Part shown: positions 1 to 64,000 of the stretch, in pieces
Layout: each line of letters begins with the position of its first letter
Position numbering within the stretch: position 1 is the first letter of the stretch
NCBI GenBank assembly: GCA_029964075.1
Contig: CM057138.1
Span: forward strand, 8,922,932 to 8,986,931
DNA from: Patiria pectinifera
Taxonomy: Eukaryota; Echinodermata; Asteroidea; Valvatida; Asterinidae
Direction of reading: 5' to 3'
Length of the DNA stretch: 64,000 nucleotides
Program-made: the position numbers and the translations under genes
Notes under the pieces: generated by a model
Databases searched by the model: none
What the model saw: the letters and a program-made list of their open reading frames with translations, nothing else
Told to the model about the DNA's origin: nothing

Positions 1-2250
1 ATAGGAAATAATTACACATGATTATTCCTTGGAATTGGGGGAATATGCACCGTCCAAGTTGATTCGAGGACCCCCTTGCAAACCACATCGTCCTGGTGGT
101 GGAGGGGGCGGTTGGTATATACATTTTTTAAAGTAAGGTCGACCGCTCGTGGTCGGTAAAAAGGGACTCCCCTTCAAGTGGTATCAATGAACAATGTATA
201 AAATACCCAGAATTGCTTCCCTTTTCCAAGTGTTTACGCTGAGACATCTCCCGCAACTGATGGTCTGGTTCTTTTTTAGTCTTCGATTCTCCGAAGGCCT
301 GGCCATTGGGAGACCCCAATAAAAAAAAAACATGAACAGTGAAGCCATTTCTGTAATTCTTTAAAGGGAAAACCCCTTTCAAATCCCAGCGTGATCACCG
401 GATGGTGTAAACCTCCGTTTCCTGCCAATCCAGGGGACCATGTTTATGTGGTGTCCGGACTTAACGACTTGACGACTTAACCAGCTGTAATGCATTGCCA
501 AATCCTTGACTTCAACATGTAAAATGTGTCACCATACTAATAGAAATCGAAACAATGGTACATTTTCCCATGATGGGGTTTTAATATGGGAAGATATAGG
601 CTAGTGATGACGATGGCTGGGGGAGAAGTGGCTGCATGTGGTTGTCTTTATTATGTATTACAAGAATGGATTTCACAGTGCATGTCAAAGTGACATGCAT
701 GTTAATGCGAAATATAAGGAGCACGCCCCCCCCCCCCCCCCCCCCCGCATTAATTGCCTGACGTGGCGCCGCGCCGTCCACGGCGAACACTGAAGGCGTG
801 ACACTCTTCAATTTAACCGTACGTCAAGAGTTTGGCAGCCGTCTTACGAATATTCCCAAAATTAGACCTGAAAGAGGCAATTTTGAGGCAATGACGTATT
901 TTCTAGGGGAAGGGTACATCGTTAATGTCGGTAAGGCAATATTAGGCTGACGCCAACTGATGATACAACTACCAGTTTCCCACGTGAAGATTTTTTTCCG
1001 AGAAATTTAGATCCCACTTGCAAATTAAGATGCCATTTGCATCCCATTAAAAATGAGGCCAGTCTTGGTTAAGACCTGGGAGTTTCTAGAGTTGGACTTG
1101 TGATTCTCTGCCCGTTGTTCGACCGGCTACATGTCGCACGACTTCAGGCAACGAGGATACGTACCCTCCCCGTTTTGAAGGCTATTCTCCAATCTGATAA
1201 ACCACAGAGCAAGGACAACGTAGCTGTTGGTTTGACAAAACGTACACCCCCTGGAACGTGAACATGAAAATGCATATAATCATGCCAGGCTTAAGCCCTG
1301 GATCCGCGTACAGTCAGACCCAAGAAAAAAAAATTAGTACTGTGCAATTAAGCATTTGTAAATACAATATACAAAAACGGCTCTTTATTATCAATTTTAC
1401 CGTGTAATTTTCTGATACATGATGTAAACCATTGTTTACTCTCATCTTGTATTACCTCACAAATACGATTGGTAGGGTATGGATTTACACCCCCCCCCCA
1501 AAAAAAAAGGCCCAGAGAATATAATGAGCTTTTCGAGCTGCAGAAAGCGTCTAGCATAAATTATGACCACTCATTTCTAGATATTACGTTCAAAATATCA
1601 AGCAAATAAAACTCTGTTATCAGAGTTCGTGGCTGAAAACGTTAATCGTTATGGATGGATAACTCTCTGAAACTCTTGCATTGTCATCTGACCCAGTATG
1701 AAGCGAAATTGCAAAGGGTACAATTCGTCCTGAAATCGCCCAAAAGATTACGTTTTAGATTCTTTACTTGTCCTATTGCAAAATTGCTGTTTTTCTGTCA
1801 AATAACCATTTTTGCAGAATTCTGCCAGAAATCTGCCCCCAAAAAATCCATTCTGTCAAATTTTCTGTCAAACTCGTTCTTTTTTATAACAAAAATATGT
1901 CAAAGTTAGCCGAAACTCGGCTAAAACGGTCACCCTGCTTAGATATGCGCGAAAGAGAGTGATATTCACTATTTTAGCGTCAAAGAACGTAATACTACGT
2001 TGACAATAAAAATCAAGCTAAGTAAGCCAATATGATATACCAGGTGCGGATCCAGGAATTGTGGCGGGGGGGGGGGGTCATCAGCAAATCAATGCCGAAA
2101 ATAGACAGGTTTTTTTCTTCTTCCGGATCCTTGTCTCCGTAAAATCAATTTACCATACTTTCAATGGGAGCGCTGTTCAAATCCAACGATCATGAACACT
2201 ATATTACATAGCTGGCTCAGTCCGAATGTTGTGCACAGGCGGACATTATT

Positions 2251-2885
2251 ACCGGTGTCACGGTCTCACTTCTCCGGCGTGCTAGATTCTCCGGGTGAAT
2301 GCGGCGGATAATTGAGCACGTTACAGTGCACATTACATGAGCACGATACATGCTCATGTGTCCGCTGTGCTTACTTTTCCTCGGGCTATGTTCTGAAGTC
2401 TACCAAGTCCATAAATAACACAGTAAGGGATACCCAAGAATGTGTTATGTAACACTTCCTGTGGGTCAAGCTATTGAGCTTATACTGAGAGGAGTATGGT
2501 CATTCCCTAGGTCATTCCATGGTCTTGCAAGCACTCTGATTTGCGTTCCCAGCTTGAGTACGAACTCCTTGGTCTGTGTTCCTTGCTCGTTTAGATTGTG
2601 GTTGTCTATATTTTTGTAACCATGGTTTTAAATAAATGTGTATCCTTAAAACCTTGGTTACAGCTCCATGGTAACATGTATTGGGAGTTACGCGCGCCAC
2701 TAAAATTCTGAATTCGACTATATCCTATCTCACGTGCACCAGTGCAGTACAACCCCAAATAACTCAGCACACAAATAAAGTTGGCGAAAATGTACACTAC
2801 TGCGCAATTTGCACATGCGTGTTGAGGCGAAATTTCCTTCTGTGGAGAAGCTAGCACGCCGGAGAAGTGAGACCGCGACACCGGT
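2251..2885. mobile_element. Inverted-repeat element
   Basis: 2251-2284 and 2852-2885 are inverted copies (ACCGGTGTCACGGTCTCACT...) with one mismatch over 34 bp. No coding content between them. Target duplication not seen. Confidence 0.65.
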
Positions 2886-3474
2886 GAAGCGTAGGTCCCG
2901 TGTATAAATGCATGTAAAAGAACCCAGTAAACACTTATCGCTAAGAGAAGGGGTTTGCCCCGGTGTTTCTGGCCTCCTGTATAAACTCCCACGTGGAGTA
3001 TTGAGGAGAAGAACCAACCAAGACTATCCGACTCCATGAAATATGGACTCATTGGTAGTATTGCGCATGCGTAAGTACGATAATATGCTATTTTTAGGAT
3101 ATGGCAGAGTGACCTGTCACTTGCGAGGAATTAACCAATAATCGGGAACAGGAGTCCGATTTTCATATGACACCGGTGCAATTGTCATATTTTTTTGGGG
3201 GGGGGGGATCAGAGCGGGGGGATTCACATTTGTAAAAAATATATTTCTGTGAAAATAGTTTGAGAAAGAGCTGGGGGGCTAGTTTAATTGAACACCCACC
3301 CCCACTGGATCCGTGCCTGTGATTCATATCTATACATTGACGTTGGAGGGAAGCAAGTTCTTGACCTCCCAGTCTCCGTTCTGATTGTTGAACAAAGGTT
3401 TAATTTAATGAAATACACCTGAGGTTACTGCTACATACACACCGACTCCGGCCGGGCGAAACTACCAGTGATGT

Positions 3475-3605
3475 AGTGCCTTGATGCTGGGCCTTGGCCT
3501 TAAGGCTGCCTTAAGGCTGGATTTTAGGGCCTTGGCCTTGGCCTCGAGGCTTGAGGGCAAAAGCCTTGGCCTTGGCCTTGGCCTTGAGGGTTCAGGGGTT
3601 CAGGC
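3475..3605. repeat. CCTTGG minisatellite
   Basis: Irregular tandem units GCCTTG/GCCTTGAGG. A second array of the same unit is at 4545-4640, suggesting a recent local duplication or a spread element. Confidence 0.8.
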
Positions 3606-4188
3606 CTTGCAATTTTGAGTCAAGGCTCTTCAAGGCCCATAGATTTTTGTATTTTCCAGATAAATCTGTTCGAAATTTTGCTGTTACCATTTTAATCGTA
3701 TTACCATGGAGGAGGGAAGCACCCTATAGATTTGTGTGTTGGGCACACGTCCACTTTTGTAGCATCACATTTTGTTACCATTGTAGTAGATTTGATGCAA
3801 CAATATTCCGTACACTTGTGGGGCTAATGAGATGATCACTTTAATTGCATATAACTATGGAATAGATATGATTTGTTGTATATGTCTCCCTGATAAGTGC
3901 TTAAGATTTGCATGTATCTGTTCTAGATAATGCTGATATTTTTGACCATGTTGGGCCAGCAAATAAAAATTTCCCAAATCAGTTTCTTGGATCCCCCTTT
4001 TGTTACACTTGGGAGAATTGTGTGTCAATATAGAAGTAAATCATTATTTTGTTTAGTTAAACCATATCGAAGACCTGAACTTATACTTTAATAGATACAG
4101 TGCAGTCATAAAACGGTGTAGGCCTATGCGAGCATGTTGATTGCAATGAAAGAAATGTTGTTCTTCGTAACGAGCAATTCGTGATGAT

Positions 4189-4483
4189 AAGGGCGGATCC
4201 AGGTGGGCCAAAAGGGGCCATGCCCCCCCCCCAAAAAAAAACGAAACCAATTTTTTTTTTTTATGTAACGTCGTAACAAAGGCAGCAATGAGTACACCAC
4301 CATCTTTTCCTCAAAAAACATAGGTTAAAATGGTCAGAAATTGCCTCAAATCGCACCACAGAGCATCTCGAATCCAACAATTTTTGGGGCCCTTAAGCGG
4401 GCCCCAAAGCCCAAGCCGTAATTTTTTGACCCACTCTTTTTTTGGGGGGGGACCAACATTTTTGTGTCCTGGATCCGCCCTTG
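4189..4483. mobile_element. MITE with GGCGGATCC ends
   Basis: Ends AAGGGCGGATCCAGG and complement. CGTGATGAT is repeated at 4180-4188 and 4484-4492 (8-9 bp duplication, hAT-like). Interior has poly-C and poly-G tracts. Similar GGATCC ends occur near 2046, 3305, 41003 and 60632. Confidence 0.78.
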
Positions 4484-4544
4484 CGTGATGATGTGTCACT
4501 CGTGACTATAATTAGTTCTATATCAGTAGTCATTTCATAAAACA

Positions 4545-4640
4545 GGGCCTTGGCCTTGAGGGTTAAGCCTTGGCCTTGGCCTCGAGGCTTGAGGGTCAAA
4601 GCCTTGGCCTTGTCCTTGTCCTTGAGGGTCAAAGCCTTTG
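4545..4640. repeat. CCTTGG minisatellite, second array
   Basis: Same units as 3475-3605 including GCCTCGAGGCTTGAGGG. Confidence 0.8.
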
Positions 4641-4854
4641 CTCCAACACTGGAAACTACTCTCTGAGCAGCAAATGTAAGAAGGTTTCTTTTGGACCATG
4701 TGCGGGAACAGTATAGTAGAGGGCGCTATGCTGCCGATTCGTACTAAAGAGCGAACACTATAGTACAAATTAGGTTCGCGTGTGCGCCCCCATCGGCCAC
4801 GCTGCTGATGGATACTACACATCTGGTGGATACGTGCGCCTGATAAATGAGCGT

Positions 4855-4893
4855 TATTATTATTATTATTATTATCATCATTATTATAATAAT
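4855..4893. repeat. ATT microsatellite
   Basis: About eight TTA units with a CAT interruption. Confidence 0.85.
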
Positions 4894-5342
4894 TATAAAA
4901 GTTGCAAACCACAAGCATCTGCAGTCCCCCCAGGCCACCTGGTCCCAAGTCTTGGGTTACTATCTCTCCATGTAGTCCTTTAAATTACCGAACCTTTGCA
5001 AAATGTACCGATTGACTTGGTTCCCTTGTTGAAATATGTTCGGACACATTTTACACTTTTAGGTCAAGGATACTGCATTGAAATTGAGGCTGGCAAAACT
5101 ATTAATAACCACATAAACATGGTCCCCTGGATTGACAGGAAACGTGGGTATGTTCCATCCGGAGAGAGCACCAGCGCAAAAATAAAATTTGAATCCCTTT
5201 TGTTCATTCAAGGTTGCTGAAACATTGCTTCAATCTATAGGTTTAAGAGCAACCACGGGCTGTCTTAACAGACGTCTTTGAAGAAAAATGTGTTGCATGA
5301 AAAGTTTAATCCTAATTTTTTTTACCAGGGCACACTCTTAAG

Positions 5343-5678
5343 CATGGGTGTCGCGAGGAGGGGGGGGGGGGGTGAGAGGGCGCTTGCCCCCCCCCGGAAA
5401 AGCCAAAAAAAAAGAAAAAGAAAAGATAAACAGGAAATTAAAAAAAAAGTAAAAGACGAGGTGCGAAGTCAGATCGCTGTAAATTTAATGCACATCTAAC
5501 AACATGGGCGTCCGTAGGGGTGTCAATTGGGGGTGGGGTGAGAAAAAGTTCCCCGCCCACCCTCAAAAAAATGATAAATTGAGAATATGCTAGAAAAAGT
5601 AGGCCTACCCGGATTTTTTTTTTGGGGGGGGGAATGTGCTTTGCCGCCCTCTAGAAAAAAATCCTTGCGACGCCCATG
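5343..5678. mobile_element. MITE with GGGCGTCGC ends (possibly two nested)
   Basis: Starts CATGGGTGTCGCGAGGA and ends TCCTTGCGACGCCCATG. An inner CATGGGCGTCCGTAGGGG at 5503 suggests a second element inside. Related copies: near 8,800-9,203 and, reversed, 49,830-50,115. Confidence 0.7.
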
Positions 5679-7164
5679 CATTACGTCATTTTTACATAGA
5701 GTGGGTAAAGTCCTGTAAATGCATGTAGCAACATTTACGTTTTATGCATTTTGTTCCTCTCCAATATAATAACACAACTCAAAATCCAAACTTGGTCACG
5801 ACCTAACCAGTTGAAGTTTCAGGTCAGTGGATATTACACTTTTCGAGGAAACAGGGTGGGGGGGGGGAAGACAACCTTTTGAACACGAAACCCAATTTCG
5901 TAAATAGCACTCTTTATTAAAAAAAACATTGAAGTGTGCATTGAAGACTAAGTTTAATGATGGGGGAGGGGGGGGGGGGTAGATGGAATATACATGTATC
6001 CCGCCACTTTTGACAGGAGGTGGTAGGGTGAGCCACTGTATCACACCCCCCCCCCCCCGAGTGTTTCAGATTGTTCCCAAATCATTGAGGAATCATCTCA
6101 GATATCAAGCTTGAATTTAAATCTAATGAACGCAAGTCATGCACAAAGCCCAAAACGCGAATTTGATAGGTCTACAGAATAGGCTAAAATAAAAATTCGT
6201 CTGCTTCCGGTACCCGACCGACCCTATTGTGTGTGTGTCAACCCTACCCTTTTTTATCCACAAGCTAAAGGAAACTATGTCAATTGTGTCAAACGCAACA
6301 CCCTCTCAACGGCTTTAAATCAAAAACGTTGGTATCATTTCTGTTGTCCGTATTCGTGCGTTTGTTTATTTACAGTTGATAAATTCGGTTGCGAATCTCC
6401 GTTTTCCCCCGCAGCCGCTGGTATTTATACGTGCAACAAGTTTTTCTTTGCGGTTGTGTATACATGCGGCATACAGAAATGGTAGACTGGTTCCCGCCAC
6501 TACAAAGATATTAGCCAGAACGATGATGGAAGTACTGGGCACTAGGCTATAATACGTACGGCGCTGCACATACATGGTCTACATGGCCTATTAGTATTAC
6601 TACTACGTGTCAAAATAATTCCTACTTTTTTGATCCTAAATAACTCTGTTGTTAACCAATGGAATTAAAGCAAAATTTCAGATCATGTAAACAAGACATG
6701 ACGAATTGTATGGAGCGAGTTTCATCAGCTTTATGCAAGAGGGTGAGATTTAAACGCCGTACGAAAAAAATACTCACTTTCAGCGAAGCGCGTGCTGCGG
6801 ACAAAAGCTTCTGAAGGAATGCAGGATCACCCCTGATGTCATTGCACACCTCCTCAATTGTGTGTTAGCAAATGCGTAGAGGGAAAGGTGTTGAATAGCA
6901 TAAACATTATAAATAACAGTCGTCGTCTTTTTTTCTTTTTTTTTCTTTTTGGGGGGAGGTTCCTCCTTTTGCCTCGTCCCCGGATCCACCTTGGTGGACG
7001 TACTGACGGCACAACAAAATGCACATGGAATGGGTGCTTTGATGCATGTAGTCTTCGTCTTTTTATTATTATTATTATTTTTTTTTCTCTCTCTCCAAAG
7101 AAACCACACAGGGAAACTGACTAGGTGCATTATATTTATTTTAAGGTTGAACAAATTAGAAATT

Positions 7165-7234
7165 GACTGGAGCGAGGTTTGAACCTGCGACCCAGATTAC
7201 CGTTCCGGTGCCCAACCAACTAAGCTATCCAGCC
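7165..7234 (-). tRNA. tRNA-like sequence, probably tRNA-derived SINE or pseudogene
   Basis: The minus strand gives a full 7-bp acceptor stem (GGCTGGA/TCCAGTC), A box TAGCTTAGTTGG and B box GGTTCAAACC. The anticodon arm can form but position 33 is C, not T, and the T stem has a mismatch. A functional tRNA is unlikely. Confidence 0.6.
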
Positions 7235-8799
7235 CTACGTTGGTGGCTCCCCATTTAGTCAAAGTCTTTGTTAAGAGGCACTAGTCAGAAGCCATATGCC
7301 AGGTAGCCTGGGACCACACCCAAAGTCATGATGCAACATTAGCAATGTTGCAAACCCGGGAAATAGCAAACAGGGATCACTCAAAGAGGATATATACTGC
7401 TTTTTATACACCTTTTTGTTTGTGTTTGCACACGTATGTGCTTTACTGCGTGTGCGTAATTATACATTAGGCTTTGAGATATGCGGCAATGATAGGAGGG
7501 CACTACATGTATTCTGTTTAGATGTAACTCCATCTTAATAACCAATATGGACCTGACCAACCTCGTTCCCAGGGTGTGGAGCAGTACATGCCCACCACTA
7601 CCTGCTCTCTTACCCTGATATTGGATCATTTTGCATGTGCAAAATTTTTGAACACGTATACGAATGAGGAGTAATCTGGTGCCGTCCGGTGCTTTAAATC
7701 AGTGTTTTTGTATGTGGTGTCTGGGGTTAAAACCAAATCAATTCGTCGCGGCGTGAACATAGCGTGAGTTACGAAAACGAACAATATCCAGATAATATGC
7801 AGTATGCAGTAGGCCTATCACATTTCATATTAAAATGAAAACAATTGGAAGGGGAAATTATTATTTTTTTAAGAAGGTGTGGACCATTGATCGTGATAAG
7901 TGGTGTGGACGTAGAAATAGCAACACCAAGTACACGATATAAATCCATTACTTGCCAATTGCGGTATCGAATCAGGATACAGGAAGAAAGTTTCCTATAT
8001 CCAGGGCTTATCATTGGAAACGACGTTGGAAATAAAGTAAGCACTGGGGACGAGGTTAGGACCTGACGCAATTCGATTTTAAGAGATATGTGACAAATGC
8101 TCATGCACGTACTTCAAACCACATCAATTTGTTGTCAAATTTGGGCACGTCCGATTTTAATAGTAAAGTGTGCTAGATGGACTAAGCCCTAAATTATTAT
8201 TCTTTCGTGGTCTGACTTTAGCGTCGTTGCATGCAATAACCTTGCTAACGTCGTCAGGCCTGTCATTAAAAGCGTTACGGTTTTTCTCCACATTTTATCT
8301 TGTCTCTTTTCAGTTTTATGCAAATGTCTCCTCACTCTGACCATCAGGCCATTTAGACTGTGCTTTTCTGACTGTTGCATTTCTGTTACCTCCACCACAG
8401 ACAAAAACAACAGGAACTTCCAACATGTTTCCTTATCTATAAGGAAGCTCCATTGTCGAAAGTTGAATGTCAAGCAAACCGCTTCCGTGATTTTGACAAA
8501 ATGTTGAGCGGGTGACTGACTTGCCCCACCAAGGCTTTGAAAGTGCGACCGTCTGTTTGAGCTATCTATCAAGCGTGGGAGTATTTGGCATGAAAGAAGA
8601 TATTGAGGTTAATTATTGAGAAAAATAAAGGCAAATATTGCTCGTTGGGTAACGTTAACATAGACTCCATGCGCGAACAGTATATGTCGCTTTTTGACCA
8701 AATGCCTAAATATGTGGCCTCCTGGGAGACTTACGCCTACGCACAAGAGGCAAAGAATAAGCGTGCTGCCCGAAAGGCTAGAGCTCCCCGGCGCACCCA

Positions 8800-9060
8800 A
8801 AGGGTGGGTGGGGGGGGAGGGGGAGGCGCTCGGGGGGCTTGAGACCCCCGAGCGTCGCATGGGGGAGGAGGGGGAGGCGCTCGGAGGGCGCTCGGGGGCT
8901 TGAGCCCCCCGAGCGTCGCATGGGGGGGGGGAGGGGCAAGCCCTCCCCCTCCCCCCGGAAAAGCAACCCCCACCCTAAAAAACCCAAAGAGAATAAAAGG
9001 GGGGGGGGGGAGAAGCGACAAAAAAGGCGCAAAGTCATATAGGCCTAACTGTTTTTTTTT
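8800..9060. repeat. GC-rich low-complexity block with tandem hairpin units
   Basis: Two roughly 70-bp units, each with GGCGCTCGG...GCTTGAG...CCCGAGCGTCGCATGGGG, then long G, C and GGGGGAG runs. The open frames here are products of low complexity. Confidence 0.7.
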
Positions 9061-9576
9061 GTAATGGGTTGGGGGGGGGGAGGGCAAATATCCCAGCCCA
9101 CCAAAAAAAATGAAAAATCGAGAATATGCTGGAAAAGTACAGAGATTTCGGGGTGAAAATGTGCTTTTTCCCTCTCTAGAAAAAATCCTGGCGACGCCCA
9201 TGTCCGTACCCAGACTAAATAGAGTGTTTAAGCCTCGAAAGTAGGCCTACACGTTCATTTCTTTTCTGTGAATGTTGGTCCGAATAGTCCAGTCACTGAC
9301 TTCCATGTGTGAATTTACTAGATTTTCATTGAATACTTGTGCTCAATTCGCAATATTTTCAATATGTTGTAAATTGTATTGCTTTTTTTCTTTCAAAATA
9401 ACCCATTTATTGCCCTTGTTTTGGTGCGCCAAGTTAGGACACAAAATAAATGTAAAAAATATAGGACGTTATACACGTATCAGGTTATACTTGGTGCCCT
9501 GATGTGCTATATTCTTGTAAAATCACGCAGGTGTTTGAGGTCAACTAACACGCTCCATTGATCTTATATGTCATCT

Positions 9577-9889
9577 CCGGGTACACTGAAACTGGATGAG
9601 CATTATCTGGATGAGCATACCAGAAGACGTCTGAGATGGACAGGCCATCTCCTGAGACTGCCCGAGAAAAAACCTGCCAAGCAAGCGCTTATAGAGGCAT
9701 TCCGCAATACAAGCTGCCAAGAGATGGACAACGAACCACGTGGCTGAAAAGAGTAAACAGGGACCTGACAACCACGGGTTTAAAATCAAAGATCGACACA
9801 CCTGGCACGTGGCATCAGACATCGACAGGGAGCAGTGGAGGACACTAACAGAGTGGGCAATGTCAGATCTGCTTGACGCAAGCGCCTAG
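9577..9889 (+). mobile_element. LINE remnant (C-terminal end of ORF2)
   Basis: Reads RRRLRWTGHLLRLPEKK, then in shifted frames a TTWLKRVNRDLTTTGL helix and WRTLTEWAMSDLL before a stop. This RRLRW-GH-LR pattern is the usual C-terminus of LINE polymerases. At least two frameshifts. Lies 580 bp upstream of the factor B-like start codon. Confidence 0.75.
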
Positions 9890-9960
9890 ATGATACATAC
9901 ACATCATGATTCGAAGCAGTCAACCAACCCCAGCATGCTCGGTCGTCGAGATGGGTGCAT

Positions 9961-10082
9961 ACCTATGTTCCCCAATACCGATGTTTCCCGAAATCCTTAC
10001 CATATATTAACCCTAACCCTAACCCTAACCCTAACCTTAATCCCAAGGATTTCGGGGAACATCGGTATTGGGGAACATAGGT
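9961..10082. repeat. Telomere-type repeats inside an inverted repeat
   Basis: About five CCCTAA units at 10007-10039 are enclosed by 38-bp arms: 9961-9998 (ACCTATGTTCCCCAATACCG...) and the complement at 10045-10082, with one mismatch. The right arm continues into another partial GGTATTGGGGAACATCGG unit. Confidence 0.85.
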
Positions 10083-10464
10083 ATTGGGGAACATCGGGTA
10101 GACCTCGTCGAGGTGTCTGCCTTAGCTAAATAGCCAGCCTGACGTGGGTTTGAGCAGTAAGCTTGTATTGTTTTGTTTTTCTCGCAAGGTCCCGGAGAGT
10201 GTACAGTGCTGATGGAATGACATGGTGAAGGACGAAACCAATATTGATGTGTACATCTCACTCATCAGTTCCATCATACAGAATAGTGCATTGATGTACC
10301 CATAATGCTTTGCGAGGTTTGTGTTTCCTGAGCAGCTGTGAAAGAGCTAAGCGGTGACTGGCGTCTCTGCTGAATATGGCAGTGGGTAAAAGTCGAGCAT
10401 AATATCATAATAGGTCGCCTGTGCAGCACCAGTTTCTTTGCCGTTGAGATACAAATACGTTACA

Positions 10465-10531
10465 ATGGGCTGTTCCACTGCGAAGATTGTCATCAGTCTG
10501 GCGATTTTACTTCTAAAAGCGAATCATTCAG
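10465..10531 (+). CDS. CFB: Factor B-like exon 1: signal peptide
   Basis: ATG followed by 22 codons: a short Met-Gly-Cys-Ser-Thr-Ala-Lys head, then a hydrophobic core (IVISLAILLL), typical of a secretory signal. It ends in phase 1 at a GTATGG donor and joins exon 2 across a 9.3 kb intron. I see no better upstream in-frame start. The distance to the next exon is large, so the pairing rests on phase match, on the signal peptide and on the lack of another candidate. Confidence 0.8.
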
Positions 10532-13500
10532 GTATGGAGAATTTGTTCTCGTTTCATGTATGAAGAACCATGCCCATGCCTCCATTTTACACTGGGTGAA
10601 TTATATTTACATAAAAAGACAAAGGCAGAAGAAATTGATATTTTTGTAACTTCCCTCCTTAATTTCATTGCGGGTTTGTTTGTTTTTGAATACAAAATGG
10701 TTTTGAAAAAATGAGAGTGCATATTTTAGGTGTGCTGGCTTATAAAAAAAACCTACCACAATGGATATCAATATGACCTGTCATAACGCACTAAACATCC
10801 GTATTTATCTTTTTTTTCTTCAAACGATTGATTTCTGAAGTGTTTGTTTTCTTACGCATTAGGCTGAAAAATGAGGACAGTGAAAGTTAGAGGAAAAACC
10901 GTGTCCTTTATGTGTTAAGGCCGATAATCCATGTGTCCCTTTACGATATGGGCATTGCATTGTGCGTTCACCAGTTGCGTAATAAGGCTTTCTCTGCACA
11001 CTAAGTCTTGACGGACGTAAGACCTCAGAGGGCAGGCATTAGTTTTGCGAGTAGAACAATCAGGCCCTCAATATAGTACACAGGGAATGAATTTTCAGTG
11101 TATTATGAACGGATATTTAAAAATGTCCATGTTTCCGATTCATATTCAAGATAATCTACCCGTGCTCTCCAACACTTTCGAATTTTCTCCTAATAGGTGT
11201 TTAGTTTGTATATTTAATTTAAACGGAAACCCCCTTTTTGTTGTTATATATTTTTAACGTTGTTAACCCTCTGAAAATGTGCCTTTAATTTGGGTTGGAT
11301 TTGCACCCCCGACGCCCAAAAGGATATGTCTGTCTGAATCATTGTCGGGCCGCAGATAATTCGAAATTGGAAAATGTATTATTCCATAACTAAAAGTGGG
11401 CGGATTTATTGTGTTTCATGTGTATTTTAAAAGTAAATACATGTTGTATTGCTAGAAAATAGAATGGTGTGGGAATGAAACTCGAAAATAGCACATGACA
11501 GCAACTTCAAGGCTTGATTTTGCTACTCGAAAACTGCTTCATGCTCTCGATTTGAGCTTTTACGTCTGTCAAATAAACATGGATTTTCAGAACACGCATC
11601 ATCACGGATATGCAACCGGTAACACAACACAATACGCACACGTAGTTGTATTTTACCATAATATCTGATGAGGAAAAGGCATTGTCTTTCCCCTTTTCCG
11701 TATAATATAACCCTTTCCCATAGACAAAGCACACAAACGCACGTTCGAGGACCGTTTTCAAAGAAGGATGAACTCCCGAGGACAACAAAGAACCTGTTGT
11801 TCCTCTGCGTGTCCGTGCTCGGGATGTATGTAATACCAGGGAATTGTAAACGGACACATGAATTTTCGGCCCAACTTTCATTGTCCCGTCTCTTAAGATC
11901 CGATAAAAACTACACTTATGTTGAGCAATACACCGTATTCACGAGGAAGACATTTTTGATCGTGTTCCCTGAATGTATTTTTTTAAATTGTGAACTGTTA
12001 AATGGGATGGTGCCAGACTATTTTTGCATTCCAATCCTCACTTTCAACTTACTTTTTAAATGTGGCTTTAAATATTAGGGTATGTTTCACGACAAATTCT
12101 CAAAGTACCCATCTCAGCAGACTGGTATTAATTTGTAATTAATTTTATGTCATTGCTTTCATTTTCTATTTGCAAGTTCCAAAAATGAAGATTTTTAGAT
12201 ATGGCGGACTCGTGAATAAAGCCTATTAAACACAATCTTGTCATCACTTTGTGAACACATTACCAGCACACTTTCGCAAAAAGTGGTCGGCCACCATTCT
12301 ATACAAAACCTCATTGGCCAGGGTTTTGTGCGTAAACCTTATCAGTAAGCCGATCACACTCAATTGACTTCGGCAAAACCGCAAGTCCCATCTTAAAGAA
12401 TGAGTTAACCGGACCATTTTTTTCCGAGAGTGTGATTCTAATGCCTATAGTGGTCTTTTAAAAAGAACTTTTGCAAATGGGAAAGACACTTTGGAAACAT
12501 CCAATCAGTTTGGATATTATGCTTCATGAATTTCTGAATATACGAGCACATTTTTAAACAGTATTTTATTACTATTATTTTTTCGGCGTGGTGGTGGTGG
12601 TGGTGGTGGGGGGGGGGGGGGCTAGACAGAAGATATATCTGAATGGCACAATAAGACGGACAGCGGGCGCAATAAATTCGCAAGTGATTAGGGTTTTAAA
12701 AATTTATACGCGAGCCATTTGCATAAAAAGTGACCCCACAATTTCTTGTAAAAAACGAGACAGTTTAGTAAAAAAACGGGGGAATCGTGCGAATATAGCA
12801 GAGGATCATCTCCCTAGCTTTTGGGCTATTATCTAAGAGCAGATTTGATAAAATTAGGGTTCAAAAATGGGTCCTATTTGCACGAGAAAATGTAGGAATG
12901 CCATTGGTAAATTTGGCAGCAGGCAGGCTGAACCATTACCGGCACACTTTCGCAAAAAGTGGTTCGGCCACCATTCTATACAAAACCTCATTGGCCGGGG
13001 TTTTGTGCGTAAACCTTATCAGTCGCTCAATTGACTTCGGCAAAACCGCAAGTCCCATCATAAAGAAAAAGTTAACCGGACCATGTTTTCCGAGAGTGTG
13101 ATTCTAATGCACGTGAAGCTAAACATTATACGTGTCCCAATCCCAATCATCAATGTTCAATGGCTAAACGCTATCCATAAATACTAAGTGCCTGTTTAGT
13201 ATTGAAACATTTTTACAAACTGATAGCAAAAAAAGTGTTTAGAAAAGTGTTTAATTGCTAAACACGGTTTTTGCAGTGCATATTTATAGAATGATTGCTA
13301 ATTGTAATCTGTTTATTTATATTTCCTGAATTTTGTTTCATATTCCAATAGACCTCGTTGTCTTACCACAGTCAACATTTTTGATTGTGGTATAGTTAAC
13401 AATTGTTGACTGCTGTGATGTGGGATAAGACTTTTGAACACCCGAGGGGCGCATAGCACCCGAGGCGCACGTCCTATATCCCACATCACAGCAGTCAACA

Positions 13501-16500
13501 ATTGTTTTGTTATACCTCTGTCTTGGATTCTTTGGATTTTGATATAAAAATCACGAAAAGAAACAGCAGTAAACACAACAATCAGGCCATCAGCTGAAAC
13601 TCAAAAACCGGCTGTAAAATGAGTTTCGTTCCAGCAACGCTGGGTCTACTTTTTTAATGCACATATGTGGGGTTCAGTACATCACAAACACTATGTCAAA
13701 AGTTCTCCAGCAAATATGTTGCAGGTTTTTTTTACACTTCATCAAAGTTTGCCAATGTTATGTACATGTATGTATGCTAGAAACCCACATTTTCCGGTTT
13801 GAGGCCTTGCGTTGGCACTTCCAATTTCAAAACTACGCACGTACAGCACTATAGCTTGTCACATCCTACACTCTAGAAGCTCCTGGGTCAGACTCAGTCT
13901 GCTCAGTCCTTTTCCGGGTCAAAAATTGACCCCTTTTGGAGTCATAAATGACCCCTTTGGATTATAAAAAGACATGTTTCTCGGTCATTTTGACTGAAAT
14001 GTGTATTTTTTTACCCAAAAAAGGACTGAGCAAATTTGGATTCAGATTCTGGGTCAATCTGACCCAGGAGATTTTAGAGTTAAAAAATATCTTTTATGTA
14101 CATTGGCAATTGGGTCACACAGAACAAGACCTTTTGTTTTCTCATCTGGTAGACATCACCACAGTCCCTCTTCCAAAAATATTTCACTGTAATCTAACTT
14201 ATTTGGCAGCATACAACAATGCAATTATTTTGAAGGTTTATAATGCAGTGGTGGAACCAGCTCATCATTAATGAAAGTGAGGGGGTGCCCAAAATGGAGG
14301 TGTCTTTAAAGTAAATAAATACCTGTACATGTAACCAGCAGAAGAAACAGGAAAGCAGACAAGACATGTCCCTTTAAACAAAGCAAACTAACGCATATAA
14401 AAAAGAAAAAAAACAAAAAAGAAAATGGGTGCTATGCCCCCCCCCCCCAACCCTCTGGATCTGCTGTGGTGAACCTGGTACGTCACTTAAAGAACCTTCT
14501 ACTTGTAAGAAAGACCACCTTTTTTTGAAATGAAACAGGCTTTAAATACAATTATAAATCAAAGGACCATCAGAAGTCAGAGTCTGGTTTAATAATTTCA
14601 AAAATCAACCATTGTACATTTATTTGCTATCTAATCAAAACAGCCATCTTGGTTTGGAGAAAAGCCTTAAGATCAGTCTTTTGTCAAAGAAAATTTCAGC
14701 TTTTTATTTATTGATACATTGATTAGCACCGAAAAATGTGTGCATGTGTATCAATAAAAAGAAAACAAAACCATAACTCAGGCTATTTTGTGTGCTTACA
14801 CATTAAAGAGAGTGATTTGGCTTGTCATATATGGCTAGTCTCACTGTTAAAATTCACAGAATTTGCCTTTCTACTGGAACTAATTTTTAATAAATGAAAA
14901 AAATTAAAATGAATAAAACCAACACTAATGAACAGAAGGATACAATTATGTAGTTTTGAAATCTAGAGTTACTCATTATTTTCATTATAATGTCAAATGC
15001 TAACTAGTCGTGCTGATACAACTTCAAGTAAATGTTATCACTACATCAAAGTTCTCATCAAATCTTGTGCAGTAACGATATAACAACAGGATGGAGCGTA
15101 TGTCTTGCTTTCTAAGCCAAAGTTTCAGTTTTGAATCCTCCTCTGAAGTCGCCAGAGATTAAACCACACCTCCAGCAGATAAAGTAGCGGTGTAGATGAT
15201 GTCGCATATATCAAGGAAAGAGACCTTAGGATATTCTCTTCTAAGCCGATATGTCAACTTATCAGTTCTGTAAAAAAAAATAGTAAAATATAGACAGGTT
15301 TAGTATCTGATGATCAAAAACAATGATTACTGTGGATGTGCTTTAGAAGAAAGAAAACAACTTGTTCAATCTAGAGTTAAATTACGAGAAAGATCATGTG
15401 CCCGATCGTTTTGCCTTCCACTGTAAATATTTAAACATTGGTAGCTATTGAGAACCAACCTTTTCAGCTTCCAAAGCAATATCAAGAAGTTTTCATTTAG
15501 AATATTCTATTAAAGTTTATTTCTGTTTGCACTCTGAATAACAATCAAAACATCTTACCGATATAAAGATCCAAGGCCAGTTCCTTCGGCTTCTAAATCA
15601 TTTCATGATTCCGACAGTTCAGCAAGCTGGAACATTCTCATGAAACTAAGTTGTTGATCGGGGTTGAACAGTCAGTCGCAGAACATCTCCCTTTTCCTGA
15701 CGTTCATCCATTATATATATATATAGAATCAAATAGTAAATTTTATAAAAAGCTATTTTGCTATTTTATACAAAGGGAAAGACTACTCTCACACCTCCTT
15801 AAAAGTATCCTTCAACAATGGAGAAAGAGACTGAACAACATTTTATTATGGGATTTTGTGCAGTACCTGTTGTACTTTGGCATCTCAATGTTAGACATTC
15901 ATTTTCAGTGCCAGAGGTACTCGGTTTGAATCATGGAACTAAAAAAAAACACCCTTTTTACTGTTTTTTTCAAATAAGATCTATTTGTCATTGAAGACAT
16001 TTTTCTTCATTGACGTTAGAGAATTTTTCTAAAAGGAAAGTAAAGTCCAAGAACCATTCGGTAAACAAGTGACCTACCCAACAGTCCAATGCCGTAGAGA
16101 AAGAAAAGGTGTTTTTTTATAACCAGGAATCTGTTATCATTTTGAATGGTATCTTTTGCAAGAAAATAAAATTTTCCTATGCATTTTCAGTTGACGCGAT
16201 CCAAATCGATGCGGTTCTGTGCATTCACGGTGCATCGTGGTGACCACCAGCTTTGTTTTCGCGTTGCGTTTTTATCATTTTTATCGTTGTGTCACCCCAG
16301 TTTCCCTCAAAGAAATTAAAACCTAACCTTACCCTTAATTCAAGACAATTAAACCCAAACATGGATTTTTTTGTTCTTTTTTGGGGCACATAAATACACA
16401 ATCGCCTTCATTATAATGACATGTAGGCCTACCTCCAACGGAAGTTCTGCTTGTTGTACTGTTGCAGCTTGTCCTTGAATTGAGGTTTTCATCGAAATCA

Positions 16501-19500
16501 AAATCCTGGTTGAGTTTGTGTGCAGCATGACACAGTTATGTAGATTATAGGCAATTAAAAGAAACTTGAACTTTGCCCGGAGCTTTTTCGGTGAAGAAAT
16601 CTGGTCTCAGCTGAAGTGTCTGGTTTGCGTTTTCTTGAATCACCGAGACGTTTACTATCTATAAAAACCGCCACGGGTGAGGTCGGCCGGCCGGACTGCC
16701 TTGTTTACATGCGCCGGTAGTGCATGATGTAGTACTAGCATAGTCCGAGTAACTTGGACCCAACTTATCGCCTTTTTTAACATTTGGACATGGTCTGGCG
16801 ATAGTAAGGTCCAAGCTAATACCGCGACCTCGACAACACAATACCAAAAACCAACATTTTCCAACAAAAAACATCAGATTTCACCTTCAAAACGGCCTCC
16901 AAATTACTAGATATGCCACCTGAGGTACAAGTAGACATCGATAATTAAGATGGTTGGAAAGTGAAATTTTCCGTTCATTTTGCTCCCCTCGCGATCTTGA
17001 ACACGTTAAATTTCCGATCGTGTTTAATTTTGAACGACGCGATTTCTTCATGCCCCCAGCGCACATCGATGTCCCCCGTATCCCAGTGCGATTCCGTTAC
17101 CGAGCGCGCGCGATGCATCGATTATGATAATGAGTAGACTGGATCACGTTTGTAAACACATGTGCATTTCAAACGATAATAGGGAGTCGGGAACTAGCGC
17201 AGCTTTTATGGCGGGTACCAGTTCAAGCTGGTTCCCGATTCCACTTTACAGTTCGAAATGCACATGTATGTGTTTACAAACGTGACTCATTATCATAATC
17301 GATGCATCGCGCACCATCGAAAATCGCGTCGTTCAAACATTAAACACGATCGGAAATTTAACGTGCTCAAGATCGCGAGGAAATGAACGGAAAATTTCAC
17401 TTTTTCCGGATCGTAAACTTCAGTACAACCATCTAATCTGATGTTTTTGTTGGAAAATGTTGGTTTGGATGATGTTGTCCAGGTCGCGGTATTAGCTTGG
17501 ACCTTACTATCGCCAGACCATGTCCAAATGTTAAAAAAGGCGATAAGTTGGGTCCAAGTTACTCGGACTAGTACTAGCAGTACTGTACAGTACATACAGA
17601 CATGGTACTCCTAGAACTATGAGGCTCCGCGTGAGCGGAGCCTCATAGAGTCAGAAGCCCGCAAAATTGCTGTCAACACAAAACACTAATTAAGTACAAA
17701 AACGTCCATTCCAAATAAGCCCCCACCAGAACCGCTGCCTGTTGCCCCCCTAAACTCCGTACAATACCTCATGACATACTCACGTTATGTGCACCAAACA
17801 AACATCGGTGGATTCTGTCTGTTAGGGCCAAAATGAAAAAAAAAATATGCCTTTCCGCACTGCCAAAACAACTTGAAACGAGCACGCGCGCTGATATCGG
17901 AGTCATTTTCGGTTCGATCGCTCGGAGCGCGCCGCGGGGGGTATGGTGTAGGAGCGGATTGACAGTATGCGCATGCGTACAAGTGCAAGTACGTACCCCC
18001 CGCGGCGCGCTACGAGCGATCGAACCCGAAAATGACTGCGATATCATCGCGTGCTCGTTTCAAGTGTTACATCATTTTGGCCAGAATCCACCGATGTTAT
18101 TTTCTGACTCTATGAGGCTCCGCTCACGCGGAGCCTCATAGTTCTAGGAGTACAGACATGGCAGATCCACTGCCCACACATCACTGCACATCGTGGGTAT
18201 ATTCGGCGATGCCATTGTGAAATTCAGCCACTCTTTGGCACAGGAAATGAACTTACTATCACCGGACATCGGATCCTTCGCATTTTCCCCCTCAAACGTG
18301 ACAGATTATGTGTGCAAACACTTTTTTTTTGCACTGGTCGATGTTTACGTTGACGCACTTTTGCCCATGAACGCCGCCATGTTTGTTAAATGTCATGACC
18401 TGCGACCTCATATCTGGTGTCTAATTGGACAGTTCACGTCACGTGGTACGATGCGTCAAATTATCAAAAAACTGCTGGACGAATTGTGGAGAACTTTTGT
18501 AGTATCATTCTTTGGTAGTGTATTTCGGTACAACTGTTAAAAAATTTTTGGACCCGCGATTGCTGGAGCGAAACGAACGAATTTTCCAGTCCAGCTGACG
18601 GCCTAAATCAAACATGTAGCCTCTGTCACAAAATAACTAAATACTGACGATGAGGGCGCTTCGCGGAGTTCGCTGCTCCCACTCCGCATGCGTGAAAGCA
18701 AGGTGAAAATAACGTGGGTACCCACGATACAAGCGTTTCACACCGTCCGTACATGTACCGTACGTACAAAGATCATAGCACACTCCCTGTGGGATATCAC
18801 GTACGTGATATCCCACAGTGTGCCATGACTTTTTATAAACTTAACACGTGATCGTTCTAGGCCAATGAATATACAGTATTCAAGACAGCTAGAGGTAAAA
18901 CAATGATGATTCATCAAAAACAAGAGTAATGATAACGTATCAAGTTTTTCTCTGCACACTGACTGGCAGTGCATATATAACATATAGGTCGAGGTAATTT
19001 GAAATCTCCCGTAAAAGGCCTGAAACACGTCAAATCTTGACGCAACGCGCATGCTATGTACGCGTGAAATTAACGTATCAACTTTCGAAAGCCGTGATAA
19101 AAAAAATTAAAATGTTATTCAAATTGATGTAGATATTATTATTTTTTTTTTTAGATTGATGCCCCCTTAAAATATCAAATTAATATTTGCATTAATTTAT
19201 TTATTTGAGTATTAGTTTGAACAATGACCTCCATTAATTATGTTTCACTCTGTCCAGCACGACTTCCCATAACTGGCTGCTGTACAAAGGGGGACACGCG
19301 CAAGACTAATCTTCATCGTGCACCTTGAAATACGGTGGGCGCATGCGCTTCCTAGTCATACAGAGATAACTATTTTTTTTTGGGGGGGGGGGGTTTGTTT
19401 CACCTGAACATTCGAATTTGTTTTGAAATGGCTATTTTTCTGATATAACTAAAAAGTTATTGCCCTTTGAATGAGACACCAACCAAAAAATTGGCCCACG

Positions 19501-22500
19501 TTTTGTCACTTTTCATTTTCCCCCGGAATTATTTGCAGCCCGACATCAGTTCTGGCACGGTAGTTCCCACCCTATTTTAGCATCAGGAGTGTGGGGACTG
19601 AGAACCAGCCAACTCGCTTAAACAACCCAAAATAAAAGCCTTTTTTAATAACAGTTGCAGACCAAAATAGAAAAGAGTATTTTCTTCCCTTTCAAATTAA
19701 TCACTAACATATCAAAATTCGTTAGAAGAAAAAAAATTGAATTTGTTAAAGATTACGGAAGATGCATCGTAAGCCTAAGCATCTTATATTATTTCTGACT
19801 ACAGCGGGTGGAGGCTGCCCGGAACCTACGCCAGTGGAGGGCGGGCGCTTGGAGTTCGACGATGGCGCCACGCCAGGAGCCGACGGCCGATTCCCGAGAA
19901 ATTCCTTTGTTGATGTAGTCTGCTTAAAGGGCTACACACTACAAGGTAAGACAATAAGAATTACACTACACTTAGCTGTTATTATTGTCCAGAGACATCT
20001 ATTCAAAATGTAACGCGGTAGTGGTGTGACGGAAATTGGAGATGAAGCCCTGTCCGAAACCGGCTTCCGGAGCTACGGCTACGTCTAATGTGAGGATGTG
20101 CCCTTGTATTCGTAACCATGGATGAGGGACATCTCCTGTTTCAAAGAAATCAGGGACCTTCGGGAACTTGGGACGCTATTGTCCTCTCAATAGAGAGGCC
20201 CCCTATTCATGCCCCCTATTGAATGCAGAAACAAAACTCACACACACGTACGTTTATTTATGGTGTAAATCGAGGATTTTATTTTGTTCCCCTTCCCGTT
20301 TCCTTTGTTTGTACTCAAACTTGTTCGCAACAGCTCTCATTGGTTTTGTACACGTTTTCCAACCGAGGAGTCCTCGACTCGGTTTCTGACCTCGATTCAC
20401 CGATGATGTTGCACGTGTGTGTCCTCGATTTACACCATAAACAATGGTTAAGAAAAACCTGAGAAAATACACCTTATTTTACTCGCCATGTGAATATTTG
20501 AACCCATTTTTTTATCATGATTTCCTTGAGTGATCCTCTTCATTTTGCGACCGATAACCCTAATCCCAAAATGTCTCTAAATCTGTTTTTTTTTTCAGAG
20601 AGGGGGAAACCTTGTGTGGACCTAGCTTAGTTCACAGAAGGTTTAAACAAACCGCATCGTGTGGACCGATGTTTTTGTTTTCAGGTCCACACAAGGATGG
20701 TAATTAAGGTTGGCATATACAGCCTTAATGATTGGGTTTTTGGGATACTTGCCTTTTTCTTCATTTAACCCTCTTCTTTAGAATTTCCCTTCTGGGGTAC
20801 AGTTTTACAAAGATTTAATTGCGTGGGTACAATTGTTCCCTTTGTGTGAGTACGCCATAAGTTAGCTCAAGTAAGAACACACGTTTGTTTATACAATGGT
20901 GTAAATTGAGGATTTCATATTGTTGCTCATCATCGATCTTTTGTTCATACAAACTTTTTGCACCAGCTCCCATTGGGTTTGCACACGTTTTCTAATCGAA
21001 AAGTCCTCGATTTAAATCCTGCCCTCCATTGCCAAGGATGTTTCACATGTATAGTCCTCGGTTTACACCATGAACAAACCCATCTTTGTAAACACCCTTC
21101 AATCCTGTTTATACTTGACTTGACATTGTTTAGACAGCTCACCTCAGTGCACAGAATCAGCTTAACTTGGAAAAAATATTGCTGTATTAATTCCTTTTCT
21201 TTTTTTAATTATTGGTGCTCAGTCATACAAGACTAAAGGGAAGCAAGTGAGGTGTCAATTGAAAGCTAATCTTTCAAGTGGAACCATACTGAAAGTGTTC
21301 AAATTCAAAATTTTAAGATACAAATCCTTTATATATTTCAATTATCTTTTTTTGAATACACCGTGTATATTCCCATTATCCCTATAAAAGATTATTTTTG
21401 CCTTGAATCTTCGGTGTGCATTCAAATCGTTGCCGGTGACGTTATGTACAAACATTTTAAAGATGACATTAAAATATCTATTTTACTGCACCTTAAGGTG
21501 TAAGATCATTTATCTACTGCAATGAAGATGATGAGTGGTCAGCATCACCTACATGTGAAGGTAGGTGCATTTTGAGTTCATTATATTCTGTTGGTATCAA
21601 TCGGCTTCTAAAAGCCCTTATTGTTCTTTTAGGATGTACAAACTTGCCCAGCTAGGTAAACCAGACTTATGCATGCATTTCCTCTTTTTGAGACAAACGT
21701 GTTAGAGCCTCTTATTTCTAAAGTAAGCAATCGGTAGTGTAAATCCTCAACTTACGTACAAATGAGGGAAAAGTTTGAGAATCTCGTGGGCCCCTGTCTG
21801 GAAAATTATTAGAGTGATAGTCAAACCCACGACATTTCAAATCGGGAATATCGGAAATAAACAATGACATGGGGACAGCGGCGTAGCTACAGGGGAGGGG
21901 GCGCACGACCCCTATAAAAGTTCGCCCCCCAGTCGGCCCCTTCCCCACTGAAAATTTGGCATCTGGAGAAAAGCACAGTCATGAGTTACCATGATTAGCC
22001 GGAAGAATAATGTCCTTTTTTCCCGCGATTTTGTGCGTATTCTTTACCATTTTTTTCCCCCACGCGAGTGGTTGTTTATTATAACGTCCGTTGGCTCGAA
22101 TGACGTGACGCGAATAGCCGTAGTTATTGTCTAATGTAGCCATGATGTTTTGAACAGCTCCTCCCCCATTTGATTTTACGGAGGGCGGCCGGGTGTCCGG
22201 TGAAAAAAACCCTGTCTACCTTTCAGCACGGACGAAATTTTTGGGCGCCCCTCCAAATAACCTCAAGCCCCCCCCCCCCCCCACACGCCCCATAGGATGA
22301 GAACCCTGGCTACACCGCTGCATGGGGATGCGTTTGTCACATGACATTTGAAAAGCATAACTTGTGATTAACTTGTGACAGATGTAATAGACTTGTGACA
22401 AAACGAAGTCACATGTAAACAAAATGTGACGTCATTATGCTTGAGGGCTATTGAATGAGACTCTAGAATTCATCTATTTCAGCGATTGGCTGTTCAGTAC

Positions 22501-25500
22501 CGGAGAGGCCCTGGAATGGAAAAAAAGTTCGTTTTGATCGGAGGAAACGGCAACTTCGAGGCAGAGCCTTTTTTAAATGCAAGTCTGGATTCCAGCCAGT
22601 TGAGCCAAGAACGAAGACCTGCTCAAAGACTCAACGTGGCTTAGAATGGACTGGAGGAATCATAGAATGCAGAGGTATCGCACTGTTCGAGTTTAACTTT
22701 CGGTTTGTTTACATCCCTTGAGCCCAGTTTTCGAGAATAGGAAAGTACAGGCAGTCCAAAAACGCTCACACCTTTTTTCAGACGCAGATTTCTCAAAATT
22801 GGAGAGACATATTGAAATTGATATTCCTAAAATACAGCAACTTAGTGGTATCTGGTGAAAATGACATGTGAAATAAAGCCTAAATTAAGAAATGGTGGCC
22901 GTTTACAGAAAAATGGTACCCCCCCCCCAGTTTTTCCACTCGCATGTATGAGATATGGTCATTGTTTTGCATTTTTGGCGCACGCAGTGCTGTTCTTTTG
23001 ACTATGTCTCATAGACTTGCGTGAGGAAAAACCCGGGTTGGACCATTTTTGTGTAAATGACCACCATTTTTTTTTAATTTAGGCGTTATTGTCAATGCCG
23101 CTTTCATCATATACCACTTATATTTTGTAGTTTAGGCATATCTTAAAACAATTACAACATATCCCCAAATTTGAGTAATCTGCGTCTGTAAAAGTGTCAA
23201 CTTTTATTGGACCACCCTGTACTACTTTGGCAACCATTTTTGTCAACAATGAATCTAAAACCGAATGTGATGACCCTGTTTAAACTTTCTAAACTCCTTG
23301 CCCAGAGTGCCTTACTGCTGGCAGGTTCTGCGTTACTTTGACGGTGGCAATGAAAGTGTAAGGTGTCTATTCGTGTGTATTACAGAAGAACAAAGACCTG
23401 ACAACACAACTGATTAAGGAAATTAATTAATAAAAAAAGAAATCATTTTTAAATCTGTTTTAGATAAAGTTATCAAAGCTTTAACATGATATGAAAATAA
23501 TGGCGGTACATGTTTCCGCGGCGACGCTATGCTAGAGCCTCAAAAACAAATGCTGTGGGTATGTTGGGATGTATTGTATATTTTATATAGAACCTAGACC
23601 TACATGTACGTACTGTGTATTTTGTGTAGGGTCTAGGCCTGCGTGAGTTTTGCAGTTTGACTGATCCTATTAAGGACTAACTATGGACTTTGTAAACATA
23701 TATATTTTGATACAATGTCTTCGCCATCATTCAGCGGAGAACAGTTGCCAGAGTCCAGGTGTTCTCCACGGTGCAAACTGGACGCTGGTAGAATCGGACA
23801 GGAGGAGTCGCCATGACGACGCATCATTCAGTCCTAATACCAAGATCGATGTCGCATGTTGGCCTGGATTAATCTCAATCGTGGGTCTCAGCCAGATTAC
23901 GTGTGGAATGTCTGGAGAGTGGAGCTCACCCATGCCAATTTGTCGTGGTGAGTTCATGCTGTCACACGATTTTAAGTAAGGAATTTTATCGTATTCCCTC
24001 CAAAAAAGTAACTAAACAATAAATATCAGGGTTTTTTTTACCAGTACCTCCAACCCACCCTATAACTGGATTCCCTTTAGCTTAATGTACGCATGTGGGG
24101 ATCTTGGGGCACCCCTCCCCCAGGCATACCCCTCTCCCCTCAAAAAAATGATTAAGCATCAGATTTTGACGTGTACAAGTTAGGGCCGATTTACAGGTGT
24201 AAATGCAGTATACACCGCTCTAAAATAGGACTCCTGTCAGGGCCACCAAAATTTCACGAGCTATATAGGCCTATATGGTGTGAGGTAGTACTTGAAACAC
24301 AGCGCGAGTGGTAACATGGCATCCCCCACCCAAGGGAAATTGAGATTCAGAATACACCTAACATGACAATGCCCATCACATTGTACATGCACAATGTACA
24401 ATGTGCATGGTATGGCACGAGTTAAGGGAGCGTGGCATCAGTAGAAGTGTGAGGGCACAGGACTGCAAGTGTCATGTGAGCAAGGAGTCCCCTTGAACAA
24501 CCAGTGTGCAAAATATGTGACGGGAGGTCTGCCGACGGGCATGCGGTCGTCGGAGGCACTTGAAAATCACCATTTATCCCCATTGCACGTGCACAAATTC
24601 GGGTCTGTATACAGGTGTTAAATGGAAAACGCCACTTGAAAAGCGTCGATTAACGCATTATCAAGTGGTCGACGGTATTAGTGCACGTCCGTAAATTTCA
24701 GCCGAAGCGGATAAAATACAGAGACTGGCTTACACGATCTACTACGCGCACATAATTAACATTTCATAGTTAACTATCAGAGGCAGTCGATGTTTCACTG
24801 AATCTTTTTGTTTTTTTTTTGTTTTTTTTGCTTTACCTTACAAGTGGCTACTGTTTGGGACGAAGTACACAAAAGTGCAATTTGCTTTAATTTATTAACC
24901 CGAGAAGCATAAGGAGCCCTGCACTGGATCTGTGAAAGTCATATTTTGAAAATACGTATTAATAAATCAGTCCAGTCGATTAAGCCCAGAATTTTAAGGT
25001 TACAGTAAGCAGTAAGTAAGTGCAGAGTATGTACAGAGTCTGCGTATGTTTTGTGCAGCACAAGAAACAACGTAAAACATTGATCACAGACTACTCGTGA
25101 CCGCTTCATATTCTAACAGAAGTGATATGCACATCGCTTTTGGAGAGTGAAGCTGAGATCAGCCATCTACAAAGTAACATGGCGAACAGGACTTACAGGC
25201 TTGGGGAGGTAGTGGACTACCGCTGTGATGCGGGCTATCGTATCCTTGGCAAGACCTGGAGGGAATGTTCAGGACCAAGTTTACACTTCCCCAACAGGAC
25301 ATGGTCAGACCTTGATCCTATCTGCTCAGGTATGTCCTTTAAATCATTGCGGTTTTGTAGTCAAATCCTCACAAGTCCTCTCAAGTCCTCATAAGTCCTC
25401 ACAAGTCCCTACAAATCAATCACATGTAATTCAGTCTCAGGTTGATTTGAAAAGTGCCACTTATTTTTCATCCACTGCTACTTGTGATTGGCCTTGAGAA

Positions 25501-28500
25501 AGGATTAGCGATTTGTGACCGGAATGTAATGGACTCGACCTCAGCACTGGAGAAAGAGAAAATTTCAAAAATCCTTTCCACTTTTGTTCTATTTGATATT
25601 TATCAACTAGTAATGCTGACATCTTCGGCAGCTATACAGGTGGGCCCTACACTTATCTTTCCAACAATGTGAACATCTTTTATTTGTAGTTATCCACTTA
25701 TGGACTACTCAAAGACTCATCTAGCAGGTTGACAACATTGCTGAGGAGTGTACACATTACATTGCGAAATGTAATGTCCTAGTTAAACTGGACATTTTGA
25801 GACAAGCTTTCATTAATCAATAAAAAAATACCTTTTGACCTCTATCCCATCAAGATTGGATGCTGGAGGGGGAAGCGCACAATATGCGCCCCTTCTAGGA
25901 GTTTTGTCATTGTCTGCAGGAATGCTCTTGCAGATCAGCATGACATTTGGTTTAATTTCTTATAATGTCTCTTGTAATACCATTAGCAATCGCGCGGGAT
26001 GTCAGAGGAGGCAAGGGCAACCAAAACATTGGTTATATTACGTTTATTATTTATAAAAAAATGTAAACGGATCAAGTACAAAAAATAACAGGGATATTAT
26101 TATGGCCGCCATGGACTCAATTGTCTTTGTTTTTCGGGATTTCATTTGATAATTCCTGTCTGAGAAGATGTACAGCATTTGTAACGCTACCATAAGTACT
26201 TAATTTCCTATCAGAAACAAAAAAAAGTGTAATGTAAATGGATGTCTGTTAAATCGAAGAACGATTTTATCAAATTTGAAAGTACAATTATGCTACATAA
26301 TGTTAAACTATGGCCTAGGATGACGTTTTTAGAGCAACAACCATCGCCACCACCACCACCACCATGTTACAAATACTGTTCGAATCATATGCTGGGGGCG
26401 AAACATATGGAAATTGGATGTTGGTTTTAGGGCCCAATGTGCCCCTTGCCGGTCCTTGAAGACCAAAAACATTCTGGACCAAATCGGTGTAATTATACTG
26501 ACTTATTTAACATGACATTCTGGTCTCTTTGCTCATTCTGTCTTACCTCCACATGAAATCCTTATTATTTGGATGAAGCCCCAAAACAGGTTTGTGATCT
26601 CGTACTGATGTATGAGCGAATCTGTATGGAATTAAATTCATCAGTTTCAAAAATAAACTACTTACTATATTTGCCATGTTCTGATCAATAGAAATTGAAT
26701 GTCCAGACCCCGGTCACATCCAGTTTGGAGGAAGTAGGTACCTAGAGTCCCGGAAGGTAGGAGGACGTGTAACTTTCCGTTGTCGCTCTGGCTACAGCCT
26801 CCAAGGATCAAGAGTCAGGCACTGCCTACCGAATGGGAAGTGGAATGGTTCATTAACCACATGCGATCATGAGAGTAAGTCGCCTGGGTTTCCACTGCAC
26901 TTGTCAATAATTGTTATTACCATGAAAACTCTATCACAAAGTGAGTCCAGTTTTATTGAATGACGGGTTAAAATGGCAAATTTGGTCAGGATAACCGAAT
27001 CAAATTGTAGGCCTTCATGAACACACTGTATGCAAAGTGTCAGAATATACATATGGAGTATCCTAAATTTTCTTGGTTTTCTCGAAGGTCGGGATTTGTT
27101 CCCGTTCCAATGTTCAATCCAATGAGGTGTATTCACCATTCTACTAACACAGAAATGGTAAAACATATCTATTCAACAGACTGTTTATCAAAGAGGGCAA
27201 GTCCAGTTTCCTTACTCTAAATTGAGCACATAATGACTTAAGTCCCTTTCGTTGTGGTGCCAGGCATGTTTGGAAGCATGTGCTCTATCCATTAGGATGA
27301 CATCCTTCCGATCCAGTGAGCTCTTCAACTACGCGCGATTGTCCCGAAGCGTCAGTCTAATGCTCCAGTTGCGCGCTTCATACACAAAATGCACGCAGAT
27401 CGGACATTAATCACTGCAGTGATTGGTCAAAACACACCTGAATGGGGCGTAATGCATTAGTCTATTGGGATGGCTCAGAGCAGAACATACAATTAAAACA
27501 TTCGCTCTGAAATATATCGATTTATTAAAGCCCCGCCCCTTGGTGTTAATTGACCAATTATAGCCGTGATTTTGTCCGACATGCGTGCACAAGTCAGACA
27601 TGCGTGCACAAGTCAGACATGCGTGCAGCAACCGCGCCCTATAGTCCAGCGGATATGTGAAAAAATTGTGCACTTTTGCATAAAAGCGTGAAACTTGGCA
27701 CAGATGTTTATATTCATGCGAGAAAATGTTTTAGATGTGGAGCCATCGCAAATTTACCCTTTTAGTGGTGGCTCCGAATCTGGAAAACACTAATAATCTA
27801 TATAATTATGTCTTTGTGAAGTTTCCTGCTTTTGTAACAAGTGGGAAAAACCGTTTTCACTGCGTTTACACTGCGGGCACGACAAGTCCCTCCCCCTTTT
27901 TTTTAAATGGATGCCACGCCCCTAAAAGGGTAAATTTGCGATGGCTCCACATCTAAAACATTTTCTCGCATGAATATAAACATCTGTGCCAAGTTTCACG
28001 CTTTTATGCAAAAGTGCACAATTCATAGATATTTTGTCACATATCCGCTGGACTACTATGCACGCGGTTGGAACATACAGGGTGGTATAAATATCGTAAC
28101 GGAAAGTGAAAGGACTATTGTCAGTCTAGTGCTAATGCAGCGTTATTGTATTCTAATGTAATGAATGAATTACTGTAGTGCGTGCGTGACTGGACAGGGT
28201 TTAAATTTATCGCTCAGTGCGTGAATGCACCCATGGGATTGGTTCCCAAAGGCGCATATGGTGCATGTATGCGCGTAGGTACATTACGTGAGGGGTACTC
28301 ACGTGGGCACGCAGGTCAGTTTAGCTGTGGACAGCGAAGAATAAGGTAGTTCGATGCTTGCACTCTGTATTGTGTGTAATGCTGACGCGCGTTGTCGGTA
28401 CAAGCCGTTACTGTGCTAAAGTTACGTTGTGCAATGCTGACGTGCAGCTGTACAAAGTACTGTGCGATGCTGACGCTAGCTTGCATGGGTGAAGCGTAAT

Positions 28501-31500
28501 CGAGTACAAAGCTGAAAAGATTGTTCATTGTTTACGCGTTGAGCATTGCTGGTGCGGTAGTGCATTACGTATACACTGTGGTACATTGCTTACACTGTTG
28601 CTCACTTATGCTGACTTAGTAGTTGCTTACATTGTGGTCTGTTGCTTACATTGTGTATTTCTGATGCTGTCGGCGTTGCTGCTGATATGTGAACAGTTGT
28701 TTGTCTCCCAATTATAATTACAGGACCCCGGATAATAAAACAACTACGCCAATTAATTTCAATATCTGTACATTTATTGATTATTGTTGAATAAATGATC
28801 ATTGTTGCTTAAAGTTACCGACAATTCTGTCTTTGTTACAGGTTCATTGTACAATTAACAGAGTATTAACAATCATTCACAATCGGTGGTATATTTCCAC
28901 AAAAACGGACCTGCATCCTTAGCCTTTAGGTCGCTTTGAGTGGTCTCTCGTCTTGGGAAGAGCCTTGATTTGAGAAGAACATCTTGACTGGCACCCAATA
29001 GGTGTCACATTTGGTCCTAACAGACTTGCGTTGGCCCGTGGAGGTCCCACCACAAATGCTGTCAGAAGTGGGATGATTGTGATTGATGAAGTTGATTTTA
29101 CTGTTAAACAATTGAGTTGCACGTGTTGTGGATTGTCGGTAGGTTTCTGTGGTTATTGTGGAGGTGTGTTTTGAAAGTATGACTCGGAAGGGACAGAGCT
29201 CAGGGATATTTTCCCGAGCGCAGTCGACGCATTTTGCCAGGGAACGAAAGGGTCAATGCATGGACGACCTAACGGTGTTCCTGTCGGGGCAAGGTGGCGT
29301 GGAAAGAATTAGGGGAATACCAATCCGTTTGTTGGTGATATGGGGATACCCCTACACTGGTACATCGCAATCAACTGTTAAGCTTCGTAACTCGACCAGT
29401 TGAGGCAAAGAGCAACTGCAGTGAACGGACATCTCGTCAGTGCAGTGGGTCCTTGGCCACTGAAACGAGAGTCACGTGTCCACTGTGTTGTGGGTCAGAA
29501 GGAAAGTTGGGAGCGACCAAGTCGCAGGCCAAACATTATTCCCAACCCGTATAGTGGGAAAGTACTTCAGCCATTTTTAGTAAAAAAGTAAACATGTTGA
29601 GCGAGGAGCAGGTTACGAGGTGGTTAGCCGTAAGCTTGCTTAGAGATGCTCTACGATTGTCGGTTGACTCAGGCCACAAGTACACGTACAGTGTCAAGCT
29701 GCTGGAGCGCATGTTTGGGTCAGCTCGACGGAGTGACCATTATCTCGTTGAACTGAGATATCGGCACCCAAAGCCGAAGGAGAGCTTGCTGGAATTATCA
29801 ACTCACGAGTTTGCAGCAAGAGCATTCCGTGAGATGCGAGATGATGCTCGGGAGAGGTTGGCGAAGAACCACTTCATAGACGCCGCTGACAATCATTCAG
29901 TTAGGGAGGGCATCAATAGGGCCCGTCCGAAAACTTTGGACGAAGCAGATGCCCTGGAGACTGAAAGTTTGAGGTCGAACAGCACAAATTGCTGGACCGG
30001 AAACCCGCTCAATTAGAGAGGGCCCTGGGCTCCGAAACAGAACAGAGGTTGAGACTAGTAGAGGAAAGTCTCAATAAGCAGGCCAAGACTTTGAAATCTG
30101 TGGCCAAGTTGGTGAAGTCGTTGTCTGGTCAGATTAAAGGCCAGGGTCAGGGCAAGGGCGTGTTGTCTCCTAAGACACACAAGGGCCGAATTTGGTAACT
30201 TGAAGTGTTTCAAATGTGATGAGAAAGGGCACTTTGCCCGGGAGTGTTTGAAAACTCCGAGGGAGGATGGCACTCCAACACAACAGTCAGCCCCGCATAG
30301 GACGCGTGGGAAGGCTAAATGGTATGGAGGGTCCAAAAGACGACTCAGTGACAGCGATGGTGATGGAAAAAGAGGTCCAAATATGAGGATGGGCAACGAG
30401 TATTAACTCTGCCTCAATTCGATATGTTTGAGAATGGGATGGTAAGGTCAACCAAGTGTCAATTACTGATTGACACGGGGGCAACTGACACTTTGATAAG
30501 TAGTATGGTGTATTATCGAATCCAAATGGAGAAGAGACCCGTCCTGGAGACGGAAGACGTTCAGGTGAAGCAAGTTGACGGTAGTGATCGAGCTGTGCTG
30601 GGCATATAGCTTGGTTTGAGGTGCAAGTTGGTAGGGCAACGCACCAAGTGAAAGCAGTGTTTGCCGAAATGAAGCACAGTGGTATCCTTGTTATTGATTT
30701 ACCGGTGCCCATGGGTGGAAACTTAGACTTCCGTTGTTTGAGTGGAGGCTTATATGTGAGCGAATCAAGTGCACGAATGGTGCAGGCGAGCCCTTTTTGG
30801 GACGAGTTATAGTTCCCAAAACTACGGTCCCGGGTATAATTGCTCAGAAGGGTCCCAACTTGGCCGGACCAGCCATTTCTGGAACCGATAGAAGGCTGTG
30901 GCGATTTAGCCAAGAAAGGCTTGGTGTTGACCGGATCTCTAGACTGTTGCGCTGTTCCGTTGCGAGTCTTCAACCCTGGAAGGAGAAAATAGTTGCCCGT
31001 GACGGAGGACGACAGCTGGAGTAATCTCCAAGGACAGTTCAATTCATGGTGCGTTGGATGTGGTGGCAAATGCGAGGCAGAAATTGCCCCAGCACTTGCC
31101 AGATCTGCATGAAAGGGGTACAGCCAATGTAGAGGATAGGTACCATGGGGATGCCCAGAAGTGTTTGGTAGACTTCTAGGACGTGTTATTTACGGATAGT
31201 CAAGCTTACATAAATACTGGTGTTGCTAAGCCGATGAAAGAACGGATGAGGCGTCATCCGTATTGCCATCAGGAAGAAATCCAGAGGCAAGTTAGCGATC
31301 AGGAGAAGAGGGGGTGGGGGGGGGGGGTGATTGAACCTTCCGACAGTACAGAAAGTTGAATTCGGTTACCATCAAGGATGCCTATCCTGTGATGTGCAGT
31401 GATGAAACATTCGATGCGCTGAGCCGGGCGAAGTGGTTTTGTACGCTTGACTTGGCGTCTGGGTACTGGCAAGGCGCTCTGGATGAGGACACCAGCCAAA

Positions 31501-34500
31501 AGTCAACCTTTGTTGTGAGAAACGGGTTGTACCGGTGGAAATGTTTGCCTTTCGGGCAATGCAGCGCCCCGGCAACGTTTGAGCGGCTCATGAAAAAGGT
31601 CATGGCCGGCTTGCGGTGGGAAATCCTACTGATTTGGATGGCACTGTCGTGTTTGGTCAAACGGTGACGGATACCCTGGATCGTCTCCGAGTTGTCTTGG
31701 GCAGGCTGAGAAACGCCCGGCTGAAATTGAAGCCAAGTAAGTGTCCTGTGTTTCAAAGGCTTACCTACGGCAGGGGTAGCCACGGATCCCCAGAAGATTG
31801 AGGCAGTGGAAAACAGGCCAGTTCCAAGGTGTGTACGAGATGTTAGAAGCTTTAGGGCTACAGGGGTTTGCAGAGAACGAGAGAGTCCACTTTATGCCTT
31901 GACCGAGAAATCAAAGGAGTTTGTGTGGACTGAAAGTTGTCAGATGGCATTTGACGAGCTAAAGAGCAGGCTCCATGCCGCTCTAGTTCTGTCATACCTG
32001 GTGAAGGTATCGGGGAGGTGTTGTCGCAGGTCCAAGATGGTGACGAAATTTGAAAAAGTGCTTGCGTTGGTGTATGCGAGCCGGATGCTCAGTAAACGTG
32101 AGCGAAACTACTGTGTCACTCACAAAGACTTCTTGGATGTGGAAGTGTAAATATTTGTACGGCAGGAGAGTGACGGTCAGACCTGATCATGGCGCATTGC
32201 GATGGGTACTTAAGTTTAAGAACCCCGAGAGTCAGCTGGCAAGATGGAATAGTCGTTGAACACGGAAGCGGCAAGAAGCATGGAAATGCTGATAGTTTGT
32301 CGAGACAGTAATGCAAACAGTGCGGCCGTGATATTAGTCAGTGAGGATAAGGCAACTGGTGTGGTGCCTGAGGGGCAATCTCACTGTGGTGATTTTTTTA
32401 TTTTAGGGCGTAGTCACCCAATCACCAAGTTATTTAAGGGAAGCACAGTTACGGGATGATACCGTTTGTTTCCTCATGAGGTTGAAAGAAGAGGGTGATG
32501 GTCGTCCTGAGTGGAAGACAGGTTCCCACTTGTCAGCAGCCTGCAAGACATATTGGTCGCAGTGGGACCAGTTGGAGGTCATTGAAGGAGTTCTGTATAG
32601 GCGGGGGGGGGGGGACTCCGATGACAGACAGTCCGTCCGGTGGCTAATTGTGCTGCCATCAAAGTTCCGTAAGGGCATTTTGTCTGAGTTGCACGATCTG
32701 GTCAGATTGGGGTCATTAAAACTCTGGCCAAATTCAAAGCCAGGTACTTCTGGCCAGGCATATCTGCGGACGTGCGGTCATTCCTCCGAGGCCGCAATGT
32801 CTGTGCCAGAAGAAGTCAGCTGCTAAGAAAAGGGTTGTACCCTTTTACAGCAATACCGAGTCGGTGTTCCGATGGAGCGAGAAGCAATAGACTTGCTCGG
32901 TCCATTGCCCATAACGGACAATGGTAATCGTTGAGTGTTGGTGGTAGGCGGCTACTGCACTAAGTGGATGGAAGCATTTCCGCTTCCTGCCGCTACTGCA
33001 GTTAGGCCTACAGTCGTGCACACATTGGTGAATGACTTTGTCTGTCAGTTTGGGGTGTCCCACGAAATTCACTCCGATCAGGGCACAAACATTGAGTCCG
33101 CTGTGGTCAGTGAAATGTGCCAAATTCCTGGCATATCAAACACTCGTACAACCGCCGATAATCACAGAATCCTTAGTTATGGGATGTACACATGCGCAGA
33201 AACCAAAATTCCTCGCTAACCCGTGAAATACGCTCATTCTGAGTACGGATTTCTCTGTTACAGTAAGCAGGGAGATTTTGCTAACGGTAAGTAGAGCCAT
33301 AAAATTGGGCCCCGCTCTAATCCGGATTGAATTTTCAGATAAAGAAGTAAACTATACTCACCAGAAAGGAAGAGAGAAGGGTGCGCATAGTAACAATCGT
33401 GAAAACAAACATAAAAAGTGTTTCTCACTGTGTGCTGCTTCTCTCATGACAGGTTTCTACTGCCCAAACCCGGGCATTCCTATTGGAGGGCGAATGGTTA
33501 ATGCACGGGGTGTGCGATTCCGGAAAGGCGAAAGAGTGTCGTATGAATGCAACAGAAACAGGGTGTTGCTAGGATCAGATGAGCGAGAGTGCCTCAAATC
33601 AAGAGGCTGGAGCGGGGAACCTCCAACATGTCGAGGTGATAGAGTTAAGACAGTTTGATAAAAAGGAGAATACCAATTTTGTATTTTTGTAAACTGAAGT
33701 CATCCTATTTGTAGGCCTCTGTTTAATACACTGCGCGGTCGGTTCTCAGAAATATGGTGGTTCAGTTTATTTCTTGCTTCAGTTGCCAGTCATTATTCTG
33801 TCGGTCAGTAAAACAAAAAGTCTCTTCCTACAGGGCCGTATGACTTTGATGACAGCGTTGAGGTGGCAGCAAGGATGGCATACGACGTCGAAGGCCTTGC
33901 ATCCAATCTGGAAACCACCACCGCCGACAATGCACCAGGTCCCAGAGGCAGGTTCATAGATCTTAGACACCCTGGAGGGATTGATGTCTACTTTGTTTTT
34001 GATGCATCTGGTAGCATTCCAAAGGCTCACTTCGAGTACTACGTGGACCTGGCCAAAGTCCTTGTTACACAGGTATGAACCTTCATCTGTAGTCTCTTTG
34101 TTGTTCCTTGGTCCGTCAACAAATGATGATCTAATTCTGGAAACAAATCGTTTGAGCTTTGTAAAGATTTACATATATCTGTGTATGAAATTTGTTCATT
34201 ACAAGAATATACATCGGGGTTAATGGTTGATCACACCATGGAGGAATTCCTCCATGATCACACACAGTGAACCACCTCCCCTCCCCCCCCGCCCCCGCTA
34301 TGCAGAGTGAGGGAGTGCTGTCAGCTGTGGACAGTTTCTAGATGACGACACAGATTCTGTCACAATTTTGTCTGTCTAGGTTGGTGAGGCTAACGGTCGC
34401 CCACGTGCTCGGTATGGAGTCTGTCTGTTTGCATCTGAGGCTCAAATGGCTATTCATGTCTCCGAACCTCAAAGGACCATACGAGCAGTGCACTTTGCTC

Positions 34501-37500
34501 TGGATGTTATGATCAAACGCCGATTACAAAACGACTACCAAATAGGTAAACCCAATAATTATGTTAACCAAGCAGTGTACATCACTGAAGTAATAAAGCT
34601 TTGGACCGGCTATTTTAAAACGTTTTTCATTCAAATTCACAAACTCTAACATTCAATTTCGTCCGATTTTTTTACACGCTTTTACCAAAACCAATTAGTC
34701 ATTTACCACTCAATTTCAAGCTGTGTTTTCTTATGGGTTCCACCTGTCCTTAAGCACGATTCGGCACATATTCACTCTAGCTCATGATTTTATCGGAGCC
34801 GTATCATAAGGTAAGTCCGACGCCTTATAATTCCGACGCCTTACAAGTCTGACGTCCGACAAACGAGGCTTCGGATTTAGGAGGCATCGGAACTTGCGAA
34901 CATCCGGCCCTCAGTGGATTTGATATCAGTGGCGGCGATCCGTGGGGGAAGGCGTCGGACTTATGAACCAAAATAAAAGTAAAAATTTAATTGTCGGACC
35001 TACGAGGCGTCGGACTTTTTGGGCCTTTATTTGGTTGGGGGATGAGATTTTGTCGGACTTATGAGGCGTCGGACCTATAAGGCGTCGGACTTGTATACCT
35101 ATGATTCGTCGGACCAAGTAGAAAACTGAACTCAAATAATTATTACTGTTACCAAGAAAAGTGCAAAGATTACCAAGATCAACAAAACAAAATAAATAAA
35201 ATAAACTAACGAAAAGAAAGTGTTAAAATGAAACTAAAGAAAAATGTCAAAAACCACGATTCTTTCATCTTTAAGTCACAGTGTAATAATTATACTTAAA
35301 ATATTGAGGCTAGCATTATTTAAGAAGATAAAATCAAAATCAAACAATAAATCTATGAGGAAACAAGGAAAGAATAAAGTGCAGAATTATTCTTATTAGC
35401 TTCCTACCTGCCTTGAGCTGAAGATGTCACAATGAAGTGTGACGAAATTCAACAAAATTAGGATTAAATTGTGCGGCATTAGACGAATCTGATTCTGAAT
35501 GACAAGGCTTGGATGAGACGAAATCGAATACTCCGTGACGAAAATGTGTGCTCCTAGTTTAAATTTGCCTGGAAGTGTGTCTAAATCGATGCAGGTGACC
35601 TGTGGACGAATTTGAACATTAGAATCGGTAAATTCGAATGATAAACGTTTTAAAATAGCCAGGAAAAGTTATACTTCTTACTTAATACATACACAAGAAT
35701 TTATAACGATCATGGTGCAATTCGTTCCAATCCAAGCGTAGAAAATGTCACTAATCTCACAACAGCAGACACCAGACAGCATCTTGAATTATACGTACAT
35801 GTAATTAGATATACGTACATAACACGAATTCCTAAGAAGTTCTGGTCAATTTATTTCCACAGGAAAGGGAACAGCAACGGGCAAAGCACTCAAGCTTATC
35901 CACGAAAACATAAAGGAAGATGATAGGACAGCAAAGAAATATCTTTTTCTCTTCACAGATGGTAACTGCTTTGTTCTTTATTGAAAAAAATAATTGTAAT
36001 CCACACCAGGCTTTAACTTAAGGCTCGAACATTATAATACATGAACCATAGGCAGTGTTGGAAAAGGTTTAGTTTTAAAGGTTTTCCCAGTTATTATTTT
36101 TAACACTTATCTATATTAAAGAAGTTCCTGGTCAGATTTGCCCAAAGGTTCCGAGTTATTTTTTCACCAGACACTTTTGCAGGTCGAAATGGCACTTTTC
36201 AGGGGGAAAAATACACTTTTCTGGGTATTTTTTTCCTGTTCTGTCTTTTGTGATGTTCAACGGTTGCTTTTCACGTTGATATAAAAACGTTTGAAATGAC
36301 ATACTTAAAAACACTATAAAAACACAAAAAATAGCATTTGATAAATGTATACATTGGAGCTCATGTACGGCTAATTTCAATGCATTTCTGAGGTATGTTA
36401 AAATGTCTGAAGATTGTTTTTCTTTATTTAACATTTAAAATGTTTTAATTTGAATTCATTTTCCCCCGAATGATTTATAGTTAATATTGCAACACGTGAT
36501 TAATTCACAGTTCTTAGAAACACTTGAACTGTTTATTATTTTTCTGAAATGTCTAACCGTATTTAAATGTCTCCTTTATGACTAGGCAAAACAAACATGG
36601 GTGCCCATATTGGCTTGCCAGAGACAGAAGCAAAAGTCCTGCGCGAGCATTATCATGTTGAAATCCACTGTATTGGAGTTGGCCTCGAAACAGATGTCAG
36701 GGAACTGAGGGCGATTGCATCCGGCCAAGATAACATGTTCTTGATAAAAGACTATTGGGATCTTAACATCATAGCCCAGAATATTACGAGACAGAAATTG
36801 GGTGAGAATCCGATTTGTGATTTGGTTTTATTGTTTTTGCATTATTATTGTGTGTTTTTGTTTTGTTTGTGGTTTGTTATTGTTGATTGTACCATTTTTT
36901 TTGTTGATGCTTGTAAGTGCTGTATGGTATTCTTTGTTGTTTAAGTTGTTGTTTGTTGTTTGTGTTGTCATTTGTTGTTGTGGTGGTTTCGTTTGCTTTA
37001 TGCCCCTGGTATTTGTTGGTTGTGTTTTTGTATTGGCTGCATTTTTTCTGTGATTGTGTTGCTTGTGTTTTGTGATGTTGGTGTCCTGCCGTCGCAATAT
37101 ACTATAGGGCCTACATGCATTTGTTGCTTGGGCTGAGGATGCAGAACCATTCAAAAGGTTTATCCCTTGCTCATCTTATTTTTCAGACTACTCGCCATGC
37201 GGGCGCAATGGAAAATCACATCAACAGCCTTCGTCAAGAATAGTCGGCGGAGATAATGCTAAAACTGGCGAATGGCCCTGGCAAGTGGGTCTGTTCTGTG
37301 AGGACGTTACAGGAGTTGATGAATATGTGGTATAATTAAACTATTTCTTTCTTCTGATAAAAAAAATCGCGTGCTAATCTGTACATCATCGTCTGGTCAG
37401 TACATTCACCGAGTAGCAATCCCTATTTTGCCCAAGTTTTTAGAGTTACAGGCGGTACGTGCTCATCCCCTCAACTTGAGTCGGCCTAGAACAGCTATGT

Positions 37501-40033
37501 TTAGCCAGCATCAATAGGCACTTCTCTAAAAAAAACCTGTTACGTACATGACAACGCACACCCGAGAGGAACTGTTTAAAGTGTTCATTTGTACTTTTCC
37601 AGCCCAGGTTTTTCTGTGGTGGTAGTCTCATTGCTCGTAACTGGGTTCTGACAGCTGCACACTGCTTGCGACAATGCCCATGGTCTGACATCAGAGTATA
37701 CACAGGTAGGAGTGAAAGAAACGTCGTTCAGTAATTGGTATGGGTAGTTGGGTTGCACCATAATTCTAGTCACAAGTAACAAGCTCTGAATTGCAATCAT
37801 TTTGTCACTTGACTTGGAACTGCACGTCCTGGATTTGACTTGCAGTGGTGACTTGGTTATAACTCTAGTCCAATGCCCAGGCAATTCACTTATTGCTAAC
37901 AAGAGGATTTGCGAATATAATCCTCTGCTCGCATCTTTACGCATTTGATTACCCAACCTACCATAGTCACTCATTCTCGTATGTCCGCCCACTCAAACAT
38001 TCATCGTATATAATCGACAAAAACTAATTCATGCTTAAAATCCAATTCAAGCCACACACGTCACCGGAGAAAAAGTGTAACTGAATGTAATAGTGCCATC
38101 CCTTTTCCAAACACCAAAAAATAACTCGTTTCATTTACCTATGTTTCAGGTATAATCAACAAATCCAAGAGAAAACTACAAAATGTTAACCCATCCCTAG
38201 TGTACAACTTGGATGGTGAAGACGCCCTGATAAGACATGAAGAATACAATTTCCGCAACCTTGATAATGATATAGCCCTGCTGCGTTTGAGCCGGAATGC
38301 CACATTCAGTCCAAACGTCAGACCTATCTGCATGCCACAGCCAACAATGGAAGGTGAGGTGACTCCAGAATCAATGACCGGGGGACGTGGTAATTTTGTG
38401 AAGTGTTGTTTTGGATTTCCGGTACCAGCTTTATCGCTCCCTTATCTTGGTCTTAGTGTGGATTTGGAATTGTGTCTGATAATGCAGCCGGTCCCAAGTC
38501 TTGGAAATCACGGTCAATCCACCGCAGTTGCAGAGGTCGAAATCAAGAAAATGTCTGCGAAACTTTAACACTTAAGGGCCTGTCACATCATATGCGCTCT
38601 CAACATATATTTAATACATTTAACAATCGCATCAAGGACGCAAGAAAATAAAAATTTTCTGTATTATGTGGCCAGAAAATAGCTCAAGCTACGCTCAAAC
38701 TGCGCTCATCCCGCGCTTATGATGCGCTTAACTCGCTCTCTATGCGCCCCTGTCAAGCCCAAGTACTTGATCTAGTCCCTGCCGCTGCGCTCTCACTGCG
38801 CTTCTCGCTGTTGATACGTCCTAAAGTAGCTTGCGTCGCGCTCTCTATCCGACCAAAATACGCTCACGTGACGTCACTTGCGCTGTATAAATACCACGAC
38901 AAAACGGTCAATCCGCAGTCCAGTTTCAAATGTATTCGACAAGTTCATCGCAGTCGAATTACTTTCTCATGGAGACTACATCGACTGTCTTGCGCCTTGG
39001 CTGCCTCAATGCCTCTTTAATGTCCCACGATTCACGCTCTTACAGCGCCCGAGTTGCGTCATTACGGCGCCCTAGCCAGAGCGCAGAGGTGTTGCGATTC
39101 TTTGAGCATGTTCAAAAACTTTGGCGCTCATCGGAGACCATAAAGACCCTCCGGCGCCCATCAGGCGACCTATGTAGTTGTCGTTGTCTAGTAGTTGTTG
39201 TTGCGCCCCAGCCATTTTTCAAGGACGCAGTGAGAGCGCATATATGATCGCAGACAGTGTGACAGGCCCTTAAGAGCCGATTAATTCAGAGCATTGCTTT
39301 CATGTAGCGCGCGAGATGTATTATCATGTAAGGACACAGGGTAGAGTTGCCAATAGTTCCTCTGCCAATTGGCAAGATTTTCGGTCGTTCATAAAGTATG
39401 CATAGTGTATCACGCGTTCTGAAGTCTTGGAAACAAAGGGATGAACATTTTCTCTTTTGGAATTCAAGAAACATTTCTAACTGGTCACTAAATGGCGATA
39501 AAATTGCATGGGGTCGTATTATGGGAGCAGAAAATACGTCTTGTTTTATTTAGCCTTAAACTAAGCTTTTGGTTTGAATTCATCTAGATTCAACAATTAA
39601 TGCACAACGTGGAGACGCCTTCTTAACTGGCTGGGGATCCAACCAAACGTGTATCATCGACGATGAATGCCACGGTTCTTCAAAAGACCTGAATCAACTT
39701 GTTGTTCCTCTGCGCACAGATGAAGAATGTCAGGAGAGTCTTAGACAGCACTACACTATGGGCTACAGTGATTCTGATTACAAGCACAACATATCTTTCT
39801 GTGCGGGCTATGAAGAAGGGAACAAGGATGCGTGTGTTGGAGACTCGGGAGGGCCAGTCATGAGGCAGATGACCGTTGCAGACGGCAGCAAACGATGGGT
39901 CCAGATAGGCATTGTCAGCTGGGGTGAAGGCTGTGCTCAAAAGGGTCGATATGGAATTTACACCAGACTCTCAGCTTACAAAGATTGGGTCCAAGATCAC
40001 ATTGGCTCTGCACCCTATGCTATACAAAACTGA
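10465..40033 (+). CDS. CFB: Complement factor B/C2-like protein, complete gene, 16 exons
   Basis: Joined exons 10465-10531, 19805-19945, 21498-21560, 22483-22674, 23735-23947, 25120-25329, 26692-26874, 33453-33635, 33834-34072, 34380-34545, 35863-35961, 36586-36801, 37187-37329, 37603-37705, 38150-38353 and 39588-40033 give one open frame of 955 residues. All introns are GT/AG and the phases match throughout. Domain order is signal peptide, six CCPs (about 24-417), VWA (about 467-657) and S1 protease (676-946). This is the factor B/C2 architecture, but with six CCPs where vertebrates have three. In that family the protein binds C3b through the MIDAS and CCPs, is cut just before the VWA, and the Bb fragment cleaves C3. 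CCP6 and the VWA linker resemble vertebrate factor B closely, so orthology at family level is firm. Unlike vertebrate factor B, the protease domain keeps an Arg675-Ile676-Val-Gly-Gly activation site and Asp888 at position 189. No frameshift or premature stop was seen. Confidence 0.93.
12259..13110. repeat. Pair of direct repeats, about 180 bp each
   Basis: 12259-12444 and 12935-13110 match closely from ATTACC(A/G)GCACACTTTCGC to GAGTGTGATTCTAATGC. Copy 2 lacks about 12 bp. They are 490 bp apart and could be the two ends of one element or a local duplication. Confidence 0.82.
13389..13518. mobile_element. Small hairpin MITE
   Basis: 13398-13426 and 13478-13506 are exact inverted copies (AACAATTGTTGACTGCTGTG...), with TATACC/GGTATA extending the match outward. 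The 51-bp loop is GC-rich. Confidence 0.72.
15159..16505 (-). CDS. Candidate antisense gene nested in intron 1, three exons, product unknown
   Basis: On the minus strand three exons join in one frame: 16505-16433 (begins DFDFDENLNSRTSC), 15592-15559 (34 nt) and 15267-15159 (LRREYPKVSFLDICDIIYT, ends at TAA). Each border has AG/GT: acceptor ACCAG, donor GTAGGC; acceptor TTTAG, donor GTAAGA; acceptor TTTTACAG. The phases (1 then 2) fit exactly and the joined 71-residue reading looks protein-like. The 5' end is missing; a possible first exon (ATG GCG GCG, 18380-18349) ends in phase 2 and does not join directly. I do not recognise the protein. It could be a real nested gene or the tail of a dispersed copy. 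Confidence 0.45.
16741..17570. mobile_element. Fold-back element with 9-bp target duplication
   Basis: Nearly all 830 bp form one long inverted repeat, ends TAGTCCGAGTAACTTGG and its complement, with the centre near 17,215. The arms differ by indels; the left arm is longer. GTACTAGCA is repeated exactly at 16732-16740 and 17571-17579. A 9-bp duplication with very long terminal repeats fits the Mutator superfamily. No transposase is encoded. Confidence 0.88.
17606..18152. mobile_element. Second fold-back element, hairpin ends, 9-bp target duplication
   Basis: Ends TACTCCTAGAACTATGAGG and its complement, and each end itself forms a hairpin (GAGGCTCCGC/GCGGAGCCTC). Inner inverted segments continue toward the centre. 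CAGACATGG is repeated exactly at 17597-17605 and 18153-18161. Non-autonomous, Mutator-like by duplication length. Confidence 0.88.
18787..18818. repeat. Perfect 32-bp palindrome
   Basis: Half-site CTGTGGGATATCACGT followed directly by its exact complement, no spacer. In intron 1. Confidence 0.9.
19805..19945 (+). CDS. CFB: Factor B-like exon 2: CCP1, first part
   Basis: Residues 23-69. After the AG acceptor the frame opens with a glycine-rich lead and Cys-Pro-Glu-Pro, and runs through the second CCP cysteine to Lys-Gly-Tyr-Thr-Leu-Gln. The donor GTAAG follows in phase 1. CCP1 is split across two exons here, while CCP2-6 each use one exon. Confidence 0.88.
20253..20443. mobile_element. MITE family with shared core, copy 1
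   Basis: Ends TTATGGTGTAAATCGAGGA and exact complement. The core holds CAGCTCTCATTGGTTTTGTA. Close to copy 2 (20884-21078) and sharing the core with 58976-59164. Confidence 0.75.
20610..20696. repeat. Short inverted repeat
   Basis: CCTTGTGTGGACCT at 20610-20623 and its complement at 20683-20696; a small hairpin, perhaps a MITE. Confidence 0.65.
20884..21078. mobile_element. MITE family with shared core, copy 2
   Basis: Same orientation and ends as 20253-20443 but diverged (ATGGTGTAAATTGAGGA; TCCTCGGTTTACACCATGAA). Core CAGCTCCCATTGGGTTTGCA. Confidence 0.72.
21498..21560 (+). CDS. CFB: Factor B-like exon 3: CCP1, second part
   Basis: A 63-nt exon, residues 70-90, with the third and fourth CCP cysteines and the conserved Trp (EWSASPTCE). 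Phase 1 on both sides. Too short to stand out as an ORF; it is recognised by the frame continuing from exon 2 and the CCP signature. Confidence 0.88.
21876..22320. mobile_element. Non-autonomous hAT-like element
   Basis: Starts CAGCGGCGTAGCTAC and ends GGCTACACCGCTG, with CATGGGGA repeated exactly at 21868-21875 and 22321-22328. An 8-bp duplication and CAG-type ends are those of hAT transposons. Its right part holds a long poly-C tract. In intron 3. Confidence 0.85.
22483..22674 (+). CDS. CFB: Factor B-like exon 4: CCP2
   Basis: Residues 91-154, one complete CCP: Cys at the start, FKCKSGF near the middle, Trp before the last Cys. It is unusually basic, with several Arg/Lys in a row (RRKRQLRGR), which could be a polyanion-binding patch; that is inference. 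Phase 1 on both sides. Confidence 0.9.
22748..23219. mobile_element. Tc1/mariner-like MITE
   Basis: Long inverted arms: starts CAGGCAGTCCAAAAACGC and ends with the diverged complement TTATTGGACCACCCTG, flanked by TA on both sides (22746-22747, 23220-23221). The ends CAGGGTGGTCCA are typical for Tc1/mariner relatives. In intron 4. Confidence 0.82.
23735..23947 (+). CDS. CFB: Factor B-like exon 5: CCP3
   Basis: Residues 155-225, a complete CCP beginning SCQSPGVLHGA and ending GEWSSPMPICRG, with four cysteines and the conserved Trp. Acceptor TTCAG, donor GTGAG, phase 1 both sides. Contains one N-glycosylation sequon-like Asn-Trp-Thr. Confidence 0.92.
25120..25329 (+). CDS. CFB: Factor B-like exon 6: CCP4
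   Basis: Residues 226-295, a complete CCP (VICTSLL ... VVDYRCDAGYRILG ... DLDPICSG) with four cysteines and Trp. Two Asn-X-Thr sequons are present (NRT twice). Acceptor AACAG, donor GTATGT, phase 1 both sides. Confidence 0.92.
25363..25409. repeat. 10-bp tandem repeat just after exon 6
   Basis: Five units of AAGTCCTCAC-like sequence (ACAAGTCCTC, TCAAGTCCTC, ATAAGTCCTC, ACAAGTCCCT), 34 bp after the donor of exon 6. Confidence 0.85.
26692..26874 (+). CDS. CFB: Factor B-like exon 7: CCP5
   Basis: Residues 296-356, a complete CCP (IECPDPGHIQFGG ... VTFRCRSGYSLQG ... KWNGSLTTC). The exon ends GAG-A before a consensus GTAAGT donor, phase 1. The following 6.6 kb intron carries the Ty3/gypsy remnant. 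Confidence 0.92.
27578..27628. repeat. 19-bp tandem repeat
   Basis: Three units of GACATGCGTGCACAAGTCA, the third incomplete. Abuts the fold-back element at 27631. Confidence 0.88.
27631..28069. mobile_element. Fold-back element in intron 7
   Basis: Left arm to 27764 and right arm from 27923 are almost perfect inverted copies of roughly 130 bp (for example CATCTAAAACATTTTCTCGC on the right). The loop is about 158 bp. No coding content. Confidence 0.78.
29150..33226 (+). mobile_element. Decayed Ty3/gypsy-type LTR retrotransposon in intron 7
   Basis: Pieces in the usual order on the + strand: gag-like segment (29594-30016, continued in another frame), CCHC zinc knuckle (30200-30250, CFKCDEKGHFAREC), aspartic protease (30466-30500, LLIDTGATDT), reverse transcriptase (31356-31800, LDLASGYWQGALDEDT and LPFGQCSAPATFERL), RNase H and integrase core (32870-33160, HSDQGTNIES). 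Order protease-RT-RNase H-integrase is that of Ty3/gypsy. It is defective: many frameshifts and stops, part of the RT palm missing near 31345, the catalytic RT loop scrambled near 31625, and integrase cut short. A 5' LTR may lie in 28.1-29.05 kb; a primer-site-like stretch sits at about 29058. No 3' LTR was found. Confidence 0.85.
33453..33635 (+). CDS. CFB: Factor B-like exon 8: CCP6
   Basis: Residues 357-417, a complete CCP starting FYCPNPGIPIGGR. The CxNPGIPIG motif is the hallmark start of the last CCP of vertebrate factor B and C2, so this module lines up with vertebrate CCP3. It ends WSGEPPTCRG. Acceptor GACAG, phase 1 both sides. Confidence 0.94.
33834..34072 (+). CDS. CFB: Factor B-like exon 9: linker and start of VWA
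   Basis: Residues 418-497. The alpha-helical linker (YDFDDSVEVAARMAYDVEG) and the sequence PGPRGRFIDL match the factor B region cut by factor D; Arg457-Phe458 is the likely equivalent scissile bond, by position. The first MIDAS element is complete: Asp474, Ser476, Ser478 (FDASGS). The exon ends in phase 0. Confidence 0.93.
34380..34545 (+). CDS. CFB: Factor B-like exon 10: VWA
   Basis: Residues 498-552, the beta-sheet strand RYGVCLFASEA and following helix of the VWA fold. Enters in phase 0 and leaves in phase 1. Confidence 0.92.
34808..35117. repeat. Iteron-like cluster of TCGGAC/GGCGTCGGAC units
   Basis: At least ten copies of GTCGGAC or its complement GTCCGAC, often with TTATGAGGCG between them, at irregular spacing in both orientations, in intron 10. 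The left edge is reversed relative to the right, as for subterminal repeats of a transposon. Confidence 0.7.
35863..35961 (+). CDS. CFB: Factor B-like exon 11: VWA, second and third MIDAS loops
   Basis: A 99-nt exon, residues 553-585. It supplies GKGTATGKAL (MIDAS Thr, probably Thr556) and YLFLFTDG (MIDAS Asp585). All metal-ligand positions needed for Mg-dependent C3b binding are therefore present. Confidence 0.92.
36586..36801 (+). CDS. CFB: Factor B-like exon 12: end of VWA
   Basis: Residues 586-657: KTNMGAHIG, then HCIGVGLETDVRELRAIASG and a C-terminal helix, matching the end of the factor B VWA domain. Phase 1 both sides. Two NIT-type sequon positions may be glycosylated. Confidence 0.92.
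37187..37329 (+). CDS. CFB: Factor B-like exon 13: activation site and start of protease
   Basis: Residues 658-705. A Cys-Gly pair (662-663), which in the family bridges VWA and protease, is followed by Ser-Ser-Arg675 then Ile676-Val-Gly-Gly and EWPWQVGLF. This is a canonical S1 zymogen activation site. Vertebrate factor B and C2 lack this N-terminus. The donor after GTG (GTATAA) leaves phase 0; a GTGGTA donor one codon earlier is possible. Confidence 0.9.
37603..37705 (+). CDS. CFB: Factor B-like exon 14: catalytic His
   Basis: Residues 706-739. CGGSLIARNWVLTAAHC carries catalytic His725. Two acceptors lie 5 nt apart (CCAG/CCCAG); only the upstream one keeps the frame, so the exon starts at 37603. 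Confidence 0.91.
38150..38353 (+). CDS. CFB: Factor B-like exon 15: catalytic Asp
   Basis: Residues 740-807. NLDNDIALLRL carries catalytic Asp780, followed by NVRPICMPQP, the usual S1 segment. Phase 1 both sides. Confidence 0.93.
38576..39269. mobile_element. TTAA-flanked element, copy 1
   Basis: Ends GGGCCTGTCACA and its complement, flanked by TTAA at 38572-38575 and 39270-39273, as for piggyBac-type transposons. The 694-bp interior is rich in GCGC-type words and has no transposase. In intron 15. A related copy in opposite orientation is at 41180-41898. Confidence 0.82.
39588..40033 (+). CDS. CFB: Factor B-like exon 16: catalytic Ser, stop
   Basis: Residues 808-955 and TGA. DACVGDSGGPV holds catalytic Ser894 and Asp888 at chymotrypsin position 189. 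VSWGEGCAQKGRYGIY gives Trp-Gly at 215-216 and Tyr929 at position 225. Both predict cleavage after Arg/Lys; Tyr225 is the residue linked to Na-dependent activity in clotting and complement proteases. A short tail follows the last helix. Confidence 0.95.
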
Positions 40034-40079
40034 ACCCCACAAAACATGGCAGGCCTATAATAATTACATGTCACCTATA

Positions 40080-40837
40080 CAGTGCGAGTCAAAAAACTAT
40101 ACACTTTTAAAATTGGCCATAGTTTTATTCTGTAGCAGTATAGATAAGAAATTTTCATATGTACTATTAGAGTAACTCTTCCTGCTTCTTTTGATGACAT
40201 TTTCAGTGGATTAGTTTTCATGCATGACTGTACAGGAGACAGTTAAAGGGTTCGGCTGAAATCTGACTTGCGCCAACTGGTCAGGGCTGGATAAGAATGA
40301 GACAATTTAAAAGAACACAACCGTTGTCTAACAAAGAGACGAAACAGGATTTCATTAGCTTTTAAACTTCGTGTTTATTTCAAATATTTAAATTAAATGA
40401 AAAAGGCATTTAAATTCCACGGTATCTTAGTCCTCAACATGGCCACCATCTCGTTCAATGCGAATCACCTCCCTGTCTTGTTTGAGAATGTCAATTTCAC
40501 GAGTTATCCCTTCCTGGAGGTCATTAAGATTTGCCTTCTGAAACTCTTGCAAGCAAGAGCCACAAATCTCAACTGATTATGCATTCCATGACCAGAACCA
40601 AGACAATGGTTGTGCTCTTTTAAATTGTCTCATTCTTATCCAGCCCTCTCCAGTTGGCGCAAGTCAGATTTAATTGCCTCCTGTGCAGTCATGCATAAAA
40701 TTAATCAAGTGAAAATGTCACTAAAGTAGCAGGAAGAGTTACTCTAAAAGTACATATGAAAATATCTTATTTATATTGTTACAGAATAAAACTATGGCCA
40801 ATTTTAAAAGTGTATATATATTTTTTTACTCACACTG
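40080..40837. mobile_element. Tc1/mariner element remnant right after the factor B-like stop codon
   Basis: Arms of about 235 bp: starts CAGTGCGAGTCAAAAAAC and ends TTTTTACTCACACTG, flanked by TA (40078-40079, 40838-40839). In the middle, the minus strand of 40430-40530 reads like the decayed C-terminus of a Tc1-family transposase (...VIRIERDGGHVE). It begins 46 bp after the stop codon. Confidence 0.85.
40785..40790 (+). terminator. Possible poly(A) signal for the factor B-like gene
   Basis: AATAAA in the right arm of the Tc1/mariner element, 752 bp after the stop codon, followed 50 bp later by GT-rich DNA (TTGGCTGTTGTGTTGTGCG). I saw no AATAAA between the stop and this site on the + strand. 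Confidence 0.4.
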
Positions 40838-41179
40838 TAGTTGGCTGTTGTGTTGTGCGTTATATAGTGTGAATGATTTTAGGATTTTATTGGCGCTCCC
40901 CATTGAAAATATGGCATGAGCCCCCTATTGATTTTCGGAGGCCTAAGTGTCTGGAAAAAAATAACCGGTCAACATTTCAGCACGCCTCCCTGAAAAAATT
41001 CTGGATCCACCGGGCTAGCCCCCACCCCCCACCCCCCAAAAAATATATTGGTTCTAGAACCGCGCCTGGGCGGGGGGGGGGGGGTGTTCATTACCTCAGA
41101 GGGAGTTTAAGACCAATGGACCATCATCAAAACAAACAGCAAAGTTGTGTCATACCATTGCATTAATGCATTTATTAAA

Positions 41180-41898
41180 GGCCCTGCCACACTGTCTGCG
41201 ATCTTATATGCGCTCGCACTGCGTCCTTGAAAAATACCTGGGGCGCAACAACTACTAGATCGCAGCGACAACTACATAGGTCGCCAGATGGGCGCCAGAG
41301 GGTCTTAATGGTCTCCGATGAGCGCAAAGGTCTTTGAACATGCTCAAAACAATCGCAACACCTCTGCGCCCAGGCCAGGACGCCGTAATGATGCAACTCG
41401 GGCGCTGTGCGAGCGTGAATCGTGCGACATTGACATGGCATTGAGGCAGCTTAGGCGCAAGGCAGTCGACGTAGTCTTCATGAGAAAGTAACTGGACTGC
41501 GATGAACTTGTAGAATAATTTTTTTTAAACTAGACTCTGTATTGACCGTTTTGTCGTGGTATTTATACAGTGCAAGTGACGTCACAGGAGCGTATTTTGG
41601 TCGAATAGAGAGCGCGACGCATGCTACTAGGACGTATCAACAGCGAGCAGAGCGTAGTGTGGGCGCAGTGACAGCGCAGCGGCAGCGACAGATCGAGTAA
41701 TTGGGCTTGACAGGGGCGCATAGAGAGCGAGTTGAACGCATCGTAAGCGCGGGAAGAGCACAGTATGAACGAAGCTTGAGCTTCCTTTAGACAGAAAGTT
41801 GTCATTTTACTGCGTCCTCGCTTCGATTGTTAAATTTATGAAAAAACAAATGGTCGCAGTAAGGTCTCCTATGAGAGCGAATATAATGTGACAGGCCC
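41180..41898. mobile_element. TTAA-flanked element, copy 2, inverted
   Basis: Starts GGCCCTGCCACACTGTCTG and ends ATGTGACAGGCCC. The interior matches the complement of 38576-39269 along its length, with many substitutions. TTAA lies one base before the left end (41175-41178); the right flank has decayed to CTAA. Confidence 0.8.
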
Positions 41899-41921
41899 CT
41901 AACAATTCAGTAAAGGGACAC

Positions 41922-42150
41922 TGCGTCCCGGAACAGCCCAATTGGGCTACAAAACGCGCTTGGAACGAAATGATGTTCATCGGAAAAAACATGAGTAGAT
42001 TATAAACATCCACACAACTATCCTTTAAAAACTGGGCGTTTTGTGTTATTCCTGAATTATGCGTGCAAAAACGACTTTTCGGGGTCCACTTTTGCGACCC
42101 CAAAAAGTCGAGCTGTTTGGGTGCTAGTTGTGATTCCATCCGTAAAGTGG
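41922..42150. repeat. Dispersed repeat, copy 1
   Basis: Shares CCCAATTGGGCTACA, AAAACTGGGCGTTTTGTGT, a GGGGTC segment and TCGAGCTGTT in the same order with 58679-58880. Confidence 0.72.
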
Positions 42151-42402
42151 TCGCCTTTTTCGGACGTGTAAGAAACCTTATTTGTGCATTGGTTATTGGT
42201 CACCGCCGTTCGTGAGGACGGTACTTAATTGACACACACAACGTGAATATCGTACATTGACTGAATTAAAACGAAGGGGTGTTTCGAAAAACATGAAGTA
42301 AAACTGTTGAACAAAATCGTTGGGAATTAAAAAAAAATTGACTTGTGTTGACTTTTGGACCGAAAAGTTTTGGTGTTTTTTGTCCGAAAATGTATTTATG
42401 AA

Positions 42403-42569
42403 TGGGAATAAATATGTGCTTGGTCGGTATTAAACACTATGTTTAAGACTAGTTGGAGTCTTGATGTTGATAATTACTCTCTCCTTCGGCTCGAGTAATT
42501 ATCACCCATCTAGACTCTAACCAGTCTTAAACATAGCGTTTAAAACCTCCCAAGCACACATTTATTCCC
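42403..42569. mobile_element. Palindromic MITE
   Basis: Ends GGGAATAAATATGTGCTTGG and diverged complement, with inner arms TGTTTAAGACTAG/ CCAGTCTTAAACA and GATAATTACTC/GAGTAATTATC. The whole 167 bp folds back. Confidence 0.72.
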
Positions 42570-44299
42570 TTATTATGGGATGTGTAACATGGCGTTTCAA
42601 CACGGGGGGGGGGGGCGATGGAACAAAACAATTGTAAACGGTGCAGTCCTTACGCATTTGTTTTTGTTATATTCTGCCCCCCAAAAAAGGATTTTTAACT
42701 AAAAATATATAAAATGAATTAAATCGCTACCATGTAACCTTTTAAACTGCGAACTTTCCCGCCAGACATGAGATTGAGAGGTTGCAGTTCTCTTTTGCAA
42801 GGCGCGCGGGCCCTGCACACGCCCCTTTGCGCGCAATGTATATGCAACGCAACGTATACGAGTTAATTATATTTTTTGCAACGCGGTGTATATGAGGTAC
42901 TTTATATGCAATGCAATTTATGTGAGTCAATAGTCATCGAAAAGGAGGGGAAAAGTATGTAGGTTTTCCCGGTTACTTTATCACTTGCATAATGCAAATT
43001 CCAGTAAAACATACTTTAATATCGTTCCAGAACATTGTTGGGCTCAATAGTTAAAATGTGATTTCAAATTCACACAAATAATTTCATATTTGGTGCAGTG
43101 TAATTGCAGTGAAGGTGCAAATGCCGGTTCTACCGGTTTCATAATGGTTATCTATAAATAAATGTACATATTTTTTTCGACTTAAGAAAGAAAAGAAGAG
43201 CGGAAATTATTTAGGTCAACCCTCTAGAAAGAGGAAATTCAAGTTATTGCTATCACCTGACCGTAATGTTACAGCTTACCACCAACGGGATAGAATGACG
43301 GAAGCAATACAAATAAATGATCAAATGGAAATTAATTTAGGCAGAAACAGTGGCATAACTACGGGAGAGGGGTGGGGAACGAGGAAAAGTCAACCCCCCC
43401 CCCCCGACAAATGTGCGTGCCCTCCCGGATCGTCCCCGTTTTAATTCTTGAACTGAACAAAAGTATATAACAGTAAATAAAATATATATATTCAGTGCCC
43501 CCATGAAATATTGTTTGCACCCCAGGTGCCTCTCAGAAGATTAAGACCAGTTAGGCCAATAATCAGAAACAGAGAAAACCAGTGAAAATGCACTTTGAAT
43601 CTGAAGCAGAAGAACTAGAGGATAATGCATTTTAAATTATGTATAGAGCATTAATCAATATTCTGATACTTGTATAATAATCTTTGCATAATACTTAACG
43701 CATTAGCAGGTAGACTTAGGTTGTCTCGATCTAAAAAATTGAAACAGATGCGAATTAAGAAATGTTTTTGTACCTACTTGTTCATCTAATGCAGCTTGTT
43801 TATCAATTTAAATAACGATAGAGACTTAAAGTAACAGTATAGTCCGTTGCAATCGTCGAACTTCTGTCGTGTCTAGTTCAAAATAATCATGGCCCAACAT
43901 TTTTAACTAGACACGAAAGAAAGTCGACGTTTGAAGCGGGCCCAAGAGTTGGGTGTCTGTTTTTTGTTTTTTTTATGTTATATGACAGACGAAGGTACAA
44001 AATTATAATGGCGCTATACCTATAAGCTGCTTTTACCCCCAGCTATTGACGTTTGAGGCCTAATGAATGTACATGTATTATGACTGTAAACATTGTAAAA
44101 CTGTAAACATTGATATTTGCCTTTGAGCTGTTTTTTTCACAATCAAAATATATTTTAGCAAGGCATTGTAGTTATTTTAATTTAACCAACAATGCTTATA
44201 TCGTGACTTTGGGCGTTATCCGTGGCTACACAGGGATGTATGGGTTGAACAAGGACATCTGAAGCAAGCGCCCCTTGACAAAATGGGGAACCGCCAAAT

Positions 44300-44362
44300 G
44301 ACTGGACAGCTCAGTTGAAATTCGGCAATCTGGAGGTCACCAGTTCAAAGCCCACTCCAGTC
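44300..44362 (+). tRNA. tRNA-like sequence with T-run terminator, probably pseudogene
   Basis: Perfect acceptor stem GACTGGA/TCCAGTC, A-box-like ACAGCTCAGTTG, B-box-like AGTTCAAAGCC, then TCACTTTTTTT, a pol III terminator. Only 63 nt, so the D and anticodon arms are damaged. Confidence 0.55.
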
Positions 44363-44458
44363 ACTTTTTTTGTTTTTCAAATTATGATTATGTACCTAGT
44401 CAATCTTCTTAACCTAGTCAATTTAGTTCATAAATGTATTACATGCATGATACAATGT

Positions 44459-44550
44459 AGTGAATAGTTTTGAGTAATTAATAAATATTCCAAGCGACAT
44501 TACCAAAGTGAATAGTTTTGAGTAATTTATACATTTCCCAAGCGGCAAAG
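44459..44550. repeat. Two-copy tandem repeat, about 48 bp
   Basis: AGTGAATAGTTTTGAGTAAT occurs at 44459 and 44507 and is followed both times by a TTCCAAGCG-like word. Confidence 0.75.
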
Positions 44551-45659
44551 TAAGGTGAATATTGTGTCCAGAGGGCCATGTTGTCACGTTTAACCTGCAT
44601 TATGGCGAGACCGGAGCGATACCAAGTCTTTCTGTAGCAGGAACTATAACAGAGTGCAAAACGAAATGTAGAATATGTAACTGAATTCTACATTAACATT
44701 AAAATGCCAAGCGTCTGTGAACACTTTTATTCGGGTGATAAAAGAGTTCTGATAGAATATTGACTTCCAAAGAAAGGGACACATAGGAACAATTTGTCAG
44801 TACATAAACACGTGACTAAGGCTGGCCTCGGGTCGACCTGCCTTTTGCTTGCATCGCGACGGAACTAGCCTTTGCCAAGGCGTTCATCGATAGTGTTCGA
44901 AGAACGTACGTTCGTTTTTGCACAGTGCACAGCGTGCGGCCATTGTTTATGTTTTTTCGCGGCCAGATAACATCACGGATATTAGGACGAACGCCTTGAA
45001 CCAAGTCTATTGCTGTCGCGGCGCAAGCGAATCGTCGGTTAATATGGTAAAAGCCTATTTGTCTTTGAAGGCAGCTGTAAATGGCGAACTTTAGAAACAA
45101 TTTAACTCTTATTACAAACCGTTGCTATCCGTCCATTGCACTGGAAACGTAAACATAATAATAGCTGTTCCTTGAACGCTTTCATACGGTGATGGTAAAG
45201 AAACTATGGGTTTCTACAAGATGGGAAATGATGTCCAAATACGAGGAAGATCTCTCCACTTTTCACTGTTATATACTGCCTGTATTGGAACTTTGGTTGA
45301 CAAATGATGAGGTAAGGTAGCGTCGATTGCACAAAGACCCTTAATCTGTTGCAAAGAAAAGAAAAAATAGTAAACAACATTTAATTTTGAATGAAGTTTT
45401 GGCCAACATAAACATATTCAGTAGAACACCAGACAGCCATTGGCAAGTTAACGGCTCAACATTTATAATTAAGTCCAAACGAAATACATGCACCAGAGAC
45501 ACATTCATTTGAATATAGACTGGCCATTATAAAGTTTACATTGAAATTATATTTTGATCAGACGTTCTTTCCGGGTTTTATTTTACTTTCACTACGAAAA
45601 CCGGATGTCCGCGCCCGTTAATGGGTACAGTCCAATAATTAGACTGCCATAGACCTTTA

Positions 45660-46540
45660 GTGGTAATTACGTGCACTTCCCAAATTTATTAAATATACTC
45701 ACAAATCTCTGAGGTGTTCAATATCAATTAAAGCTTTTTTCATCATCTTTCATATTTTCATCATTTGTGAAATTTTTTTGGGGGTTTGGGAGAAATGTCC
45801 ATCCGAAGATAATCACCCCTAAAAAATAGTCCTGTAGCCCATCGCCAATTTGAAAAACGACGCCTACGCTCCATTGTAAAATGGAGCGCTTTTAGGGGCA
45901 AATTTCATCCAAATTTCACAGAAAAACAACGTCACAGTCGTGTGGACGGCTTCCACCCTTCTATTTTACAAACCGTCCAGTTCATGGCCCACAAAATGCT
46001 CTAATACCGAAGAATTTGAGGGCATGCAATTCGCGATTTGGCCGGCGTAGGCAATTTCGGACCGATTTACTGTTGCAGACCAGTAAATAAACTTCCATTG
46101 ACCCGAATGGTAAATGCTCCCGCTTAAATTCGGGACAAATACTCACAACTCTCCACGGTGTTCGAGACATACATGAAATTAAAGCTTATTTCATCATATT
46201 TCATTTTCTTTTCAATTTACGGGGGCGCAACTGATGACTTTTAGGAGAAATTTCCATCCGAAGATGATTACCCCTTAAAATAGTCCTGAAGCCCATCCCC
46301 ATTTTGAAAAACGATGTCTACACTCCATTGCAAAATAGAGCGCTTTTAGGGCCCCAATTTCAACCAAATTGCACAGAACTACAAGCTCACAGTCCTGTGC
46401 ACGGCTTCCACCCATTTTGTTTTTACAAACCCTTTAGTTCATGGCCCACAGTGTGCTCAAATACTGAAGATTTTAAGGGAATGCAAATCGTGATATGGCC
46501 GGTGTAGGCAATTTGGGGCCTATTTACTGGTCTGGACTCT
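45660..46540. repeat. Two direct copies of a dispersed repeat family
   Basis: 45660-46075 and 46130-46525 share order and wording: CATCCGAAGAT, CTCCATTG(T/C)AAAAT, GAGCGCTTTTAGGG, GTGGACGGCTTCCACCC, GTTCATGGCCCACA, GGCCGG(C/T)GTAGGCAATTT. Diverged copies lie near 47,090-47,310, 53,825-54,260 and 63,860-64,000. No coding frame. Confidence 0.75.
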
Positions 46541-47789
46541 TATAGATCATGCATGTTGTTCAGACAATCCATCACGGGGCTGTTGTTTTCGCCATTGAAA
46601 GGAGTTTCGTGAAAATCACGTGGTAATGTGATCGGAAAAGCTGTTCTCGGTGTAGACCTAGCTTTTGTGTAGCCGCCATCGTAAAAGATGTTCTTATATA
46701 GTTGAATACACAGAAGATGCACTCATGTCTTTCCCTGGGCTGCAAGCATTACCCTCTGAAAGGCCCACCGAAAGTGGACAAACTTAAACACTAGAAACTT
46801 GTTTGCCACTTCCAATGCCGAGGGAACCTAATATTGACTGCCTACCCGAAGCAAGCAATTATATTTTTTTTATGATACAGGTTTATCTTATGCGTATTCA
46901 ATAATTGCAATATTTTTGTAATTTACGGAGCAGGATACAATGGATGTGACCACAGTTACATTAAATGGAAATTCCATGCTTGCGTTTCAATCTGGACACC
47001 AGACCTCATGCAAAACATATTGATGCAACTGTAAAATGTACTTCCTATCGACTGGACCCTCACACGCCTTTCCGTCGCAAGCCTTATTAGGATGCTACCC
47101 ACAGACGTCGTCCTCCATCGCAAAATAGAGCCTGTCTTTTAGTCCAATTTCCTTTCAAGATTTCCGTAGCAAACGTTCGTAGAACGGCTTTATATGGTGC
47201 ATATAGGACTTTTCACTTTTAAAAACCCTATATACTATGTCATATACTCTGTATTAAAAGAGGCGTTTACAATGTGCGCAATGATTTGGTTGGCGTAGAC
47301 ATTTTTTTAAATACATTTTCTGCGTGCAATCTGCAGAGGCCAGAATTAATCGCGCTGCTTTCTAACAATCAGCAGAAAAGTTGTGCTTACTGTAGCAAAA
47401 AAGAGTGCTAACCACTAATGTGCGGCGCAGGTGTGCTGTCACCCGTTTGTGAAGATTAGTGTTGTTGCGTATCTTTTTAAGCAACTTGCACGGCGCCATC
47501 TTCATTACTTGTTTGGAGTCCACAGCACTGCAGAATGGCGCTATAAGCTAAGATTCCCAGGGTTTGTCGTTTATACTTCAATATCTCTCTTCAATAAACA
47601 AAATATATCGCATTCCTTGCCACCGAAATCAACACAACATATCTTGAAGATAGAAGAACAATTTGAAGAATTTCCAATGTTATAAACAAGGTGATACGCT
47701 TATCACAACACTGGGATATCCATTCAGACTCATTGAAATGTTTTGAAAACCAACCACAGTTACATCAGGGAGAGGCGAAGATATCTGCT

Positions 47790-47801
47790 ACTTTCACTTC
47801 C
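47790..47801 (-). promoter_or_regulatory. Ets-IRF composite-like site
   Basis: The minus strand reads GGAAGTGAAAGT, which fits the Ets/IRF composite element (GGAA-NN-GAAA) of immune genes. It lies 33-44 bp before the CCP/Ig start codon, so it may be in the 5' UTR rather than the promoter. Single site, by eye. Confidence 0.35.
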
Positions 47802-47833
47802 TCGTATGGACAAATAGAGAGAAGTAGTAGCCG

Positions 47834-47948
47834 ATGAAAGCGAAGATGGTGATTCCTTTTCGACCAACCGTTCTATTGGTATTGGCAGTGTCAGTCTTGC
47901 TGGTTTTTCCGAGGACTGCAGAGTGCGATGAGCAGACGGTCACTGAAG
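47834..47948 (+). CDS. CCP/Ig gene exon 1: signal peptide
   Basis: Residues 1-38. A basic head (MKAKMVIPFRP) and a long hydrophobic core (VLLVLAVSVLLVF) form a clear signal peptide; a second Met at residue 5 is an alternative start. Ends phase 1 at GTACTC. Confidence 0.85.
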
Positions 47949-50900
47949 GTACTCAATTATAAGTATTTTGTGGAGAAAGTTGTTTCTTTTAAAGGTTGAC
48001 TGAAGGCGCAAGGTTTAGAAAAAGGTTTTTAAAATAATGTGCGTAACCAGACACTTGTTTTTTTTCCACCAAGAGCCGTGGAAGAATCTACCCTCAACAT
48101 TTACTTGTGTGTTCATTGAATTATTTTAGAGTTTAACAATTAAAATCTTTGGACGTATTAACAAAGTGTGCTGTAAATTATTTATGACATTATTACAAAA
48201 CCATTTGCTCTCATTGGACTGTACAACTTTCTCTAACCTCGATGTGCGTGCGGTGTGTCCATATGCATACAAAGCTTAAGTGTTGTTGGTATAAAAGCCC
48301 GAGGTACGAGGAGGGAAAATGAAAGCACTCATGCCAAGCCCTTGAATTTGGTTGACCTGATATTCTGTTCGCCCCTGACGCACGATCTTACGTCGTATTC
48401 GTATCCAACCAGGATGTGGAGAACGGGATGAGTACTATTCCCTCCGCCATGTCTGCAAACTGGCTTGCGTTACAACGGATGACTGCCAAGCTGCTGAGCA
48501 GTGCCTGTGCGATGGAAGATGTGGACCAAGCTGCGTTGATATCAGTAGGTCCTTCTGTTGATTTAGTAACTTGTTAAATCGAGACTAAGGCCACAAAAGG
48601 AGAACAACGTCCTGGGTCTACTTTTAAGAAATTGACATGTATGCCGATAAAATTATCGCCTCTTTACAAACGAAGAACATATTGCTAGCTGTCCTTGAAT
48701 ACAGCGTGGATTTCGACCAAGCAGCGAGAACATGTGACCGCCGTTACAAATCATTTGTGGAGTCCCTTTCCCGCTTTCCACCCTTTTTAAACAAAATTAA
48801 TTTCATATCTCAATACCCGTTTATGACTTTAATTTCACTCATCTCATTTCAATCATTGGGTATGTAGGGGAAAATGTTGACTGTTCCTATATATAGAATT
48901 CCATGGTCAGTGTAGTTCTGCCTACTGACTTGAGACCCCTTTTCATGGGTTGGGTTACAGTAAATTGCGAAGCGGAAATGGGTATAGTGCCGACCAGGTT
49001 CATTACTTTCTTTCTCTCCCATAAGGTGATACATCATCGTGTCCACTACCAATAACCGTCCATAACAATGCCATGGTATGGCTGTCTCCTCCCCAGGGCG
49101 CCTCGGTGCCAGGGGGCTTCGATACAACCGCACATTTCAGTTGCAATCCCGGGTATGAATTGATCGGCCACGCGGAGTCAACCTGCACGTCGACTGGCCA
49201 GTGGTCGGAGGACTCGCCCTACTGTATCAGTCGTAAGTTTCTCCCTGCATGCGTTGAACAAATGATACTCGATTGTCAGTCCACATGAGTCTAAAAAAAG
49301 GGGGGGGGATAGTAATTAGAGACAGAGTAATATGTCTTCCTGCTCCTCACAAAAAAAAAAACACTTGTCTACCTTTGTGACGTCATGGCAAAAAAACACA
49401 TAGTTTGGCCCACTTGAAGACAACAAACACCATTATATACGAGCCTGGACAGGACATCAGGTCGGGCATATGTGTTATTCTATCGTCGCAAACTGGGTGT
49501 TTTTTAGGGGCGGAGCAGGGGCACATACGTGTAATTTTGTTTCTATCCTAACTGTTGGTAAATTACCTAAGCAGAAGGACACTCTTAAAAAAAACTTTTA
49601 TATCTTATAGTTGTTTCAGATTCATGACCATTTGGTTTTTTTTTTACAAGTTCAATTTCTGTAACGAAAAAAAAAGCACAGCCACAAAATGAAGTACATG
49701 TACTTTATACCTATCCCGTTACTTTATATATTGATATTGATGTCAACGGGTAAAATAAGGGTGGCAGCTTCCATAAACACACGTCAAATGTATGCAGCAA
49801 GTTTTTTTAATTGGCAACTTAGAGGGATGTTCCAAAAAATAAATAAATACAAACAAAATCCCTAATAGGCCTACACCCAATTTCTAAATATTCTCTAGCA
49901 TATTCTCAATTCATCATTTTTTTTTAGGGTGGACGGGTAGACATTTGCCCAACCCCATTGACACCCCTGTGGACACCCATGTTGTTAAGTGTGCATTAAA
50001 TTAACAGCAATATGACTTCGCACCTCGTCTTCTTCTGTTTTTCTTCTTTTCCCCCTCCTTTTTGTGTGTGCTATTCCGTTAGGGGGGAATTGCCCACTCC
50101 TCGCGACGCCAACGGTTGCAAATGTTGTGAAATCATAAGAACTTTAAATTAAAAAACTTCAACACTTCATTTATAGAAATGAACAAACATATCCTTGCCG
50201 TCGACCTGCAGTAGAGGCTTCAGGTAGAGGTTTTGGGCAGTCTGATGATGATGATGTCAATGACGATAATAACGTGCTTAAATGCTCCTGTCACAAAAAC
50301 TTCATATGCTCCGTTGCCATTTTATATTCTTTAAAATTGTGAACTAACAAGACCCTTGCCCAGCTATTCTAGGATAGGATTTCGTTTAGGTTTCGGAAAT
50401 ACATGCATATATACATATATATGGTGTGGAACCTTTTTTATTCTATTTTTTAAATTAATTAACATATCCTCCAAGGTTGATTTTGGATGAAACTTAATAT
50501 TAGATAGTTGGATAAGCACATTGACACCAAAATAAGCTTGTTAAAGGCACATAGGATCCTTTACATATATCCCAAAAGTATACCGAAATATTATCCAACG
50601 CTTACTTGGATTAAAGGTCATACTGGTATTAAAAAATACCGTGAGTTGTTGGTCTGGATTGCTTGGATGCAAATCAAGAAATGTAGGAGGTTTTCAACTA
50701 TCAGTTAACTTACTGATTTTTGTAAAAAAAAAAAAAAGAGTGCTGCAGACGATATCGTTTTCCATGATCAAAAGTTGTTCAGTGTTTTCAGTTGTCTTGA
50801 AAAAATGCAATATCCACTGAGCTGATAAACTTCAACGGGTTAGGCCGTTAACATTCTCCTTCGGATTTTGTGTGGTGGTATTATTGAAAACGAACAAAAT

Positions 50901-53900
50901 GCACGAAGTGAAAATGATTTATGAGCCTTATTTAACTAAAATAGCAAGGTCCTCGTCAATTCTTTAATACTTGAACAACAGGCTGCGGTGCAGAAATGAA
51001 GCCATTGAACATAATTCATGTAGCCATAGCCATCATTGTTTGGACACCGACCGATGTTACTCCCATACCATTGCCCGTGACAACTTCTTCGTGGAATTCC
51101 TAACAATACATTGTTCAAATAATAATAACGACATTTCTATACAAAATAAAATAAATAAAACACATTTCTAAAAAAAAAACCACATCAATATCAATATTGT
51201 GACCTGGAATTTTATATTTATGCAACATTAAACTACCAGAACAGTAAATATGACATACATGGGTGGGGCAAAATCCGTCTTGGCCGAATGGCACGCCGTG
51301 AATCTTTTTTCCCATGACAATCCGAAGCAAAGACAAATTCGCATGAATCCATAGCCGTCAAGAAACTGCAGAAGTCAGTCGAAACGATAACTTATTTGAA
51401 CATACGAGAGAGTTCTGAAAAGGAAAAAAAAGTTAAACATTTTCAATGGTAAATTGCTATGTGTTATACTTTTAAGCATTTTAAAACCAAGAGCCTAAAG
51501 TTGATCATAAAATACCCTTTTTTTACCAGGTGCCTTTTGGAAACGTTTAGGACCAAGATGGGTTGAACTGACGCGAGTATGGCAGACGTATGCGACTCAA
51601 AATTGTCCTTTATCATGTGATAGTGGCATATTGCATGCATACTTTTTGTCTTTTCAGCTGACGTACAGGCTGATTGCGTCGAACCTGCCGGACTTGAGAA
51701 TGGCGTAGTGGTGGTAGCGGATAACCGGTCCGAGGCCCGGTACGACTGCCAGGAAAGTTACACTATGACAGGCCGGTATCCAAACATCAGATGCATCCCC
51801 GGAGTGGGCTGGGAACCGCTGCAGATTGAATGCATCAGTAAGTGCGCAATGACTTCACCAATTTCTTAACACCACAATATTACGTATAGCAAAATTCCCT
51901 TGGTTACCACGTTTCACCCCAATCTCCCTCCCCTTCGCAAAATCACTAATGACAATCATCATATCCTCCATACTTCAGATCGCCTTGCCCGCGCCATCCC
52001 CAACGGCCCCACATTGGCTTACAGGCGTCCTCGAAACCTACGGGACTTGATTGTTCGAGCTGAAGTCCCATCCTTAGATGCATCCCCTCCCACCCAGCAT
52101 GGTACTTTCAAGTGCAGTTCCAGATGTGTTGTCTGCCAGATTCATATCCAGGAGTCTGACTCCTTTTCTGGCCACTCTTCTGTCACTACCCACAGAACCA
52201 TTGGTAACATCACTTGTAACACCTCTAGTGTCATATATCTCATCAGGGTCTGTGGAGTGCAGTATGTAGGTGAGACTAAGAATACGCTCAAGAAGCGTTT
52301 CTATGCCCACCGGTCAACGGTCAACACCAAGAAACTAGACACCCCTGTTGGTCATCACTTCAACCTGCCTAACCACTCCATTTCTGATATGATTTTGCAG
52401 GGCATTGAATCTCTTGGCCATCGGAAGGACTCAGTTCGTATCACCAGAGAGAAAGTGTGGATGAATCGTCTTCGAACTATTCAACCACATGGTCTCAACA
52501 TCCAACTTGGGAATGATTAATCCTTTTCTTCCTCCATTGTCTTCTGTTACAGATAATCTACCTGGTCTTCCTTGTTTGTGTTTACCCATCTTCCCCCATC
52601 TTTCATCCCTTTCCACCTCCATACTGCCCCCCCCCCCTCGCATCATCCCCATTCACTATCACACTCTTTTGTCCGTTCCCACTCCCTGTGACCTTTGATC
52701 CTTCCCCTTTCTGGTCCCTCCCCTGTTTACACCAGACCCCTTGTGGTTTGCCATCTCCCTTTGTTTCTTTGTTCTCTCATCCACCCTCCCCTGCATCTTT
52801 CCACACCTTCCCACCTAATCCTCCTTTTGTGTTTCTTCTTTCAGCCCTGCATGTTTGTGTGCACCCCCATGTTAATGTATGTACCTCTGTCATTTCTGTT
52901 TTAGCCTCTGAAGAAGAACTTGCCAAGTTCGCAACGTCAGGCCACACTAATTTTTAGATTTATATATTTCAGGTCCATCCAGTCAGTTAGCAGTTTGCAG
53001 CAGTCTCACTGTTTTTCATATAGCAAAATTCATGTACATTTGGAATTTATGGGTCAGCGGCGCCGGGTAAACAAATAAAAAAAAAAAAACCTGTTATCAA
53101 CTGACATGCACATCTTAAGCCGCACACAGTCTGTTAGTAGACGGAGGTTGAGGATCTGTAATCCAACCTTTATGCCCCAAATACAAAAAAGAAAACGTCT
53201 GCGCCCCCGCATACGATCCCTTTGTTATATGGTATTATTTTAGAGATCATTGTTGCCGTTACAGCTGTTTAAGACATGGCACAATCATACAAATAAAATG
53301 CACGGGCCCAAAAATGCAGTCTCTATTTCGCTCAGCATGTAACAAAAGCAGATGAAAATGAACAGTTTGCAAAAAAACCCATTAAGGGTAGTTATGGCCG
53401 AGTTGGTAGGTTCATTATCCGCCAATCTCGGGGACCGCGTTTGAATCCCCGCGATGTATTTTTGGTTTTCAATACGAGCAGGCCGTCATTTACTTTAAAA
53501 GAATTTATTTCACGTCATAAAATATCAACATGAACTTTTAGCGTGAATAGCGTAACCAGTCCGACTCCTGAATGCTTGGGTACCACCACATATAACCTTT
53601 TGGTTTCTCTGTAGCTTATTGTTTTATGTTGATTGGAATTTACATATACATGTACATCAAAAGTAAACAAGGTTTTTGCGTGTAAATGCCTGAGTGAATG
53701 CCGTATCCCTCAGGAAAGGGAATTTAAAGATGGTGATTTTACCTTCTCTTTTTGTCTGGTAGAAGTAGCGATCAACCGAAGCTTGATGGGTGCAACCCTG
53801 CAAAAAAACGCCCATGGACACTAGTGCTAAATGCGCATACTTCAAAATTCTTTTTAAAATACTCAGAACTCTCACAGATATTCAAGCTGTACAGAAAAAT

Positions 53901-56900
53901 GATGATCAATGTGTCATCTTTCATTTTCTTTTCATTTTTTGGTGGGTTGACTATTGACTTTTCGAGATATTCTCACCCAAAGGAGACAACCCATATTTTC
54001 CCCAAAGCGGAAAAGTAGCAATCTTAAAAAACGATCTCTCCACAACATGGCAAAATAGCGCCACTTTCGAGCCCAATAGCATCCAAAATGCTCAGAATTG
54101 GAAGCCCCAAGTCCGGGCCAGAGGTTCATTACCATATCTCTTCAATTCCCCAATTGTATGGCTCTAAAAACTCTCTAAATATAGAATATTTTGAGGGTAT
54201 AACTTTTATTCAGGAGCTCGGCGGACGGATTTTTTTGGCCTATTTACAGGCGTGCGCCCTGATAAAGTTGCGGTCACACTGAGTGACTGAAATCCAACCT
54301 TCGAATGTCTGAAAAGGGATTAATTTCCGCTAAACGACCACGCGTATCACAATTTGGAAGACTTGCCAACAACTGTGATCAGTGTGTACGCACCTACATT
54401 CAAACGACCAGCTGAGGAAAGATCCTCTTCTACAACCAGCTTTCAGAGGTTCTTGCAGCAGTCCCAAGAAGTGACCGGCTCTTCTTATTAGGCGATATCA
54501 AAGTAAGAGTAGGCACCGACACTGAAGCTTGGCATGACGTCATCGGTCCTCGTGGCCTTAGCAACATCAACAAACAAGGCGTAATACTGCTGGAGCTTTG
54601 TCCCTGCTTTAGACTTATCTCACTATTGCCAGCCAACACTACTGAAGTGATATCATCGACTCACACGTACGACATAGTGCACTTTGTTGGACAGACAATA
54701 TGGTATGCGCTCGTTTGAAACTACGCTTCCATGTTTCATCTCATTGGAGGCGCAAAACCGGGTCCAAGCTTTTGAATAATATTACTGCTCAGAGTGCCCG
54801 AAATAAGACACCAACCTCAAGAAAATATTACGCCCAGCCTGAATAATATCAATACTGATAACCTTGAGAATCATTGGCAATCTCTCACAAACACTATATA
54901 CATTACCACCAAGGAGATTACATATAGGTCTGCAAAAGAGACGTCACATGCACCGCGATCCGTTTGATAAAGACAAAAAAACCCGTAATTGAACCGCTGA
55001 AAAAAAAACACGACAGCTTCCTGTTTGTTCTCCAGGACGATACACCACAAAATCGCCAACGTTACCGTCAAACGAGAAACAAGTGCCCCAAAAGAGCTAC
55101 GCCAGCTGCAATACCAATGGTGGTTCGATGGTGCCAAAGATATTGAGTCTCATGCCGAGCGGCACGTTCCGAAGACCTTCTTTTAGGCAGTGAAGCTTGT
55201 ATCCCGACGTCGTTCAACTAGTCTAAGTCTATATCACTGATGCTGAGGGATACCGGCCCACTGACAAGGATGACATCTTGTACCGTTGGAAGCAACACTT
55301 GAGTACACTTCTCAACCAACCAAATAACATCGACCCATCTATCCTTGGTGACTTCCTCAAAAAGAGGTTCACACTGAGTTTGAAGAACCACCAGCCAGCA
55401 AAGGGGCTTACACAGGCGCTTGGTTAGCTTGCTGACTTTGGTGACCCATCCCCATCATCCTAAACACGAGCACATATAGTTCACAGTGCATCTATACCCC
55501 ATGCCTTCAGGGCTTCGCGCTCCGCGCTCGCGTATGAAGAGTTCCACTTTAGGATATAAAGACCCCCCCCCCCAGTCTGGAATCAGGGAACGGGCCTGTG
55601 CACACGTATTAAGCGTGTGTTCACGCAGTAAGGTGACTTTTCAATATGATAGGGCTAAATTTTGACGATTTACTTTTGAAGTTGAACTTATCCCACTGAC
55701 AAATTAAATCCATTCAAAGTAATCAACAAAACTAACCATTCATATTTGTGGAGGAATTACAAATTGAGTTAAACGTTCATTTTGGGCGGAAATTATCAAT
55801 TTCACTCATTTTGCGTAACGGTCCGTCGGCAAATTTCATGATGGCATTCTAAATGGTCTAGCGACGCCCGTGACAATATGACACTCATCTTCGACTATAG
55901 TGCAATATTGTTAAAGCTGTCCAATATATTTTTGTATCCCCAAAGCCATCCAATATTATACAAATAGCAACTTGGGTTTTTTTTACCAAATGATTCAAGA
56001 TAGATGGAGGATTTAAAAAAAAATCTTGTTGTTTGCTCACTATTCATGAGCATTTTCTTTCATATAAAAGGAGTGAGAGACGATTCACAACTTTTTCTGT
56101 ATAGGAATGAAGTGCAGCAGTCCCGGTACACCAATCAACGGCATCATCATGTCACTGGATTTCCGATATGGTTCAACCGTCGCCTACAAGTGCCTTCCAT
56201 CTTTCGTCTTAAATGGGCCTGCAAGCCTCACCTGCTTATCCAATGGCAACTGGGATAACGAAGTACCGACGTGTGAAGGTAATTTAAAACGCGCATCGCC
56301 TTACTTTATACCCGAATCACCAGCGTTTTGCTAGTATACTTCGACATACTTCGAAAGGAGGCAAAACAAGTCATGCGAGAACGTCCTATTATGAAAAAGG
56401 TTTAGGTGCTGCAGTCCATTATCGATTGATAACATCTTGGATAAGACTATTTCGAGGCACGCTTTTGGATTAACAATTGCACGTCGCACATTATGTTAAC
56501 AGCTTGTAAGTTTGAATGAGTTTGGATAACAAACAGCAGTATTTATATCTTTTACTGGGAACAAACTTAGGATCCTTCGTAATTCTTCCATACCATCATT
56601 TTGTGACAGCAATTCATGAGTTGAACTGGTACAGTGAGCCCCGCCTCCTCCTTAAAGAGGGTTCCCACTTTTCAAAAAAGAAATACGTTTTGCCATCTAT
56701 CCGCCTCATATTCCAATCCTGGATACGAAATCCACCAAAGTCCTATCAAAACCTGCGCTTGTTTTCTTTCTTTGTCACATATAGCTCTGAGTTGCCCTTC
56801 GCCAGTATTTCCCGATGGCACATTCTCGCTATCAGACGAAAAGCTCCTCATAGGAACCCAGGCGTCTTTCCAGTGTCCTGAGGGGTATGATCTGAAAGGC

Positions 56901-59900
56901 CCAGACTCGGTTGAGTGTCTGGATGATTTGACATGGAGTAACGCTCCGCCGGACTGCGAAGGTAGGACTGTGAGTTACATTGAGGATTATAATCGGTTTC
57001 AAAGGCAACATGATATACACCTGTGCGAGCAATAAATATTGCCAACTTGTCGACGCGGAGTTATAAAGCCGGCCTCAGGCCGACTTGCGAGTCGACATCA
57101 AGCACAAAAGTCATGCTCAGGTCGCAAAACTGAGAAATCGTGTGATTATCGTGGATCAAGCGCTATCTGGGCACAATAATCGCAACCATGCGCATGTCAC
57201 CGAATTAGATGATCGGGATGAGCGTACGACGTCGTAACTTCTCACGGGTCGACGGCGGTGTGATTCGCATGATTACAAAACGCTTTGTTCTATTGAAGGG
57301 AGCTTTTAATATAATAAACACGATCTTTTATATTAAATTTCATTGCAAATGTTCATTCAATTTTGGGGAGATCTGGAGTGAAAATATGACCCAAACACCC
57401 GGCTCTTCATAAGGATGGAATTGACATTTTGTTAACTTTCTCAAAGGGTAAGCATTTTTAACAACATGTCCGAACTAAACCGTATCAGCTGAATCAGCTC
57501 GGCAGGAATACATTGCATAATGTGTGGAAACCATTTGTAGTTGTATTTTGTTTGCAGGTTAAAGTATTTTACTGACCGACAAGCATTTAGCTCGTAGTCA
57601 TTTGGCCTGAAAGAACAATTGGCAACGATTTTTTTCAAATGGACTTGATGGTCATACGTGCAAAACTTTTAATAATAGAGTGGGCTGCGGGTGGGAAATA
57701 TCGAGATGACATTAATATCAATCGCGGACAAATATCCAGCAAAGCAACTACCAAATCACAAGTTGCATACCTTTTCTACCAATAGTCTCATGTGGTTATA
57801 CCCACAGTGGCAACATGCATTCGGCCTAACATACAGACCAGTGGATTAAGCATCACAACTCCCAGGCTTGTCTTCAGCTCCGGTGAAAGTATCACTTATA
57901 GATGTCTGAAGTGGAGAGAACAACTACACGGAGACCAGACCAGACAGTGTGGCATAGGTGGCCGTTGGACGGGCAAAGAACCCAGCTGTCACGGTGGGCC
58001 CAGAACAAGGGAAATATGTTTGCGTTGCTCCCTGAAGAAAATCGACAGAAAAGTCACTGTCTTATGCTCTTATTAAATGTCCCCCCCCGCTGCCCCAGGT
58101 CCGCTGTCGGGATTTAGTCACGTTTTTCATGCCCCAGTGTGGGGATTTTGGTCACTCAAAAACATTGTTACATTGGCGTACTACATGGAAAGGCTATCAC
58201 TAGTGTGCCCCACGTATGTATGAAGGAAATTGTTACTTAAATTTTGCTCGAGGGGTGGGGATTTTTCACTTCAAAAGTGACAATCCCAACGTTTTGGGTG
58301 GGGCAGCCGGGGGGGGGGGGGGAGGGGGAGGGAAACAATTGATAGGCGCATTAAGAAAAGTATCAAAACCAAGAATCCCCTGTGTTGCGTGCATTGCGTC
58401 CCCACACCGCTGCAACAGTGTACAACAGTTCTATCAATATGACTCACAGGGTGATAAGAAAACATTTGCAAACGCACCTGTTTATGCGCAAATCGGATAA
58501 ACTAGTTCAATAAGAGGGAGAATTGAACATTATCTTAAGCCCGGTTCATACTTCACGCGAAAGCGAAGCGAAATTCGTGACGTCAACAATACGTTCGAAG
58601 TGCGTCCACCATTATTGACGACATGAATTTCGCTTCGCACTTGCTTTCGCGTGAAGTATGAACCGGGCTTTATTGGGAATTACGGCCTGGAATGCGCCCA
58701 ATTGGGCTACAGAACGAATTTTTAACGAAACTATATTAATTAGAAAGAGCTTTTAAAAACTGGGCGTTTTGTGTCATTCTTGCGAGAACCATGCGAGAAC
58801 GAATTTCGGGGGTCAAAATTCTGAATCTCAAAAATCGAGCTGTTGAGTTATAGGCTAATTGTTAATCCTGCCACACAGCGGTTCGTATTCTGCGGACGAG
58901 CAAGAAACAACATTGGTGTATCGGTGATGTGTGTATTATGTGACGCACACACACACCCACCCCCGCATACTCATATGTAAATGCCGGCAATCGTGGACGT
59001 CCCATTGTCCCTAATCATCTTTCCTTTGTTTGTACTCTAACTTTTTAGCGACAGCTCTCATTGGTTTTGTACACGATTTGAGATCGTGGACGTTCGGTCA
59101 ATCGTGGACGTATTGTTTGCGCCCCAATTCTTTTGTCCTACGTCCACGATTGCCGGTGTTTACATACTCACGCACACACACACCCACACACTCAAATTTG
59201 TATCATTGTGGAGACATTTCTTTGTTCTCGTGTAGTAAAATTTTTTCGAGTTTGAAAGTGAAGTTTCAAAATGCTCTTATTTTAACCAGAATTAATTTCC
59301 TTGACTGAAATTTGGACTTAATATCCCTTTTCTAAAACTCTTCCATTTTGCGACGGATCAACCCACCCCCACCTTAAAAATTCCTAGATTTTGAGTAAAA
59401 TCCATATATCTTTTTCGTGAAAACCTTGTGGAGACGTTTTCATCTATAGAAATTGCCCTGTGTAGACGTATACAATCTTTTGTTCCCTATTGTACACATG
59501 TCTCCAGAGGGTACGGTATTTCAGATCAACGTGTGCGGTACATTGGATATACACAGCTTGAAATACGTATGCGTATACCACAAATTAAACGTCCTCCATG
59601 TTCGATGTAAACTACCGGTTTTTCCCTTCTTTTCTCGGGAACGGTAGGACATTAAGTAAGTTTCCTTTCAATCAGATCTTTAAAATAGGATAACTAAACA
59701 CTCCTAAACGTGACTTTTTCTGGAATTTCAGGCCGTAATACCTCTTTAAGCCTTGTCATAGTTGATGAGAAGTGTACATATCAGCTAAACTAACACCTGG
59801 GATATTAAAAAAAAAATGCATATTTTCTTCCAGAGATATGCACTGCCCTCCGGTATGGGATTCCAGGAGGCGAATGGGTCGATTTGCCGTCAGATGCTAA

Positions 59901-62900
59901 GTACAATTGGAACGGTGGCCAAAGGATCTATTTCTGCAATGAGTTCTTCCGTATGGTCGGTACGAGTATCTTCTTGTGCCAAAATGGTGAATGGAGCTCA
60001 AGTGATTCCCCTCGATGCGAAGAGGATCGTAAGTAGGCCTTATCTATAGTCACTGATGATCGTTCCCTAAATGCCTGGGATTTTCGGTTCTTGGAGAAAG
60101 ATAACAAGTTCCAAGTGTATTAAATCGGCATGAACATGGAAATTACATAAAAAATGGTTAATAGGTTTCTGTCTATCGGTACACTTATATGACTAAAACA
60201 CCGACCCACATTTTACACACGCATAATATTCAGGCGCAGATCCGGCCGGGGGTCACCCCCAGCTCTGTCCAAAACAAAATTGTTTCATAGAAACTCCAAA
60301 AAAATAATAATACGAACCCCCGCTCTGCCCCCAAAGTATACCGGTCTAATGTCTGCCTGTTCAAAATACGGACAGAGGCAGCTTAGATAGGGAGTATTTG
60401 TACAGCATTATGTAATCAATGGTTGATAATCGTCGAATTTGAGCAGCACCCCCTATTGAAATATGGTACCAGCCCCCCCCCCCCCCCTCCTCCCTCCTCC
60501 TCCCCCTCCCTCCCCCCACCCCCCTCTCCAGTTTTTTTTAATTTTACGGAGGCCAAGTGTCCGGAGAAGAAACCTGTCTACATTTCAGAATTGTGTGCTG
60601 ATGAAACCCCCTCCTCTGCAAAAATTCCTGGATCCGCCCCTAATAGTCGTTACTTGTTGGCAACATGCATGGAAACTGTTTCATTAGGATTTATATTAAA
60701 AGAAGTGAAAATCTTAATGTGGGTTTTCTATTGCACGAAATCATAAACTGTACAATAAACGATGGTATGGCTGTTTTCTTTTCAGTGCGCAGACTCGTCG
60801 TTGGTTGCAGAGAATGATCTGAGCGCTTTTGGTGAAACTTTTGTCCATACTTCCCAATAGCATTTGCCTTTTGAAACAGCTGTGTTTTATTGGATCGTTC
60901 TTTCAGGCAGCAGCAGCGGTCAGGCTTACCCGATCAGATCTCTCACCCACCCTATCGTGAACGGCGTGCTGACGGTCAAACAGCGGGAAGCCGTAGTCAC
61001 ACTAGACTGCAGGTTTCCCACGTCCTCTGAGGATCCAGTGTGGGAGAGGGACGGACAAAGGCCCTCCGGTCGGCAAGACGTCTCCGGGGAAGATCAAACG
61101 AGTAGGCCTTTTCAAAGGGCGATATTACTGCTCTCTTTCAAAGCAATATTGTAAAGGAAATACAGGCTGCATGAAAGCTCAATAACATTATAGGGGACCA
61201 CTTTAGCCTCATTGCTAGGGCGGTGGTTACGAATAGTTTCCACCCAGCATTTTGAAATAGAGTTGGAGGTTGAAATAAATGTATTAGTATACCCCAAAAT
61301 ACATGGCATGCTATTTTAGCGCTGGATTTCTATTCTCACTGATTATATTCCAGCCCATTACTGGTACCGGCTGAGTCTCTATAACGTGGCACAGTCTGAT
61401 GCAGGACTATACCAATGCACAACCAATGACCAACGGCAACATAGCAGCACAGTCCGAATAGAAGTCATCAGTGAGTGATTTTGAACAACACAATTTTATT
61501 ATCTAGCCTATACTGCAGAATCCCACGTTCGGACTTGTATTGTTCACGAAGAAGAGGGTGTCAGCATGATGCAGATATTGAGAATAATATTGAGCTTTGT
61601 TCAATATGTTTATAGGTGGAAATACATTTTATGTAAGATTTCGTCGTGTATCATATCGGTGGAGTTTCGTATCTCTTGCCGATGTATCTCTCACAAAGAG
61701 AAAGAAAGCCGAACTGGATCAATAATGCCCTAGAGTCTCATAAGTTAGGGGCACACAAAACCTTCCGTGTTTTGAAACAAAAACGCCTTTCTGCAGTCAA
61801 TGCAGGAGCTGAGATAAAATGTATCTGCTTGATTTTGTTGACCACGCAGCAACTTGCCCGGACCCTGGCTACCAGGAGGGGCGACAAACAAACCGCGAAA
61901 CCACCGGCGGCGTTACGGCTGGCCGGAGGGGTTTCGTCAAGTTTACCTGTGACGAAGGCTACGACATGATTGGCGACCACGACCAGATCGGATGCAACAT
62001 TGACGGCAACTGGAACTATGACCCGCCAGACTGTGTCAAACGTAAGTTGCAAGTGGCAACAAAGTTCTTAAAATGTGTTCGCAGCCTAATTGCAGGACAA
62101 GGTTTTCGACCCATTCAATTGAAATTTCGCCTTACATAGCAGCTTTGAAGTTGCAAAATAAGTTGTTTTTTTTTAGTTTAATTTTCTTTTCCGAAAAGCT
62201 GTTAACTCTTTTTCAAAAAATGTGTTTGTAGTTGTCCAAATTTCATGTTATTAGACAATACGATGTTGTGTTGCTTTGTAAATATAATGACGGCTTGGCT
62301 TAAAATTTTACAAACACACGCATATTGTCATTTTTCTTATTCCGTTCATTCTCAAGTTAACTGTCTGGATTCATTCCGAGATGATCCGGACCATGGATTC
62401 AGTGAAAGAGCTGTATTAGAAGATGGCACGGCTACTCAGACTTTCTATTGCCCGGTCGGGTACCGCATGCTGCTAGGTGGCGACACTGTGCTTGACGAAC
62501 ATCTTATCATCACCTGCCAAGATGGTGTATGGGATGGAACTACACCCTCCTGTGTGCAACGTGAGCGAGTCATTTATATGCAATAACGGGTCGGGTGATC
62601 AGTTGCTCGGTTGTTCGGTTGGCTGGTCTTGTTAATTAGTTGGTTGGTTTGCCACTTTGGTCGGTCAGTTGCCAAGGTCTGTTAGTCAGTCAGTTAGTCA
62701 GTTTGTATGTGTGCCCAATGGTCGGTAAGTTAATGGTTAAGTCGGTTGGTTAATTAGTGGGTTTTCAGTTGAAACGTTGGCTGATTGTTCAGGTGAAATG
62801 GTTGATTGAGTGGCAGTGATTACAAATTGGTTGGTTGACTGATTCCTCTCGTAATATAATGAAGGCCTGTGATGCACTTGTTAATCGATACACAATAGCT

Positions 62901-63646
62901 TTGTCTTTTGTCATAGAAATCTTAGCACGCCTGCTTTTCGAGTAACACCCGTCTCTGAATATCAATGCTCATGCCAGTACGAAAATGCAATGCATTAAGG
63001 CAGAAAACCACTTCATGTATTACAGTATACACAACCAATTGGACGCAAGGAACTCTAGCAGAATGAACTTCTCTGCTATGGTCATTTTGCAGGGCTGAAA
63101 TTAAGTTCTCCTGAGTCAATCCTGGCAAATTCACATTTCATCAATTTAGAAGTAGCAAATGAACGGCGACAATTAAGACATTTCTTTGCCGTTGCTCATG
63201 CTCGGTTGGCACTGTTACTCCTAATCTGATTCGTAAATTGGCTTGTGTTAGAGCTGTGATTGATTCAGTTACAACTCATTTTCATTCACATTTTAGCAAG
63301 ATGTGGGGCAGAGGGAACCCCACCCCACTTTTGTGGTGGCCATTGCGTTCCCGGAGTCAAATGAATTGAGACATATTTTGGGAAGTGACAATACGTGAGA
63401 GTGTGTATAGGGTATACTATAGAAATACTGGGTAGTGGGGGGGTTACCCTCTACCCCAAATCGTGCTGGTTTATTTCTATTACAACTGTTATTCTCATTT
63501 AAGGTGGCGACATGATAACGATTACAACGAATGCTGAGATGGCGCATCGTGACATCACCGCATATGGTGGGAATGTGGTGGAGATTAACTGCACTCAGAT
63601 AGGACCACAGCCCCAACCACGGTGGTCCATGTTGGTAGATGATGAC
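47834..63646 (+). CDS. Secreted CCP/immunoglobulin-domain protein, 3' end outside window
   Basis: Joined exons 47834-47948, 48413-48544, 49026-49232, 51658-51837, 56105-56278, 56785-56961, 57808-57993, 59834-60028, 60907-61101, 61354-61470, 61850-62041, 62357-62560 and 63504-63646 give 739 codons with no stop; the gene runs on past the window. Internal exons are all phase 1, with GT/AG borders. Domain order: signal peptide, eight-Cys module, CCP x6, Ig (two exons), CCP x2, first half of a second Ig. I do not recognise an exact orthologue. Mixed CCP/Ig proteins occur among secreted or surface recognition and regulatory proteins. Position 7.8 kb behind the factor B-like gene, same strand, suggests a complement-related role, but this is inference. 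More exons (Ig, CCP, possibly a membrane anchor or enzyme domain) are expected downstream. Confidence 0.85.
48413..48544 (+). CDS. CCP/Ig gene exon 2: eight-cysteine module
   Basis: Residues 39-82. Begins GCGERDEYYSLRHVC and has eight cysteines in about 42 residues, ending QCLCDGRCGPSC. Spacing recalls small disulfide cores of the WAP type but lacks the Cys-Cys pair, so I leave it unnamed. The donor A/GTAGGT keeps phase 1. Confidence 0.8.
49026..49232 (+). CDS. CCP/Ig gene exon 3: CCP1
   Basis: Residues 83-151: SSCPLPITVHNNAMV, AHFSCNPGYELIG, CTSTGQWSEDSPYC. Four cysteines and Trp, a complete CCP. The consensus donor GTAAGT follows AGT-C. Confidence 0.92.
49830..50115. mobile_element. Copy of the GGGCGTCGC-end MITE, reversed
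   Basis: Shares with 5343-5678, in opposite orientation, the AATTCATCATTTTTTTTTAGGG segment, a CCATTGACACCCCTGTGGACA segment and the ATTAAATTAACAGCAATATG segment, and ends CTCCTCGCGACGCC. In intron 3 of the CCP/Ig gene. Confidence 0.65.
51658..51837 (+). CDS. CCP/Ig gene exon 4: CCP2
   Basis: Residues 152-211: ADCVEPAGLENGVV, RYDCQESYTMTG, RCIPGVGWEPLQIEC. A complete CCP. The Penelope-like element begins only about 60 bp after its donor. Confidence 0.92.
51898..53018 (+). mobile_element. 5'-truncated Penelope-like element with GIY-YIG endonuclease
   Basis: One open frame (51900-52520) encodes the C-terminal end of a Penelope-like polyprotein: a Cys-containing linker (CSSRCVVCQ) and a GIY-YIG nuclease core (VIYLIRVCGVQYVGET, then an Arg/His helix KKRFYAHR). 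The reverse transcriptase is absent. The 3' part is a C/T-rich tail. A perfect 13-bp direct repeat, TATAGCAAAATTC, lies at 51885-51897 and 53019-53031 and is the target-site duplication, so the borders are exact. It sits in intron 4 of the CCP/Ig gene, same strand. The frame has no stop, suggesting a fairly young copy. Confidence 0.9.
53393..53460 (+). tRNA. Weak tRNA-like sequence
   Basis: A box TGGCCGAGTTGGTAGG and B-box-like GTTTGAATCCC at the right spacing, but no good acceptor stem. Probably a SINE head. Confidence 0.4.
53825..54260 (+). repeat. Diverged copy of the 45.7-kb repeat family
   Basis: Same order of landmarks as 45660-46540: TTTCATTTTCTTTTCA, an ATGGCAAAATAGCGC segment, GTTCATTACC, TTTTGAGGG and TTTACAGGCG, at lower identity. 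In intron 4 of the CCP/Ig gene. Confidence 0.5.
54290..55480 (+). mobile_element. LINE remnant (endonuclease and linker)
   Basis: Broken frames read the middle of a non-LTR retrotransposon ORF2: VISVYAPTFKRP (apurinic endonuclease motif), FYNQLSEVLAAV, LFLLGDIKVRVGTDTEAW, later QWWFDGAKDIESHAERH and TDKDDILYRWKQHLSTLLN before the RT. Several frameshifts and stops; no intact domain. In intron 4 of the CCP/Ig gene. Confidence 0.8.
56105..56278 (+). CDS. CCP/Ig gene exon 5: CCP3
   Basis: Residues 212-269: KCSSPGTPINGIIM, VAYKCLPSFVLNG, CLSNGNWDNEVPTCE. A complete CCP, phase 1 both sides. Confidence 0.92.
56785..56961 (+). CDS. CCP/Ig gene exon 6: CCP4
   Basis: Residues 270-328: LSCPSPVFPDGTFS, ASFQCPEGYDLKG, CLDDLTWSNAPPDCE. 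A complete CCP, phase 1 both sides. Confidence 0.92.
57808..57993 (+). CDS. CCP/Ig gene exon 7: CCP5
   Basis: Residues 329-390: ATCIRPNIQTSGL, ITYRCLKWREQLHG, QCGIGGRWTGKEPSC. A complete CCP, phase 1 both sides; the donor is GTGGGC. Confidence 0.9.
58538..58669. mobile_element. Harbinger-like MITE, 132 bp
   Basis: Ends AGCCCGGTTCATACTTCACG and exact complement, flanked by TTA on both sides (58535-58537, 58670-58672). A TTA duplication and small size fit PIF/Harbinger MITEs. In intron 7 of the CCP/Ig gene. Confidence 0.85.
58679..58880. repeat. Dispersed repeat, copy 2
   Basis: Same orientation as 41922-42150 with the landmarks CCCAATTGGGCTACA, AAAACTGGGCGTTTTGTGT and TCGAGCTGTT. Starts immediately after the Harbinger-like MITE. 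Confidence 0.72.
58976..59164. mobile_element. MITE with the same core but different ends, copy 3
   Basis: Ends TGTAAATGCCGGCAATCGTG and exact complement, unlike copies 1 and 2, yet the core is nearly identical (CCTTTGTTTGTACTC, CAGCTCTCATTGGTTTTGTA, CACG). In intron 7 of the CCP/Ig gene. Confidence 0.72.
59834..60028 (+). CDS. CCP/Ig gene exon 8: CCP6
   Basis: Residues 391-455: EICTALRYGIPGGEW, RIYFCNEFFRMVG, CQNGEWSSSDSPRCE. A complete CCP. Donor C/GTAAGT, phase 1. Confidence 0.92.
60907..61101 (+). CDS. CCP/Ig gene exon 9: Ig1, first half
   Basis: Residues 456-520. A Ser-rich lead, then REAVVTLDCRFP (B-strand Cys) and VWERDGQRPSG (C-strand Trp). This is the first half of an immunoglobulin domain; it ends phase 1 before GTAGGC. 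Confidence 0.82.
61354..61470 (+). CDS. CCP/Ig gene exon 10: Ig1, second half
   Basis: Residues 521-559. YNVAQSDAGLYQCTTND is a textbook Ig F-strand (Asp-X-Gly-X-Tyr-X-Cys), followed by a G-strand STVRIEV. Phase 1 both sides. Confirms that exons 9 and 10 form one Ig domain split by an intron. Confidence 0.9.
61850..62041 (+). CDS. CCP/Ig gene exon 11: CCP7
   Basis: Residues 560-623: TTCPDPGYQEGR, VKFTCDEGYDMIG, CNIDGNWNYDPPDC. A complete CCP, donor C/GTAAGT. Confidence 0.92.
62357..62560 (+). CDS. CCP/Ig gene exon 12: CCP8
   Basis: Residues 624-691: LNCLDSFRDDPDHG, QTFYCPVGYRMLLGG, CQDGVWDGTTPSC. A complete CCP with a slightly long middle loop; donor C/GTGAGC. Confidence 0.9.
62585..62850. 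repeat. Degenerate GTTG/GTCAGT-rich repeat
   Basis: Intron 12 of the CCP/Ig gene is built from irregular GGTTGGTT, GTCGGTCAGTTG and GTTAGTCAGT words; decayed tetranucleotide repeat. Confidence 0.7.
63504..63646 (+). CDS. CCP/Ig gene exon 13: Ig2, first half (last exon seen)
   Basis: Residues 692-739: an ITAYGGNVVEINC strand with the Ig B-strand Cys and PRWSMLVDDD with the C-strand Trp, then GTAAGA. Leaves in phase 0, unlike its neighbours. The other half must lie beyond the window. Confidence 0.75.
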
Positions 63647-64000
63647 GTAAGAGCTTCCGACCAAACTGGTTACTGAAATATTGTTCGCTCTCGATGGACC
63701 CCAGTTATGGCGACAAAGCAGTTGATTTGTGGGTGCAGATCAGTAAATTTACAGACAGAGACACCAATGTTCAATACCCTCATTAAAAAACAATGAGGAA
63801 AATGCACACATTTCTCCAAGTTGTGCAAGACATTACACGTACATCAAATTAATGTTGTTGGTGGTTAGGGCCTTTCAGCCCATCACTATTTTGAAAAAAA
63901 AAATGATCCCCGCACTCCATTGAAAAGAGTGCGACCTTTAAAGCCAGCCATATTGTCCCAATTTCCCCTATAACAATTTCCTCTATAACGTACATGTACA

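Follow-up and report, generated by a model that had tools for sequence, protein, structure and literature searches.

In animals without a known factor D, the means by which factor B becomes activated is left open in two papers, as far as their accessible text goes (PMC3351276, PMC4840205). The first of these states, in the part available, that no factor D was identified in the horseshoe crab (PMC3351276), and according to the accessible part of one survey, many phyla possess proteases resembling factor D (PMC11312191). The locus described here raises this question in the sea star Patiria pectinifera, within a stretch of 64,000 nucleotides (C10:8922932-8986931, referred to as the window) of an assembly that totals 613.5 Mb and comprises 1020 contigs. 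The window holds a factor B-like gene in whose protease domain an initial annotation had noticed a classical trypsin-type activation site. A complete classical switch in a factor B would provide a testable answer to activation without factor D. It would also give a direction for the change behind the unusual human enzyme.

Gene Model and Domain Order

An exon model was rebuilt from the genomic DNA, independently of the exons of the initial annotation. It consists of 16 plus-strand exons between window positions 10465 and 40033, all 15 introns are GT...AG with consistent phases, and it encodes a protein of 955 amino acids in which a leader and six CCP repeats precede a MIDAS-bearing VWA and a protease domain of trypsin type (SP). 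The features are listed below.

10465..10531, plus strand: exon 1, encoding residues 1-23; its ATG start codon opens a leader with a hydrophobic stretch, followed by a GT donor in phase 1
19805-19945 and 21498-21560, plus strand: exons 2-3, CCP1, split by an intron in the exon model, as it also is in the neighbouring twin gene (twin A, below)
22483-22674, 23735-23947, 25120-25329, 26692-26874 and 33453-33635, plus strand: exons 4-8, CCP2 to CCP6 (exon model, Pfam Sushi)
33834..34072, plus strand: exon 9, linker with the putative factor D-like site R457-F458, start of the VWA, MIDAS D474-x-S476-x-S478 (exon model, alignment)
34380-34545, 35863-35961 and 36586-36801, plus strand: exons 10-12, remaining VWA, MIDAS T556 and D585 (exon model, Pfam, alignment)
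37187..37329, plus strand: exon 13, C662 (c1) and candidate activation site R675-I676-V-G-G (exon model, SP alignment)
37603..37705, plus strand: exon 14, SP with catalytic H725 (c57) (exon model, SP alignment)
38150..38353, plus strand: exon 15, SP with catalytic D780 (c102) and C800 (c122) (exon model, SP alignment)
39588..40033, plus strand: exon 16, SP with D888 (c189), D893 (c194), S894 (c195), Y929 (c225), G930 (c226) and the stop codon (exon model, SP alignment)

The span first singled out (37187-40033) corresponds exactly to exons 13-16, that is, to the SP domain. Pfam Trypsin covers residues 676-942 (E 2.7e-54), with position 1 of the profile falling on Ile676. Pfam also matches the VWA and five Sushi stretches, which together span CCP1-6; the count of six CCP, like the signal peptide, was read by eye. 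CCP repeats, VWA and SP thus follow one another in a single predicted chain, which is the order of factor B and C2. An alternative end of exon 13, one codon earlier (V705), is possible and leaves the key SP residues unaffected. The VWA exons 9-12 form a 1-1 phase cassette, so that the frame is kept on their loss or gain.

It is highly improbable that this order arose by joining exons of two genes in the model. The model derives from genomic DNA alone, and intron 7 carries, by eye, a large retroelement-like stretch, but the VWA and SP exons all lie inside 6.2 kb, and the arrangement of exons 2-16, phases included, recurs in twin A. The retroelement-like stretch (window 28080-33150) contains broken reverse-transcriptase-like and zinc-knuckle-like frames, also recognized by eye. 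A mobile-element-like inverted repeat pair of about 660 bases was also observed, with one copy in intron 15 (window 38610-39271) and the other downstream of the gene (window 41178-41843); the two are 81-91% complementary over five arms.

A Candidate Factor D-Type Site before the VWA

Alignment to human FB indicates that the MIDAS pattern DxSxS...T...D is complete in the window VWA (D474, S476, S478, T556 and D585). When this VWA was compared with the PDB, 32 sequences passed in total; FB matched from E 3.7e-6, C2 was also among the matches, and the best one was proximal thread matrix protein (E 2.9e-12).

In the linker before the VWA, R457 aligns to C2 residue 243 (query residue 1, G456, to C2 residue 242). 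The C2b chain comprises 509 of the 752 residues of full-length C2, so it starts at residue 244, and R457 therefore takes the P1 position of the factor D/C1s site. The human FB chains give the same register once the alignment is extended by 3-5 residues. Like factor B and C2, the window protein thus has an Arg at the position that factor D or C1s would cleave. In effect, the proposal of the initial annotation that R457 is a factor D-like site agrees with its alignment to the P1 Arg position of both human proteins.

A Candidate Classical Activation Site in the Protease Domain

In the SP alignment, R675-IVGG occupies positions 15-19, and D888, D893, S894, Y929 and G930 correspond to positions 189, 194, 195, 225 and 226. 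The catalytic triad is intact (H725, D780, S894), the pocket has Asp189 and Gly226, and there are 12 cysteines, including C662 and C800, which form the c1-c122 pair. The sequence thus combines the features of a classical S1 zymogen, namely the R675-I676 site, Asp194 (D893) and the c1-c122 cysteines, from which both cleavage and the disulfide are predicted. Arg675-Ile676-Val-Gly-Gly, Asp888 (189) and Tyr929 (225) had been reported by the initial annotation, and the independent exon model recovers them under the same residue numbers. The accompanying suggestion that a cut at Arg675 might release the protease is less convincing: release is unlikely because the usual c1-c122 disulfide has both its partners here, C662 and C800, which should tether the SP.

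In their accessible passages, figures aside, PMC3351276, PMC4714745, PMC4840205, PMC11312191 and PMC12847986 do not describe a factor B whose Ile16 site is cleavable, and no invertebrate factor B paper mentioning IVGG or Asp189 was found among the open-access papers searched. This is weak evidence of novelty, and specialists may know the site from invertebrate factor B alignments. If other invertebrate factor B proteins share it, it would be ordinary among them and would still bear on the rooting of the family.

Twin A and Other Copies in the Genome

Five SP copies of this kind were found in the genome, that of the window included. The other loci are as follows.

C10:8905867-8920161, minus strand: twin A, upstream of the window gene and divergent from it; exons 2-16 open, with six Sushi stretches, VWA and Trypsin
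C10:9130417-9153640: copy B1, SP exons only, with two exon-15-like pieces, Ser195Ala and Gly226Val; a pseudo-protease or pseudogene
C10:9155844-9160264: copy B2, SP exons with R-ISGG, preceded on the same strand by CCP exons; no detectable VWA
C10, about 21797981-21800396: copy C, SP exons with R-VIGG, preceded by CCP-like exons that matched only weakly (E 0.25 to 9.4); no detectable VWA

Twin A retains R-IAGG, D189 and Ser195, and its exons 2-16 agree with those of the window gene in order and phases; where an exon length differs, it does so by a multiple of three. Across the five SP copies, Arg15 and D189 are always present, Ile16 and Ser195 occur in four (C has Val at position 16), and G226 occurs in three. 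Judged from these sequences, the R675-IVGG site is no oddity of one exon, since the twin carries R-IAGG and Arg15 is found in 5/5 copies; chance is ruled out by the same constancy of Arg15 together with the exons 2-16 that the twin shares.

The copies also bear on a reading in which only R457 is cut in life. The SP would then work as a single chain through the VWA and C3b, as in vertebrates, and R675-IVGG would be an unused leftover from a trypsin ancestor. Such disuse is possible, if rather doubtful. It would agree with the drift of residue 17, which is Val in the window SP, Ala in A and B1, and Ser in B2, and with the faster evolution of the SP between the twins, but it fits poorly with the presence of Arg15 in all copies and with a residue 16 that is Ile in four and Val in one. 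Between the twins, dN/dS is 0.47 overall (930 codons), 0.43 in the linker and VWA, and 0.70 in the SP; for exons 13-16 the values are 0.80, 1.66 (35 codons, very low dS), 0.56 and 0.67. The SP is the faster part, so the R675 site could be decaying.

Synonymous divergence between the twins is patchy, with 0.04 in CCP4 (25120-25329), 0.04 in exon 14 (37603-37705), 0.40 in exon 16, and 0.2-0.6 elsewhere. This pattern suggests gene conversion between the divergent twins. It is also compatible with a chimeric origin, in which the CCP-VWA part is factor B and exon shuffling or gene conversion exchanged its SP with the SP of a CCP-SP protease, making the classical site lineage-specific and not ancestral. 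This history, which appears unlikely, would be in keeping with the 1-1 phase cassette of the VWA exons and with B2 and C, SP genes without detectable VWA whose four-exon SP layout is like that of the window (phases by eye), but loss of the VWA in B2 would leave the same pattern.

The window type of VWA was found in two genes only, its eight genome matches being divided equally between the window gene and twin A (four each). The three other SP copies (B1, B2 and C) therefore stand in the same genome with no VWA detected. A 3-row VWA profile run over 7202 ORFs, those of the window included, revealed no hidden VWA near B2 or C (C10:9130000-9219999 and 21785000-21824999); its hits were confined to the window, namely the four VWA exons and a further ORF at E 6.6.

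A vertebrate-type factor B elsewhere in the genome was also considered and rejected. The human FB SP gave 19 matches (E up to 1; the best candidates were scored), of which the best (E 1.5e-7, 30% identity) is a generic SP on contig C21. Of the factor B copies, twin A alone was matched, in its exon 16 (E 0.42).

Comparison with Human FB, C2 and Other Complement Proteases

The human FB and C2 SP domains used for comparison are letter-for-letter matches to PDB chains. Human FB and C2 share with the window protein the CCP-VWA-SP order (for the human proteins, according to the accessible text of PMC4714745), the MIDAS, the linker Arg of factor D/C1s type, and the catalytic triad. Vertebrate FB and C2 have three CCP according to the same source (PMC4714745), whereas the window protein has six. 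The protease domains differ more deeply. The distance from Cys1 to PW is 26 in 5/5 Patiria pectinifera SP copies and 16 in human FB and C2, and in the alignment this gap of 10 residues falls over the activation site. Where the window SP has R-IVGG, D189, Y225 and G226, the human domains have N or S at 189, R225 and D226, and additional residues between c220 and c225, some of them basic, give them a loop that is absent from the window SP. The statement of the initial annotation that vertebrate FB and C2 have no free Ile N-terminus and a different S1 holds for the human proteins, which are without the cleavable Ile16 segment and Asp189, both present in the window protein. Conversely, the vertebrate-type combination of a missing Ile16 site, Asp226 in place of Asp189, and a basic loop before 225 is not found in the window SP.

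According to the accessible text of a 2025 structural study, the oxyanion hole of C2b does not reach its full form until the convertase has bound substrate, and Arg714 stabilizes it (PMC12847986). In the SP alignment, C2 residue 714 falls inside the extra c220-c225 loop. The absence of this loop from the window SP, like the constant Cys1-PW spacing of 26, argues against an unused activation site. Relative to the trypsin family, the vertebrate FB/C2 protease domain is the one that stands out, being shorter at the site and having a basic loop, and its state is probably derived.

Sequence identity of the window SP is highest with plasma kallikrein (41.1%) and trypsin (38.5%), followed by MASP-2 and C1r (34.6% each), C1s (33.2%), C2 (25.5%) and FB (22.8%). 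When VWA and SP together served as the PDB query, plasma kallikrein came first, and neither FB nor C2 was among the best 60 of 565 matches. In a tree of 15 SP rows, a long branch of their own sets FB and C2 apart, and the genome copies stand with trypsin and kallikrein (89/91). Constraining the genome copies with FB/C2 gave p-AU values of 0.182 (6 rows) and 0.251 (7 rows), in a tree weakened by the long vertebrate branch. A protease-domain tree had been proposed by the initial annotation as a check on membership in factor B; the window SP does not group with FB/C2, but a common grouping is not rejected (p-AU 0.18). For the chimeric origin, this failure to reject one clade is unfavourable, within the limits set by the long branch, and the grouping of SP C with the factor B copies (90/90) is favourable.

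Among other complement proteins, C1r, C1s and MASP-2 share Ile16, D189, Y225 and G226 with the window SP. Their CUB-EGF-CUB-CCP2-SP architecture (PMC11312191, accessible text) is unlike that of the window protein, in which Pfam found no CUB or EGF domain at E 0.001. The spider Lox-FB and similar factor B-like proteins have factor B architecture and a conserved MIDAS, but with two CCP and a lost catalytic triad (PMC4714745, accessible text), in contrast to the six CCP and intact triad of the window protein. The horseshoe-crab proteins TtC2/Bf-1 and TtC2/Bf-2 have five and seven CCP, respectively, followed by VWA and SP, with a factor D-type Arg predicted by their authors (PMC3351276, accessible text).

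A Proposed Activation by Two Cuts

Two Arg sites can be read in the window protein, R457 between CCP6 and VWA, and R675-IVGG between VWA and SP. This suggests a factor B-type proenzyme with a complete classical switch, for which two cuts instead of one are possible. On balance, we are inclined to regard the window protein as a secreted factor B-type proenzyme (CCP6-VWA-SP) with two trypsin-type activation sites in series. In this scheme, a C3b-like partner would be bound through the CCPs and the MIDAS. The cut at R457 would shed the CCP part and leave VWA-SP on the target, and the cut at R675 would free Ile676 to pair with Asp893, making the SP fully competent. The C662-C800 bond would hold the cut SP to the VWA. 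With D888, the active SP should cleave after Arg or Lys, which would fit an Arg site of the C3 type as well as R457 and R675 themselves; trans-autoactivation may therefore be possible.

A broader proposal can be made only tentatively, and we think it may well not hold. The C3 convertase of this lineage would be a two-cut zymogen whose Arg-specific SP performs both the R457 and the R675 cut in trans, giving an amplification loop without factor D. The one-cut, substrate-induced FB and C2 of vertebrates would then be a derived simplification, reached through the 10-residue loss and a compensating basic loop.

Evidence from the horseshoe crab points partly towards an unused second site. In horseshoe-crab plasma, TtC2/Bf-1 appears as a 63 kDa N-terminal (CCP) piece and a 74 kDa C-terminal piece, and TtC2/Bf-2 yields a 70 kDa C-terminal piece; for TtC2/Bf-1 only the factor D-type cut is reported in the accessible text (PMC3351276). 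Two pieces only are what the relict reading of R675 would lead one to expect. A disulfide-held second cut could nevertheless be hidden in such blots, whose reducing conditions are unstated in that text (PMC3351276). Direct or indirect cleavage of factor B by MASP is mentioned as a testable idea in the accessible text of a sea anemone paper (PMC4840205).

Chromosomal Neighbourhood

The TED_complement profile has 30 exon matches genome-wide and is not specific to C3, since it also matched 4 of 14 control genomes, all four of them bacteria. Ten of the matches lie on C10 in four places (8.60, 9.36-9.37, 9.48-9.49 and 9.72-9.73 Mb), and the remainder are on contigs C1, C13, C15 and C779. Roughly 0.3-0.8 Mb separates the C10 thioester exons from the two factor B genes that have a VWA. 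For the exon at 9.371 Mb, the best PDB match is C3, and 26 of its 29 matches are C3, the other three being alpha-2-macroglobulin. The NTR profile gave two genome matches, on C18 and C1, and none on C10; the ANATO profile gave none in the genome, but it matched no control genome either. Linkage of C3 and factor B on one invertebrate chromosome is thus possible as judged from these profiles, and the neighbourhood is worth following. A VIHKEM motif was observed in the C10 thioester exon that best matches C3.

Downstream in the window, a second plus-strand gene apparently starts (47835-63650), with a leader exon, numerous CCP exons and one or more Ig-like exons recognized by eye, and it continues beyond the window. 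Sushi was confirmed on both of the two exons tested, and of the Ig-like pieces one remained below the cut-off and the other had no match. Finally, a tRNA-Thr(GGT)-like sequence, either a gene or a SINE relic, was detected by ARAGORN and Rfam on the minus strand at window positions 7164-7234.
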